Of a stretch of DNA of 51,863 nucleotides, positions 1-51,863 are shown piece by piece (position 1 is the first letter of the stretch; each line of letters begins with the position of its first letter). A model generated the notes under the pieces. It made no database searches, was not told the origin of the DNA, and saw nothing but the letters and a program-made list of their open reading frames with translations. Origin of the DNA: Rhizobiaceae bacterium (GTDB lineage Bacteria; Pseudomonadota; Alphaproteobacteria; Rhizobiales; Rhizobiaceae); contig JARGOF010000036.1 of assembly GCA_029212415.1 (NCBI GenBank), forward strand, positions 1 through 51,863, in the 5' to 3' direction. The position numbers were made by a program, and so were the translations under genes.

Positions 1-241
1 CAGCCCGGCCAACAGTTTGGCCGCACACTGTGTTGGCAGGCGCGTCAGCGCCGCTCGCCGTGAACAGAAAAGATCCACGAAAGTGCAGTGCAACGCCCGC
101 GTTCTCCGGAAAACTCTTCTGAGGTGCGGCAGATCCAAACCTGCCTCCGGGCACCATTCACTGCGCTGCACTCCAGAAACAGATCGCTTGATTTTTTTGA
201 AAAACAGGCTGCTAATCAGGCAAAATGAGGAGGATAATTGG

Positions 242-1078
242 ATGAAGATCAAAATATTATTTGCCTTTGCACTTGCCTTTTCGATGTCACCGGCTTTGGC
301 GGAGACAATGCCGGAACGGGGTGAATACCTTGTTCGCGGCCCTATGGGCTGCGGGAACTGTCATACGCCTCTTAGGCCGGACGGTCCCGTTGCCGGCCAG
401 GAGTTGACCGGGCGGTTGGTGGATAAAAATGAAGCATTCACGGCGGTTGCACCCAATATCACACCGGCTGGCCGCATTGCCGAATGGAGTGACGCCCAGC
501 TTGCGGTCGCGATCCGCGAAGGCAAGCGTCCCGATGGGTCGACAATCGGACCACCCATGCCTTTTGCCATGTACAGGGGCCTTTCCGACAACGACTTGAA
601 AGCCGTCGTGGCTTTTCTTCGCACGTTGCCGTCTGTCGAGAGTGACGTTGGCCAATCTGAATATGATATCGAACTTCCACCCGCTTACGGGCCACCCTTG
701 GGTAGCGTGGCTGACATCCCCCGCGGGATCACCGTACAATATGGCGCCTATCTCGCCGGGCCTGTCGCACACTGCATGGAATGCCATACCCCAATGGGAC
801 CCAACGGGCCGATGCTTGAGAAAGCCGGCCAGGGCGGATTCGAATTCCACGGGCCATGGGGCGTGTCGACCGCGCCGAACATCACCAGCCATGAAGATGG
901 CCTGGCGGAATTCACCGACAGCGAACTGGCCATGATGATCACCCAGGGCAAAAGGCCCGACGGGACCATGATGTTGCCGCCGATGCCCTATGGTTATCTG
1001 GCGCAGATGACGGACGATGATATGGCCGCAATCATTGCCTATCTGCGGGTGCTGCCGCCCTTGCCAGACCCGCAATAG
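242..1078 (+). CDS. Exported diheme c-type cytochrome
   Basis: This 278-residue protein is probably a periplasmic electron carrier. Residues 1-20 form a signal peptide ending ALA. Two haem sites are visible, CGNCH at 37-41 and CMECH at 178-182, each followed by TP; the two halves look like duplicated cytochrome c domains. Each half also has a PNIT motif and a KRPDG...PPMP segment, as in the cytochrome subunits that accept electrons from alcohol or aldehyde dehydrogenases. The frame is open upstream, but I chose this ATG because AGGAGGA lies just before it and the signal peptide starts here. No dehydrogenase partner is adjacent, so its electron donor is unknown. The next gene is convergent. 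Confidence 0.88.
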   Translation: MKIKILFAFALAFSMSPALAETMPERGEYLVRGPMGCGNCHTPLRPDGPVAGQELTGRLVDKNEAFTAVAPNITPAGRIAEWSDAQLAVAIREGKRPDGSTIGPPMPFAMYRGLSDNDLKAVVAFLRTLPSVESDVGQSEYDIELPPAYGPPLGSVADIPRGITVQYGAYLAGPVAHCMECHTPMGPNGPMLEKAGQGGFEFHGPWGVSTAPNITSHEDGLAEFTDSELAMMITQGKRPDGTMMLPPMPYGYLAQMTDDDMAAIIAYLRVLPPLPDPQ

Positions 1079-1133
1079 TCTGCTTGGCTTGAGCGGTTCA
1101 TAAGCATTTGGATGTACCGGATCACAAGATGCT

Positions 1134-2042
1134 CTAAATCTCCGAGACGACCACGCGTTCTGCGGCATGCTCTCTTGCGACAATATAGAGGCCGGAGCAG
1201 ACCGTAATGAGAATGCCGATGGCCGCAAGCCCATTGGGCAGATCATTGAAGACCAGCCAGCCGACCAAAGTGGCGAAAGGAATTTCCAGATATTGCATGG
1301 GCGCCAGTGTCGCCGAAGGTGCAAAACGCAGCGACCAGGTCATGAGAAGATGGGCAAAGGTTCCAAGAACACCAATTGCGGCAAGCAGAATGGCATCACG
1401 CTGGTTGGGGATAATCAGTTCGAATGCCGGATGATCGCTGCCGGAGCCCAGAAGAAAATAGGCGCCCAAAATCAAGGTTGCCACAAATCCACTGACGGCT
1501 TGCAGGCTGATGGGATCACAGTCTTTTGCCACCTGGCGGGTCACCAGCATGAACAGCGCAAAGACCAGGGCGACGATCAGCGGCAGAAGCGCCGGTGCGC
1601 CAACGGCGGCAAAACTAGGCTGGATGACCAGCAATGTGCCGACAAAGCCGACCGCGCAGGCGGCCAGACGGCGGGGGCCAACCTGCTCCTTCAAAACCAG
1701 TTTGCCCAATAGAAGCATGATAAATGGCATGACAAATGCAATGGCGATTGCGTCTGCCAATGGCAGAAAGCGCAATGCATAGAACATGGTCCCGATACCG
1801 ATGATATGGAGCACTGTTCGAATGATGGTCAGCCTCAGCACGCGTCCCGACATGCGCAGGGTGCCTTTGGTCAGCCAGATGATGGGCAAAAGCAGAAGGA
1901 ATTGCGCACCAAAGCGGATGATCAGCAATTGTCCGAGCGGAATGGTGCCGCCCAGCAGTTTGGCAATGGAATCACCCAGCGGTGCAAGCGCACAAAATCC
2001 GAGCATCAGGGATATGCCGAGGACAGGCCGGTCAACAGTCAT
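1134..2042 (-). CDS. DMT-superfamily permease (EamA/RhaT type)
   Basis: A 302-residue inner-membrane protein made almost wholly of hydrophobic segments, about ten helices in two EamA repeats. The first repeat begins near LGISLMLGFCALAPLGDSIA and the second near the LLPLIVALVFALFMLVTR stretch. Members export or import metabolites such as amino acids, nucleosides or drugs; the substrate cannot be read from sequence. Its start overlaps the end of the APH-fold kinase gene by 11 bases on the same strand, so the two are probably translated together. A role in handling the product or substrate of that kinase is an inference from this coupling only. Confidence 0.88.
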   Translation of the reverse strand: MTVDRPVLGISLMLGFCALAPLGDSIAKLLGGTIPLGQLLIIRFGAQFLLLLPIIWLTKGTLRMSGRVLRLTIIRTVLHIIGIGTMFYALRFLPLADAIAIAFVMPFIMLLLGKLVLKEQVGPRRLAACAVGFVGTLLVIQPSFAAVGAPALLPLIVALVFALFMLVTRQVAKDCDPISLQAVSGFVATLILGAYFLLGSGSDHPAFELIIPNQRDAILLAAIGVLGTFAHLLMTWSLRFAPSATLAPMQYLEIPFATLVGWLVFNDLPNGLAAIGILITVCSGLYIVAREHAAERVVVSEI

Positions 2043-2859
2043 TGTGGTTCAACACTTGTGTCAGACACTCAGTTTCGCTTTGCTGTGAAACTGAATTTGG
2101 TTTGATCATACGACGACTGAAGGCCTCCGCCTCGCGTTGCCAATGGTCCAGATGGCCCTCGCGCTTCAATCGTGCAGCGGCCTTTGGACCAATCATCCTT
2201 TGCATCCTATCCTCATCGCCCATCTGTGTCAGCACCTCCCCAACCATGTCCAGCAAAGCAGCATCAACCGGAATGCCATAGGTTTCGCAGAATTTCCTGA
2301 GCCTGCGGCTGCCATTTTGCACATCCGTCTCGGCAAAGGCTTTCATATCCGACGCGTGAAAAGAAAGGGGCACCATCCAAAAGGCCGCATAGGCAACGTC
2401 CCTTATGCGGGGTCCGGGACCAGCCAGATCAAAATCCAGCACCGCATGGGGAATGCCCTTTGCATAGACGAAATTATAGGGTGCAAAATCATTGTGGCAA
2501 ATCACTTCATGACGCGTTGCATCGGGGTCGGCGCATGCCCATACCGCGCCCTGCGGAAAATCTACAGTTGCATCGTGATAGGCACGCAGCAATCGCGCGG
2601 CGGCAACCAATGGTTCATCATCGGCCCAAATGTGGGGTGTCAGGCCTGTGTCTCCCTCCACCCAACTCAGGATTTCTCTGTCTTTGCCGTCAATTCCGAT
2701 AAAGCGCGGGCACCCGAAAAACTGTTTGTCTGCCAGGTGCTGCAGCAATCTGTGGATCGTCGCACTGGCAGGTGTCTGGATGCGACGAACGGTATCGCCA
2801 ACGCGCACGACCCCCGAATTGACATTGCCACCGGCCAAAGGGATTTCGATTTCATTCAA
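2032..2859 (-). CDS. APH-fold small-molecule kinase (aminoglycoside phosphotransferase family)
   Basis: About 275 residues. The catalytic loop HNDFAPYNFV corresponds to the family's H-x-D-x4-N, and LDFDLAGPGPRIRD supplies the Mg-binding aspartate. It should transfer the ATP gamma-phosphate to a hydroxyl on a small molecule. The N-terminal LAGGNVNSGVVRVGDTVRR segment is the nucleotide-binding strand and loop. No in-frame ATG lies near the start; I chose the TTG at 2859, preceded by AAGGA, and an alternative TTG lies at 2913. The family includes choline, homoserine and hydroxyurea-type kinases as well as resistance enzymes. Nothing here shows antibiotic specificity. It overlaps the downstream DMT permease and is divergent from the methionine-synthase-like gene. 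Confidence 0.8.
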   Translation of the reverse strand: MNEIEIPLAGGNVNSGVVRVGDTVRRIQTPASATIHRLLQHLADKQFFGCPRFIGIDGKDREILSWVEGDTGLTPHIWADDEPLVAAARLLRAYHDATVDFPQGAVWACADPDATRHEVICHNDFAPYNFVYAKGIPHAVLDFDLAGPGPRIRDVAYAAFWMVPLSFHASDMKAFAETDVQNGSRRLRKFCETYGIPVDAALLDMVGEVLTQMGDEDRMQRMIGPKAAARLKREGHLDHWQREAEAFSRRMIKPNSVSQQSETECLTQVLNHNDC

Positions 2860-3009
2860 AATACGTATCCTTATCAGGTAGCAAACTGTGCCACGATTGC
2901 CCGTTCGTTGCAAATCCCCAATTTGCCCTTGCTGTTCTCAACCTATCCGAAACGCTGAAAGACAAGTATCAATATTGATCAGATCGCATGCATCCAAGGG
3001 GAGAGTCTC

Positions 3010-4029
3010 ATGATCAAAACAACCATTGCAGGCAGTTTGCCAAAACCATCCTGGCTGGCAGAACCGGAAAAACTATGGGCTCCCTGGCGCCTGGAGGGGG
3101 CCGGTCTTGTGGAGGGGCAGCGCGATGCCGCCATGGTCTGGATCAAGCTGCAGGAAGATGCCGGAATTGATATTGTCAGTGACGGCGAACAATTCCGCAA
3201 GCATTTTGTTCACGGGTTCCTGGAAGAGGTCGAAGGCATCGACTGGCACCGCATGACCACCATGGGCATTCGCGACAATCGTTATGATGCACAGGTGCCG
3301 ACGGTGACATCCGCAGTCCGGCGCAAAAAATCCGTGCATGCTGACGGCGTCAAATTCTGCCGCGAAAACACCAACAGACAATTCAAATTCACCCTGCCCG
3401 GCCCGATGACCATCTGTGACACCATCGCTGATGCCCATTATGGCAGCCGTCTTGAAATGGCCATGGCCTTTGCCGCATTGCTCAATGAGGAAGCGCTGGA
3501 ACTCGAGGCCCTGGGTGTTGATGTCATCCAGTTTGACGAACCGGCCTTCAACGCCTTCATGGATCAGGTTCCCATCTGGGGTGTTGAAGCCCTGCACCGG
3601 GCCATTGAGGGTCTGAAATGCAAGACCGCCGTGCATATCTGCTACGGCTACGGGATCCAGCAGAACATCGATTGGAAGGAAAGCCTTGGCAAGGAGTGGC
3701 TTCAATACGAGCAGTTTTTCCCGGCCCTCAACGAGAGCCGGATCGATCAGGTCTCTCTGGAATGCGCCGATTCGCGCGTGCCGCTTTCCGTCCTCGGATT
3801 GCTCAAGGACAAGGAAATACTGGTCGGCGCCATCAATGTCGCCACGGATGAGATAGAGACGCCGGAGAAAGTGGCCTTCACCCTGCGTGCGGCGATGGAA
3901 TATGTTGATCCCGAACGCATCATCGCCTGCACCAATTGCGGCATGGCACCCCTGTCGCGGGGCATCGCCGAAGGCAAGATCAAGGCACTGGCAGCCGGCG
4001 CGGCGTTGTTGAGGAATGAACTTCTGTAA
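3010..4029 (+). CDS. Core MetE-family methionine synthase, MesD-like
   Basis: A 339-residue enzyme equal to the C-terminal catalytic half of MetE only. Zinc and homocysteine ligands are visible as H209 and C211 (AVHICYGYG) and C310 (CTNCGMAPLSR), with E251 in SLEC as a likely additional one. The opening AGSLPKPSWLAEPEKLW and the VSDGEQ motif match, from memory, the folate-independent MesD group of core methionine synthases. It would methylate homocysteine in the cytoplasm using an unusual methyl donor. Described MesD proteins work with MesX (DUF1852), and no such gene lies in this window. AGGGGAG precedes the ATG. The gene is monocistronic or leads into the dehydratase 211 bases downstream. 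Confidence 0.8.
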   Translation: MIKTTIAGSLPKPSWLAEPEKLWAPWRLEGAGLVEGQRDAAMVWIKLQEDAGIDIVSDGEQFRKHFVHGFLEEVEGIDWHRMTTMGIRDNRYDAQVPTVTSAVRRKKSVHADGVKFCRENTNRQFKFTLPGPMTICDTIADAHYGSRLEMAMAFAALLNEEALELEALGVDVIQFDEPAFNAFMDQVPIWGVEALHRAIEGLKCKTAVHICYGYGIQQNIDWKESLGKEWLQYEQFFPALNESRIDQVSLECADSRVPLSVLGLLKDKEILVGAINVATDEIETPEKVAFTLRAAMEYVDPERIIACTNCGMAPLSRGIAEGKIKALAAGAALLRNELL

Positions 4030-4240
4030 ACTCTGAAAACGACGCGGCGTGTTGAACAAAGATGGTGCTGGCTAGCAATGCATCCTTGGGTCCGGTCCAT
4101 TATGTATTTACCTGGGATGCGGCATTGGCGCAGTGAACCGCCGAAAGGCTTTGGGCGAGAGGGTGGCTCTTTGGGTATTATGGACTATCTTGAGCCCAAA
4201 TATATCAAACACCGACTGATCATGGACAAAGCGCTTTAGC

Positions 4241-5980
4241 ATGAACAAGAAAATCAACAAAACCGGCGATCTTTCAAAAGGCAAGGGCCTTGCAGGCGGA
4301 CTCACCAATTATGGTGACAGGGATTTCGCACTTTACCTGCGCCGTTCCTTCGCCAAATCGATGGGCTATTCCGATGAATCGCTGAAAAAACCCATTGTCG
4401 GTATCTGTTACACGGAAAGCGGCTTCAACAATTGTCACCGCAATTTTCCCGAATTGCTGGAGGCGGTCAAACGCGGCGTGCTTGCCAGCGGTGCCCTGCC
4501 CGTGCCGTTCCCGGTCACATCGCTTGGTGAAGTCTTCCTCAGCCCCACCAGCATGAAATTTCGCAACCTCATGTCCATGGATGTGGAAGAGATGATCCGC
4601 GCTCAGCCGATGGATTCGGTCGTGCTGATGGGCGGCTGCGACAAGACCGTTCCTGCCCTTTTGATGGGCGCGGCATCGGCTGGAAAGCCGGCCGTCATGC
4701 TGGTGGCCGGGCCGATGATGACCGGTCGTCACAGGGGCGAGCGCATGGGTGCCTGCACCGATTGTCGGCGGTTCTGGGGGCGTTATCGCAGTGGCGACAT
4801 CGCAACCGAGGAAATCAATCAGGTGGAAGGACGTCTGGCGGTGACCGCTGGCACCTGCGCCGTCATGGGGACGGCAAGCAGCATGGCAATCATCGCTGAA
4901 ACATTGGGCATGGCGCTGCCCGGCTCGGCGGCGATCCCCGCTGTCCATGCCGACCGATTGCGTGCGGCCGAAGAATCCGGCGCCCTTGCAACCCGTCTCA
5001 TCGGTTCCGAGCTGACACCCGACAGGATCATCACCCGGCAATCGGTCGAAAACGCCCTGCGTGTGCTGCTGGCCGTCTCCGGTTCCACCAATGCGGTGAT
5101 TCACCTGACAGCCATCGCCGGACGGCTGGGAATTGATATTGACCTCGACACGTTCAATGAACTGTCAGACGAGACGCCGGTGCTGGTCAATCTCAAACCG
5201 GTGGGCGACAATTACATGGAGGATTTCCATGCTGCCGGTGCGCTGGAAGGCGTGCTGCGGGCAATTGCCGACAGGCTTGATCACGATACGCTGTCCATCA
5301 CCGGCGAGACCCTGGGAGAACGGCTGGCAAAACCGCTCAGCGACCCGATCGATCACGCCATCATCCGCACCGCGCAGGATCCCATCGACCCGCTGGGCGG
5401 GCTGATTGCCCTCAAGGGCACGCTGGCGCCACAGGGCGCCATACTCAAACGTGCTGCCGCTTCACGGCATCTGCTGGAACATGAGGGCCGCGCCGTCGTC
5501 TTTTCATCGCTGGACGATCTGTCGAACAGGATTGACGATCCGGATCTGGATGTGTGTGGAGATGATGTTCTGGTCCTGCAGAATGCCGGTCCCGCCTCCG
5601 CCTCTGCCATGCCGGAGGCCGGTTATCTGCCGATTCCGAAAAAACTGGCCGCAAAGGGGATCAAGGACATGGTGCGCATTTCCGATGCACGCATGTCCGG
5701 CACAGCCTTTGGTACAATCGTTTTGCATGTCACGCCGGAAAGTGCCGTGGGCGGTCCATTGGCCCTGGTGCGCACTGGTGATCGCATTCGCCTGAGCGCG
5801 CAGGACAAATCCATAGACCTGCTTGTGAGCGATGCCGAGATGGCGCGGCGACGCGCGGCTTTTGTGCCATCAGCACCACCTGCCGAACGGGGTTATTCGA
5901 AACTCTACCAGAAGGCGATCCTGCCCGCCACAAGGGGATGTGATTTCGATTTTCTCACGAAATCAGGAGCAGGCGATTAA
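4241..5980 (+). CDS. IlvD/Edd-family dehydratase, probably for a sugar acid
   Basis: A 579-residue [Fe-S] dehydratase. Three candidate cluster cysteines are at expected places: C65 (SGFNNCHRNF), C133 (GGCDKTVPALLMG) and C206 (GTCAVMGTASSMA). TDCRRFWGRYRSGDI and the C-terminal DARMSGTAFGTIVLHV motif are typical of the pentonate/arabonate dehydratase branch rather than of branched-chain IlvD, whose cysteine context usually reads CN rather than SGFNNCHR. It would remove water from a 2,3-dihydroxy acid to give a 2-keto-3-deoxy acid. No sugar dehydrogenase, aldolase or transporter is adjacent. The ribosome-binding site is weak, but no better start is seen. A hairpin follows at about 50 bases. Confidence 0.85.
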   Translation: MNKKINKTGDLSKGKGLAGGLTNYGDRDFALYLRRSFAKSMGYSDESLKKPIVGICYTESGFNNCHRNFPELLEAVKRGVLASGALPVPFPVTSLGEVFLSPTSMKFRNLMSMDVEEMIRAQPMDSVVLMGGCDKTVPALLMGAASAGKPAVMLVAGPMMTGRHRGERMGACTDCRRFWGRYRSGDIATEEINQVEGRLAVTAGTCAVMGTASSMAIIAETLGMALPGSAAIPAVHADRLRAAEESGALATRLIGSELTPDRIITRQSVENALRVLLAVSGSTNAVIHLTAIAGRLGIDIDLDTFNELSDETPVLVNLKPVGDNYMEDFHAAGALEGVLRAIADRLDHDTLSITGETLGERLAKPLSDPIDHAIIRTAQDPIDPLGGLIALKGTLAPQGAILKRAAASRHLLEHEGRAVVFSSLDDLSNRIDDPDLDVCGDDVLVLQNAGPASASAMPEAGYLPIPKKLAAKGIKDMVRISDARMSGTAFGTIVLHVTPESAVGGPLALVRTGDRIRLSAQDKSIDLLVSDAEMARRRAAFVPSAPPAERGYSKLYQKAILPATRGCDFDFLTKSGAGD

Positions 5981-6029
5981 GCGCAAACAGATGCCAATTT
6001 TATTCTAATCAAAAACAACGGATCATCGT

Positions 6030-6057
6030 AAATATCGGTTTACCGAAGCCGATATTT
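6030..6057 (+). terminator. Hairpin with short T-run after the dehydratase gene
   Basis: A perfect 9-base inverted repeat, AAATATCGG (6030-6038) and CCGATATTT (6049-6057), encloses a 10-base loop, and its T's run on to 6059. It lies 50 bases after the dehydratase stop codon and before the GGDEF-EAL gene. The stem is A+T-rich, so it would be a weak intrinsic terminator. Confidence 0.5.
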
Positions 6058-6119
6058 TTACAAATATTAATTGATTCATAACATCAGCATGCAAGAACTC
6101 CTATCGGAAGGGGTTCCGA

Positions 6120-8534
6120 ATGCGGATTCGTACTGTTCTGTTACTGGCTTTTCTACTGTCGACCATTCTTCCAACCGTCATTTTCGGTTGGTGGTCCTAT
6201 AACCAGTCCCTGAAACGTGAATTTTCAGAAGTGACAGACAGGCATCTGCTGCTTGCGCAGAATCTCGGTGCCGCGCTGAAGCGCTATAACACGGATCTGG
6301 TCGCTACCGTTGAGGCGATATCCGCAGAACTGTTGGCCGGTAAAACGCATTCCGGTTTCGGGGCGTTGATGACGACCCTGAGAATTACCTGTGTTCTGAT
6401 TGTCGATGCGCCATCGGGCGCCATCGTGGCCCGCATTGATGCCAATCCGGTCACCACCAGCGGCACATTGCCTGGCATGCTTTTGCAAACAGCAAGGACA
6501 ACCGTGGAACCCGGCAAGACCACATTCTCGCACGTGCTGGCGGGGGGAAAACATGGAAACATCCTGCTGGGTGTTCGCCAATATGGTGATCAATTGGCCG
6601 TAGCCCTGGTCAACACGCAATATTTCATAGACCTGGGCCAACAGATTTCATTCGGCAAAAGGGGCCATGCGGCGATTGTGGACAAGGCCGGCAACGTCCT
6701 GGCCCATCCCTTGGCTGACTGGGTGGCTTCGCGAAAAAACATGGCCGGGATATCGGCAGTCAGCCGCATGATGAATGGTGAAACAGGTATCGAGCAATTC
6801 TATTCGCCAGCGATGAAAGGCGACATGATTGCCGGCCTGACATCCGTTGCGGGGCCAGGATGGGGCGTGATGATTCCGCAGCCGGTGGAAGAGATCTACG
6901 CCAAGGTACGCGAAAATATTGTCGGCATATTTTTCTCTCTAGGTGCCGGCCTGGCCATTGCCATCGGCTTTTTGTTTCTGTTCGTCAATTCCCTGGTGAA
7001 ACCACTGGAGCAATTGTTGCAGTCGATCAGACGAAATACCGACGACGAAAAACTCAGCCCCAGCAAGGTGGACAAAGGCATCATCAACTTTCGGGAAATC
7101 GAACAGTTCAACAGCGGCTATAATGCCATGGTCAGCCGGGTTTCCGACGCCAATGAAAAAATCACAACGCTGGCCTTTACAGACAGCGTGACCGGATTGC
7201 CCTACCGGAAAAAATTCGAAGAACAGGCCGGTCGTGTTCTGGCCAATTGCGACCCGAAAAAGGGCAGCGGGATCGTCGTTTTCATCGATTTCGATGGCTT
7301 CAAACAAATCAACGACCTGTATGGACATGGCACAGGCGATCGCTTCCTGCGGGACTGCGCGAAAAAGCTGGTCAATGTCGTGCAGCTTGCGGCAGACGAA
7401 CGACCCGCCAGCCATGCTGGCGGGTTTTCTCCCGTTGTGGCGCGGCTCGGGGGCGATGAATTTGTTATTCTGTTTCCGGGTATCAAGGAAATCCGCGACA
7501 TCAAGGATTTTCTCAAACGGGTTCAAAATGAACTGTCCACGCCATCCGTAGTGCTGGATGAAACCGTGCGCTGCAGCGCAAGCCTTGGCTGCTCGCGCTA
7601 TCCGCATGATGGTACGGATCTGGATGGTCTGGTCAAATTTGCTGATATTGCGATGTATCACGCCAAACGCATGGGCAAGAACCGGTTTGAATTATACTCT
7701 CCCGAGGTCGGCAAGATGACACCGGCTGAAATGTGCATCGCCGTGGACAAGGCCATTGAAGATGGCCATTTCCTGCTGGAATATCAGCCAAAGGTTTGCG
7801 CGAACGATAAAAAGATCCTCGGCGTGGAGGCACTGGTTCGGTGGAAACATCCCGATCAGGGCCGATTGATGCCCGATCAATGGATGCCGATCATAGCCCA
7901 TTCCCCTGTGATGAAAAGGCTGGGCGAATGGGTGATAGCACGTGCCATGGACGATCACCGGCAATGGACCCGAGACGGGCTCAACCTGACTGTCGCAGTC
8001 AATATCGGTGCAGAGCATTTTTCCGACCGTAGTTTTACCAGCCGCCTTGCACGCACATCAAAGCAAAAGGGCTTTGATCCGAAAAACATGGAAATAGAGA
8101 TCACCGAAGACACATTGTTTTCCCCGGGGGCCGTCGCCGACCGGATCCTCGTTGCTTTGCATCGCCATGGCTTCAAGGTTTCCATTGATGACTTTGGCAC
8201 GGGGTATTCCAATATTGCCCGTCTGAGCCATATGCAGGTCGATTTCCTGAAAATCGACAAGTCCATCATATCCTATGCGCATAATGACAAGCGTGCTGCC
8301 AACATGATGGACGGCATTGTCATGATGGCTCGGACCCTTGGCTGCAAGACCGTTGCCGAGGGTGTCGAAAATCAGGGCGAGGTCGATTTCCTGGCCCGTC
8401 ACAAGATCGATATTCTGCAGGGTTTCTACTTTGCCAAAAGCCTGTCGGTTGACAAATTGGTTCCCTGGGCACGGGAACATGAACGATCGGTGGCGGCTGG
8501 TAAATTCGAGCAGAAGGTGACCAACGCCGCTTGA
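6120..8534 (+). CDS. Membrane Cache-HAMP-GGDEF-EAL cyclic-di-GMP enzyme
   Basis: An 804-residue inner-membrane signalling protein. TM1 spans about residues 5-25, an extracytoplasmic Cache-like sensor follows to about 270, TM2 is at about 270-293, then a HAMP-like linker. The cyclase motif GGDEF is intact at 444-448, but no RxxD inhibitory site precedes it. The phosphodiesterase domain carries EAL (570-572), EITED, DDFGTGYS, the lysine of LKIDKS and AEGVEN, all the expected catalytic elements. Both synthesis and hydrolysis of c-di-GMP are therefore possible, the balance set by ligand binding. GGAAGGGG precedes the ATG. It stands alone and converges on the DUF1772 gene, so the context does not name the signal. 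Confidence 0.9.
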   Translation: MRIRTVLLLAFLLSTILPTVIFGWWSYNQSLKREFSEVTDRHLLLAQNLGAALKRYNTDLVATVEAISAELLAGKTHSGFGALMTTLRITCVLIVDAPSGAIVARIDANPVTTSGTLPGMLLQTARTTVEPGKTTFSHVLAGGKHGNILLGVRQYGDQLAVALVNTQYFIDLGQQISFGKRGHAAIVDKAGNVLAHPLADWVASRKNMAGISAVSRMMNGETGIEQFYSPAMKGDMIAGLTSVAGPGWGVMIPQPVEEIYAKVRENIVGIFFSLGAGLAIAIGFLFLFVNSLVKPLEQLLQSIRRNTDDEKLSPSKVDKGIINFREIEQFNSGYNAMVSRVSDANEKITTLAFTDSVTGLPYRKKFEEQAGRVLANCDPKKGSGIVVFIDFDGFKQINDLYGHGTGDRFLRDCAKKLVNVVQLAADERPASHAGGFSPVVARLGGDEFVILFPGIKEIRDIKDFLKRVQNELSTPSVVLDETVRCSASLGCSRYPHDGTDLDGLVKFADIAMYHAKRMGKNRFELYSPEVGKMTPAEMCIAVDKAIEDGHFLLEYQPKVCANDKKILGVEALVRWKHPDQGRLMPDQWMPIIAHSPVMKRLGEWVIARAMDDHRQWTRDGLNLTVAVNIGAEHFSDRSFTSRLARTSKQKGFDPKNMEIEITEDTLFSPGAVADRILVALHRHGFKVSIDDFGTGYSNIARLSHMQVDFLKIDKSIISYAHNDKRAANMMDGIVMMARTLGCKTVAEGVENQGEVDFLARHKIDILQGFYFAKSLSVDKLVPWAREHERSVAAGKFEQKVTNAA

Positions 8535-8585
8535 ATGCCTTGAAAACTTGCAGTCAAACGCACGGCCTGATGCCCAATCTGCAAA

Positions 8586-8612
8586 CCGGGGCAGCAACGA
8601 CGGCAGCCCCGG
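8586..8612. terminator. GC-rich hairpin between convergent genes
   Basis: CCGGGGC (8586-8592) and GCCCCGG (8606-8612) form a perfect 7-base stem around a 13-base loop in the 88-base gap between two converging genes. There is no T-run on either side, so it may halt or protect transcripts from both strands rather than act as a classical terminator. Confidence 0.45.
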
Positions 8613-8622
8613 CAAATTCCCC

Positions 8623-9108
8623 TCACGCAAGACTGAATGTTGCAATGGTCATAAGCAGGGCCGCGGCAGCAGCACCCAGGGTGCGAACATGGTTCCAGTT
8701 CACCCAGACATTCAGGTAGCGCTGCCAGACCTGCAAAGCATCGGTTGCAGATGGGTCAAGGACGGCAAGTTCATTGTTGAGCGGAACATTCCCTGCCATG
8801 GTCACCCCCATGACTGAAATGAGATAAATCACGCCAGCTGCCACGAGGAGCCCTGATCCGCCACCGCCATTTAAAAATCCCATGGCGATGAACACCAGGC
8901 TTGCGGCGCTCACAGCGAACAATCCCACCATGAAGATGGATCGGAAGACCAGGATATTGATGCTTTGCATGGCTCTCATTGCCTGATCGGGTGGAATGGC
9001 GGCCAGCGACTTCATGATGAAATCCGAAAAGGCGAGAAACACGCCAGCAACAAGCCAGCAATAGATTGCCGTGGCGCCGGAAAGATATTGTGTCCAATGA
9101 AGGGTCAT
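8623..9108 (-). CDS. DUF1772 / anthrone-oxygenase-like membrane protein
   Basis: A 161-residue membrane protein with about four hydrophobic segments: ATAIYCWLVAGVFLAFSDF near the N-terminus, a second around residues 50-75, a third at about 80-100, and a C-terminal one. The order GVFLAFSDFIM, the NVPLNNEL motif and a W-x-x-W-N-H-V-R segment are characteristic of DUF1772. The superfamily is annotated as anthrone oxygenase-like, but bacterial members are mostly uncharacterised. I placed the start at MTLHW because GGGAG sits ten bases upstream. The upstream reductase gene ends 25 bases before it on the same strand, so they form a two-gene operon opposite a TetR gene. Confidence 0.8.
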   Translation of the reverse strand: MTLHWTQYLSGATAIYCWLVAGVFLAFSDFIMKSLAAIPPDQAMRAMQSINILVFRSIFMVGLFAVSAASLVFIAMGFLNGGGGSGLLVAAGVIYLISVMGVTMAGNVPLNNELAVLDPSATDALQVWQRYLNVWVNWNHVRTLGAAAAALLMTIATFSLA

Positions 9109-9133
9109 TGCAGATCTCCCTTTCAAGTACGGT

Positions 9134-9763
9134 TCAGTAGGACAGGCCAACGGCGCGCTGCATGTAGGTACGATCCGACAGTTGCCGTTTGAGGAATTCC
9201 GCAACGTCGGAACGCGAGATCTTCAAGGTGAGGTTGCGCGCATCGGCGGCAAAGCCTTCGCGAAATGAGCCCAAGGCAGGACCATCTGTGAAGGCGCTTG
9301 GTCGAACCAGCGTCCATTCAAGCCCGCTTACCCGCACGAGCTCTTCCTGCAATTCGTGATCCAGGAAAACCGGCCGCAACAGCAGGCCGAACATGATCCG
9401 TTTCCAGAAGAAATTCAGATTGGCCCAGCTTTCATGCGCACCAAGTGTCGACTGGCAAATGAGACGGCGCACGCCTTGTTCATGCATGCCCCGGATGACA
9501 TTGGCGGTTCCGCGCGAACGAATTGTACCCTTGCGTGACAGGCCGTTTCCGAGTGTGACAATGACCGCATCATGGCCCCTGACAGCCTGCGAGACTGCCG
9601 CAGGGTCCATTGCATCACCGGCAAGCAGAGTGAGGTCAGGACTGTCGATGTCCAGCCTTTCCGGGTGACGGGCGAAAGCCGTCACCTGATGTCCGTCGGC
9701 AAGGCTGCGTTCGACAGTGAGGCGGCCAATGGTTCCGGTTGCTCCGAATACGATGACTTTCAT
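9134..9763 (-). CDS. NAD(P)-binding atypical short-chain reductase (NmrA-like)
   Basis: A 209-residue Rossmann-fold protein. The N-terminus MKVIVFGATGTIGRLTVE holds the GxxGxxG dinucleotide-binding motif, and ARHPER after strand 2 suggests NADPH preference. The classical YxxxK catalytic pair is not obvious, as in NAD(P)H-quinone reductase or NmrA-like redox sensors. AGGAGAAG precedes the ATG. It is first in an operon with the DUF1772 gene and shares a 84-base divergent promoter with the TetR gene. The TetR protein probably represses it, which suggests a small toxic or aromatic inducer; this is inference. Confidence 0.83.
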   Translation of the reverse strand: MKVIVFGATGTIGRLTVERSLADGHQVTAFARHPERLDIDSPDLTLLAGDAMDPAAVSQAVRGHDAVIVTLGNGLSRKGTIRSRGTANVIRGMHEQGVRRLICQSTLGAHESWANLNFFWKRIMFGLLLRPVFLDHELQEELVRVSGLEWTLVRPSAFTDGPALGSFREGFAADARNLTLKISRSDVAEFLKRQLSDRTYMQRAVGLSY

Positions 9764-9796
9764 TTTCTTCTCCTGTGGCTGGACTCAAGCACAAAA

Positions 9797-9855
9797 CTTG
9801 ACACCGTGTAAAGTTGACACGATGACAAGTAATTGCTACTTTACACCATGTCAAG
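9797..9855. promoter_or_regulatory. Divergent promoter with repeated dyad, probable TetR operator
   Basis: CTTGACACCGTGTAAAG (9797-9813) and CTTTACACCATGTCAAG (9839-9855) are inverted copies matching at 15 of 17 positions. The first also has an internal dyad, ACAC-C-GTGT. A looser element, TTGACACGATGACAAG (9814-9829), lies between them. TTGACA hexamers fall inside the repeats on both strands and could be -35 elements. The right copy covers the TetR start codon at 9848. Binding here would repress both the reductase operon and the regulator itself. Confidence 0.6.
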
Positions 9856-10441
9856 AAAAAATATTGAAACACGAAATCGCATCCTCGAATCCACCTGGCG
9901 GTTGCTGGAAACCGATCCGGGCAATGATGTGCGCATGTCGGATATTGCAAAAGAGGCGGGCATCAGCCGTCAGGCGGTCTATCTGCACTTTCCAAAGCGC
10001 GCGGATCTGCTGGTCGCCACCACCCGCTATCTCGATGAGGTCAGGGATATCGACGCCCGCCTGGCCGCAAGCCGCGCGGCAAAAACCGGGCTTGAGCGCC
10101 TGGACGCTTTCATTCAAGCCTGGGGCAATTACATTCCCGAGATTTATGGTGTCGCCAAAGCGCTGCTGGCCATGAAGGATCAGGACGAAGAGGCGTACAA
10201 TGCCTGGCAAGGCCGGATGCAGGCCGTGCGGGAAGGCTGCGAGGCGGCAATCAATGCGCTGGATCGCGATGGCATGCTTACCAACGCGCTCAGCAAAAAG
10301 GAGGCGACTGACCTCCTTTGGACCATGCTCTCCGTGCGCAACTGGGAGCAGTTTCGCAGTGAATGCAATTGGACGCAGGCCCGATATATTGACGTCACCA
10401 AGGCGTCCGCCCGCAAGGTACTGGTGGCAGATGGGGCGTGA
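9848..10441 (+). CDS. TetR/AcrR-family transcriptional regulator
   Basis: A 197-residue DNA-binding repressor. The helix-turn-helix is at about residues 28-50, with MSDIAKEAGISRQAVYLHF, and the C-terminal domain would bind an effector and dimerise. I chose MSRKN at 9848 over the earlier in-frame codon at 9833 because the family's helix 1 begins directly after it. No clear Shine-Dalgarno precedes this ATG, and a promoter with -35 at 9814-9819 would start transcription near the ATG itself, so a leaderless message is possible. It is divergent from the reductase and DUF1772 pair, its probable targets. A decayed gene fragment begins right after its stop codon. Confidence 0.88.
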   Translation: MSRKNIETRNRILESTWRLLETDPGNDVRMSDIAKEAGISRQAVYLHFPKRADLLVATTRYLDEVRDIDARLAASRAAKTGLERLDAFIQAWGNYIPEIYGVAKALLAMKDQDEEAYNAWQGRMQAVREGCEAAINALDRDGMLTNALSKKEATDLLWTMLSVRNWEQFRSECNWTQARYIDVTKASARKVLVADGA

Positions 10442-10442
10442 C

Positions 10443-10709
10443 AGGAGAGCAAGGTCTTGGTTCCGCAAGTCTGCGGCCTGGCAGAAAGTTGTTTTCCCGG
10501 GAGTGGGAATCGCGCTGACGATCAGGTTTGAGTATCATCATAGTGCTGTTTCGTTGCGCTGGGCCGATGCGGAATGAATGCCCCTGGTGCCGCCATTCCA
10601 GACGGGACTGCGTCCCCTGCTGCAATGGATATTCATTCCACTCACTGTCTTGTGGTTCATGCGCAGACAAACATCGGTGTCCGCACAACAACCGACCAAG
10701 AGAGGGTAA
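10443..10709 (+). pseudogene. Truncated, stop-interrupted copy of the 15688-16137 membrane-protein gene
   Basis: This stretch encodes the C-terminal half of the same protein as the intact gene at 15688-16137. By hand alignment, 59 of 72 codons give the same residue between the WFRK and MRRQT segments. The N-terminal half is missing, a TGA at 10575-10577 replaces a leucine codon (TTA in the intact copy), and the tail is altered before TAA at 10707-10709. Similarity starts directly behind the TetR stop codon. Both copies point the same way and bracket the copper module. It cannot make a full protein. Confidence 0.85.
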
Positions 10710-10925
10710 ATTGATGAGTGTCCCATCTGGTCTTGCTGTTATTGAGATAGCCAATGTGGCAGAACAACATGCTTTGCTGGTCGCAGCATAAACAAACCTT
10801 TTGCGGATCGATATTGTCAGGTTTGATGGTATGCTGTCTGCGATGGGCGTTTTGGCGTGGCACCCCTGGTTGCGGTCGATTGTCCTTCATTTGAAAAAAT
10901 ATTTTGAATGCGCGCAAGAAACCGC

Positions 10926-10956
10926 TTGACCTTACCCTTGGTGGAACCACTAGGAA
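10926..10956 (+). promoter_or_regulatory. CueR/MerR-type promoter of the copper module
   Basis: A -35 element TTGACC (10926-10931) is followed by exactly 19 bases and a -10-like TAGGAA (10951-10956). The overlong spacer and the TTGACCTTACC...TTGGTGGAA arrangement match the promoters that MerR-family copper sensors untwist. The right half reads GGAACC rather than the more usual GGAAGG, so the dyad is imperfect. The first copper-module gene starts about 85 bases downstream. No cueR-like gene is in the window, so the sensor must be elsewhere. Confidence 0.55.
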
Positions 10957-10994
10957 TTGACTTTGCCATGAACCAACTGGATGCGGCAATTTCG

Positions 10995-11010
10995 TGTGTC
11001 ATGCGACACA
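10995..11010 (+). promoter_or_regulatory. Small palindrome in the copper-module leader
   Basis: TGTGTC (10995-11000) and GACACA (11005-11010) form a perfect inverted repeat with a 4-base loop in the untranslated leader, between the CueR-type promoter and the first gene. It could be a second operator or an RNA hairpin; sequence alone does not decide. Confidence 0.35.
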
Positions 11011-11041
11011 AAGACAAGATTATCGGGAACCACAGGGTACC

Positions 11042-11440
11042 ATGAATCGGATGCGCAACCCAAAGGCATTCAATGCCATCAGATTGTTGATGTTGGTGAT
11101 CTCCGTATCGCTGGCAGTGCTTTCCGGGTCTGCATTTCATCCCGTCACTCAAAATATGTTTGATGCCGTTGATGACCACGGTGTGCACGATCTTCATAAT
11201 CAGACAAACCCTGTTCTTCAAATTTCAGACAACGATTGCAAAAAACACGCCTCTGGTTCCCATGAAAATCATGAGCGCGGATCAAATTCATGCTGCGAAA
11301 CATTTTGCACAACGATTGCCACATCTGAGTTTGCAAGATTCGAATCTTTGACGATCCCCCGTCCGAAGTTCCGCCTCATTCCAAATTCGGTGGTTCTTCC
11401 TGGCACCTATGCGACACCGCACCGCCCTCCCAACGCCTGA
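11042..11440 (+). CDS. Small exported His/Cys-rich protein, function unknown
   Basis: I do not recognise a firm family for these 132 residues. After a short basic start, one hydrophobic segment (about residues 12-30, LLMLVISVSLAVLSGSAF) is an uncleaved anchor or signal peptide. The mature part holds a cluster of potential metal ligands: HDLHNQ, CKKHASGSHENHER and SCCETFC. It is the first gene behind the CueR-type promoter and leads the copper module, so periplasmic copper binding or sensing is likely but unproven. It loosely resembles DUF2946-type proteins. Codon use is visibly more A/T-rich than in flanking genes. Another ATG nine bases in would also serve. Confidence 0.6.
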   Translation: MNRMRNPKAFNAIRLLMLVISVSLAVLSGSAFHPVTQNMFDAVDDHGVHDLHNQTNPVLQISDNDCKKHASGSHENHERGSNSCCETFCTTIATSEFARFESLTIPRPKFRLIPNSVVLPGTYATPHRPPNA

Positions 11441-11527
11441 CATACATTCACCTTCCCAGTGAAGGCCAGACGCCCCAGCTTTCCAGAGTTGTGGCAATGA
11501 CCAACTGTATTGTCAGGTACCAAAACA

Positions 11528-11761
11528 ATGAAAATATTGCTTTCAACAGCGCTCATTTCTGCGCTGCTAACAGGATGTGCGACACAAAACACACCTCCCG
11601 ACCTTCTCTCCTTTGACTCACCGGCGAATACCCAAACAGCTATTCGAAGCACCGGCTATTACAATGTCATCGGGGATTACAGCCATCGCGTACCGGTGGA
11701 GCCAAAACCCTGGCGCAAGCTCAATGATGATCAGGCTCCAAAAACAGGAGCTGGCGCATGA
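11528..11761 (+). CDS. Small lipoprotein of the copper module
   Basis: A 77-residue predicted lipoprotein. The signal peptide MKILLSTALISALLTGC ends in a lipobox (LLTGC), so the cysteine at residue 17 should be acylated. The remaining 60 residues are polar, with STGYYNVIGDYSHRVPVEPKPW as the only distinctive part. I do not recognise a family. Its TGA overlaps the ATG of the TolC-like gene as ATGA, which points to translational coupling and a joint role in the envelope. A TTG at 11510 would add six residues but does not improve the signal peptide. Confidence 0.65.
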   Translation: MKILLSTALISALLTGCATQNTPPDLLSFDSPANTQTAIRSTGYYNVIGDYSHRVPVEPKPWRKLNDDQAPKTGAGA

Positions 11762-13230
11762 GTTCTTCGTCAAAAATGCGTGTTCTTGCTTTGGTTTTGC
11801 CATTGATCCTCGGTGGCTGTGTGACAGCACAGGATATTACTGATCATGCCGCAGTTGGAGCGGGTTTCTCAGCGGTTTCGGCGAAGACATCATCTGCGAT
11901 CAACAAACAGACTGTCTGGATACAAAACCAGGAACAGGCGGAGGCCAACGCCGAAAATGTACATGGCCTTGTCCATAAAAAAACAGTCGACGTTGATACA
12001 GCGGTTCAAGTCGCACTCCTGAACAACAGGGGTCTGCAGGCTTCCTATGCCAATATCGGCATGAATGCTGCCGAAGTCTGGCAGCAAATGCTTCCTGAAA
12101 ACCCGAAAGTGTCCATTGGAATATTGGGAATTGCTCATCCTGAACTGGGTCTCTTTCGCGCCGTTGAGGGAATGATTGCAGCGAATATCCTTTCGTTGGC
12201 TACACGCGAAAAACGGGTCGATATAGCTGATACAAGGTTTCGCCAGGCCCAGTTGAAAGCTGCGATGGCAACCTTGACAGTTGCCGCGGACACGAGGCGC
12301 GCCTGGATCAATGCGGTTTCCGCGTTTGAAACGGTTTACTACCTCAATCAAGGCCAGGCGGCGGCCGATGCGGCTTCCGAACTGGCGCAAAAATTGGGAG
12401 AAAGCGGCGCCTTGAACAAAGCTGGGCAAGCAAGAGAACACGCATTCTATTCAGAACTGACCGGGCAAAAGGCTGAGGCCCGGCTTGCTGCCAAACTGGC
12501 GAAAGAAGAACTCACCCGCTTGATGGGACTGTGGGGAACGGACGTTGACTATTTTGTGCCGGACAGGCTCACGAGACTGCCCTCCAGATTGCAAACAAGC
12601 AACGCAATAGGAGGTGAAGCGCTGCAGAAGCGCATTGATCTGCAAATTGCCAAGCTCGAACTGGAAGCTCTGGCCAAGTCCTATAAACTGACTGACGCTA
12701 CCCGTTTTGTAACAGATTTCGAGATCATCGGTGGTTTCGAAAAAGAACGCGAGCTGAATGATGATGGCGACATCGAAAGCCTGACAACGCCTCAAATCGA
12801 ATTCGACTTTGTCATTCCGATCTTCGATAGCGGCAGACCACGCCTGAGAAAAGCTGAATTGGCCTATATGCAGGCGGCAAACCTGCTGGCTGAAAAGGCT
12901 GTCAATATCCGCTCTGAAGCGCGTTCCGCCTATGCTGGCTACCGATCAAGCTACGATATTGCGCGGCACTACAAGAACAGTGTCCTGCCTCTTCGTGTGA
13001 AGATCGAGGAAGAGGCGCTGCTTTCCTATAACGGCATGATCACCAACACGTTCGAATTGCTTGCGGACACGCGGGCAAAGATCGGCACATTGCTTCAATC
13101 AGTCAATGCCAAACGTGCGTTTTGGCTGGCCGATGCAAATCTCAATGCAGCGATTTATGGCGGCGGAACGTCAGTCGGCGGCGCTGGCGAAACCATGACC
13201 CCGGCTTCAGGCGGTGGCGGCGGTCACTGA
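11758..13230 (+). CDS. TolC-family outer-membrane efflux lipoprotein
   Basis: A 490-residue protein with signal peptide and lipobox (LILGGC), so it is probably lipid-anchored like CusC/OprM. The body contains the long alanine- and glutamate-rich helices of outer-membrane factor proteins in two repeats, about 70-260 and 280-460, with AYAGYRSSYDIARHYKNSVLP typical of the second. It would form the outer-membrane duct of a metal exporter, yet no RND pump or membrane fusion protein is encoded nearby. The tail is glycine-rich (ASGGGGGH). The start overlaps the small lipoprotein gene. The multicopper oxidase gene follows after 25 bases. Confidence 0.87.
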   Translation: MSSSSKMRVLALVLPLILGGCVTAQDITDHAAVGAGFSAVSAKTSSAINKQTVWIQNQEQAEANAENVHGLVHKKTVDVDTAVQVALLNNRGLQASYANIGMNAAEVWQQMLPENPKVSIGILGIAHPELGLFRAVEGMIAANILSLATREKRVDIADTRFRQAQLKAAMATLTVAADTRRAWINAVSAFETVYYLNQGQAAADAASELAQKLGESGALNKAGQAREHAFYSELTGQKAEARLAAKLAKEELTRLMGLWGTDVDYFVPDRLTRLPSRLQTSNAIGGEALQKRIDLQIAKLELEALAKSYKLTDATRFVTDFEIIGGFEKERELNDDGDIESLTTPQIEFDFVIPIFDSGRPRLRKAELAYMQAANLLAEKAVNIRSEARSAYAGYRSSYDIARHYKNSVLPLRVKIEEEALLSYNGMITNTFELLADTRAKIGTLLQSVNAKRAFWLADANLNAAIYGGGTSVGGAGETMTPASGGGGGH

Positions 13231-13255
13231 ACAAACACCCCGAAAGGAAAAGACA

Positions 13256-14638
13256 ATGACTCATTTGAACAGGCGTCAACTTCTGGGAGCGGGTGCGGCG
13301 GCAGGCGCGCTTGTCTCCACTTCGGCGTGGACAAAGACCACCAACATGGGATTGCCCGATGCCGCCATCATGGAAACGGCGGCGACACAGGCACCTTTGC
13401 CACCCACTTCAGGGCCGGACTATCAACCAGTGGTCACCCTGAACGGATGGACGCTTCCACACCGTATGAACAATGGGGTGAAAGAATTTCATCTTGTTGC
13501 CGAGCCGGTCGAACGGGAGCTCGCAGAAGGAATGACCGCCTATCTGTGGGGCTACAATGGCCAGTCCACCGGTCCGACCATCGAAGCTGTTGAGGGTGAT
13601 CGTGTCCGCATTTTTGTGACAAACAAATTACCGGAACACACGACCGTCCATTGGCATGGCATGATCCTGCCTTCAGGCATGGATGGTGTGGGCGGACTGA
13701 GCCATCCGGGCATTCCGCCCGGCAAGACCTATGTCTATGAGTTCGATTTGGTCAAAAGCGGTACCTTTATGTACCACCCGCACGCTGACGAAATGGTGCA
13801 GATGGCAATGGGCATGATGGGCATGTTCATTGTGCACCCGAAAGATCCGACCTTCATGCCGGTCGACCGTGATTTTCTGATCATGCTCAATGCATTTGAC
13901 ATTGATCCGGGAACCTACGTTCCCAGAATCATGACAATGACCGATTTCAATCTTTGGACCTGGAACAGTCGGATTTTCCCCGACATTGATCCTCTGGTTG
14001 TCTCCAAAGATGACCGGGTCCGGGTGCGGGTCGGCAATCTGACAATGACCAACCATCCCATACACATGCACGGCTACGACTTTGAGGTCACCTGCACCGA
14101 CGGGGGGTGGGTTCCCAAGGAAGCCCGCTGGCCGGAGGTTTCCATCGATATTCCGGTTGGCGCCATGCGCGCCTATGAGTTTGACGCAAAATACCTCGGT
14201 GACTGGGCCATACATTGCCACAAGTCGCATCACACCATGAACGCCATGGGTCATGATGTGCCGACATTCATTGGCGCTGACAAATCTGTATTGACCAGGA
14301 AAATCCGCAAACTCCAGCCAGAATACATGCCGATGGGAACAGCAGGCATGGCAGACATGGGCGTGATGGAAATGCCCCTGCCGGACAACACCATCCCCAT
14401 GATGACTGGCTGGGGACCGCACGGGCCAATCGAAATGGGCGGCATGTTCTCGGTCGTGAAAGTCCGGGAAGGGATCAATGGCGACGATTACTCGGATCCC
14501 GGCTGGTATGAAAACCCTCCCGGAGAACAGGCCTTTGAGTGGACCGGCGAGCTACCCGAAATCTCAAAGGCCGCTGATGCCGCAACAAGGATCACCCCAA
14601 AACCTGCTTTCGAAGAAAAGAGCGAGGACAAATCGTGA
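13256..14638 (+). CDS. Tat-exported multicopper oxidase
   Basis: A 460-residue periplasmic oxidase, likely oxidising Cu(I) to less toxic Cu(II). NRRQLLGAG near the N-terminus is a twin-arginine signal. All four copper-ligand motifs are present: HWH at 132-134, HPH at 174-176, HPIHMH at 267-272, and HCHKSHHTMNAM at 320-331. The last gives type 1 ligands C321 and H326 and an axial M331. Two methionine-rich stretches, around 183-190 and 340-370, may hold extra Cu(I). The length suits the compact CopA/CueO-like branch. GAAAGGAAAAG precedes the ATG. It sits between the TolC-like and cupredoxin genes, all one way. Confidence 0.92.
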   Translation: MTHLNRRQLLGAGAAAGALVSTSAWTKTTNMGLPDAAIMETAATQAPLPPTSGPDYQPVVTLNGWTLPHRMNNGVKEFHLVAEPVERELAEGMTAYLWGYNGQSTGPTIEAVEGDRVRIFVTNKLPEHTTVHWHGMILPSGMDGVGGLSHPGIPPGKTYVYEFDLVKSGTFMYHPHADEMVQMAMGMMGMFIVHPKDPTFMPVDRDFLIMLNAFDIDPGTYVPRIMTMTDFNLWTWNSRIFPDIDPLVVSKDDRVRVRVGNLTMTNHPIHMHGYDFEVTCTDGGWVPKEARWPEVSIDIPVGAMRAYEFDAKYLGDWAIHCHKSHHTMNAMGHDVPTFIGADKSVLTRKIRKLQPEYMPMGTAGMADMGVMEMPLPDNTIPMMTGWGPHGPIEMGGMFSVVKVREGINGDDYSDPGWYENPPGEQAFEWTGELPEISKAADAATRITPKPAFEEKSEDKS

Positions 14639-14756
14639 CCTGAAATAACTAATTATATCAATATATTAAGAAATTTTTTGACTGCATGTCGGCAGAATTA
14701 CAGCAACCCAAAGAATTGAATCGAACACCTAGATGAACCCAGACAAAGGTAAAACC

Positions 14757-15239
14757 ATGAAGAAAACACTCTTGCTCATCTCCGTCCTGGCAATGTCTGC
14801 AGGCACCGCATTTGCTTCGGGAACACATTCCGATGGCCATGATGACATGATGAATGTCGGAAAACCTGGCACTGCGTCAAAAGTGGATCGCACCATCGAA
14901 GTCACCATGAAGGAGACAGACGACGGCGACATGATTTTTGAGCCGGACAATCTCCTAATCAAGAAGGGCGAAACAATCCGTTTTGTCATTTTGAATGCCG
15001 GTGAACTGGAACACGAGTTCGTGCTCGATGGCCATGAAGAAATCATGAAACACAAGGCGTTGATGGAACGGATGCCGGAAATGGAACACGACGATCCAAA
15101 CGCCGTTCGGCTTATCGAAGGCACACAGGGGGAAGTCATCTGGACCTTTGCCAATTCCGGCGCCTTTGAATTCGCCTGCCTGATCCCCGGTCACTATGAG
15201 GCCGGCATGAAAGGCAGTATCGCGGTCGCTGCAAGATAA
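14757..15239 (+). CDS. Periplasmic cupredoxin (blue/green copper protein)
   Basis: A 160-residue exported protein. Residues 1-20 are a signal peptide. A His/Asp/Met-rich N-terminal segment (THSDGHDDMM) precedes a single plastocyanin-like domain with ligands H86 (ELEHEF), C141, H146 and M151 (CLIPGHYEAGM). CopI-type copper-tolerance cupredoxins have this arrangement of metal-rich head plus cupredoxin domain. It probably carries electrons or copper to or from the neighbouring oxidase. An insert at about 91-115, rich in E, M and H, lies between the first His and the Cys. The upstream in-frame codon at 14733 lacks support; MKKTLL is preferred. Confidence 0.88.
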   Translation: MKKTLLLISVLAMSAGTAFASGTHSDGHDDMMNVGKPGTASKVDRTIEVTMKETDDGDMIFEPDNLLIKKGETIRFVILNAGELEHEFVLDGHEEIMKHKALMERMPEMEHDDPNAVRLIEGTQGEVIWTFANSGAFEFACLIPGHYEAGMKGSIAVAAR

Positions 15240-15273
15240 TAATCCACTCTCAGAACCGAAAGGAACCAAACAG

Positions 15274-15558
15274 ATGAATACTCTAATCAAAGCAGGTGCC
15301 ATTTTTGCGCTGATGATGACAATGGCCACTTCGGCCCTTGCAATTGACTACACCAAGGGTGTCGTCAAGAAAGTTGACCTGAAACAAAAGAAGGTCACCG
15401 TTATTCATGAAGAGCTGATCAATCTCGACATGCCGGCGATGACCATGGTCTTCAGGACCGCTGATGAAACCATGCTGCAGATGTTGCAGGAAGGCCAGAA
15501 CATCGAGTTTGTAGCCGAACGCGTCAAAGGCAAGCTGACGATTGTTGAGTTAAAGTAA
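15274..15558 (+). CDS. CusF-like periplasmic copper-binding protein
   Basis: A 94-residue protein with a signal peptide to about residue 23, then a small OB-type barrel. The metal site reads H45...M53...M56...M58 (HEELINLDMPAMTM). Spacings of +8, +11 and +13 from the histidine equal those of CusF H36, W44, M47 and M49, so the cation-pi tryptophan is replaced by M53. It should bind Cu(I) or Ag(I) and pass it to an exporter or to the oxidase. GAAAGGAA precedes the ATG. It is the last gene before a hairpin at 15571-15594. Confidence 0.88.
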   Translation: MNTLIKAGAIFALMMTMATSALAIDYTKGVVKKVDLKQKKVTVIHEELINLDMPAMTMVFRTADETMLQMLQEGQNIEFVAERVKGKLTIVELK

Positions 15559-15570
15559 ATACAAGTTACA

Positions 15571-15594
15571 GGCAGGGGAACAAATCCCCCTGCC
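15571..15594 (+). terminator. GC-rich hairpin after the CusF-like gene
   Basis: GGCAGGGG (15571-15578) and CCCCTGCC (15587-15594) make a perfect 8-base stem around an 8-base loop, 12 bases past the stop codon. There is no T-run. It may end most transcription of the copper operon or protect its 3' end, leaving the following membrane-protein gene at a lower level. Confidence 0.5.
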
Positions 15595-15687
15595 CGTACG
15601 ATGCAATTCTGTTGCTTCGCAATCGAGTATACCCTCAGGCTGAATAGGGCTGGATGCAGGCCCACCCATTCGAAAGACGAATTTGAA

Positions 15688-16137
15688 ATGACAAGATTAC
15701 CCGAATTCTCCCTCATCATTTTCTCTTTCCTGCTGCACTTCGTTTGGGAGTTCTGGCAGGCACCGACTTACTCAGGCATGGCTGAGATGAACCATTGGGA
15801 TGGCATAAAACTGTGCACATCGGCAACATTTGGCGATGTCGGATTCGCGCTCACGGCGTTTTGGATAACCAGTGGACTTGCACGGACCAGGCAATGGTTC
15901 CGCAAGCCTGCGGCCTGGCAGACGGTTGTTTTCCTGGGAGTGGGAATCGCGCTGACGATTGGTTTTGAGTATTATTATACGGCTGTTTCGTTGCGCTGGA
16001 CCTATTCAGAATTAATGCCTCTGGTGCCGCCATTCCAGACGGGGCTGAGTCCCCTGCTGCAATGGATATTCATTCCAATCACCGTCTTGTGGTTCATGCG
16101 CAGACAAACACCTGTGCCCGCACCAACCGAACGCTGA
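15688..16137 (+). CDS. Four-helix membrane protein of unknown function
   Basis: A 149-residue inner-membrane protein with about four hydrophobic segments: FSLIIFSFLLHFVWEFWQAP, one around residues 45-65, WQTVVFLGVGIALTIGFEYY, and LLQWIFIPITVLWFM. Conserved-looking residues at membrane edges are H16, the WEFWQAP motif and EYYYTAVSLRW. I do not recognise the family. The ATG at 15688 was chosen since the longer in-frame extension is not membrane-like. It follows the copper genes in the same direction behind a hairpin, so copper involvement is only suggested. A broken copy of its 3' half lies at 10443-10709. Confidence 0.75.
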   Translation: MTRLPEFSLIIFSFLLHFVWEFWQAPTYSGMAEMNHWDGIKLCTSATFGDVGFALTAFWITSGLARTRQWFRKPAAWQTVVFLGVGIALTIGFEYYYTAVSLRWTYSELMPLVPPFQTGLSPLLQWIFIPITVLWFMRRQTPVPAPTER

Positions 16138-16201
16138 TCCCTTGCAATGCCCGCCGTCCGCAATGAACTGGTGGAGAATGATGCGTGACGCCCAATCACG
16201 C

Positions 16202-16822
16202 TCATTCAGTCTTCTGGGCAAGCAGGATAGTTTGAAAATCGCACTGCGGGTCCTCGATGACAAAGTCTTTGATGGCAAGCTGATTTACCAGAAGAATTGA
16301 GGCATATTCGTCGGGTGACAGGCTGGCATGATAGATGCGATCATCACCCACCTGACCAACGGCCTCACCGTTTTCCGGGCCGACCGTCAACATCAACCGA
16401 CCGTTGGTTTCAAGGTGTCTGGCCAGCCTTGGAAGCACGTCGCGCTGCTCCGGACGCGTGAGATGAAAAAAGCTGTTCCAGCCGATGATCCCGTCGAATG
16501 TTTCATTCAGATCGAGGCCGCGCATATCACCTTCGCGCCAGTCACCATCGGGCATGACGCTTTTTGCAAGTTGAATCATGGCGGCTGATGCGTCCAATCC
16601 CGTGACCGCAAACCCCTTCCCCATGAAATAGGCCGCAATGGGCATGCCAGCGCCGCACCCCAGATCAAGGATTTTTCCTCCCGGCGGCAAACCGTCGAGG
16701 AAGCGATCCAGCCAAAGCCTCTCATGAAGGCCTTTTGGACGTTCGGCATCGAACCGCTGCGCGTTGCGCTCATAGACCGCCTGCGTCCGACTTGCGAGAC
16801 GGCTAAGGTCATCATCTGTCAT
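16202..16822 (-). CDS. Class I SAM-dependent methyltransferase
   Basis: A 206-residue cytoplasmic methyltransferase. Motif I is ILDLGCGAGMPIAAYF at about 50-66, followed by GLDASAAMIQLA (motif II acidic position) and DGIIGWNSFFHL (motif IV). The N-terminal SRTQAVYERNAQRFDAER helix is typical of small-molecule methyltransferases of the UbiE/Tam type. The acceptor cannot be named. The stop of the HEAT-like gene lies 10 bases upstream on the same strand, so the two may be cotranscribed. It converges with the membrane-protein gene. Confidence 0.85.
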   Translation of the reverse strand: MTDDDLSRLASRTQAVYERNAQRFDAERPKGLHERLWLDRFLDGLPPGGKILDLGCGAGMPIAAYFMGKGFAVTGLDASAAMIQLAKSVMPDGDWREGDMRGLDLNETFDGIIGWNSFFHLTRPEQRDVLPRLARHLETNGRLMLTVGPENGEAVGQVGDDRIYHASLSPDEYASILLVNQLAIKDFVIEDPQCDFQTILLAQKTE

Positions 16823-16832
16823 GGCGCATCGC

Positions 16833-17363
16833 CTACTTCACGAGATTTGTACCGAACATCTTGCGCAGAGCCCTTGCCCTTGCCCGCACGGAGGCCGCCG
16901 GATCGGTTTCCATTGCATCAAGATGTTGTAAAATTTCCGGCTCTTGTCCGGCGTTTGGCAGATGGCACAGACCATCCAGGGCCCAGGCGCGCAGGAAAGG
17001 CCGCTGGTGATTCAACAGGGGGCCGAGCCAAAGGCGTAACGCAAAAGCCTGCCCTGGTGACAGGTGAAAATGCCGAATGCACTGGCACAGATGCAGCCGG
17101 GCCGGCCAGGACTGAACGTCATCAAGAGATGCAATCAGACGGTCAATCAACGGGGCGGACAATTGCACGCCCGCCTCGAGTTCGGCCTTGAGTATCCACG
17201 TTGCGCCATCGGCAATAACCGGCCGTTGATCGCAACACAATCGGATCAGATCATCCTGGAATCCCGCCGCCGTCCGACAGGCGATCCTGGCTTCAGACAG
17301 GATTGACACGGCAACACCATCATAATCCTGCAGCCGGCGCTCAAGTGTCGTTTTGCCTGCCAT
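16833..17363 (-). CDS. Hypothetical HEAT-repeat-like protein
   Basis: About 176 residues with no firm family match. The protein is helical and leucine-rich, and segments such as FLRAWALDGLCHL and DPAASVRARARALRKMF near the C-terminus look like HEAT or PBS-lyase repeats, which usually mediate protein contacts. No signal peptide or membrane segment is seen. I chose the ATG at 17363 because GGAG lies upstream of it; the frame also opens at 17402 without a ribosome-binding site. It runs into the methyltransferase gene. Confidence 0.6.
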   Translation of the reverse strand: MAGKTTLERRLQDYDGVAVSILSEARIACRTAAGFQDDLIRLCCDQRPVIADGATWILKAELEAGVQLSAPLIDRLIASLDDVQSWPARLHLCQCIRHFHLSPGQAFALRLWLGPLLNHQRPFLRAWALDGLCHLPNAGQEPEILQHLDAMETDPAASVRARARALRKMFGTNLVK

Positions 17364-17543
17364 ATTGCAACCGCTCCGCTGCGCATGCGTGATCAATGTC
17401 ATGCATCAGGCTATCGTGAAGCGCCGGATTTTTCCAGCAACGGAAAATATGCGCTGGCGACTGGCCGGATCTGATTGGTCAAAAACCTGAAGATATAGAA
17501 CTGTCCCTATGGGCCGATCGTGTACCGGCCCATATTTTGCCTG

Positions 17544-17678
17544 CTATTTGGTCTTTTTTACCACGCCGACATTGAGCGGCTTTCCGGCCTTTGAGTCTGC
17601 TGTTCCGGAGATTTTGGCCTTGACCTGCTTTGGCTTCCTGGCCTCTTTGTTGCCCCGGTTATTGTCGCCTTTTGACAT
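17544..17678 (-). CDS. Small basic protein, rhizobial conserved type
   Basis: A 44-residue ORF, ATG to TAG, with a strong GGAAGGAAG ribosome-binding site. The product starts MSKGDNNRGNKEARKPK and continues with a lysine-rich, low-complexity tail ending KKTK. I recall short proteins with this opening from many rhizobia and relatives, with no known function. The composition (K, G, N, A) suggests an unstructured nucleic-acid-associated or stress-related peptide, but that is speculation. A small hairpin, CCCTT-AAA-AAGGG at 17706-17718, lies in its leader. Confidence 0.75.
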   Translation of the reverse strand: MSKGDNNRGNKEARKPKQVKAKISGTADSKAGKPLNVGVVKKTK

Positions 17679-18074
17679 TGAACTTCCTTCCTGAAAACGC
17701 AAGGCCCCTTAAAAAGGGCTTCACGCCGTCCCGATGCGGGTTGCCACCTGACACACGGGATCGCATGCATGGTGGTTCAAAATCGGACGCTGGTCGCCCA
17801 ACGTCTGATATGAACCGGGACATGCAGAACATATCATCATTTGAAGGCCGCGATACCAGGTTCCTGTCTTTGTTTTTTAAAGGAACACCTTCAGCGATCC
17901 ACAGAGCCCGCCAGATGGTCTGGCCTGGAAAGATTGCCAGCGTGTCGCAGCGATGACCTGAACGCACGCCGACGATATTGCCTGAAACACCCCGGAGGGA
18001 TAAGATGTTGCCGGAAACCGGGTCTCAGGTGGGAATGCCGGTTGAAACGAATATCCTCATGGGAGTGCGTTGCA
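17679..18074. other. 396-base gap without a supported gene
   Basis: This holds the leader and promoter of the small basic protein gene on the minus strand (with a short hairpin at 17701-17721) and the upstream region of the MAPEG gene on the plus strand. The longer open frames crossing it overlap the small gene out of frame and lack ribosome-binding sites or familiar features. I see nothing else definite. Confidence 0.6.
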
Positions 18075-18539
18075 ATGACCCTTCTGAGCATGGAAAACCC
18101 GGTTTTCGTCACCTACGTCATCGCTGCGGCGATCATGATTCTGAAGCTGATGGGGCAGGGATGGATAACGGTCTCCAGAATGATCGGAAGCGATGCCGGG
18201 TTGTTGAACCCCGAGGATCTCCAGCCCGGACCGACAAACCGCAATCCGCGCCCCGAGCAGCTTGAGCCCAATGAGCATGTCGAACGGTCGCGGCGCATGC
18301 AGCGCAACGATCTGGAAAACATCCCGGCTTTCCTCGCGGCCGGCCTGATCTTTGTGGCGGCCGGACCATCCCTGCTGCTGGCGAATATCCTGATGTATGC
18401 CTTTGTCGCTGCCCGCCTTGCACACACGATCGCCTATGCGACCCGGCAACGCCATGAAGTGCGTGCGACTTTCTTCTCGATCGGCTCGATCATTGTCATC
18501 ATCATGGCGGCCTACGCTCTGGTCGCCGCTCTTTTGTAA
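18075..18539 (+). CDS. MAPEG-family membrane protein
   Basis: A 154-residue integral membrane protein with four hydrophobic segments. The family hallmark between helices 1 and 2 is visible as HVERSRRMQRNDLENIPAFL, where the Arg, Asn and Glu residues line the glutathione pocket. Helix 3 to 4 reads LAHTIAYATRQRHEVRATFF, again typical. MAPEG proteins are glutathione transferases or peroxidases for lipophilic compounds; the actual substrate in bacteria is usually unknown. The chosen ATG is preceded by GGGAG; longer frames upstream are not convincing. It stands alone. Confidence 0.87.
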   Translation: MTLLSMENPVFVTYVIAAAIMILKLMGQGWITVSRMIGSDAGLLNPEDLQPGPTNRNPRPEQLEPNEHVERSRRMQRNDLENIPAFLAAGLIFVAAGPSLLLANILMYAFVAARLAHTIAYATRQRHEVRATFFSIGSIIVIIMAAYALVAALL

Positions 18540-18557
18540 CCAGCGCACTGCTTTCAG

Positions 18558-18761
18558 CTATGCGGGCCAGACCTGCCTGATTCCCTGCCTGATGATCAAT
18601 CTCTTGCCCGTATAGTCCGACTGGATTGCAAAAATGAATCGTCGCGCCAGCGTTATTGTTCCGATAATTGCCAGAGTTTTTTCCAGACGCCTGTCGTCGG
18701 CGCTCCAGACTTCAACCTTGTAGCTCAGTTCGCTCAGGGGATTATTGTGATTGGAATCCAT
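18558..18761 (-). CDS. Small conserved hypothetical protein
   Basis: A 67-residue cytoplasmic protein. The segment SYKVEVWSADDRRLEKTLA, followed by a second half with LARRFIFAIQSDYTGKRLIIRQG, resembles small rhizobial proteins I recall with a YKVEVWD...G..I.LR.G pattern and no assigned role. I chose MDSNHNN at 18761 because GAGGGC precedes it. It converges with the MAPEG gene and is divergent from the SRAP gene with only about 80 bases between starts. Confidence 0.6.
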   Translation of the reverse strand: MDSNHNNPLSELSYKVEVWSADDRRLEKTLAIIGTITLARRFIFAIQSDYTGKRLIIRQGIRQVWPA

Positions 18762-18841
18762 AAACGGCCCTCGTTTTGATGTTGATTCGCCGCAAGGCCC
18801 GATCAATAGTGCAAGAACTGTCTGACGCAAGGGATCACAGG

Positions 18842-19519
18842 ATGTGCGGCCGATTTATTACCACCGGGACGTGGGCACAGTATCGCCGGTACCTGAGTAT
18901 ATTACCGCCGGAGGTCGATGGCCGCAACGGACCGCAGCCCAACTACAACACGGCGCCCACCAGCGAACTTGAGATCATCACCCGCCATGAAGGCGAAATC
19001 ACCATAGAGCCGGTGCGATGGGGTTTGATCCCCCATTGGGCCAAGGACAGCAAAGTGCGCGCCATGATCAATGCCAGGGGCGAAACGGTCGCAGACAAGC
19101 CGTTCTTTCGCACTGCCTTTGAGCATGGCCGCTGCCTGATACCGGCAACCGGCTATTACGAATGGCGCACGGAAAACAAGGTCAAGCAACCCTATCTGAT
19201 CCACCTGCCCGGCGATGCGCCCGTTTTCGAGCCCTTTGCCTTTGCCGGCATCATGTCCACCAACAAGGTCCTTGACACCCGGACATTCGCAATCATCACA
19301 CTGGCAGCGGATGAAAGCGTTGCGGATATCCACAATCGCATGCCGGTGATTTTCAAAGGGGATGTTCTGGACGCCTGGCTCGATGCGGAAACCGGCAAGG
19401 CGGAAGCGCTTGACCTGCTGCAGCAAAACCGCGGCGGAGAACTGGTCTATTACCCGGTGTCAAAGGACGTCGGGAACGTGGCCAACAAGGGACCGGAACT
19501 GATTGAAAAGGCGCAATGA
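18842..19519 (+). CDS. SRAP-domain protein (HMCES/YedK family)
   Basis: A 225-residue protein that forms covalent thiazolidine links with abasic sites in single-stranded DNA. The start is fixed by the catalytic cysteine: the protein must begin MCGRF so that C2 is exposed after Met removal, hence the ATG at 18842. Other active-site residues are visible as N36 (NYNTAPT), E107 (ATGYYEW) and H164 (HNRMP). RWGLIPHWAK and NARGETV complete the family signature. The length is usual. It is a single gene; no SOS box is evident upstream. Confidence 0.93.
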   Translation: MCGRFITTGTWAQYRRYLSILPPEVDGRNGPQPNYNTAPTSELEIITRHEGEITIEPVRWGLIPHWAKDSKVRAMINARGETVADKPFFRTAFEHGRCLIPATGYYEWRTENKVKQPYLIHLPGDAPVFEPFAFAGIMSTNKVLDTRTFAIITLAADESVADIHNRMPVIFKGDVLDAWLDAETGKAEALDLLQQNRGGELVYYPVSKDVGNVANKGPELIEKAQ

Positions 19520-19667
19520 GCGCATGGTGCGCGTGGTCGACGGCAATCTCAAGGGTTGATGATCGCGGGCCTCTTTGACCCTTACGAAATTGCCAACTGC
19601 CTGGCTTGAAACCTGTTTTTCCTGACTTTCTTGAAAGTCCATATAGCAGGCTCTTCGAGGCACCCCG

Positions 19668-20333
19668 TCAATCCCTCGACAGCAAATGGGCCTGCATGAT
19701 GCCCGCGAAGCGCTGCATCATGCGCTGCAGATAATCCGGATCGGAAACGAAGCGTTCGTGGATCAGCAAGCCACGGATGAAGGTCCGGTTGATACTCCAC
19801 AGCAGCGCAGCGTCGTCGTCGTCGGTTTCGGAACCCTGATAGTGCTCACGGATGGCGGCAGAATTTTGCGCATCCCAATTGTGCAGGCCCTCGGCGAGGA
19901 CATCGTAGAGATCCCGGTCGGTGCGGCAGGCAACGAGGATTTCGACGAAGGCCCTTCCCTCGGGCGTATTGGCGATGTCCGTCCAGGATTTCATCAGCAG
20001 GTCGGAAACAGAATTCGCCGGGGCCGAGTGGCCGGCCGTCTGCCGCTCGGCTTTCAGCGAGCGCAGCGGCTGCGCCGCCGCATGCAGCAAACGCATGGCG
20101 GTTTCGGCGACAAGCGCCTGTTTGGTTGGAAAGTGGTGGGTGAGTGCGCCGCGCGACACTCCGGCGCGTTGCTGGATGCGGTTGATCGAGGTGGCCGCAT
20201 AACCCAGCTCGTCAATACAGGAAACCGCTGCGGCGCAGATCCGGCGTTTCATCGCCCGGGCCTTGATGTCTTTTTTGGACGGCGGCGGCGGATTTTCCAT
20301 CTGTTCGTTTCCGGCCATTGCTGCAGCGTCCAT
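19668..20333 (-). CDS. TetR-family regulator of the AtuA operon
   Basis: About 221 residues. The helix-turn-helix reads TSINRIQQRAGVSRGALTHHF at about residues 42-62, preceded by a proline-rich start (MENPPPPSKKD). The C-terminal helical domain would bind an effector, possibly an acyl-CoA by analogy with regulators of such operons. I placed the start at 20333 where GGGG lies upstream; the open frame extends to 20441. It is divergent from the AtuA operon with a dyad at 20395-20414 between them, which makes it the likely repressor of that operon. Confidence 0.85.
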   Translation of the reverse strand: MDAAAMAGNEQMENPPPPSKKDIKARAMKRRICAAAVSCIDELGYAATSINRIQQRAGVSRGALTHHFPTKQALVAETAMRLLHAAAQPLRSLKAERQTAGHSAPANSVSDLLMKSWTDIANTPEGRAFVEILVACRTDRDLYDVLAEGLHNWDAQNSAAIREHYQGSETDDDDAALLWSINRTFIRGLLIHERFVSDPDYLQRMMQRFAGIMQAHLLSRD

Positions 20334-20394
20334 CACAATCCCCTGTCTTGGCCTCTCTATATCGCCTTGACAGTCGATCTGACAAGACATTAGA

Positions 20395-20414
20395 AACAGA
20401 ATGTTCGGTCTGTT
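20395..20414. promoter_or_regulatory. Inverted repeat in TetR-atuA intergenic region, likely operator
   Basis: AACAGA (20395-20400) and TCTGTT (20409-20414) are a perfect 6-base inverted repeat with an 8-base centre. A TTGACA hexamer lies upstream at 20367-20372, so transcription towards the AtuA gene would start near this dyad. This supports a TetR operator and a translation start downstream of it rather than at the ATG of 20401. Confidence 0.5.
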
Positions 20415-20442
20415 ATTTACCGTTCTGGTGCGGGAGAACATA

Positions 20443-22230
20443 TTGGCTCAGGATCGGTTGATTATCGGTGGCGCAAGCGGTTTCTGGGGCGAAGCGCCGC
20501 ATGCGACCGGGCAATTGCTGACCTTTGAAGGCCTCGATTTTCTCGTCCATGATTACCTCGCCGAAATCACCATGTCGATCATGGCACGGGCCCGCATGAA
20601 GGATCCATCCCTCGGCTATGCGGTTGATTTTGTCACCGATGCCATAGCCGGCAATCTTGCCGCAATCGCCGCAAAGGGTGTGCGGGTGTTGTCCAATGCG
20701 GGCGGCGTCAATCCGGGCGCCTGTGCGGATGCGCTTTGCAAAGTGATCGAAAAGGCAGGACTGGACCTCAAGGTCGCTGTGGTCACAGGTGATGATTTGA
20801 TCGACCGGGCTGGGGATTTTGCCCCTTGCAAGGAGATGTTTGACGGCTCACCCTTTCCGCAAGCAGACAAGATTGCCTCCATCAATGCCTATCTCGGGGC
20901 CTTTCCCATGGCTGCCGCGCTCAATGCGGGCGCAGACATCGTCATCACGGGCCGCTGCGCCGACAGCGCTCTGGCACTGGCAGCCGCAATCCATCATTTC
21001 GGCTGGACCCACCGCGATTTTGACCTGCTGGCGGCGGGATCGCTCGCCGGACACCTGCTGGAGTGCGGCCCGCAATCGACCGGCGGCAATTTTACTGACT
21101 GGGAAAAGGCGGGCAATCTTGCCGAAATCGGCTATCCCGTTGCGATGATTGATCCTGATGGCAGCATTATTATCACCAAGCCGCCGGGAACATCCGGTAT
21201 TGTCTCACCTGCATCGGTGGGCGAACAATTGCTTTACGAGATTGGCGACCCGAAAGCCTACCATCTGCCCGACGTGATCGCCGATTTCTCTGATGTTTCC
21301 GTCAGTCAACTGACTGATAATTGTGTACAGATCAGTGGTGCCCGTGGTCGCCCGCCATCCGGCAAATTGAAAGTATCCGTGACCTTCATGGATGGTTATC
21401 GCGCGGGGCTTGTCTTCCAGTTCAATGGACGGGACGCGCGTGGCAAGGCGCAGGCCTTCGTAGACGCCGCACTGGAGCGGACGCGCAGGACATTGGCGAC
21501 CATAGGCGCTGCGGATTTCGACGATGTCTGCATTGAGTGTTTCGGCGGTGTTCCGGTGGGTGCACGCCACGAAGAGATTTCGGTAAAAGCAGCAGTGCGT
21601 CATTGTGATGCCCGGGCGGTCGGGCTTTTCCTGAAGGAACTGGTTGGCACGGCGCTGGCAACACCGCCGGGCCTGCATTTTTTTACCGGTGGCGGACGGG
21701 CGCGGCCTTCGCCGGTCGTACGGCTTTTTTCGATGCTTATCGATGCCCATGAGGTGCCTGTTGCGGTCAGCCTGAACGAGAGGGATATTGGTTACGACGC
21801 GGCCCCAACAGTCCTTGTTGATGTCCATGCGCCTGAACCGCCCATTCCGCCGGAGGCCATTGTTGCCGGTCAGCCGCTGGTTGTCCGCACCTTGGAGGAC
21901 CTCGCCTGGGCGCGCTCGGGCGACAAAGGCAATGATGCCAATATTGGTGTCATCGCGCGCGATCCTGCCTATCTGCCCTGGATCTGGCGTGCACTGGATG
22001 AACAGACCATTGCGGCTGCCTTTGCGCCGAACCTCAGAGGGTCTATTGAGCGGTACTATCTTCCGGGAATTCATGGCATGAATATCGTGCTGCATGCGGT
22101 GCTCGGTGGTGGCGGCGTCATGAGCCTGCTCAATGATGCACAGGGCAAGGCTTTTGCGCAAACATTGCTGTCGCTGCCGGTGGAATTGCCGGAGGCGCTG
22201 CTTTCGAACACCAACAAGGGGAACTGCTGA
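20443..22230 (+). CDS. AtuA-family protein (DUF1446 plus C-terminal AtuA-like domain)
   Basis: About 595 residues, the full two-domain form. The N-terminal DUF1446 part begins RLIIGGASGFWGE and includes GYAVDFV, LSNAGGVNPGACADAL and ITGRCADSALALA. The C-terminal part, from about residue 480 (VRTLEDLAWARSGDKGNDANIGVI), is the ferredoxin-like AtuA domain. AtuA is needed for acyclic terpene use in Pseudomonas, though its reaction is unknown. I chose the TTG at 20443 because GGGAG precedes it and the ATG at 20401 sits inside the presumed operator. Its TGA overlaps the next ATG (TGATG), so the operon is tightly coupled. Confidence 0.87.
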   Translation: MAQDRLIIGGASGFWGEAPHATGQLLTFEGLDFLVHDYLAEITMSIMARARMKDPSLGYAVDFVTDAIAGNLAAIAAKGVRVLSNAGGVNPGACADALCKVIEKAGLDLKVAVVTGDDLIDRAGDFAPCKEMFDGSPFPQADKIASINAYLGAFPMAAALNAGADIVITGRCADSALALAAAIHHFGWTHRDFDLLAAGSLAGHLLECGPQSTGGNFTDWEKAGNLAEIGYPVAMIDPDGSIIITKPPGTSGIVSPASVGEQLLYEIGDPKAYHLPDVIADFSDVSVSQLTDNCVQISGARGRPPSGKLKVSVTFMDGYRAGLVFQFNGRDARGKAQAFVDAALERTRRTLATIGAADFDDVCIECFGGVPVGARHEEISVKAAVRHCDARAVGLFLKELVGTALATPPGLHFFTGGGRARPSPVVRLFSMLIDAHEVPVAVSLNERDIGYDAAPTVLVDVHAPEPPIPPEAIVAGQPLVVRTLEDLAWARSGDKGNDANIGVIARDPAYLPWIWRALDEQTIAAAFAPNLRGSIERYYLPGIHGMNIVLHAVLGGGGVMSLLNDAQGKAFAQTLLSLPVELPEALLSNTNKGNC

Positions 22231-23849
22231 TGGGCTTTGTCAGCCAGATACAGACCGGATCTGACGGCTTTGAACAGAACCGTGCAGACATGCTTGCCCT
22301 GATTGCCCGCCTGCGGGAACTGGAAGCGCGCGCTGTTTCCCATTCCGAGCAGCGGCGTGCACGTTTCGAGGAACGCGGACAGATCACGCCGCGCGAACGG
22401 CTGGCGCGGCTGCTGGATCCGGGCATGCCTTTCGTGCAACTGCATACGCTTGCCGGCTATCTCGTTGATAGCAAGGATCCTGAAAAGACCATTCCCGGTT
22501 CATCGCTGATCGTCGGGATCGGCTTCGTCGCCGGTGCGCGCTGCATGATCTGGGTGGATGACAGCGGCATCAAGGCCGGGGCCATGGGCAAGATGAGCCT
22601 TGCGGCTGTGATGAACATTCAGGACATGGCGCAGCGCCATAAATTGCCGCTCATTCATCTGGTCGAGAGCGCCGGGGCCAATCTGGTGGAATATCAGGTC
22701 GAGGGCTGGGCCCGGGCCGGGGCAATCTTTCGCAACCTGGCAACACTCAGCGCTTCCGGCATCCCCACCATCTCCGTATTGCATGGCCCGTCAACGGCCG
22801 GCGGGGCCTATATGCCGGGCCTCTCTGACTATGTGATCGGGGTCAAGAAAAACGGCATGGCGGCGCTGGCCGGCGCCGCACTTGTGGCCGCTGCCACCGG
22901 CGAACAGGCCGATGACCGCGCATTGGGCGGCTCGGAAATGCATGCGTCCAAATCCGGACTGGTCGAATATCTGGCAGAGGACGACGCCCATGGCGTGGCG
23001 CTGGCCCGCGATGTGGTGGGCCGCATTGACTGGAACAGCAGGCTCAAGCCGCTATCCAAACGTGTTTTCGACGAGCCACAGCACGACCCGGACGAATTGG
23101 CCGGCGTGGTGCCCATCGACTACCGCATTCCCTATGATGTGCGCGAGGTGGTGGCACGGATTGTCGACGGATCGGACTTTACCGAGTTCAAGCCGCGTTA
23201 TGGAACGGCGACAATCTGCATTCAGTCGGCAATCAACGGCATCCATTGCGGCCTGATCGGCAACAATGGCCCGATCGACCCGGCAGGCGCGACAAAGGCT
23301 GCGCAGTTTTTGCAACTGTGTGACCAGTCGGATCTGCCGGTCATCTTCCTTAACAATACGACCGGCTACATGGTGGGCACCGAATATGAGCAGGCCGGCA
23401 TGATCAAACACGGCTCGAAGATGATCCAGGCGGTGGCCAATTTGCGGGTGCCGCGCATCACACTTTATATCGGCGCCAGTTTCGGGGCGGGCAATTACGG
23501 TATGGCGGGCCTCGCCTTTGAACCGGATTTCATTTTTGCCTGGCCCAATGCGACCACCGGCGTGATGGGCGGCGAACAGGCCGCTGGCACCATGACGATG
23601 GTTGCAAGAGCTGGTGCAAAGCGCAAGGGCCTGCCGGTCGACGAAGACCTGCTGGCGCAGCAACACAAGATGATCGCCGCGCATTTCGATCAGCAGTCCG
23701 ATGCCTTCTACACGTCCGGGCGCTGCCTTGACCATGGTGTCATCGACCCACGCGACACGCGCCGCATTCTGGGTTTCTGCCTTGAGACATGCCTGGAATC
23801 GCGAAACAGACAATTGCAGCCCAATTCCTTTGGTGTGGCACGGATGTAG
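22230..23849 (+). CDS. Acyl-CoA carboxylase beta (carboxyltransferase) subunit
   Basis: A 539-residue carboxyltransferase of the methylcrotonyl-/geranyl-CoA carboxylase type. The N-terminal half contains RARFEERGQITPRERLARL and SAGANL, and the C-terminal half QCDQSDLPVIFLNNTTGYMVG-like and GASFGAGNYGMAG motifs that hold biotin and acyl-CoA; the GYMVGTEYEQAG stretch is characteristic of the MCC branch. It moves CO2 from carboxybiotin to an unsaturated branched acyl-CoA. Its biotin subunit is encoded two genes downstream. The order AtuA, beta subunit, hydratase, alpha subunit resembles the atu and liu clusters. The exact acyl-CoA (methylcrotonyl, geranyl or other) cannot be decided from sequence. 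Confidence 0.92.
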   Translation: MGFVSQIQTGSDGFEQNRADMLALIARLRELEARAVSHSEQRRARFEERGQITPRERLARLLDPGMPFVQLHTLAGYLVDSKDPEKTIPGSSLIVGIGFVAGARCMIWVDDSGIKAGAMGKMSLAAVMNIQDMAQRHKLPLIHLVESAGANLVEYQVEGWARAGAIFRNLATLSASGIPTISVLHGPSTAGGAYMPGLSDYVIGVKKNGMAALAGAALVAAATGEQADDRALGGSEMHASKSGLVEYLAEDDAHGVALARDVVGRIDWNSRLKPLSKRVFDEPQHDPDELAGVVPIDYRIPYDVREVVARIVDGSDFTEFKPRYGTATICIQSAINGIHCGLIGNNGPIDPAGATKAAQFLQLCDQSDLPVIFLNNTTGYMVGTEYEQAGMIKHGSKMIQAVANLRVPRITLYIGASFGAGNYGMAGLAFEPDFIFAWPNATTGVMGGEQAAGTMTMVARAGAKRKGLPVDEDLLAQQHKMIAAHFDQQSDAFYTSGRCLDHGVIDPRDTRRILGFCLETCLESRNRQLQPNSFGVARM

Positions 23850-23859
23850 GAGTGCAATG

Positions 23860-24666
23860 ATGAGCAGACTTCCCGAGACCGGCGCCCTCGACCTTGAACT
23901 GGAGGACGGCTGGCTGACCATCTGGTTCAATCAGCCGGAAATCCGCAACCCGCTGACCAACGAGCGGGTCAATGATCTTTTTGCCGTGTGCAAGGCCATC
24001 CACAATCGCCGCGATATCCGCGGTGTCACCTTTCGCGGCCAGGGCGGTATCTTCTGCGCCGGCGGTGACCTGAAAGCATTCAGGACGGCTTTTCACGGCA
24101 GCGCCACCCGCGAGGATGTGGTCAAACTCAGCCTTTCGGGCGCTGCATTGTTTGATGTGATCAATGCATTGCCGCAGGTAACCATCATGGCCATTGAAGG
24201 GGCGGCCATGGCGGGCGGTTTCGGGCTGGCCTGCGTCGGCGATCTGGTGATCGCGGATGAAGACGCACGGTTTTGCCTGAGCGAGACGATGATCGGCCTG
24301 ACACCGGCGCAGATTTCCGCCTTTGTGCTACAAAGAATGGGGCCCCGGAAGGGACGCCGAGTGATGTTGCTTGCCTCCACCATGAAAGGTGCAGAAGCGG
24401 TTGAAGCCGGGCTTGTGGATATTCTGGCGGACGGACCGCAAGCCATGGACAGCGAGATTGACCGCATCAAGGCACAGGTGATGCGCTGCGCCCCCGGCGC
24501 CGTGGCAGCCACCAAGAACCTGATTCTGGCACTGCCCAATCTGACCCGCGAAGAGCAGAAACAGATGGCAGCCGAGACCTTCGCTGAATCCATGATGTCG
24601 GATGAAGGACGCGAAGGCATTGCCAGTTTTTTTGAAAAACGCAAACCCAATTGGGCGGAGGACTGA
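23860..24666 (+). CDS. Enoyl-CoA hydratase/isomerase family protein
   Basis: A 268-residue crotonase-fold enzyme. The oxyanion-hole segments are FCAGGDLKAF and EGAAMAGGFGLACVGDLVIA, and CLSETMIGLTPAQIS holds the usual acidic position. It probably hydrates the carboxylated product of the neighbouring carboxylase, as LiuC or AtuE do. Two ATGs are adjacent; I chose the second (23860) because AGGAG then has a seven-base gap, while the first at 23857 is too close. The following carboxylase alpha gene starts five bases after the stop. Confidence 0.9.
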   Translation: MSRLPETGALDLELEDGWLTIWFNQPEIRNPLTNERVNDLFAVCKAIHNRRDIRGVTFRGQGGIFCAGGDLKAFRTAFHGSATREDVVKLSLSGAALFDVINALPQVTIMAIEGAAMAGGFGLACVGDLVIADEDARFCLSETMIGLTPAQISAFVLQRMGPRKGRRVMLLASTMKGAEAVEAGLVDILADGPQAMDSEIDRIKAQVMRCAPGAVAATKNLILALPNLTREEQKQMAAETFAESMMSDEGREGIASFFEKRKPNWAED

Positions 24667-24671
24667 GGACA

Positions 24672-26663
24672 ATGGCTTTTGACTCGATCCTTGTCGCCAA
24701 TCGCGGCGAAATTGCCTGTCGGATCATCCGGACCGCGCACGATCTGGGGCTGCGGACCATCGCGGTCTATTCCGAGGTGGATGCAAATGCCCCCCATGTG
24801 GCGCTTGCCGATGAGGCCGTGCTGATCGGTCCGGGACCGGCCGCTGACAGCTATTTGAACATTGAGCGGGTGCTTGATGCCGCAAAGGCAAGTGGCGCTG
24901 GCGCCATCCATCCCGGCTACGGTTTCCTGTCGGAAAATGAGCTGTTTGCCGATGCGGTGGATCACGCCGGACTGGTGTTTATCGGCCCGCCTGCCAGCGC
25001 CATCCGGCAGATGGGCAACAAGGCCGAGGCCAAACGGCTGATGGGTGCTGCCAACGTGCCCTGCGTACCGGGCTTTGAAGTCGGCGATCTTGACGACGCC
25101 GCCGTGATCAGAGCCTCTGATGAACTCGGCTTTCCGGTGATGGTCAAGGCAGCGGCCGGTGGCGGTGGTCGCGGCATGCGCCTGGCGCAGGGCGAAAGCG
25201 AACTTGCCGCTGCCCTGTCGATGGCACGTTCGGAAGCACTCAATGCATTTGGTTCCAGCGAACTGATCATCGAAAAGGCCCTGGAGCGGGCCCGCCATGT
25301 CGAAGTGCAGATCTTTGCCGACAATGATGGCCATTGCATTCACCTGGGCGAACGGGACTGTTCAGTGCAGCGCCGACACCAGAAGGTCATCGAGGAAGCA
25401 CCCTGCCTGGCGATGAACCCGGATTTGAGCGAGCGCATGGGCAAAGCCGCCGTCGCTGCGGCCATGGCGGTGGATTATCGCGGTGCCGGTACGGTGGAAT
25501 TCATGCTGGACACGTCCAGTGCGTTTTATTTTCTGGAGATGAATACAAGGCTGCAGGTCGAGCATCCGGTGACCGAAATGGTCACCGGGCTTGATCTTGT
25601 CGCCATGCAGATTGCGGTTGCCCAGGGTGAGCCGCTGGCTTTGGCGCAGCAGGATGTGCGCATCCGTGGACATGCTATTGAAGCTCGGCTCTACGCAGAG
25701 GACCCGGCCCGTGACTTCCTTCCGGGAACGGGCCCTATTGCATTGTGGCGACCGGCATCCGGCAAGGGCATTCGCATTGATTGCGGCATCAAAACCGGGT
25801 TGGACGTGTCGCCCTACTACGACCCTTTGCTCGCCAAGATCATAGCCTGGGGAGAAACGCGGGAGATTGCCCGCAACCGACTGGTCATGGCCATCCGCGA
25901 TAGCGTGCTGCTGGGCCCGGTCACAAACAGTGCATTTCTGGCCGATATCATCGCAATGGAGGATTTCACACAATGTGAGGCCACAACGGCCTTCCTTGGC
26001 GACAATTATCCAGACGGTGTCCCGGCGACGGTTCCGGGCAGCCTGGAGGTTGCCCTGGCCGCCGCCTTGAGTTTGCGGGCAGAGCAGAATGACGCCTTTG
26101 CGAAGGCCCCTTGTGTTTCACCATTGCTGCTTGGCTGGTCGAGTGCCGCGCTTTTACCCACGCCGGTTCATCTGCGTGATGCGCATGCGGAATATGAACT
26201 CACCGCCGGCTGCAAAGGCGATGTCTGGACCGTAGGCGTTGGCAAGGAGCAATTTGCAATCACGCTCGAAGAACGCGCCGACCAGGCATTTCGCGCCCGT
26301 GTCAATGATCGTACGATCGATGTTGTTGCGGTCATTTCCGACAAGGCCGATATCCTGCTGGCTGCCGGCGCAAGGCGCTTTGCCTTCCAGCGCATCTATG
26401 CCGGCGACCAGACGGAGGCTGCTGCAGCTGGTGGACGGATACTTGCACCAATGCCGGGTCTGGTCATCGAATTGCTGGTGCACGAGGACCAGAAGGTTGC
26501 CAAAGGCGAGGCTCTGGCGATTCTGGAAGCGATGAAAATGCAACATCGGATTGTCGCACCGGTGGACGGTATCGTGAAACAGATCGGCGTAAAACCGGGC
26601 GAACAGACTGGATCCGGCGACCTGATGTTCGAGATTGAAGACGCTGGAAAGGCGGAGAGTTGA
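24672..26663 (+). CDS. Acyl-CoA carboxylase alpha subunit (biotin carboxylase plus BCCP)
   Basis: A 663-residue biotin-dependent subunit. The biotin carboxylase part begins ILVANRGEIACRIIR and includes the ATP-grasp glycine loop AAAGGGGRGMRLAQ at about 160-175 and EMNTRLQVEHPVTE. A middle linker domain follows, and the C-terminal carrier domain has EAMKMQH with the biotinylated lysine at K622. It carboxylates its own biotin with ATP and bicarbonate and hands CO2 to the beta subunit. MAFDSIL is the right start: the family begins there. The stop abuts the next ATG with no gap. The alternative is a generic acyl-CoA carboxylase for other substrates. Confidence 0.93.
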   Translation: MAFDSILVANRGEIACRIIRTAHDLGLRTIAVYSEVDANAPHVALADEAVLIGPGPAADSYLNIERVLDAAKASGAGAIHPGYGFLSENELFADAVDHAGLVFIGPPASAIRQMGNKAEAKRLMGAANVPCVPGFEVGDLDDAAVIRASDELGFPVMVKAAAGGGGRGMRLAQGESELAAALSMARSEALNAFGSSELIIEKALERARHVEVQIFADNDGHCIHLGERDCSVQRRHQKVIEEAPCLAMNPDLSERMGKAAVAAAMAVDYRGAGTVEFMLDTSSAFYFLEMNTRLQVEHPVTEMVTGLDLVAMQIAVAQGEPLALAQQDVRIRGHAIEARLYAEDPARDFLPGTGPIALWRPASGKGIRIDCGIKTGLDVSPYYDPLLAKIIAWGETREIARNRLVMAIRDSVLLGPVTNSAFLADIIAMEDFTQCEATTAFLGDNYPDGVPATVPGSLEVALAAALSLRAEQNDAFAKAPCVSPLLLGWSSAALLPTPVHLRDAHAEYELTAGCKGDVWTVGVGKEQFAITLEERADQAFRARVNDRTIDVVAVISDKADILLAAGARRFAFQRIYAGDQTEAAAAGGRILAPMPGLVIELLVHEDQKVAKGEALAILEAMKMQHRIVAPVDGIVKQIGVKPGEQTGSGDLMFEIEDAGKAES

Positions 26664-27458
26664 ATGGAACAGGCAACAGATTTCCTGACGGAAAGCGATA
26701 CGCTGGCAGCGATCCTGCATGACCTTGATGATCCGGCATGGGACAGGCCGACGCAATTCAAGGGCTGGACCATCAACGACGTCCTCGTCCACCTGCACTT
26801 CTGGAATCGTGCTGCCGACCAGTCATTGACAGACCCGGACGGATTTCAGGACACCATGCGTTCAGCCATAGCGGCCAGTGCCGTTTCCGGCATGCGCGCG
26901 GTCGAAAATGCGGCCGTGAAAGAACGCAGCTCTGAATTGCTGGCTGTCTGGCAAGGCCTTTATCGCGATATGGGCAGACGGTGGGCACGGCTCGATCCCA
27001 AACAACGGGTCAAATGGGTCGGGCCAGAGATGTCCGTGCGCTCATCCATGACCGCGCGGCAGATGGAAACCTGGGCCCATGGCCATGAGGTCTTCGACCT
27101 GCTGGGCAAGAAGCGCCAGGAGACCGACCGCATTCGCAATATTGTGGTTCTCGGCGTCAATACCTTCGGCTGGACCTTCAAGGTGCATGGCATGGCAGCC
27201 CCCGAACAAATGCCCTTTCTCAGATTGTTCGCCCCATCGGGCGCGGTGTGGGATTATGGGAACCCTGACCAAGCCGATCACATTGAAGGACAGGCCGTGG
27301 ACTTTGCACAGGTCGTCACCCAGACCCGCCATGTGGCGGATACGCAATTGTCAGTCCGTGGACCCATTGCGACACAATGGATGACCCATGCGCAATGTTT
27401 TGCCGGCCCGCCGGAAACGCCACCTGCGCCCGGCACACGTTTCCGTCGCGAAACCTGA
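26664..27458 (+). CDS. TIGR03084-type metal-binding protein (DinB/maleylpyruvate isomerase fold)
   Basis: A 264-residue protein of the MDMPI/DinB-like helical-bundle superfamily. The N-terminal FKGWTINDVLVHLHFWNRAAD and the later TWAHGHEVFDLLG give the histidines (H43/H45 and the HGH pair) that bind a metal. The family is often found beside AtuA-type genes, where its function is unknown; a thiol-dependent isomerase or hydrolase has been guessed. The ATG follows the carboxylase stop directly, so it is the fifth gene of the operon. It converges on the Mo-hydroxylase operon with 12 bases between stops. Confidence 0.83.
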   Translation: MEQATDFLTESDTLAAILHDLDDPAWDRPTQFKGWTINDVLVHLHFWNRAADQSLTDPDGFQDTMRSAIAASAVSGMRAVENAAVKERSSELLAVWQGLYRDMGRRWARLDPKQRVKWVGPEMSVRSSMTARQMETWAHGHEVFDLLGKKRQETDRIRNIVVLGVNTFGWTFKVHGMAAPEQMPFLRLFAPSGAVWDYGNPDQADHIEGQAVDFAQVVTQTRHVADTQLSVRGPIATQWMTHAQCFAGPPETPPAPGTRFRRET

Positions 27459-27470
27459 CAATCAGGCGGT

Positions 27471-27926
27471 TCAACTTGAGAGCGCCAAAATGGCCTTGCG
27501 CAGACCTGTATAGCCACTGCATCGGCACAGATTGCCGGCCAGAACGGTCTCCAGCTCCTGCCGTTGCAGCTTCTCTCCCACTGGTGCCCGCTCCAGCAAA
27601 GTCACCAGCGACACCAGCAGCCCCGGCGCGCAATAGCCGCATTGGATGGCGCCATTTTCTCGAAGGCGGTCAATAATCGCGTCTGCGCGTCGGCCCAATC
27701 CCTCGGCGGTAACCACGTCCGTGCCATCCATCTTGGCGGCGATCAGCAGGCAGGCATTGGCCGACTTGCCGTCAACCAGAATCGTGCAGGCACCGCAGCG
27801 CCCGATGGCGCACGATGTCTTGACACTTTCCTGGCCACATTGTTCCGCCAGGATGCTGGTCGCCTTGTCAAAAGGATTGACCACCCGGTCTTGCGGCTCA
27901 CCATTGAGCGTAAAGGAAATTCTCAT
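27471..27926 (-). CDS. [2Fe-2S] subunit of a xanthine-dehydrogenase-family hydroxylase
   Basis: A 151-residue iron-sulfur protein carrying two clusters. The plant-ferredoxin-type cluster ligands are in SCAIGRCGAC plus a further Cys in SANACL, and the second cluster has QCGYC and NLCRCSGYTGL. All eight cysteines of the family are present. It passes electrons from the Mo centre to FAD. The ATG at 27926 forms an ATGA overlap with the stop of the large subunit. It is the last gene of the nine-gene operon. The related CoxS, QorS and NdhS proteins have the same form. Confidence 0.92.
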   Translation of the reverse strand: MRISFTLNGEPQDRVVNPFDKATSILAEQCGQESVKTSCAIGRCGACTILVDGKSANACLLIAAKMDGTDVVTAEGLGRRADAIIDRLRENGAIQCGYCAPGLLVSLVTLLERAPVGEKLQRQELETVLAGNLCRCSGYTGLRKAILALSS

Positions 27927-30139
27927 GGGGTGCGTCCTTGCCTGGCGAGCGCGTCCAGAACCCATTCGGGTCGTACCGGCAAATGTGTTGGAGCAGCGTC
28001 CAATGCGCTGGCGACGGCATTGGCAATGGCCGGTGCGGCGGCATTCAGCCCGATTTCACCACCGCCACGGATACCCACCGGATCATCAGGCGCAAGCCAG
28101 GTCACCGGATGAACATTGACATCCGGCACATCTGCAATGGTCGGGATGAAATAGCTGTCGAAATTGCTCGCCATGACCGTACCCTCCTCATAGGGCTGGT
28201 GCTCGGTGAGACAGAATCCCAGAGCCTGGGCGCCGGCACCGGTCATCTGACCTTGAAAGGCCACAGGGCTGATCGGTGGACCGCAGGCGGGCAGCAGGTC
28301 AAGGCCGGTGCAGGCAACCTGTCCGGTCCAGCGGTCGATCCGCACGCGTGCCCGTGCCGCACAAGTGGTAAACAGCGTGTGCACATTGGCGCCCGCTTGC
28401 ATGGTTTCTATGCCCGGTATGCCGATCTGTGTGACGATTTCGCCAGCACTGGCTGCAAGATCACTCAAGGACAGATCGGGTTTGTTTTGCGGCGCCATTC
28501 GTTGATAAAAACCACCCGGACCAAGCCGCAGAGCATCCATTGGCACTTGTAGAATTTCGGCAGCCCCAACGTAGAGTTTCTCCAGGAATGGCATCTTGCC
28601 AGCACGGATCAGCCGCAGTGCGATCTGCGTGCCGCGTGATGCGGAGGTCGGTCCGCTGTCCGCGCCCGCATCGGTAGATCCGGTTGCGCAGCCAATGTCG
28701 GCTTCATCGAGATCGAACGTTGCAAGAAGGGTATTTCTGACCGTGGTCTCCAGCCCCTGCCCCATTTCAACAAGGGAACTTTGAAACATAACCTGACCAT
28801 CAAGGGTCAGAGCCAACACGCCGCTGGCGCCATTGGGGCCACCTCCGGCAAAGCCTTCACCCTTGCGCACAAGCGCATAGCCGGTGCCACTGAGATAACG
28901 CTGCGATGGCGTCTCGTCGCGCCAGGCCGGTAGCGAAGACAAGGCGTCGGCGACCTTTGGCAGTTCCGGCTGGGGAATGATGGCCTGACCGAGTGGTCCC
29001 GGATCATTTGCACCGGCCAGATTGATCCGCCGGAATGTCAGCGGATCATGGCCGGCCTTGCGCGCCAGAATATCGACGGCAAGTTCGATGGCCGTCAGGG
29101 TCTGTAGCGCGCCGAAACCACGAAAGGCACCACCGACGCCATTGTTGGTATAGGCAAGACGCCCCCTCAGCTTGACGGATCTGAAAGCATAGGCGCTCTG
29201 GATGCACTCCATTCCGGTATCCAGCACCTCCGGGCCAAAGCTTGCATAGGCGCCATTATCAACCAGCACATCAGCCGCAAGCGCCAGCAGGCGGCCCGCC
29301 CGGTCGCAGCCGATCTTGAGCGCGATCTCGAAGGGATGGCGTGTCGTGGCAAATGCCATGCTTTGCGGACGGTCCAGAATCAGCCGAACCGGGCGCCTCG
29401 CAGTCCAGGCCAGCAGCGCGAGCACGGGCTGGATATGAATTTCCTCCTTGCCGCCATAGCTGCCGCCGATGGGTGAACCGATGACGCGGACGTCTCTTTC
29501 AGGCAGCCCCAGCATGCTGGCGATCAGACTGCGCGTGTAAAACGGGCTGTGGGTTGCTGCACGCAGTTCGATGCCGGTCGGCGAAGGGATGCAGATGCCA
29601 CCTTCCAGTTCCATCGCAGCCGGAACCTGACGCGGGGTCGTGAGTCGATGGTCGATGACATGAGCGCATTCCTCAAAGTCTGCATCGACTTTGCCCCTTG
29701 AATAGATGAAGCTGGAGCAAAGATTGCCTGAATCATGCAGTTTCGCTGCGCCCTCGTTCAGCGCATCCCCTGGCGCGCTCACAATCGGCAGAGGTTCCAG
29801 TTCAAATGCGATCAGGGCAATGGCTGCATTGGCAATTTCTTGTGTCTCGGCGGCAACGGCAGCCATCGGCTCGCCCTGAAAACGTACTTTTCCGCGCGCC
29901 AGTGGCGGACGGTCGAGAATGGCTGTCCCCATTACAAAGTCGGAAGGAACATCCGCAGCCGTTACAACAGCATGGACCCCGTTCAGCGACCGGGCAGCCG
30001 AGACATCGAGCCGCCGAATGGTGGCATGCGCCAGCGGGCTTGTCAGCAGCGCGCCATGCAGCGTGCCTACCGGTTGGCCTTCCGCCAGATAGCGAAAGGA
30101 GCCACGCAATTTTTCCTCCAATCCCGTCACCGCATTCAT
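27923..30139 (-). CDS. Molybdopterin-binding large subunit of a xanthine-dehydrogenase-family hydroxylase
   Basis: A 738-residue catalytic subunit. Motifs in order are GGSYGGKEEIHIQP (Mo-cofactor loop), GGAFRGFGALQ, SSLVEMGQG and, near the C-terminus, GGGEIGLNAA with the catalytic base at E695. GAFRGFG is normally followed by xPQ, here ALQ. It hydroxylates an aromatic N-heterocycle or aldehyde with water-derived oxygen. It overlaps both neighbours as ATGA (27923-27926 and 30136-30139), so the three subunits are made together. No XdhC-type maturation gene is in the window. The substrate is unknown; the deaminase and transporter nearby favour a purine- or pyrimidine-like ring over CO or an aldehyde. 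Confidence 0.92.
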   Translation of the reverse strand: MNAVTGLEEKLRGSFRYLAEGQPVGTLHGALLTSPLAHATIRRLDVSAARSLNGVHAVVTAADVPSDFVMGTAILDRPPLARGKVRFQGEPMAAVAAETQEIANAAIALIAFELEPLPIVSAPGDALNEGAAKLHDSGNLCSSFIYSRGKVDADFEECAHVIDHRLTTPRQVPAAMELEGGICIPSPTGIELRAATHSPFYTRSLIASMLGLPERDVRVIGSPIGGSYGGKEEIHIQPVLALLAWTARRPVRLILDRPQSMAFATTRHPFEIALKIGCDRAGRLLALAADVLVDNGAYASFGPEVLDTGMECIQSAYAFRSVKLRGRLAYTNNGVGGAFRGFGALQTLTAIELAVDILARKAGHDPLTFRRINLAGANDPGPLGQAIIPQPELPKVADALSSLPAWRDETPSQRYLSGTGYALVRKGEGFAGGGPNGASGVLALTLDGQVMFQSSLVEMGQGLETTVRNTLLATFDLDEADIGCATGSTDAGADSGPTSASRGTQIALRLIRAGKMPFLEKLYVGAAEILQVPMDALRLGPGGFYQRMAPQNKPDLSLSDLAASAGEIVTQIGIPGIETMQAGANVHTLFTTCAARARVRIDRWTGQVACTGLDLLPACGPPISPVAFQGQMTGAGAQALGFCLTEHQPYEEGTVMASNFDSYFIPTIADVPDVNVHPVTWLAPDDPVGIRGGGEIGLNAAAPAIANAVASALDAAPTHLPVRPEWVLDALARQGRTP

Positions 30140-30900
30140 GCCATGTCCCGTTGAGCAAGCTGTGCCAGATGACCACGCAGCAGATTGTGGGCGGCCGATT
30201 TCAAATAGGGTGCTGCATTGCCGGCAAACAGCGCATCGTCCAAAGGCCAGTTCATCGGCCAGGGCGTTTCAACAGTTGCCACCGGATGGCCCGCCAGACG
30301 AACCGCCAGCCTGGCGCTTTGCCGCCCCACACAACCAGCCACGACGACGCGGGAGGGACTGAAGGCCTGCCGGTGTCCCAGCTTCTCCACAAAAATCCGT
30401 TGTCCCTGCAACGCCGGAACGATGATCGAAATCAGCAGGTCTTCGGGCTGATCGGATACGGTCGGACCCAAAGACTGGGCGCGGCCATTGCCCGCAAAAC
30501 GAAGCTTTGCATCCACAGCGGCAAACAGCACTTCCAGATCGCCGGCACCCCAAAGCAGGTTACCGCCAAGGCTTGCCTGATTGCGCGTCGCTGTGGAACC
30601 GACATATCTGAGGAATTCAGCGAACCAGGGCAATTGCCGCGAAATAAGTGGATCAAGGCGCAAGCGTTCGAGCGGAGCGTTGGCGGCCAGGACCATTGAT
30701 CCACTATCCGCAAGGCAAACATCCGACCCCAAATCAAGCCCTGCTATGTCGATGATCGTTTGTTCCGGGCCTTTGACACCCCAGCCGAGTTGCGCTGCCG
30801 TCAATCCGCATCCATAGATGCCGGCCGGACCCAGAGAAGCCTTGATGCTGATGGCGTCTTCCACATCAGCTGGCCGCACATAGGTTGGTTGGGCATTCAT
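30136..30900 (-). CDS. FAD-binding subunit of the Mo hydroxylase (CoxM-like)
   Basis: A 254-residue subunit, shorter than the usual 280-300. TATRNQASLGGNLLWG matches the second FAD-binding motif of CoxM/XdhB proteins. The first motif, usually a GG(T/H)xL loop, here reads IYGCGLTAAQLGWG and is clearly divergent. The C-terminal CO-dehydrogenase-like domain appears compact. It would take electrons from the [2Fe-2S] subunit through FAD to an acceptor. It overlaps the deaminase stop upstream and the large subunit downstream, each as ATGA. FAD affinity may be altered; this is inferred from the motif only. Confidence 0.82.
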   Translation of the reverse strand: MNAQPTYVRPADVEDAISIKASLGPAGIYGCGLTAAQLGWGVKGPEQTIIDIAGLDLGSDVCLADSGSMVLAANAPLERLRLDPLISRQLPWFAEFLRYVGSTATRNQASLGGNLLWGAGDLEVLFAAVDAKLRFAGNGRAQSLGPTVSDQPEDLLISIIVPALQGQRIFVEKLGHRQAFSPSRVVVAGCVGRQSARLAVRLAGHPVATVETPWPMNWPLDDALFAGNAAPYLKSAAHNLLRGHLAQLAQRDMA

Positions 30901-31388
30901 TTTTCTGCCCAGAAACCTTCCTGCAGCGCAGCAGCTTCTTCCGCAAGCAACGGGCCAACCACCTCTATATCGCGCTGGCCGGCCGCAAAGACTGTGCGGC
31001 AGGGCAGATCAAGCGTCGGGTTCTCGTCATGATTGCCGGTCTGGATCTTGAGATCGTGTTCGCTCTGGCCAAAAACCACCCTGCCAATACCGGCCCAGTA
31101 AACCGCCCCGGCACACATGGCGCAGGGTTCAGCGGAGGTATACATCGTGCATCTGGCAAGAAAGTCCACGTCCCAACCCCTGCTGGCGCGCGAGGCCAGA
31201 ATGCGCTCGGCATGGGCGGTCATGTCGTGCCCCTCCGTCTCGTAAGCATTGCCCTGCTCCAAAAGAATCTCGCCATCTGGCCCGACCATGATGCAGCCGA
31301 ACGGGTGCTGACCCATGGCTCGGGCCGCTGCCGCCACGGCAAAAGCCATGCGCAGGTATTTTTCGTCTTGGGTCTCGGAGTGGTTCAT
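30897..31388 (-). CDS. Cytidine/guanine-deaminase-superfamily nucleobase deaminase
   Basis: A 163-residue zinc hydrolase. The catalytic set is HAE (H59, E61) and PCAMC (C89, C92), placing it in the CDA fold's TadA/GuaD branch. Gene context with a Mo hydroxylase and importer suggests free-base or heterocycle deamination rather than tRNA editing. I chose MNHSET at 31388; two earlier in-frame starts at 31403 and 31427 are possible. Its start lies four bases after the permease stop and its end overlaps the FAD subunit. Guanine, cytosine, adenine or a modified base could be the substrate. Confidence 0.85.
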   Translation of the reverse strand: MNHSETQDEKYLRMAFAVAAAARAMGQHPFGCIMVGPDGEILLEQGNAYETEGHDMTAHAERILASRASRGWDVDFLARCTMYTSAEPCAMCAGAVYWAGIGRVVFGQSEHDLKIQTGNHDENPTLDLPCRTVFAAGQRDIEVVGPLLAEEAAALQEGFWAEK

Positions 31389-31392
31389 TGCA

Positions 31393-32205
31393 CTACCTTT
31401 CATTCTTGGGAAGGGACCAGGGCGCAAAGCGCTTTTGCAGGAAGCCGACCGTGCGGAACAGCAGCATGCTCAAGATCACGAGGAAAACGAGCCCGGCAAA
31501 AGCCTGCGGGATTTTGAAAAAGGAGGTCGAAAACGAGATGAAGAAACCCAGCCCCTTGTCTGCGGCCACGAATTCGGCCACCACCGCGCCGATCACAGCA
31601 AGGGTTGTCGATATTTTCAGCGCGGAGAAAATATAGGGCAGCGCATAGGGAAGGCGAACCTGCATGACCTCGCGCCGCGTTCCCGCGCGCAGCGACCGTG
31701 ACAGTTCGATCAGTTCTTCGGGCGTTGCCAGCAGACCGGTGGTGGTCGAAACGACAATCGGGAAAAAGGTGATCAGAAAGGTGATCACGATACGCGGCAG
31801 ATCGCCCGCACCAAGGGTCACCACGATGATCGGCGCCACCGCGACAATCGGCGTCGATTGTATGATGATAAGCGCCGGGTAGAGGGTCCGTGCGAGAAAC
31901 CGGGATTTGGCCAGCCCGACGGCCAAGGGAATGCCGATGGCGATGGCCAGCAGATAGCCGATCAGCGCCACGCGCATGGTCGCCCATATATGCCCGGCCC
32001 AGGTCGATGCTGCGACAGCAAAGCCATCGGCAATGATCCGGCTGGGTGCGGGAAGCAGGAAGGACGGAATGGAAAAGACACGCGTCGAGATTTCCCAAAG
32101 ACCAATCAGCACCACGAATGCCAGCGCCGGGGTGAAGCGGTCGAGCAGACGCAGCACCTGCTGGCGCAGGCTCATTGTGGTCGTCCTGTCATAGAGATTG
32201 GTCAT
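31393..32205 (-). CDS. ABC transporter permease, SsuC/TauC/ThiX type
   Basis: A 270-residue inner-membrane permease with about six helices. The cytoplasmic coupling (EAA) loop is SLRAGTRREVMQVRLPYALPYIFSAL. A single permease with this length is typical of the sulfonate/nitrate/pyrimidine-precursor importers. MTNLYD at 32205 is preferred because GGTGG precedes it and the ATPase stop is seven bases away; MSLRQQ at 32175 is a good alternative. It serves with the ATPase and the NMT1/THI5-type binding protein encoded upstream in the same operon. Confidence 0.9.
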   Translation of the reverse strand: MTNLYDRTTTMSLRQQVLRLLDRFTPALAFVVLIGLWEISTRVFSIPSFLLPAPSRIIADGFAVAASTWAGHIWATMRVALIGYLLAIAIGIPLAVGLAKSRFLARTLYPALIIIQSTPIVAVAPIIVVTLGAGDLPRIVITFLITFFPIVVSTTTGLLATPEELIELSRSLRAGTRREVMQVRLPYALPYIFSALKISTTLAVIGAVVAEFVAADKGLGFFISFSTSFFKIPQAFAGLVFLVILSMLLFRTVGFLQKRFAPWSLPKNER

Positions 32206-32212
32206 GATCCAC

Positions 32213-32995
32213 CTATGCCGCGACGGGTTTGGAGAAGAGCCTGTTGCGAATGTGGTTCGCCAGACGGGTGAACTCCGGATCGCCCAAGGTTTCCAGTGTC
32301 CGCGGCCGTTCAAACGGAACCTTTATTTCCTCGCGAATGCAGCCCGGTCGCTCGCTCATGACCAGAATCCGGTCGGAAAGAAGCAGCGCGTCGGGAATGG
32401 AATGAGTGATGAAAAGCACTGTTTTCGGCCGGTCGCGCCAGATGCGCAGCAGTTCGAAGCTCATCTCGTCACGCGTCAGGGCGTCAAGCGCCGAGAACGG
32501 CTCATCCATCAAGAGGATATCAGGATCAAGAAGCAGCGCCCGGGCAATGCCGACCCGTTGCTGCATGCCGCCGGATAGCTCATCGATACGCTTGTCGGCA
32601 AAATCGGCCAGCCCAACCAGGTCCAGCAACTCGAGGGCACGGGCCCTGTCCTTGCTCTCAACCCGACCGTATTTGTGGCGCATTGGAAAGGTCACATTGT
32701 TGATGACGGAATACCACGGCAAAAGCGTCGGCTTTTGAAAGACAATGCCGATCTCGTCCCGAGGCTCCTTGACCGGATATCCAAAGATCGACACCGAACC
32801 GCCTGTGGGGGCAATCAGGCCTGCCACGAGACGCAGAAGGGTTGATTTTCCGCAGCCGGAGGGGCCAAGCACCGACACGAATTCATGGCGGGCAACCGAG
32901 AATGTGAGATCGGACAGGGCATGAATCGGCGCACCATCATTGCCGGTGAAAACCTGTTCCACCGCGTCGAAGGCAATGGCTGGGGGCGTGTTCAT
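32213..32995 (-). CDS. ABC transporter ATP-binding protein, SsuB/TauB/ThiZ type
   Basis: A 260-residue nucleotide-binding subunit. Walker A is GPSGCGKST, the signature LSGGMQQRVGIARAL, Walker B LLMDEPFSALD, and the H-loop FITHSI. FQKPTLLPW at the Q-loop is typical of the taurine/nitrate/pyrimidine branch. It powers import through the permease encoded just downstream. GGAAGGAAT precedes the ATG. A 59-base gap separates it from the binding-protein gene, the longest gap in this otherwise overlapping operon. Confidence 0.93.
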   Translation of the reverse strand: MNTPPAIAFDAVEQVFTGNDGAPIHALSDLTFSVARHEFVSVLGPSGCGKSTLLRLVAGLIAPTGGSVSIFGYPVKEPRDEIGIVFQKPTLLPWYSVINNVTFPMRHKYGRVESKDRARALELLDLVGLADFADKRIDELSGGMQQRVGIARALLLDPDILLMDEPFSALDALTRDEMSFELLRIWRDRPKTVLFITHSIPDALLLSDRILVMSERPGCIREEIKVPFERPRTLETLGDPEFTRLANHIRNRLFSKPVAA

Positions 32996-33054
32996 GTTAT
33001 TCCTTCCGGGGGCAAAACCGGGCGTCGGATGACGCCCGGCTGGAGACCTTCTGA

Positions 33055-34041
33055 TCAAAAGTCCGCTGCGACCGCTGTGGTTGGATCCAGCTTGTCCAGA
33101 GGGTACCCTTGCGCCTTGGCAACCCAGCCCCAGGATGCGTTCAGCAGTTCGGGTTTGAAGACACCCATGCCGTCAGCCTCGGTGATTTCATTGACCATCA
33201 ACGGAATGGACGCTTCCCACTGTTCCTGTGCAACCTGCTCGTCGACTTCGGGAACCATGGCCTTCAAGGCAGCAGCAGCACCCGCCGGATCATCAATCGC
33301 GGCAAGTGTTGCCTTCTGGTAGGCAGCGACCAGACGCTTGAGCACATCTGGACGCTCAGAGATCATCCGGTCGGAAGTGAACAGAGAAAGCCCATAGCCC
33401 TCATAGCCATATTCAGACCAGGGCACCGCCTTGAAGGTTTTGCCGACTTCCTTGAGCGGCGCCATATAGGCCGGAGCGACGGTCAACCAGTTGATCGTGC
33501 CATCGACCTGACCGGTTGCCAGCATCGGCGCCAGCGCACCGGGATCGACTTTCAAGACTTCGACACTTGCCGGATCAATGCCATTGGCTTGCAGCACCAG
33601 GGGCCACGATACATTGGAAGACGAGAATGTTGCGGTGGCCAGCTTTTTACCAGCCACATCCTTGAGTGTTTCGATGCCCGAATCGCTGGTCGTGAAAATT
33701 GCATCCGGTTGCTTGGTGTAGATCGGCATCAAGGCCTTGACCGGCGCATCTTCCGCTGCCACGGCTTGCAGCAACGCGGAAAGACCGCCTGTTCCAACGT
33801 CAGCAGCGCCGGTGGCAAGTTTGGTGACAACGTCCGAAGATCCACGCCCAATGGCAACGGTCACGTCAAGTCCGGCATCGGCAAAGATGCCTTTCTCCAC
33901 GCCATAATAGACGGCTGCCTTGTCGCCGGCCGGAAGCCAGTCGATCATGAAGGTGACCGCATCAGCGGCACGGGCAACGCCTGTGCTCAGGGCCACGGCA
34001 AATGCGGAAATCATCAGTTTTTTCAAGGTGGTTTGTTTCAT
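33055..34041 (-). CDS. Periplasmic ABC substrate-binding protein, NMT1/THI5-like
   Basis: A 328-residue binding protein with a signal peptide ending GVARAAD. The mature start VTFMIDWLPAGDKAAVYYGVEKGIFADAGLDV is the NMT1/THI5-like signature, shared by thiamine-pyrimidine (HMP), riboflavin, nitrate and sulfonate binders. Three ATGs stand in a row; I chose the third (34041), which has the right spacing from GGAG. Its start nearly touches the hydrolase stop (34044). Ligand residues cannot be read reliably. The family bias towards heterocycles agrees with the catabolic enzymes in the operon. Confidence 0.9.
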   Translation of the reverse strand: MKQTTLKKLMISAFAVALSTGVARAADAVTFMIDWLPAGDKAAVYYGVEKGIFADAGLDVTVAIGRGSSDVVTKLATGAADVGTGGLSALLQAVAAEDAPVKALMPIYTKQPDAIFTTSDSGIETLKDVAGKKLATATFSSSNVSWPLVLQANGIDPASVEVLKVDPGALAPMLATGQVDGTINWLTVAPAYMAPLKEVGKTFKAVPWSEYGYEGYGLSLFTSDRMISERPDVLKRLVAAYQKATLAAIDDPAGAAAALKAMVPEVDEQVAQEQWEASIPLMVNEITEADGMGVFKPELLNASWGWVAKAQGYPLDKLDPTTAVAADF

Positions 34042-34043
34042 CA

Positions 34044-34901
34044 TCATACTCCAGTTTTTGATTGTGTGTTTTCGGATTTGCCCTGAGCAGACCGCTCCGA
34101 TTGGTCGCAGTCGGTTTCCCCCAGCAGAAAGGGGATCAGGGAATTGGCAAGCAGATCGGGCGCACTGAGCTGCGGCGTATGGCCGGTCGGCAGGGATACG
34201 ACCAATGCCCCCGGAACCAGTTCCTGCATGCGCCGTTGCAGGAGCAGATCGATTGAACGGTCCTTTGTCGCCTCGACATACAATCGCGGCAGGCTGCCGA
34301 ACCGCTCCGGCGTGAAGGTGGCATTGATCGCCCGGCCACCCTCGGGCTGGGGCGTCAGGCGTTCAGCGGCACTTGTTGCCAGTTCCGTCGGGCAATCGCT
34401 GAACAGGATGGCTTTGGCCGCAGCAAGCGGAACGCTGCTTTGCCGACCGTCAGCTGACCATTGCAGTTCGCCGGTGATCCCGTATGAGATGGCCGCCGTT
34501 TCGGCGACACTCTTTTGAACCGTCGCAAAGGCCACACCACTCGGCAACATCATCCCGGCAATGAAGGCAATGCGTGACACTCTTTCACGAAAGTTTTCGG
34601 CGACTGCGGTGGCGACGATGCCACCAGCCGAGTGCCCCACCAGCGAGACCTGTCCGGGCAATTTTGCCAGCAGCCTGCCGATATGGTCCAGATAGGTCTG
34701 AAGCGAAATCTCTGCATCGGTGGCAGGCCCGTGGCCATTGCCCGGCAGATCCACCGCAACACAGACAATGCCGGCTGCGCGCAAATAGGGCACAAGCGCG
34801 TTCCACGCCCAGCTTCCCTGCCAGGCACCATGAATCAGGATCACCGTATCGGGACCTTCAGAGATTTTCGGGTGAGGAGCAGCAGCCACAGGAGGGGTCA
34901 T
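34044..34901 (-). CDS. Alpha/beta-hydrolase
   Basis: A 285-residue hydrolase. ILIHGAWQGSWAWN forms the oxyanion hole, GHSAGG holds the nucleophilic serine, and GHTPQLS near the C-terminus the histidine. HGAWQGSW and the lid region resemble the plant methylesterase/hydroxynitrile-lyase and pyrethroid-hydrolase group. No signal peptide is clear, so it is cytoplasmic. It should cleave an ester, lactone or C-C bond in the pathway of this operon. The start overlaps the oxygenase stop as ATGA and the stop adjoins the binding-protein start. Confidence 0.88.
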   Translation of the reverse strand: MTPPVAAAPHPKISEGPDTVILIHGAWQGSWAWNALVPYLRAAGIVCVAVDLPGNGHGPATDAEISLQTYLDHIGRLLAKLPGQVSLVGHSAGGIVATAVAENFRERVSRIAFIAGMMLPSGVAFATVQKSVAETAAISYGITGELQWSADGRQSSVPLAAAKAILFSDCPTELATSAAERLTPQPEGGRAINATFTPERFGSLPRLYVEATKDRSIDLLLQRRMQELVPGALVVSLPTGHTPQLSAPDLLANSLIPFLLGETDCDQSERSAQGKSENTQSKTGV

Positions 34902-35881
34902 GCGACATAGGTTTTCTTGTACATGGACTGCAGATGCTCCTCGACCGTGATCGGCGGGTATTTCGGTAGCCCGCCCGGCGCGACGCATGTCTCAATACAA
35001 TCGACGACGTAGTCCGGATTGCCGACATAGAAGAACGGGATGGAATAGCGCTCGCGTCCGGAGGCATTGACCACACGGTGCAGCGTTGAACGGTAGGTAT
35101 CGTTGGTCCACCGGGCGATCATGTCGCCAAGATTGACAACAAATGCACCCGGAACCGGATTGGCATGGATCCAGCTTTGATTCTCATTGTCAAAGACCTG
35201 AAGCCCGCCGACATCGTCCTGCATGAGAATGGTCAGCCCGCCGAAATCGGTATGGGCACCAGCGCCCTTTTCACCCTCACCCGCGTCAGGGCGCTGCGGC
35301 GGATAATGCAACAGGCGCAGCGTTGCCATCGGGTCCTTGCAAAAGGGTTTGAAGTGATCTTCCGGCAGATCCAGCGACAGCGCCATTCCCTGCATCAACT
35401 GTTCGCCAAGGTCCTGCAGCGCCGCGAAATAGGCCTTCATCGTCGGGCGAAAGCCGGCACGCCCCCGGGGCCAGACATTTGGTCCGCGATTGAAACGGCC
35501 GGCAACGACGCGTGGATCACTCTCGTCCAGTTCCAGCCCGATATAATAGCCTTCCTTGCGGTCCGGCGGTGCACCGGCTTCCAGGGTCTGGCCGCCCAGT
35601 ACCTCATAGCCACGATTGCACTTGGAGACTGACTTCTCCACCCGCATCTTTTCTTCAAGCGTCTGATCAAAGAAACCGCGCGCCTCTTCAAAGGCTGCAT
35701 CCATCAGCCCCTGGGGGACACCGTGCCCGGAACAGTAAAAGAAGCCCTTGTCGAGGCAACTTGCCCGCAGGGCTTTGCCGACAGCGGCCCGGTCACCCGC
35801 ATCGTTCGAAGACAGGCCCGATACATCGATTATCGGCAATGTTGCCGTCTGAACTGTCTTTGCATCAAGCGCTGTTTTCAT
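34898..35881 (-). CDS. 2-oxoglutarate/Fe(II)-dependent oxygenase, isopenicillin-N-synthase family
   Basis: A 327-residue non-haem iron enzyme. The N-terminal DIOX_N part begins LPIIDVSGLSS and includes GFFYCSGHGVP. The iron triad is H210, D212 and H268, and the R-x-S pair that binds 2-oxoglutarate is R278 and S280 (RYSIPFF). It would hydroxylate a small substrate with O2. Fungal thymine 7-hydroxylase belongs to this superfamily, which fits a pyrimidine-like substrate but does not prove it. GGGG precedes the ATG at 35881. It is first in the nine-gene operon, 153 bases downstream of the LysR gene. Confidence 0.9.
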   Translation of the reverse strand: MKTALDAKTVQTATLPIIDVSGLSSNDAGDRAAVGKALRASCLDKGFFYCSGHGVPQGLMDAAFEEARGFFDQTLEEKMRVEKSVSKCNRGYEVLGGQTLEAGAPPDRKEGYYIGLELDESDPRVVAGRFNRGPNVWPRGRAGFRPTMKAYFAALQDLGEQLMQGMALSLDLPEDHFKPFCKDPMATLRLLHYPPQRPDAGEGEKGAGAHTDFGGLTILMQDDVGGLQVFDNENQSWIHANPVPGAFVVNLGDMIARWTNDTYRSTLHRVVNASGRERYSIPFFYVGNPDYVVDCIETCVAPGGLPKYPPITVEEHLQSMYKKTYVA

Positions 35882-36034
35882 GGCGATCCCCAAACGTGTT
35901 GTGCAGACGCTATGGGGACTTTCGCGCTCTTAAAAGAACATTTTTTCGCTCATGATGATGCCGAAACAGCAGCGCGGCATCTATCGTGTCTATAGGACTG
36001 CGATTCAAGGAAGGAATTTTGCGGCAGAGGATTT

Positions 36035-36946
36035 TCAGCCCGCACCCTCGATCATCTGAATCTCTTCAACCAATATCTTGAGGAACAGATCCACCGCGGC
36101 AGGGACAGAACGCCCGGCGCGCACATAGATCCCCAGATCACTCCAGACAGGGCCTTTTGCATCGAGGGGAACATGGACCAGTTCACCCATGGCAATGGAA
36201 CGATCCAATCCGACCAGCGTCTGGAAGCCGATGGCCGAACCCTGCATGGCAAGCTGACGCATCAGGTCGATGGAGTTCGTACGCATGGCCGGGTCGATGG
36301 TGCGTTTGGATTGGGTGATCAGCGGATCCAGCAATTGCGAAATTGACAAATCGTTGCTTGCGTAAACCATTGGATAGTCGGCACAATCACTGAAGGTGAC
36401 ACATTCGCGCTGCGCCAGCGGATGATCCGGCGCCATGATCGCACCGAGTTTGAATTTGGCAACAAAAATCTGCCGCAATTCCGGTGACCGCGGCAGATTG
36501 AACGCGATGCCGATATCCGTCAGTCCGTTCTGCACCTGCTCGGGAATGGCTGCAGATCCCATGGAATCAACCGAATAGGTAATCCGGGGCGCCCGTTCCT
36601 TCAGTTCGCGCAGAACGATCGGCAGCAGCGATGTGCATACCCCTTCCACCGCGCCAATTGTCAGATGGCCGATCCTGGCTCCCTTCAGGGCGTCTATCTC
36701 GGCTCTTGCCCGGTCCAGGTCCTGCAAGACAACAATCACGTGATGGGCCAGAATCTCACCGGCGGAACTCAGGCTGACACCGGTCGATGAGCGATCAAAG
36801 AGCGGCGTGCCGACGAGATCTTCGAGTTTGAGAATTTGTCGGTTGACAGCGGAAGACGCGACGTTGAGACGTCGCGCAGCCTCGCGTATCGATCCAGCCC
36901 TGCGCACCGCGTCGAAATAGTGAATCGCACTTGAATGAATCCGCAT
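36035..36946 (-). CDS. LysR-family transcriptional regulator
   Basis: A 303-residue regulator. The N-terminal helix-turn-helix has SIREAARRLNVASSAVNRQILKLED, with PLFDR after it, and the rest is a periplasmic-binding-like effector domain. GGGGGCC precedes the ATG. It lies directly upstream of the nine-gene catabolic operon on the same strand and is divergent from the VOC gene, so it may control either or both. LysR proteins typically autoregulate from the divergent gap, here 36947-37182. No clear T-N11-A site could be singled out. Confidence 0.9.
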   Translation of the reverse strand: MRIHSSAIHYFDAVRRAGSIREAARRLNVASSAVNRQILKLEDLVGTPLFDRSSTGVSLSSAGEILAHHVIVVLQDLDRARAEIDALKGARIGHLTIGAVEGVCTSLLPIVLRELKERAPRITYSVDSMGSAAIPEQVQNGLTDIGIAFNLPRSPELRQIFVAKFKLGAIMAPDHPLAQRECVTFSDCADYPMVYASNDLSISQLLDPLITQSKRTIDPAMRTNSIDLMRQLAMQGSAIGFQTLVGLDRSIAMGELVHVPLDAKGPVWSDLGIYVRAGRSVPAAVDLFLKILVEEIQMIEGAG

Positions 36947-37182
36947 GCTGATGGCCCCCTGATCGCGCCCGGTGCGGCGGAATTGAAATTGCCATGATAA
37001 TGGCTTGGCTCCGGCGCAGGAACTTCTAATGCGTGTATTGGGCCAGAAATGTCAATTTGCGCCGGTTCAGTTTCACGACCCATTCTTTGTCGCGTTTACA
37101 ATTGTTCAACCGACTCTTGCCACGGGCCCATAATGAATCCAGACTTGGTGACAGCGACCCATCGCAGCCCTGAGGAGTGATC

Positions 37183-37773
37183 ATGAGGAAACTTCAGACA
37201 CAAGGTGTTCACCACATCACCATCACCGGCGCTGATCGGCAGACATCAATTGATTTCTGGGAAGGTGTGCTGGGCATGCCATTTGTCTTCGAGCAACCCA
37301 ATCTGGACAATTCATCGGAGAGCCATCTCTATTTCGACCCCGGCGATGGGCGCTTGATCACCATCTTCACCGACGAGGCGCGGGTTCCCGACCCGGCAAG
37401 AACACCAACCTTTCCCGGCTGTGTTCATCATCTGGCATTTTCCGTCAGCAAGGCGACCTTCAGTCAATGTGTCGAACGGTTGGATGAGCGCGGCATCAGC
37501 CACAGCGGCCCGAAGGATCGCGGATTCATGGACTCCATCTATTTCAAAGATCCACTGGGGCTGCTGATCGAACTGGCGTCCTACCGTTTTGAACCGCCCT
37601 TTGGCTATTCACACGGGCAGGTGATGATTGAAGCGCATAAATTGCGGGTTGAACGCGGTGACTACAATATCGAAGAGGTTCATCTGGCGGACGCCATCGA
37701 GAACCTTGTGCTGCGCAACCGCGAAAGCCTGTCTTCAGACCGCAGCGCCAAAGACCCCTATCGCTATGGATAG
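37183..37773 (+). CDS. VOC-superfamily (glyoxalase/dioxygenase-fold) protein
   Basis: A 196-residue metal-binding protein with two beta-alpha-beta-beta-beta modules. HHITITG at 10-16 and VHHLAFSV at 81-88 carry first-strand histidines, and LLIELASY supplies a glutamate ligand. The frame opens at a GTG at 37177, but the ATG at 37183 has GAGGAG five bases upstream. It may be a ring-cleaving dioxygenase, glyoxalase or isomerase; which one cannot be told. It is divergent from the LysR gene, a common regulator-target arrangement, and ends before a strong hairpin. Confidence 0.85.
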   Translation: MRKLQTQGVHHITITGADRQTSIDFWEGVLGMPFVFEQPNLDNSSESHLYFDPGDGRLITIFTDEARVPDPARTPTFPGCVHHLAFSVSKATFSQCVERLDERGISHSGPKDRGFMDSIYFKDPLGLLIELASYRFEPPFGYSHGQVMIEAHKLRVERGDYNIEEVHLADAIENLVLRNRESLSSDRSAKDPYRYG

Positions 37774-37817
37774 ATGCGAGCCTGCTTTGGGTTGGTCGGT
37801 GTGAAACAGGGTATATT

Positions 37818-37857
37818 CGATCACGGCAACGCTCTTTTGCAGCTGCTGCCGTGATCG
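37818..37857. terminator. Perfect 11-base stem-loop between convergent genes
   Basis: CGATCACGGCA (37818-37828) and TGCCGTGATCG (37847-37857) pair perfectly around an 18-base loop. It is central in the 104-base gap between the VOC gene and the MetE-like gene, which converge. It probably serves both transcripts, although no long T-run follows on either strand. Confidence 0.65.
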
Positions 37858-37877
37858 CAATTTGTCAGGTCGGCAGA

Positions 37878-38999
37878 TCAGCTGTCGACACCGCCCCAGA
37901 TTTCTTCAGCCGTGCGGACCACCAGTTCAAGTTTTTTGCGCTGGTCGTCATAGGTCAGTGAATTGCCCTCTTCGGTTGAAGCAAAGCCACATTGCGGCGC
38001 AATGCCGAGCTGGTCCATATCCGCGAATTTGGCGGCATTTTCAAACTGGCGCTTGAGATCATCAACGGTCTCGAGCGTACCCACCTTGGTGGTGATGAAG
38101 CCGGGCAAGACCCGCTGTTTGCCCTTGGCCAGCAGGCTCAGAGGCTCAAGACCACCGGCGCGGTCCGTATCATATTCCATGAAGAAGACATCAACGCCGG
38201 TCTTGTTGAATACGGCGTCGGCGGCCGCATCATAGGCCCCTTCTGCTGCATGGGTTGAACGGAAATTGCCACGACACATGTGCATGCCGATGATCATGTC
38301 ATCGGGGCGGTCCTTGATGGCCTCATTCATCATCCATGCATAACGGTCAATCAGCCAATCGGGATCGCGCCCGTCGGCCTTTTGTGCGGCCCGGTGTTTG
38401 GGATCGCACAGATAGGCGAAGAAAATATCGTCCATCTGGAGATAGCGGCACCCGGCCTTGTAGAAAGCCGCAACGGCCTTTTTGTAAGTGGCGGCGATGT
38501 CAGCCAACAGGATGTCCTGGTCGCTGTATTCCTTGGGATGAATGTCTGCAGAGGCCGTCCTGAAATGGCAGCAGCTCGGTCCGGGAATGGAAATCTTCGG
38601 CACCACATTGGTGACGGAAGCGACAAATTTGAAATGATCCAGCATCGGGTGGTCGTCCGGAAAATCCAGTTTCGACGTGATGGTGGGATAGATCGGACGC
38701 AGCTTCACCCCGGCAAATTGCACGCCTTCATCGCGTTCTTCCAGATCCAGTCCGGTCAGGCCACCCATGAAATCATAGTGCCAGAAAGAGCGCCTGTATT
38801 CGCCGTCGGTAACGGCAAGAAGGCCTACGTCTTCCTGCATGGCAACGGCATCGCGGATTGCCTGATCTTCCACGGCCTTCAGTTCATCGGCGGAGATGGT
38901 TTTGTCTTCAAAGTGCTTTTTGCGGGCATCCTTGACGCTTTCGGGGCGCAGGAGGCTGCCCACATGGTCAGCGCGGAAGGGTGGTTTGGCCTTTGCCAT
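37878..38999 (-). CDS. MetE C-terminal-domain family methyltransferase (YxjG-like)
   Basis: A 373-residue enzyme of the short cobalamin-independent methionine-synthase family. It begins PFRADHVGSLLRPESV, as in YxjG-type proteins, and differs clearly from the MesD-like protein at 3010. Zinc ligands are visible as His and Cys in GMHMCRG and Cys in PQCGFAS; DGEYRR matches the DGE motif of the barrel. It would move a methyl group onto a thiol such as homocysteine. It is the last gene behind the TRAP transporter genes, 64 bases from DctM, suggesting that the imported compound is methylated or sulfur-bearing; this is inference. Confidence 0.87.
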   Translation of the reverse strand: MAKAKPPFRADHVGSLLRPESVKDARKKHFEDKTISADELKAVEDQAIRDAVAMQEDVGLLAVTDGEYRRSFWHYDFMGGLTGLDLEERDEGVQFAGVKLRPIYPTITSKLDFPDDHPMLDHFKFVASVTNVVPKISIPGPSCCHFRTASADIHPKEYSDQDILLADIAATYKKAVAAFYKAGCRYLQMDDIFFAYLCDPKHRAAQKADGRDPDWLIDRYAWMMNEAIKDRPDDMIIGMHMCRGNFRSTHAAEGAYDAAADAVFNKTGVDVFFMEYDTDRAGGLEPLSLLAKGKQRVLPGFITTKVGTLETVDDLKRQFENAAKFADMDQLGIAPQCGFASTEEGNSLTYDDQRKKLELVVRTAEEIWGGVDS

Positions 39000-39063
39000 G
39001 ATTGTTTCTCCATTGAACGAGGCTATTGATTTTCGGGGATTTTAAAGCGGGCAGGATGTCTTG

Positions 39064-40422
39064 TCACCCGGAGAGAAAACGCGGCATCCACAAAACGATG
39101 ATGGGAAAGGCGATCAACAATGTGATGCGCACCAACTCCGCCAGAAAGAAGGGAATGATGCCCTTGAAGGTTTCCGACATCGGCACATCCGTGGCCTGAG
39201 CCGATATGATGAAGACATTCATCCCGACGGGCGGCGTGATCAACCCGAGTTCCACCACAATCAGCGCCAAAATGCCGAACCAAATTTTCAGGTCTTCGGT
39301 GCCCATGCCAAATCCGGCCTGCGCCGCTGACACGTAATCTCCGCCATTGAGCTCCACCAGCACCGGCCAGAAAAACGGAATGGCCAAAAGGATCATCGAC
39401 AGCGAATCCATCAGGCAGCCCAGAATGATCAGGGCAACAAGCAGGAGCACCAGAATGGTCATCGGCGCCAGACCGGAACTGACCATCCACTCGGCCACGG
39501 CCTGTGGGACGCCGCCACGCGACATGAAGATCTTGAGCATTTCAGCGCCCAGCAGGATCAGATAGATCATTCCCGCTGTCTTGGCAGTATCCAGCAAAGC
39601 GCCGCGCATGTCTTTCCAGCGAATATCACCGCGCACGATGCCGTAGAGAGAGACGAAGAATACGCCGACAGCCGCCGCTGGCGTCGGATTGAAATATCCG
39701 AAATAGATACCGCCGATCACCAGACCAAAGATTACCAGCACCGGAATGACATTTATCGTTGCTTCGCGAAACTCGCGCAGATTGACGGCGTCTCCGGGCG
39801 GGCCGGCTTCCGGCCACAGGCGCACATAGATGGCAATGGTCAGCAAAAACAGGATGACAGCAATGATACCGGGTATAAAGGCAGCCATGAACATGGTGAC
39901 TATATTGGCTTCAACAATGATCGCGTAGATCACCAGCACCACTGAAGGCGGGATCAGAATGCCCAATACGCCACCGGCAGCAACGGTGCCTGTTGCCAAT
40001 GAACCGGAATATTTGAAACGCTTCAATTCCGGCAGGGCAACCTGACCCATGGTCGATGCGGTTGCCAGTGAAGATCCGCAGACAGCGCCGAAGCCGGCGC
40101 AGGCCGCAATCGCAGACATGGCCACGCCGCCACGCATCCAGCCAAGCCAGGCATTGGCAGCGCGGAACAGATCCTTGGAAAGGCCGGCGCGGGTGGAAAT
40201 ATTGCCCATCAGCACGAACATCGGCACAACCGACAAGTCGTAGATCGAGAATTGACCATAGGCCAATGTCTTGAGCTGGCTGAGAAAAATTGCAGGCCCA
40301 TTGAGAATGGTAACGCCAACTCCGGCGACCAGTATCATTGCATAGGCAATGGGAATTCGAATGGCGATCAGTACAATCAGTACCGCCAACCCGGCAAAGC
40401 CGATCATCAACGCATCTTGCAT
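39064..40422 (-). CDS. TRAP transporter large permease (DctM family)
   Basis: A 452-residue membrane protein with about twelve hydrophobic segments, starting MQDALMIGFAGLAVLIVLIA. GVPQAVAEWM, GCLMDSLSMILLAIPFF and GLITPPVGMNVFI are hallmark sequences of DctM. It forms the sodium-coupled channel of a tripartite importer together with the small permease and the binding protein. The ATG lies one base after the stop of the small permease gene, so the start is set by coupling; a longer frame to 40473 is unlikely. The substrate is set mainly by the binding protein. Confidence 0.93.
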   Translation of the reverse strand: MQDALMIGFAGLAVLIVLIAIRIPIAYAMILVAGVGVTILNGPAIFLSQLKTLAYGQFSIYDLSVVPMFVLMGNISTRAGLSKDLFRAANAWLGWMRGGVAMSAIAACAGFGAVCGSSLATASTMGQVALPELKRFKYSGSLATGTVAAGGVLGILIPPSVVLVIYAIIVEANIVTMFMAAFIPGIIAVILFLLTIAIYVRLWPEAGPPGDAVNLREFREATINVIPVLVIFGLVIGGIYFGYFNPTPAAAVGVFFVSLYGIVRGDIRWKDMRGALLDTAKTAGMIYLILLGAEMLKIFMSRGGVPQAVAEWMVSSGLAPMTILVLLLVALIILGCLMDSLSMILLAIPFFWPVLVELNGGDYVSAAQAGFGMGTEDLKIWFGILALIVVELGLITPPVGMNVFIISAQATDVPMSETFKGIIPFFLAELVRITLLIAFPIIVLWMPRFLSG

Positions 40423-40423
40423 G

Positions 40424-40951
40424 TCAGAGGCTTCCTGTCTTGTAGGCTGAGACAGCCTGTGCCGAGTCGACAAGCGTCAGAATCGACGCGACGGCCAGCA
40501 GCACCAGGGAGATCAGAATGGGAATGAATGCCCACCAATGCGGCACCTGCAAAATGGCGGTTGTTTCCTCGTATTTGATGTAATCATACATTCCGGCCCA
40601 CATGCGCGAAAGCAACAGCAGACTGAAACCGATTGCAATGATGGAAGCCAGCAGGCCCAGCAACGCAATGGTGCGTGGTGAAGCGCCGGAGGTAAAAATA
40701 TCTGCCGTGACATTGGCTCCAGTCATCTGGCAGTAGGGCAGAAAGCAGAAGACGGAAATGGCCACACCCATCTGCACGATTTCAAAATCACCGGGAAAAG
40801 GTGTCCCCATCAATGCATTGCCTGTGACCGATGCAGAACTCATCAAAACCACGGCGAGCAGGATCAACCCACCCAGCAGAGCCCACAATTCGATGATTTT
40901 CCGGGCGAAGGTTTGCACCCCCGCCCGGTTATCTGTCTGACCCTCGTTCAT
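40424..40951 (-). CDS. TRAP transporter small permease (DctQ family)
   Basis: A 175-residue membrane protein with four hydrophobic segments, the usual DctQ form. VTGNALMGTPFPGDFEIVQM and FLPYCQMTGANVTADI are typical of the family's helix 2 and the following loop. It pairs with the large permease. The start is four bases after the binding-protein stop and the end is one base before DctM. Nothing unusual is seen. Confidence 0.88.
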   Translation of the reverse strand: MNEGQTDNRAGVQTFARKIIELWALLGGLILLAVVLMSSASVTGNALMGTPFPGDFEIVQMGVAISVFCFLPYCQMTGANVTADIFTSGASPRTIALLGLLASIIAIGFSLLLLSRMWAGMYDYIKYEETTAILQVPHWWAFIPILISLVLLAVASILTLVDSAQAVSAYKTGSL

Positions 40952-40955
40952 CGGG

Positions 40956-41996
40956 TCAGTTGGACGAGTGCTTGGCGATCAGCGCACGGGCCTTTTCAAC
41001 CAGTGCCTGACCATCAATACCCTTGGTGCCGACCTCTGCAATCCAGCGCTCAACGACCGGTTCCAGTGTGACGCGGAAAGCGTCTGTTTCTTCCGGCGTC
41101 AGCGTGACGTGCTTGTTGCCGGACTTGACTGCAAGCCCGATACCGAACTCATCCGTTGCACGCCAGATATCACCAACTTCACCCCACCAGGCCGGCGTTG
41201 AAGCATCGCTGAAGGCTTTCTTGATATCATCGGGCAATCCATCCCAGCGGGCCTTGTTCATGGAGACCTGGAAGGTTGTTGTACCAAAGCGCGTCTTGTC
41301 AGCGCCTTCAATCTGATACTCGGTCTGCTCCTGAAGCTTCAGCGGCGGGATGATTTCCCATGGAATGAATGCACCATCGACAACTTTCTTTGAAAGGGCC
41401 TGCGGCAAATCCGGCACAGGCATGGCGACGGGACTTGCACCGAGCGCTTCGATGATCCAGGCACCGGTGCGGGTTGGAATACGCATCTTCATGCCTTCCA
41501 GATCGGCAGGCGAGCGCACTTCCGTGTCAACCATGTGAATGCCCTGTCCGGCATGAACATGCAGGAACATGACCTCGACGCCTTCGTAGTCGTCCTTCAG
41601 GTCACTTTCGAACATTTCCTGCATGGCAAGATTGGTTGCCTTGGGATCGTTGGTATAGACAAATGGCAGTTCGAAGACTTCGGTACGCGGGAAAAGGCCC
41701 GGCGTGTAACCGTTCACCGTCCAGACCAGATCGACAACACCATCACGGGCCTGACGGATCAGCTCCGGAGGCTTGCCACCAAGGGACATGGCCGGATAGA
41801 TTTCGATCTTCACCTTGCCGCCGGAATTTTCCTCAACGGCCTTTGCCCAGGGCTCCAGCATTTTTGTGTGGGCCGGCGCCTTGGCTGACAGCAGATGATG
41901 CAGTTTGAATGTATATTCCTGGGCCATGGCGGCAGTGGAAACCGCAAGGGCGGCCATCGCTGCAAATCCAATGCCAATTATCTTATGCGTTTTCAT
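40956..41996 (-). CDS. TRAP transporter substrate-binding protein (DctP family)
   Basis: A 346-residue periplasmic protein, signal peptide to about residue 26 (STAAMAQ). LEGMKMRIPTRTGAWIIEALGASPVAMP contains the arginine that binds the substrate carboxylate in DctP proteins, so an organic acid is expected. GGGAG precedes the ATG. It is the first gene of the TRAP operon. Upstream, 42113-42165 is A+T-rich and contains an imperfect dyad (ATATG-AAAAA-CATGATAT on the minus strand) that could be a regulator site. No regulator is adjacent. Confidence 0.92.
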   Translation of the reverse strand: MKTHKIIGIGFAAMAALAVSTAAMAQEYTFKLHHLLSAKAPAHTKMLEPWAKAVEENSGGKVKIEIYPAMSLGGKPPELIRQARDGVVDLVWTVNGYTPGLFPRTEVFELPFVYTNDPKATNLAMQEMFESDLKDDYEGVEVMFLHVHAGQGIHMVDTEVRSPADLEGMKMRIPTRTGAWIIEALGASPVAMPVPDLPQALSKKVVDGAFIPWEIIPPLKLQEQTEYQIEGADKTRFGTTTFQVSMNKARWDGLPDDIKKAFSDASTPAWWGEVGDIWRATDEFGIGLAVKSGNKHVTLTPEETDAFRVTLEPVVERWIAEVGTKGIDGQALVEKARALIAKHSSN

Positions 41997-42270
41997 GTTG
42001 TTCTCCCTTACTCTATTTCCGGACGCGTCGTGGCCAGCAAATGGCTCAAAATCAGGTTTCCCCCTCTGACGCGCGCTCCCAACAGGCATCCGGCCAATGG
42101 TCGGACATCTGTTGAAAACAATATATCATGTTTTTCATATCAATTGCGCTATATATGCAAACAGATTAGTACCGAATTTACCCTGATAACACACTGAAAC
42201 GACAGGATTTGATCAAAAGGCTACGCGGCTTTGTAATAAGTGCACCTGCATTGACAATCCATCGGCATGA

Positions 42271-42855
42271 TCAACCGGACTTTTTTACAAATTCCGTCAG
42301 AATGACAATTTGCTGATTGTTGACCCGCCCTTCGATATGCGCAGCATTGTCATGCACCAGCGATATATTGCGCACAGCCGTGCCACGTTTTGCGGTAAAA
42401 CCTGCGCCTTTGACGTTCAAGTCCTTGATCAGAACCACAGTATCGCCTGCCGCCAAAGTCACACCATTGCTGTCCTTGTGTGTAATGGAGGCACCATCGT
42501 CACCTGAACGATCATCGGTGGCCTTGGCCCAGGCCAGTGTTTCATCATCCAGATAGAGCATATCGAGAAGGCTGCGCGCCCAATCTTCGGCTTCGAGACG
42601 GTTCAGCATGCGCCAGGCGGTCACCTGCACTGCGGGAACCTGGCTCCACATGCTCTCGTTGAGGCAGCGCCAGTGGTGAACATCCATCAGTTGCGGATCA
42701 TCAATCTGGGTGCGGCAGGTTTCACACACGAGAAGACACGTATCGGCGGTCGCCTCGTTCTGCGGCTGAACCTCATAGACGGACAGCCCCTCGCTGGCTG
42801 CACAAAGCTCGCAGCTTCCTTCTGATCGGGTCTGTAATATTTCTCGTATGGTCAT
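42271..42855 (-). CDS. PhnA/YjdM-type zinc-ribbon protein
   Basis: A 194-residue cytoplasmic protein. A zinc ribbon with C15, C18, C44 and C47 occupies the N-terminal quarter, and the C-terminal domain has the PhnA signature, DSNGVTLAAGDTVVLIKDL with VKGAGFTAKRGTAV. Despite the name, this family is not part of the C-P lyase machinery and its function is not established. A middle helical region with HHWRCLNESMWSQVPAVQ is common in the family. It is single, divergent from the cyclase gene. Confidence 0.9.
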   Translation of the reverse strand: MTIREILQTRSEGSCELCAASEGLSVYEVQPQNEATADTCLLVCETCRTQIDDPQLMDVHHWRCLNESMWSQVPAVQVTAWRMLNRLEAEDWARSLLDMLYLDDETLAWAKATDDRSGDDGASITHKDSNGVTLAAGDTVVLIKDLNVKGAGFTAKRGTAVRNISLVHDNAAHIEGRVNNQQIVILTEFVKKSG

Positions 42856-43119
42856 TGATAAATCCGACTTTCCTGTTGTCTTTTCCGGCTTGATAATGCG
42901 TATAGCTTTCGCAAGCGGTGTATTACAACTACAGCCGGGAAACGACCCCTTTGCTTTGCGGATTACGGTTTTTTGATTTCCCCGATTTGCTGGATTTCTA
43001 TAATCAAATCAGGTCACGCGCAGCACGTTCTCAAAGATGCCTTTTGATGTGCGCCTTGTATTTGACCGTCTTAGTGTTAGCTTGCCGCGCGACAAACCAG
43101 GCAAAGGAGGGGCCCTGCA

Positions 43120-44379
43120 GTGAAACGATCAGCTCAACGACAGGCGAGTCATCCGGCCGTGGCATCCGACATTGCCTTTTGGCTTATTGAACAGGGTCTC
43201 GAGGGGGCTTCCCAGGAGGTTTTGCTGGAGGGTTTTTGCACAAGACTGCTATCGGACGGCATTCCCATCCAGCGTGTGCATGTCGCGCAACGCGCCTTTC
43301 ATCCCGAATTTGGCGGCATTGGTTTTCGATGGAGCAAGGCAGCCGGGATAGGACGCGAAAATTTCGCCCGCTCGGAGAGCCCCCAGCAACAATGGCGGCA
43401 AAGTCCCTTTTATCATATGCTGGAAGACAACATCACCGAGTTGCGCGTGCCTCTTGCGCAGACAGACAAACCCAGCCGTTTCCCGCTTTTTGACGATCTG
43501 CGCGCCAACGGTGGAACAGAGTATTTTGCCAAAACGCTGTTGTTTGCCAAACCGGACAATGCGCAGGCCGTCGATCCGAATTTTACACCCGAAGGGATCA
43601 TCATTTCCTGGACAAGTGATGCCGAGGATGGATTTTCCGATTCAGACATCGATCTTCTGCGCAAATTGTTGCCCAGTCTTGGCCTGTCACTGAAATCCGC
43701 GTCCAACCGCCAGATGGCCCATGACCTGCTGGCCACCTATGTGGGAGCGGATGCCGGCCAGCGCGTTCTGTCGGGCGACATTCAGCGCGGCTCATTTGAG
43801 ACCATCAATGCGGTGATCTGGTATTTTGACCTGCAGGGATTCACCAAATTGTCAGAGACAATCACCGGCGCCGAAACCATAGCGATGCTGAACGAATATT
43901 TTGGCGCGGCCGTGGCCATTGTCGAGGAGCATGGCGGCAATGTCCTGAAATTCATGGGCGATGGCATGCTGGCCATTTTCACCTTCAGGGACAGACCCGG
44001 CACGCGCTCCAAGGCGATTGACGCGGCCATAGCCCTTCGCAAAATCATCAATGAAATCAACCTGCGCCGTGAATCCGAGGGGCTGCCCCATACCGGGTTC
44101 AATCTGGCGCTGCATGCCGGTGACGTGCTCTATGGCAACATAGGGGCCAAAAACCGCCTTGATTTCACGGTCATCGGATCTGCGGTCAATACGACTGCGC
44201 GTATCCTGAGCATGTGCAATCCACTGGAGCAAAATCTGATCATTTCGTCGAAAGTTGCCCGTGCCGGTCATGTGCAACGCGACGACCTGGTGTCTCTGGG
44301 CCGTTATATGCTCAGGGGTGTTTCAGAGCCGCAGGAACTTTTCACCCACCACCCACAAACCGCTGAAATGGGTGTTTGA
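43120..44379 (+). CDS. Class III adenylate/guanylate cyclase
   Basis: A 419-residue soluble cyclase. An N-terminal domain of about 200 residues without membrane segments precedes the catalytic domain. VIWYFDLQGFTKLSE carries the first metal aspartate, LKFMGDGMLAIF the second, and FTVIGSAVNTTARI the transition-state Asn/Arg region. It should make cAMP from ATP. The start is a GTG with AAAGGAGGGG upstream; no ATG in frame fits as well. The N-terminal half resembles those of rhizobial cyclases with a shared but unnamed sensor region. It converges with the Liv-type operon and is divergent from the PhnA gene. Confidence 0.9.
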   Translation: MKRSAQRQASHPAVASDIAFWLIEQGLEGASQEVLLEGFCTRLLSDGIPIQRVHVAQRAFHPEFGGIGFRWSKAAGIGRENFARSESPQQQWRQSPFYHMLEDNITELRVPLAQTDKPSRFPLFDDLRANGGTEYFAKTLLFAKPDNAQAVDPNFTPEGIIISWTSDAEDGFSDSDIDLLRKLLPSLGLSLKSASNRQMAHDLLATYVGADAGQRVLSGDIQRGSFETINAVIWYFDLQGFTKLSETITGAETIAMLNEYFGAAVAIVEEHGGNVLKFMGDGMLAIFTFRDRPGTRSKAIDAAIALRKIINEINLRRESEGLPHTGFNLALHAGDVLYGNIGAKNRLDFTVIGSAVNTTARILSMCNPLEQNLIISSKVARAGHVQRDDLVSLGRYMLRGVSEPQELFTHHPQTAEMGV

Positions 44380-44418
44380 AAACCACACCATTGAAATGTC
44401 CAGCGCTGTTATCTGAAT

Positions 44419-45210
44419 TCAGATCGCCAGATATTCATTACGCAGATCTTCGTTGTTGAGCACATCCTGCGCCGACCCCGAATAGGCAATCTCGCCCATA
44501 TCGACGATGACGGCCTTGTCGGCCAGCTTCAGTGCAGCAACGGCATTTTGCTCGACAATGATCGTGGTGATTCCGATTTCCTTGATCTGCCTGACAATTT
44601 TCTCGATTTCCTGAACAATGACCGGCGCCAGCCCCTCATAGGGCTCATCCAGCAAAAGCAGCTTGATATCGCGGGCCAGTGCCCGGGCGACGGCCAGCAT
44701 CTGCTGCTCACCGCCCGACAGCGTGGTGCCCATTTGCGAGCGCCGCTCGGCAAGCCGTGGAAAATGTTCGTAAATGCGTTCCAGCTCCCAGCCGCGCGGC
44801 TCGGCAACCTGCGCCAGGACGAGATTTTCTTCAACCGTCAAGCCACCGATGATCCGCCTGTCTTCGGGAACAAGCTGAACACCCATCTGCGCTGCCTGAT
44901 AGGCTTTCTTGTCGTGCAGGCTTTCACCACCAAGATAAATCTCACCGCGTTTCAACGCAGGATCATCGACCCGGGCGATCGCCCGAAGCGTCGAGGTTTT
45001 ACCGGCACCATTGCGGCCCAGCAGAGCCAAAATTTCACCCTCGTTCAACTCCAGTGATATTCCCTGAACGATATAGGATTCACCGTAATAGGCATGAATG
45101 TCATTCACGCTGAAAAACGGTTTGCCTGCCACAGGCTGCGCAAGGGCTGCTTTTTTACGTTGCAGGTCGCTTGGATCTGTATTTGTCAGCATGTCATTGC
45201 TCTCCGCCAA
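44419..45210 (-). CDS. livF: Branched-chain amino-acid-type ABC transporter ATPase (LivF)
   Basis: A 263-residue ATP-binding subunit. Walker A GRNGAGKTS, signature LSGGEQQMLAVARAL, Walker B LLLDEPYEGLAP and IIVEQN are the LivF pattern. A 30-residue N-terminal extension (MAESNDML...) precedes the usual start. The first 17 bases lie inside the 3' end of livG. It is the last gene of the transporter operon. The imported substrate may be a branched-chain amino acid or a related compound; LivF does not determine it. Confidence 0.92.
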   Translation of the reverse strand: MAESNDMLTNTDPSDLQRKKAALAQPVAGKPFFSVNDIHAYYGESYIVQGISLELNEGEILALLGRNGAGKTSTLRAIARVDDPALKRGEIYLGGESLHDKKAYQAAQMGVQLVPEDRRIIGGLTVEENLVLAQVAEPRGWELERIYEHFPRLAERRSQMGTTLSGGEQQMLAVARALARDIKLLLLDEPYEGLAPVIVQEIEKIVRQIKEIGITTIIVEQNAVAALKLADKAVIVDMGEIAYSGSAQDVLNNEDLRNEYLAI

Positions 45211-45952
45211 GATACGCTTCCTGTACTTTCTTGTTGCCTTTGATTTCGTCCGGCGTTCCTGATGCTATGATCCGGCCCTGAGCCAGAACCGAGATCTTGT
45301 CTGCCAGCGAGAACACCACATGCATATCATGTTCGATGATCACTTTCGTCATACCACGTGCCTTGATGGTCTTCAAAAGGTCAACGGTTCGGTTTGTGTC
45401 ATGGCGCGCCATGCCTGCCGTCGGCTCGTCAAGCAAAAGCAGCTTGGGATGCTGTATCAGGCACATCGCCAGTTCCAGCCGCCGCTTGTCGCCGCGTGAC
45501 AGCGAGGCCGCTTCACGATCCTTCAATTCAACAAGGCCCATATCCGTCAGAACATGTTCGGCCTCATCGCGCAATTCCGCTTCCTTGCTCAATTTGGCAA
45601 AGAGACGCATTCTGAAAGCACCATCCCTTCGGGCAAAGGCCGGGATCATGACGTTTTCCAGAAGGCTCAGATCCGGAAATATTTCCGGCGTCTGAAAGAC
45701 CCGGGACACACCCAGCTGATTGATCTCATAGGGTGTGCGCGAATCCAGAACGGTGCCGTCAAAAACCACATGCCCCTTGTCCGGCTTGATGCGCCCGACA
45801 CAGACATTGAGCAAGGTCGACTTGCCTGCACCATTGGGACCGATGATGGCATGGGTGGTGCCTTCCTCAACATTGAGGTCAACATCACTGAGGGCATGCA
45901 AACCGCCGAAGCTCTTGTGCACATCGGCTACGTGTAGAACACTGTTTTTCAT
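45194..45952 (-). CDS. livG: Branched-chain amino-acid-type ABC transporter ATPase (LivG)
   Basis: A 252-residue ATP-binding subunit. Walker A is GPNGAGKST, Walker B LLLDEPTAGMA and the H-loop IIEHDM. The signature reads LSRGDKRRLELAM instead of the more common LSYGxQR form, a variant known in this subfamily. FGGLHALSDVDL is the LivG N-terminal motif. It starts 11 bases after livM and overlaps livF. It works with LivF under the two permeases. Confidence 0.92.
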   Translation of the reverse strand: MKNSVLHVADVHKSFGGLHALSDVDLNVEEGTTHAIIGPNGAGKSTLLNVCVGRIKPDKGHVVFDGTVLDSRTPYEINQLGVSRVFQTPEIFPDLSLLENVMIPAFARRDGAFRMRLFAKLSKEAELRDEAEHVLTDMGLVELKDREAASLSRGDKRRLELAMCLIQHPKLLLLDEPTAGMARHDTNRTVDLLKTIKARGMTKVIIEHDMHVVFSLADKISVLAQGRIIASGTPDEIKGNKKVQEAYLGGEQ

Positions 45953-45963
45953 GATGCGCTTCC

Positions 45964-47109
45964 CTATTCTGCCGGTTGAGTGGTTGCAGAAGGTGCCGGT
46001 TCGCCGTCACCTCCGCCGCCACCACGAAAGCGCCGGACAATGCGCCGCCAGCCTTCCATCAGACCGCCAGGCAGGAAGATCACGATCAGCATGAAGAGCA
46101 CACCCAGGGTCAGATGCCAGCCTTCGCCGACAAACAGGCTTGATAGATCCACCGCCATATTGCGCAATCCCTCAGGCAGGAAGGAATAGACCTGCTGCAA
46201 GGCATCATCATTGAAGGAAGAAAAGATGTTTTCGAAATATTTGATGATCCAGGCACCGAGCATCGGCCCGATCAACGTCCCGACGCCACCCAGAATGGTC
46301 ATCAGCACAACCTCGCCGGATGCCGTCCATTGCATGCGCTCAGCACCGGCCAGCGGATCCGTGACCGCAAGCAGGGAGCCTGCCAGTCCTGCGAACATGC
46401 CGGAAATGACAAAGGCTGTGAGTGTATAGGGACGGGTATTGAAGCCGGTATAGTTCATGCGTGTCTGGTTGGATTTGATGCCGAGCAGCGTCAAACCGAA
46501 GGGCGACTTGAAGATACGCCTGGAAATGAAGAAACACAGGATCAGCATGGCGGCGCAGAAATAGAAGCCTGAATAGCCGCTCATGGACAGACCAAACAGT
46601 TCGGTCGACGGCAGCCCCTGCCCCGCCGGGGCCAGTGCCCGGTCAATGATACGCGGATCCTGCAAGGTCAGTTGCAGACCTGTTTCACCATTGGTGATCG
46701 GGGTCATGACCGAATAGGCAAGATTGTAGAACATTTGCGCAAAGGCCAAGGTCAGAATGGAGAAATAGATCCCCGATCGCCGCAGGCAGACAAAGCCGAT
46801 CAACAGGGCGACCCCACCGGCAAAAGCGGTGCCGAACAGGACAGCCGGCAAGACATTCATCGTAAACAGCTTGAAGGACCACACGGCCGCATAGGAACCG
46901 ACGCCCAGAAAGGCGGCGTGGCCGAATGAGAGGTAACCGGTCAGGCCGAACAGAATGTTGAAGCCCATGGCAAAAATGGCATAGATGGCAAATTTCTGCA
47001 GCAAATCCGGGTAATTCGCGCCCAGCGGGGCCAGCCAGATGGGCATCGACAGAATGACTGCTGAAAAAAGCAGCAGAGCGAAGGGTTCTTTGGAGAGTAT
47101 CTGTTTCAT
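45964..47109 (-). CDS. livM: Branched-chain amino-acid-type ABC permease (LivM)
   Basis: A 381-residue membrane protein with about ten hydrophobic segments. [24 protein letters not shown] is the LivM signature, and [14 protein letters not shown] lies in the C-terminal half. The C-terminal tail ([16 protein letters not shown] and on) is glycine- and proline-rich and disordered, longer than in most LivM. It starts six bases after the livH stop. No odd feature affects the core. Confidence 0.92.
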
Positions 47110-47114
47110 CTGTT

Positions 47115-48140
47115 TTACTCTTCCATTACGCCTTCGCGCCCCAGCAGGCCGCGCGGCATGGTCAACAGGATCACGACCGCCACCAGATAGATAATGATCT
47201 GGTCGATCCCGGGAAACAGGCTCGTGATTTCATTCATGGATGCAAAGGACTGCAGGATACCGAGCATGAAGCCGGCCAGGACTGCACCGGGCAGCGAGCC
47301 CATGCCACCGACAACCACAACCACAAAGGACAGCACAAGAAAGTCCATGCCCATGTGATAGTCGGGCGGTAATATGGGCGTATACATGACTCCGGCAAGA
47401 CCGGCCACTACGGCGGCAAGGCCGAAGACGACGGTAAAGCGTTTCTCGATATTGATACCAAGCAGGCCGACTGTTTCGCTGTCGCGCATGCCGGCACGCA
47501 CAACCATGCCGTAGGTGGTAAATTGCAGGAATGCAAAGACCGCCCCAATGATGAATGCGGAGAATGCGAAGTAGACAAGCCGCCACCAGGGATAGACAAC
47601 ATTGTCACCCAGGCCGAGCCAGAGCCCTATATTGGCGCTGCCAGAAACAATATCCGGCGCGCTCTGAGGAATGGGATTGGCCCCAAAATAATGTTTGATG
47701 ATTTCCTGTATGACAATGGCCATGCCAAATGTCACAAGAATCTGGTCCGCATGGGGACGTTTGTAGAAATATTTGATCAGGCCACGCTCCATGGCAATGC
47801 CGATCAGAAGCATGACGGGGATGGCAACAATAATGGATATGGGCACGGAGTAATCGAGGATCGTGGTGCCGAAATCTCCGAACCAGTTCTCAATATAGGC
47901 CGTACGCACTTCCAGCGCCGTTCCCCAGGCCGTTGTTTTGGTCTCGTCGAGAACAACAAGTTCAAGACTGAGCAACTTGTTGAACGTCACCGCGCAAAAG
48001 GCGCCAAGCATAAACAGAGCACCATGGGCAAAATTGACCACACCCAATGTCCCGAATACGAGCGTCAGACCCAATGCGATCAACGCGTAGGCTCCACCCT
48101 TGTCCAGGCCGTTCAAAAATTGAAGAAAGATCGCATCCAT
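47115..48140 (-). CDS. livH: Branched-chain amino-acid-type ABC permease (LivH)
   Basis: A 341-residue membrane protein. [40 protein letters not shown] is the expected LivH N-terminus in two parts, and [20 protein letters not shown] closes the C-terminal core. An inserted periplasmic segment at about 55-80 ([21 protein letters not shown]) is longer than in E. coli LivH. I chose MDAIFLQF at 48140; a GTG at 48197 would add 19 residues. A 191-base gap with two repeats separates it from the binding-protein gene upstream. Confidence 0.9.
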
Positions 48141-48236
48141 ATTGCGAAGCGCCCCGTTGTCAACGCTGTGTTCGAGCAACAGGTGCAATATCGGCACCGC
48201 GTTTATTGCTCTGGTTCACTGTTGTGTTGATCGATT

Positions 48237-48265
48237 GACCCGAAAACCGGGTACCACTTTTTGAC
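48237..48265. repeat. Decayed rhizobial-type intergenic palindrome
   Basis: GACCCGAAAACCGGGTACC followed by ACTTTTTG. ACCCG (48238-48242) and CGGGT (48248-48252) pair with a 5-base loop. The order CCGAAAACCGGG...CCACTTTT is, from memory, the core of a palindromic element repeated between genes in rhizobial genomes, normally closing with TTTTCGG. Here the closing arm is mutated. Confidence 0.5.
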
Positions 48266-48317
48266 TATCGCTGCTGACCGGCAACTTTACGAGGCCGATC
48301 AGCAATAGCAAGCTAAA

Positions 48318-48335
48318 CTAGCAAGGTGTTGCTAG
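48318..48335 (-). terminator. Stem-loop overlapping the binding-protein stop codon
   Basis: CTAGCAA (48318-48324) and TTGCTAG (48329-48335) pair perfectly around a 4-base loop. The stop codon of the substrate-binding-protein gene (48332-48334) lies in one arm. No T-run follows. Such structures commonly protect binding-protein mRNA and reduce read-through into permease genes; that role is inferred. Confidence 0.5.
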
Positions 48336-49675
48336 CACGATTTGGCATCTGCCGGTCCAAGATCACCACCGAAGATGGCCGGGTCATAGGTGACCTGATC
48401 ACGCGGTACAATCTTGACAACATCCAGAAGGTCGAACTGCGACGTCGGGTTTTCGTTGCCGCGCACCACAAGAACGTCCTTCATGCACTGATGGTCTTCA
48501 GCACGGTAGAGCGTTTTGCCGTTGCCCATGCCGTCAAACTCAAAGCCTTCAAGTGCAGAAATAACCTGCGGCGGAGAGAATGTTCCCGCACGTTCGCAAG
48601 CGTCAGCATAAAGCAAGGTCTGAACATAGCATGTATGGGCTGCCTGAGATGGCGGGAAGCCGTATTCCTGACCGAAGGATTTGACAAAGGCCTTCGAGGC
48701 ATCGTCTTCCAGCGACCAGTTCCAGTTTGTGGTTCCCAAAATGCCCTTGATGTTTTCGCCGGCACCCTGAGCCATCAGACGCGAGAACAACGGAACAACG
48801 ATTTCGAAGTTCTTGCCATTGACCTGCTTGGCGCGCATGCCGAACTGAACGGCCTGGGTCAGTGAATTGACCATGTCCTTGCCATAGTGGTTCAGGATCA
48901 GCACATCTGCACCGGAGTTCAAAACCGGAGTCAGATACTGCGAGAAGTCACCGGCACCCAATGGTGTACGTACCGCATTGACTGTTTCCCAGCCAAGACC
49001 TTCCGTAGCATTCTTGATGGATTCTTCCTGTGTCCAGCCCCAGGTATAATCGGCTGTCAGGTGATAGGCGCGGCGATCCGTACCGAATTGCTCACCAAGG
49101 ATTGGTCCCAAAGCCAGACCCGACTGGTAGGCATTGAAGAAATGGCGGAAACCATAACGCTTCTTGTCCTTGCCGGTCGTATCGTTTGAGTGGGTCAGGC
49201 CAGCCATGAAGATGACACCGGTTTCCTGACAAAGACCCTGCACTGCAACAGCCACACCGGACGATGAACCGCCGGTGATCATGATGGCGCCGTCTTTTTC
49301 GATCATCCGCTTGGCCGAAGCACGGGCCGCATCGGATTTGGTCTGGGTATCGCCTGTCACATAGGCAACTTTCTTTCCAAGGATACCGTTACCCTTGAGC
49401 GCTTTCGATGAGAATGTACCGAGCATACCGCCATCGCCTTCACCATTGAGGTGTTTGACGGCCAGCTGATAGGCGCGCAGTTCGTCTGCACCTTCATCGG
49501 CATAGGCACCTGACTGCGGCACATTGAAGCCCAGTGTGACGGTGCTACCGGTTGGCATATTGCAGAAATCTTCAGCATAGGCTCCACGTACGAAGCTCAT
49601 TGGCGCTGCAAGTGCAACACCGGACGCTGCGCCTGCTTTCAGCAAGCCACGCCGTGTCATGATTAATCTGGACAT
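48332..49675 (-). CDS. Tat-exported Liv-type substrate-binding protein
   Basis: A 447-residue periplasmic binding protein of the LivJ/LivK fold. The N-terminus has TRRGLLKAGAASGVAL, a twin-arginine signal, unusual compared with the Sec signals of E. coli LivJ. FNVPQSGAYADEGADELRAYQLAVKHLN is the family start, and ITGGSSSGVAVAVQGLCQE the ligand-loop region. GGGAGGAAT precedes the ATG. A related subgroup binds amides or urea, so the ligand need not be an amino acid. It precedes the permease and ATPase genes of the same operon after a hairpin. Confidence 0.9.
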   Translation of the reverse strand: MSRLIMTRRGLLKAGAASGVALAAPMSFVRGAYAEDFCNMPTGSTVTLGFNVPQSGAYADEGADELRAYQLAVKHLNGEGDGGMLGTFSSKALKGNGILGKKVAYVTGDTQTKSDAARASAKRMIEKDGAIMITGGSSSGVAVAVQGLCQETGVIFMAGLTHSNDTTGKDKKRYGFRHFFNAYQSGLALGPILGEQFGTDRRAYHLTADYTWGWTQEESIKNATEGLGWETVNAVRTPLGAGDFSQYLTPVLNSGADVLILNHYGKDMVNSLTQAVQFGMRAKQVNGKNFEIVVPLFSRLMAQGAGENIKGILGTTNWNWSLEDDASKAFVKSFGQEYGFPPSQAAHTCYVQTLLYADACERAGTFSPPQVISALEGFEFDGMGNGKTLYRAEDHQCMKDVLVVRGNENPTSQFDLLDVVKIVPRDQVTYDPAIFGGDLGPADAKSC

Positions 49676-50051
49676 TGAATTCCTCCCGAATGTCGCTTGT
49701 CGCGTGCTCCATATCCTCTGATGGAACACGCCGAATGCTAATCACCCCAGCAGAAGTCGCAATAATCCATTCGTGTATGAGACTTTGGTTCATGATACTT
49801 TCGTTTATATTCAAATCATCAACAGCATCCCCCTTTGGCCCCCTGTGTCCCACCCCTGCGGTCCGCAACCGTAGGTTCGGTTGATCTGGGTCAAGCCTGC
49901 GTCATAATTTCCTGTTTAGACTCCATCTAAAGTCTGATAGGACTGGCCGAGAGGAGCTGTAGGCTATTGCAGTCAATGCCTGCAGGTTGGGCTGCTGTCC
50001 GAAATCTTGTGCGGGCAATGACCCTGCTTTGCGAATTGGAGTATGTATTCA
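49676..50051. other. 376-base divergent control region between the Liv operon and hemA
   Basis: Both flanking genes start here and run outwards. The only definite element is the FNR/FixK-like box at 49881-49894. The part nearest the binding-protein gene is A+T-rich (around 49780-49830) and should hold its promoter. No ORF with a family resemblance is present. Confidence 0.6.
49881..49894 (+). promoter_or_regulatory. FNR/FixK-type box upstream of hemA
   Basis: TTGATCTGGGTCAA matches TTGAT-N4-ATCAA at nine of ten fixed positions. A -10-like TAGACT at 49917-49922 would put the transcription start near 49929, so that the box is centred close to -41.5, the class II activator position. Oxygen control of hemA by FnrL or FixK is known in alphaproteobacteria. 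Confidence 0.65.
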
Positions 50052-51329
50052 ATGGACTATCGCAGTATTTTTCAGGAAGCAGTGGACCAGCTGCATGCCG
50101 AAAAGCGCTATCGGGTCTTTGCAAACCTGGAACGTATTGTGGGAAAGTTCCCGCAGGCCATTCATCGTTCCGGCGGCGCTGCACGTGAAGTGACTGTGTG
50201 GTGTTCCAACGATTATCTGGGCATGGGGCAGAATGAAGACGTCATATCGGCTCTTTGCAACGCCGCGACGAAAATGGGGTCTGGCGCCGGTGGAACGCGC
50301 AATATTTCAGGCACCAACCATCCGCTGGTGGAACTCGAACTCGAACTTGCCGATCTCCACAACAAGGAGGCCGCGCTTGTTTTCACCTCGGGCTTCATAT
50401 CCAACGAAGCATCCATTTCAACCATCGCCAAACTGCTTCCCGACTGCCTGATCCTTTCGGACGAGCTCAATCATTCCTCGATGATCGAGGGTGTCAGCCG
50501 CTCGGGATGCGAGAAAAAGATCTTCCGGCACAACGATCTGGCCCATCTGGAAGAATTGCTTCGCGCTGCGGAACCACAGCGGGCGAAACTGGTTGTTTTT
50601 GAATCCGTTTATTCCATGGATGGTGATATTGCACCCATCGAAGCGATCGCCGATCTGGCTGAAAAATATGGTGCAATGACCTATATTGACGAAGTGCATG
50701 CCGTTGGCATGTATGGCCCGCGCGGCGGCGGCATCACGGATCGTGATGGATTGGCAGACCGTATTGATATTATCGAAGGTACACTTGCCAAGGCCTTTGG
50801 TGCACTGGGCGGCTATATCACCGGTCCGCGCGCTGTCATTGATGCCGTGCGCTCCTATGCACCGGGTTTCATTTTCACGACGGCCCTGCCACCTTCCATA
50901 GCCGCGGCTGCAACAGCCTCCATTCGCCACCTCAAACAGTCGCAGACGGAGCGCGAAACGCATCAGCAGCAAGCACGGGCAACAAAACAGGCGCTGGGCG
51001 CAGCCGGATTTCCGGTCATGCCCTCCGAGACACACATCGTGCCATTGCTGGTGGGAGATCCCGAACTGTGCAAGAAGGCGGCCGATCGCCTTATGGACGT
51101 TCATGGCATCTATATTCAGCCCATCAACTATCCCACAGTGCCACGCGGTACAGAGCGCTTGCGCATCACGCCAACGCCCTACCATGACGACCAGTTGATT
51201 TCAGAGCTTTGCAGCGCCTTGCAGGAAGTTTGGAATACGCTTGGTATTCCATTTGCATCGGGCAAGAATGAAGACCCTGTTCGTTCTGATCGCATCGTCA
51301 ATCTGACGGTACCCAAAGCCGGCGGATAG
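50052..51329 (+). CDS. hemA: 5-aminolevulinate synthase
   Basis: A 425-residue PLP enzyme that condenses glycine with succinyl-CoA to 5-aminolevulinate, the first step of tetrapyrrole synthesis by the C4 route found in alphaproteobacteria. [15 protein letters not shown] binds substrate, [12 protein letters not shown] holds the PLP aspartate and histidine, and [13 protein letters not shown] contains the Schiff-base lysine K247. LNHSSMIEG is also conserved. Two ATGs compete; MDYRSIF at 50052 fits known HemA starts and has GGAG ten bases upstream, while 50043 is too close. A probable FNR/FixK box upstream suggests induction at low oxygen. Confidence 0.96.
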
Positions 51330-51863
51330 AGCGCTCAATTCGCTGGGTACCGAAAGGACGAAACCTGCGTTCTTTCAGGGCGCACACGCCAATAATCGAT
51401 CAACCCTTTGCACTGCCATCATCCGATTGTGGGCCATCATCCGATTGTGGATCACCAACTGCTTTCCTGCGGTGGCACAGGTCTTGGACGTTGATGTGGT
51501 GATGAATGCACGCCCCGTTCTCTTGAGGTATCGAGCCTGTCTTGCTTTCATTGATTCACTCTGCCAGTTGTTTTTAGTCAGGATCAAGTCGGTTCGCGAA
51601 GCGCGCACCTGAAGGTACGGGCAAACGAAACGACGTAGATAGTGGCGAAAAAACATCTGGCCAGAAGGGTTCGCGACCAGTGGCCGCCCGCTGCGTCACC
51701 CGTTGTGTCTGGCGTCTCGACCGATGCGAGAGCATTGCTCTTTACCGCCTTCCTGACGGATCGACTCACTGGATCACGAACAGAGTGGTTCAATGAAAAC
51801 AAGACAGGCTCTATGGCGTCGTCTCGACAATTGTCGCGGCGACACGGGCAAATGGCGCGTCAG
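51330..51863. other. 534 bases after hemA without a firmly supported gene
   Basis: This end segment holds an 18-base tandem repeat at 51416-51451. Several short frames exist, none convincing. On the minus strand one frame enters from the window edge and ends at 51811 with the peptide DAPFARVAATIVETTP, which could be the C-terminus of a gene outside the window. A second minus-strand frame at 51584-51802 includes a hydrophobic stretch (LLARCFFATIYVVSFA). A plus-strand frame is open from a GTG at 51640 to the edge. I cannot choose among them. Confidence 0.3.
51416..51451. repeat. Two-copy 18-base tandem repeat
   Basis: CCATCATCCGATTGTGGG (51416-51433) is followed at once by the same sequence with a final A (51434-51451). 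The copies differ only at the last base. It lies about 90 bases after the hemA stop, probably outside coding sequence. Slippage would change the copy number; no function is evident. Confidence 0.85.

Follow-up and report, generated by a model that had tools for sequence, protein, structure and literature searches.

Gene content and organization

The window (the whole stretch of DNA analysed here, 51,863 nucleotides) carries on its minus strand, read from 35881 to 27471, nine genes in a tight array. A LysR-type regulator gene lies on the same strand, 153 nt 5' of the oxygenase gene, and belongs with the nine-gene operon. In transcript order the features are:

36035..36946, minus strand: LysR-type regulator (Pfam HTH_1 and LysR_substrate)
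35957..35981, no strand assigned: operator-like palindrome GATGCC-N13-GGCATC, 75 nt 5' of the oxygenase ATG
34898..35881, minus strand: 2OG-Fe(II) oxygenase, isopenicillin N synthase (IPNS)-like (Pfam DIOX_N and 2OG-FeII_Oxy)
34044..34901, minus strand: alpha/beta hydrolase, methylesterase/hydroxynitrile-lyase-like (Pfam Abhydrolase_6; PDB relatives)
33055..34047, minus strand: NMT1/THI5-like solute-binding protein (Pfam NMT1, E 8e-38)
32996..33054, minus strand: intercistronic hairpin in the gap between binding protein and ATPase (11-bp stem, -25.4 kcal/mol)
32213..32995, minus strand: ABC transporter ATPase (Pfam ABC_tran)
31393..32205, minus strand: ABC transporter permease (Pfam BPD_transp_1)
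30897..31388, minus strand: CDA-fold nucleobase deaminase, Msd/GuaD-like (Pfam dCMP_cyt_deam_1)
30136..30900, minus strand: FAD subunit of a Mo hydroxylase (Pfam FAD_binding_5)
27923..30139, minus strand: Mo subunit, purine-type hydroxylase (Pfam MoCoBD_1/2 with Ald_Xan_dh_C; NCBIfam pucD)
27471..27926, minus strand: 2Fe-2S subunit of the Mo hydroxylase (Pfam Fer2_2; NCBIfam pucE)

A first-pass annotation had described nine genes on one strand at 27471-35881, coupled at their junctions with a lone exception of 59 bases. Place and strand agree, and the measured intergenic distances (-4, -4, 59, 7, 4, -4, -4 and -4 nt in transcript order) agree with that description: the oxygenase and hydrolase genes overlap by 4 nt, as do the hydrolase and binding-protein genes, and the 59-nt gap separates the binding protein from the ATPase. 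Its gene families are borne out by Pfam domains for all nine genes, and both deaminase motifs that it named, HAE and PCAMC, are present. The hairpin in the 59-nt gap has a z-score of -3.07 (1 of 200 shuffles was as good), and hairpins also occur in the corresponding gaps of two relatives, L111 (67 nt) and L118 (68 nt).

Protein families

The 2OG-Fe(II) superfamily is marked by an HxD...H iron triad and an RxS 2OG-binding motif. In the oxygenase H210, D212, H268, R278 and S280 are invariant across 34 sequences, and both motifs and fold (AlphaFold model, pLDDT 89.9) make it a member of the IPNS-like 2OG-Fe(II) superfamily. Its Foldseek neighbours include 6jyv, 9ovh and the thymine hydroxylase T7H, the last by fold similarity at 29-31% identity. 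The solute-binding protein has weak matches to several families, among which ThiY is not the top one: its best PDB match is 4nmy (E 4e-14), and it also weakly matches THI5 (E 2e-8) and the N-formyl-HMP-binding protein (E 4e-9). A THI5-like binding protein with a T7H-like oxygenase might suggest catabolism of a pyrimidine, either the thiamin pyrimidine HMP or thymine, and the weak HMP and THI5 matches and the presence of T7H among the structural neighbours favour this; but the binding protein's best match is a different protein, the context genes are purine genes (see below), and the available part of PMC7373994 finds riboswitch-associated NMT1 proteins distinct from the thiamin ones, so that we find this reading barely credible. 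On the purine context and that same distinction in the available part of PMC7373994, thiamin/HMP catabolism was rejected as the main reading.

The HAE and PCxxC zinc site and the closest structures place the deaminase (model pLDDT 94.0) among the GuaD/Msd nucleobase deaminases. The closest solved structures, comprising all ten best Foldseek chains, are of the mycobacterial Msd (Msmeg3575), at 36-38% identity; by their PDB titles, Msd complexes contain ammeline, 5-azacytosine and 5-azauracil.

All three Mo hydroxylase subunits score below curated NCBIfam cut-offs (Mo subunit, pucD, 480.1 bits against 783.65; 2Fe-2S subunit, pucE, 128.3 against 254.3; FAD subunit, best model 57.7 against 306.05), and are therefore not assigned as PucCDE/XdhABC equivalogs. 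The Mo subunit is nevertheless purine-type by its residues, as GGKE, AFRGFG and GGGE align with the XdhB of its own genome. In the bovine enzyme, E802 and R880 grip the purine and E1261 is the catalytic glutamate. The acidic residue of GGK[E/D], the arginine of AFRGFG and the glutamate of GxGE are kept in the Mo subunit and eight relatives.

Recurrence of the gene set

Relatives were sampled as the best 80 of 491 confirmed relatives plus 4 plasmid loci and 11 others, a non-random set of 95 loci; L049, L050 and L051, which duplicate L061, L062 and L064, were dropped from the counts over 92 loci and from the palindrome counts, and were kept in the 95-locus purine-gene counts and the 96-set riboswitch count. 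Members of the Alpha-, Beta- and Gammaproteobacteria repeatedly combine the oxygenase and hydrolase with the NMT1 ABC transporter and the Msd/GuaD-like deaminase. Colinearity of all six core genes is seen in 15 of 92 relatives, spread over these three classes; 8 of the 15 are Pseudomonas/Stutzerimonas and hence not independent. LysR and all nine genes were found by tblastn in Ideonella oryzae (L101) and Comamonas testosteroni (L111), and by gene clusters, whose genes were named by eye in the relatives, in C. suwonensis (L118), where the FAD subunit falls below the tblastn cut. Among the more distant 2OG-oxygenase paralogues (n = 20, 38-46% identical), the hydrolase is nearby in none, and the deaminase and the binding protein in one each, both at L157, a locus with two xanthine-riboswitch motifs; generic ABC ATPases lie near 19 of the 20 and are hence uninformative. 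Judged by core-six colinearity against the distant-paralogue loci, the gene association exceeds chance.

The hydrolase gene stands directly 3' of the oxygenase gene in 62 of 92 loci, making it the usual partner of the oxygenase; it is not obligatory, since 26 of the 92 lack a hydrolase match. The Mo subunit occurs in 14 of 92 loci and the poorly conserved FAD subunit in 7, and at this place Bradyrhizobium has a distant Mo subtype that is 25-26% identical and lacks the acidic purine residue. The Mo genes are thus the most variable part of the set, and this, with the Bradyrhizobium subtype, would fit a mixed nitrogen-scavenging operon that makes transporter, oxygenase and Mo enzyme from one transcript for separate substrates. 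We give that idea very little credence, because the identical nine-gene order recurs in the betaproteobacteria Comamonas and Ideonella at 28-69% identity. Four other listed genomes of the same genus have no close copy of the oxygenase (best 38-40%), so the operon is accessory.

Purine context and the canonical route

Genes of purine degradation recur beside the oxygenase: PuuE (allantoinase) in at least 8 and OHCU decarboxylase in at least 5 of 95 loci, which are lower bounds as L055, L126, L130, L131 and L137 gave no called genes. The PuuE identity was upheld in all three loci tested (L092, L096 and L103). An 8-oxoguanine deaminase equivalog adjoins the oxygenase in L096 (662.7 bits, cut-off 532), an allantoicase is present in L092, and on plasmid pPp1290 HpxO and an NCS2 nucleobase symporter adjoin the oxygenase. 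The Sphingobium L103 cluster combines three genes of the oxygenase cluster with a Rieske-like protein (by eye), PuuE, OHCU decarboxylase and HIU hydrolase. Because an 8-oxoguanine deaminase, an allantoinase, an OHCU decarboxylase or a xanthine riboswitch is found in other relatives, the substrate of the operon is, on this comparative evidence, very probably a purine. The earlier proposal of N-heterocycle catabolism is well backed, and is narrowed to purines by the relatives' gene context and the purine-type Mo residues; the order put forward with it, in which hydroxylation would be followed by deamination, water-derived oxidation and hydrolysis, is hypothetical.

An alternative is pterin or deazapurine catabolism, in which a 2-amino-4-oxo-pteridine would lose its amine to the Msd-like deaminase and a PRK12393-type amidohydrolase, while its pyrazine ring would be hydroxylated by the Mo enzyme. 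The amidohydrolase of L050 does belong to PRK12393 (657.5 bits, cut-off 543), a sister of 8-oxoguanine deaminase, and isoxanthopterin deaminase is a relative; but nearby genes for urate and allantoin metabolism and for purine transport, together with a riboswitch specific for xanthine/urate, indicate purines, and the alternative is improbable.

The genome itself encodes a separate canonical guanine-xanthine-urate-allantoate route on contig C11, where GuaD (573.8 bits, cut-off 375.4), XdhA (684.7, 467), XdhB (1350.3, 849.5), HIU hydrolase (134.4, 87.45) and PuuE (541.9, 424.6) score over their cut-offs, accompanied by Urate_ox_N and OHCU decarboxylase Pfam domains. Because this route is encoded elsewhere, the operon looks peripheral, serving a purine that the canonical enzymes do not handle; redundant enzymes can occur, however, so the canonical route does not prove a different substrate.

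Alternatively the operon might bypass xanthine dehydrogenase, the oxygenase turning hypoxanthine or xanthine into urate and the deaminase supplying xanthine from guanine, with no modified purine. The fungal 2OG oxygenase XanA or the Rieske-type HpxDE would be an analogue for such a step, and the Sphingobium cluster, joining oxygenase genes with later urate-pathway enzymes, is in keeping with it. We nonetheless regard it as unlikely: canonical XdhA is over cut-off in 11 of the 12 oxygenase-carrying genomes tested (the twelfth, G262, has a partial match in a fragmented, 83%-complete genome), the operon's own Mo hydroxylase would do the same job, and neither the hydrolase nor the two or three oxygenase paralogues per locus would have a role. 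In its favour, purines are the dioxygenase substrates expected in the available part of PMC7373994, and both xanthine and urate are ligands of the riboswitch. This alternative lies close to the reading in that part of PMC7373994.

Regulation

In 16 of 92 relatives the oxygenase gene has a same-strand LysR relative directly 5' of it, and the LysR protein is likely to be the regulator of the operon. GATGCC-N13-GGCATC matches once in the window against 0.02 expected, with a spacer picked after the site had been seen; the form GATGCC-N5-GGCATC precedes the oxygenase in 10 relatives, three of which (L082-L084) are near-identical Pseudomonas/Stutzerimonas loci. Across loci the motif, defined by eye only after the LysR-oxygenase leaders had been viewed (the whole-leader MAFFT alignment itself being uninformative), has 16 matches, 11 of them 5' of the oxygenase, versus 1.0 per base-shuffled set. 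The palindrome is found 5' of the oxygenase in none of the riboswitch loci.

The xanthine riboswitch core motif occurs in 18 loci (16 distinct) among 96 sets and in no base-shuffled DNA; homologous genes have it in L043, L044, L062, L064, L070, L086 and others, and Rfam riboswitch matches were obtained in 6 of 19 loci scanned. The core motif is absent from the whole window, and positions 20000-45000 gave no Rfam match at E<=1, hence none to the riboswitch family RF03054; a search of the operon's own genome, in which no positive control responded, found no riboswitch either. This lack in window and genome counts against our preferred explanation.

Comparison with known systems and proposed pathway

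The available part of PMC7373994 (2020) describes pcbC-type dioxygenases, NMT1 proteins, 8-hydroxyguanine/guanine-type amidohydrolases and, rarely, tadA-type deaminases under the xanthine riboswitch (NMT1 motif, RF03054), and ties such genes to purine oxidation with the dioxygenase functions not established. Our operon shares with these loci, as there described, the 2OG dioxygenase, the NMT1 transporter and the tadA-like deaminase, and its relatives share the purine amidohydrolases; it differs in having LysR and a palindrome instead of a riboswitch, together with the alpha/beta hydrolase and Mo hydroxylase. The main text of PMC7373994, as far as available, mentions no LysR, "molybd-", dehydrogenase or "demethyl-", and at none of its five uses of "hydrolase" is an alpha/beta hydrolase meant. 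A nine-gene form that has a linked LysR gene and contains a Mo hydroxylase, the hydrolase in the role of usual oxygenase partner and the palindrome 5' of the oxygenase all go beyond the available passages. The first-pass statement that no named pathway has this gene set holds in that no assigned one was found in openly licensed PMC papers, but must be qualified by the similar purine-oxidation gene sets reported in the available part of PMC7373994.

Caffeine C-8 oxidation in Pseudomonas CBB1 (CdhABC, TmuM; PMC4408171, seen in part) likewise involves a trimeric purine-type Mo hydroxylase in a purine cluster; unlike that cluster, the nine genes include no TmuM-type FAD monooxygenase and no ureide (allantoinase-like or decarboxylase) genes, and have a 2OG oxygenase instead. 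In contrast to NdmABCDE, a Rieske oxygenase with an NdmD-type reductase (PMC4408171, PMC8055839, both in part), no Rieske domain occurs in the nine genes and the oxygenase is 2OG-Fe(II). The available part of PMC8055839 (2021) gives Ndm as the only bacterial methylxanthine N-demethylating enzymes shown, and no characterised bacterial purine 2OG enzyme was named among the openly licensed PMC papers listed in our searches. A Klebsiella plasmid locus with an oxygenase homologue 43% identical has, judged against these partial descriptions, the NdmCDE architecture: an oxygenase that lacks a Rieske domain, a reductase that has an additional one, and a GST; in the PDB, however, that Rieske-less oxygenase is closer to SxtDIOX/SxtT (E 3e-24) than to NdmB (1.5e-14), which weighs against our preferred explanation. 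The Klebsiella hpx hypoxanthine system (via the available part of PMC7373994) is also an oxygenase-based purine oxidation, and it is HpxO that adjoins the oxygenase on pPp1290; HpxDE is Rieske-type, whereas the operon's oxygenase is a 2OG enzyme.

Taken together, we hypothesize, with a probability of about 0.6, that the operon is a LysR-controlled peripheral purine-degradation unit for a purine base beyond the canonical enzymes: most likely the nine genes, whose group has previously been connected with purine oxidation, import an unusual purine and convert it to xanthine or uric acid. The NMT1-type ABC transporter would import a purine base, most likely a substituted one (N-alkylated, oxidised or modified in another way), the 2OG-Fe(II) oxygenase would hydroxylate its substituent or a ring carbon, and the product of that oxidation would be the substrate of the alpha/beta hydrolase; the Msd/GuaD-like deaminase would take off an exocyclic amine and the three-subunit Mo hydroxylase oxidise C2 or C8, yielding xanthine or urate that would feed the canonical urate-allantoin route on contig C11. 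That the 2OG enzyme dealkylates an N-alkylated or otherwise modified purine is our guess.

A more specific version, possible but rather doubtful, is a Rieske-independent route for N-methyl- or other alkylpurines such as 7-methylguanine and other modified bases from RNA turnover, in which the oxygenases would be regiospecific purine N-dealkylases (which would explain why a locus has two or three paralogues), the hydrolase would finish off the substituent, and deaminase and Mo enzyme would yield xanthine or urate, the riboswitch version sensing only the unmethylated end products. A formaldehyde dehydrogenase resembling the L103 enzyme adjoins the oxygenase in L103 alone (95 loci, gene calls from 90), which is weak support for demethylation, and formaldehyde detoxification genes were set aside as a sign of it.

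The available part of PMC7373994 left open the role of the dioxygenase in the xanthine-riboswitch regulon, and searches of openly licensed PMC papers turned up no later answer. The present locus unites importer, oxygenase, hydrolase partner, deaminase and Mo hydroxylase in a genome with a canonical guanine-to-allantoate route, and if methylated or damaged bases do need the oxygenase, such operons would give bacteria a general way to dispose of modified nucleobases.

The next-door plus-strand operon is a separate AtuA/carboxylase/TIGR03084 set. Its carboxylase prompted cytokinin (isopentenyladenine) degradation as a candidate, which was set aside rather than excluded. In the nearest relative, L042, a biotin carboxylase 55% identical to that of the adjacent operon lies on the far side of LysR.

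Operon organization

The first-pass annotation had described a nine-gene coupled operon, and its coordinates, junctions, and Pfam and NCBIfam scans confirm both the operon and the families assigned to it.

35881-27471, minus strand: nine-gene operon, in the order 2OG-Fe(II) oxygenase, alpha/beta hydrolase, NMT1-type binding protein, ATPase, permease, deaminase, and the FAD, Mo and 2Fe-2S subunits of a Mo hydroxylase
35957-35981: palindrome (13-nt spacer variant), 75 nt before the oxygenase ATG

The junctions are, in transcript order, -4, -4, 59, 7, 4, -4, -4 and -4 nt. Upstream, at a distance of 153 nt and in the same orientation, is a LysR gene. The 59-nt gap, between binding protein and ATPase, folds as a GC-rich hairpin with a stem of 11 bp (-25.4 kcal/mol, z -3.07), a stability matched by 1 of 200 shuffles. 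Hairpins are also predicted at the equivalent gap in Comamonas testosteroni (locus L111) and C. suwonensis (L118), where it measures 67 and 68 nt; it is merely 4-13 nt in loci L101, L083 and L096. Such hairpins would be compatible with a single transcript giving surplus binding protein.

Distribution and gene order

Homologues of the oxygenase (E<=1e-60) occur in 52 of 297 genomes sampled from the family, the genome under study included. Close copies (66-86% identity) are found in eleven other family genomes, the next identity below being 47%; the four further genomes listed for the genus lack one. Neighborhoods were compared in 95 listed loci (the best 80 of 491 confirmed in a scan of named genomes, 4 plasmid and 11 others), or 92 once duplicates were removed, with presence scored by tblastn (E<=1e-10, at least half of the query). 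Among these 92, the oxygenase was detected in 92, the hydrolase in 66, ATPase in 62, permease in 51, binding protein in 48, deaminase in 37, LysR in 29, and the 2Fe-2S, Mo and FAD subunits in 16, 14 and 7. The hydrolase lies immediately 3' of the oxygenase in 62/92 and LysR immediately upstream on the same strand in 16/92, while the first six genes are colinear in 15/92 (eight Pseudomonas/Stutzerimonas, three other Gammaproteobacteria, three Betaproteobacteria, and one alphaproteobacterium, Rhodoplanes). LysR and all nine genes stand in identical order in Ideonella oryzae (L101) and C. testosteroni; C. suwonensis has the same ten by gene clusters, its FAD subunit falling below the tblastn cut.

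As a control, we compared the neighborhoods of 20 oxygenase paralogues (38-46% identity): the hydrolase was found at none, the deaminase, binding protein, Mo and 2Fe-2S subunits at one each, the permease at two and LysR at four, with generic ATPases near 19. The sole control locus with the deaminase and binding protein, L157, carries two riboswitch motifs.

Regulatory elements

Rfam scans of relatives for the xanthine riboswitch gave matches in 4/7 (L050, L051, L070, L086), 2/7 (L080, L113) and 0/5 loci. A search of 96 sets for its core motif gave 28 sites, spread over 18 loci (16 distinct), and no site when the bases of that DNA were shuffled, five times over. Of the 28 sites, 16 have a second 2OG oxygenase as the following called gene and seven have the binding protein. 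In the window, an Rfam scan of 20000-45000 and a core-motif search found no such riboswitch.

A palindrome first noticed in LysR-oxygenase leaders, GATGCC-N5-GGCATC, lies upstream of the oxygenase in ten relatives, three of them near-identical. It has 16 matches in 1.77 Mb (11 upstream of the oxygenase, five intragenic), against a mean of 1.0 in base-shuffled sets, and none of its 11 loci is among the 16 distinct riboswitch loci. By the tblastn criterion LysR is directly upstream in five of the ten relatives and in the window; the LysR relative is more distant in L114 and L115, and none lies within the stretch examined in L082, L083 and L084. A link between the palindrome and the LysR regulator is thus inferred.

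Enzymes of the operon

Residues H210, D212, H268, R278 and S280 of the oxygenase are kept in 34/34 aligned relatives, and the structures nearest its model (pLDDT 89.9) are 6jyv, 9ovh, SpoC, TraH and thymine hydroxylase. The deaminase model (pLDDT 94.0) is nearest to Msd/Msmeg3575 (36-38% identity), with tRNA and guanosine deaminases ranking behind. A second Msd/GuaD-like deaminase, 57% identical to that of the operon, is encoded on another contig of this genome (C57:38069-38530; locus L053, 10061-10606), adjoining a GST-like gene (by eye), with no oxygenase homologue within the 20 kb examined.

The Mo subunit scores below the cut-off of every xanthine-dehydrogenase equivalog matched (pucD, 480.1 of 783.65 bits). 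Aligned with the genome's own XdhB it retains three residues of purine hydroxylases: an acidic one, an arginine and the catalytic glutamate (bovine E802, R880 and E1261). All three are present in eight related Mo subunits; the acidic residue is absent from the distant Mo subunits of five Bradyrhizobium-type oxygenase-hydrolase loci (L072, L074, L075, L077, L078).

Evidence for a purine substrate

The proposed catabolism of an N-heterocycle can be narrowed to purines through neighboring genes in relatives. Near the oxygenase are an 8-oxoguanine deaminase equivalog (L096), a PRK12393 amidohydrolase (L050), allantoicase (L092), BMP-type transporter genes (named by eye), and, on P. putida plasmid pPp1290, an NCS2 symporter and HpxO. 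PuuE is near it in at least 8/95 and OHCU decarboxylase in at least 5/95 listed loci, lower bounds because five loci yielded no called genes; NCBIfam upheld PuuE in 3/3 loci checked. A sul1 RNA (RF03058) lies close to the purine locus of L050 (17739-17795). Creatininase-family genes, with an FAD-binding oxidoreductase, occur in L110 (3278-4105; called by eye) and L056 (5027-5878; annotated); the family includes cyclic-amide-opening enzymes, a possible hint of ring opening.

The first-pass statement that no named pathway has this set holds in part: the gene set has been reported, but no pathway is assigned to it in the openly licensed PMC papers searched. As excerpted, PMC7373994 (2020) ties the xanthine riboswitch to pcbC-type dioxygenases, NMT1 transporters and 8-hydroxyguanine/guanine-type amidohydrolases, tadA-like deaminases being rarely among the linked genes, and describes the exact functions of the dioxygenases as not established. 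New here, within that kind of gene set, is the LysR-linked form with Mo hydroxylase and hydrolase. As far as openly licensed PMC papers reach, we found no role for the central 2OG oxygenase.

The genome also encodes the canonical route on contig C11: GuaD, XdhA, XdhB, XdhC, HIU hydrolase and PuuE, all above curated cut-offs, with Urate_ox_N urate oxidase and OHCU decarboxylase assigned by Pfam. Around 14100-15300 of this region (L144), transposase-like genes (by eye) separate the xanthine dehydrogenase half from the HIU hydrolase/PuuE half. Among 12 oxygenase-carrying genomes checked, HIU hydrolase is present in all and XdhA above cut-off in 11, the exception being a fragmented, 83%-complete genome (G262). 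Guanine, xanthine and urate are thus already catered for. Most plausibly the operon, with its own importer, deaminase, Mo hydroxylase and 2OG oxygenase, serves a different purine, which would be imported and processed, the product entering the urate route on C11.

Three points lead us to favor a purine with a substituent on which the 2OG enzyme would act. Relatives often have several oxygenase homologues (its cluster counts 98 genes in 81 sets, and a second type, OX2, is present in 20). The riboswitch responds only to unmethylated products, the excerpted PMC7373994 reporting that it rejects xanthine or urate singly methylated at N1, N3 or N7, and N9-methylated urate. Finally, some relatives adjoin N-demethylase-like Rieske systems: a Klebsiella plasmid locus with an oxygenase homologue of 43% identity also encodes a GST, an oxygenase lacking a Rieske domain and a reductase carrying an additional one, the architecture that the excerpted PMC4408171 describes for NdmCDE. 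Against PDB, this Rieske-less oxygenase matches SxtDIOX/SxtT best (E 3e-24), then NdmB (1.5e-14) and NdmA (1e-8). Counting against action on a substituent, a formaldehyde dehydrogenase like the one in L103 lies near the oxygenase in no other of the 95 listed loci. NdmD-like functions are fused in one gene on the Klebsiella plasmid, whereas pPp1290 (L054, 6775-8530) splits them over three (Rieske, reductase, 2Fe-2S).

Adjacent features

A convergent operon (20401-27458, plus strand), which stops 12 nt short of the purine operon, encodes an acyclic-terpene-type acyl-CoA carboxylase set: AtuA-family, carboxyltransferase, enoyl-CoA hydratase-like, biotin carboxylase and TIGR03084 (306.9 bits, cut-off 248) proteins. 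Also encoded in the window are two short 'methionine synthase' proteins resembling MetE-C, each from a different subfamily, at 3010-4029 (plus) and 37878-38999 (minus), scoring 538.7 and 454.5 bits for cut-offs of 392 and 313.
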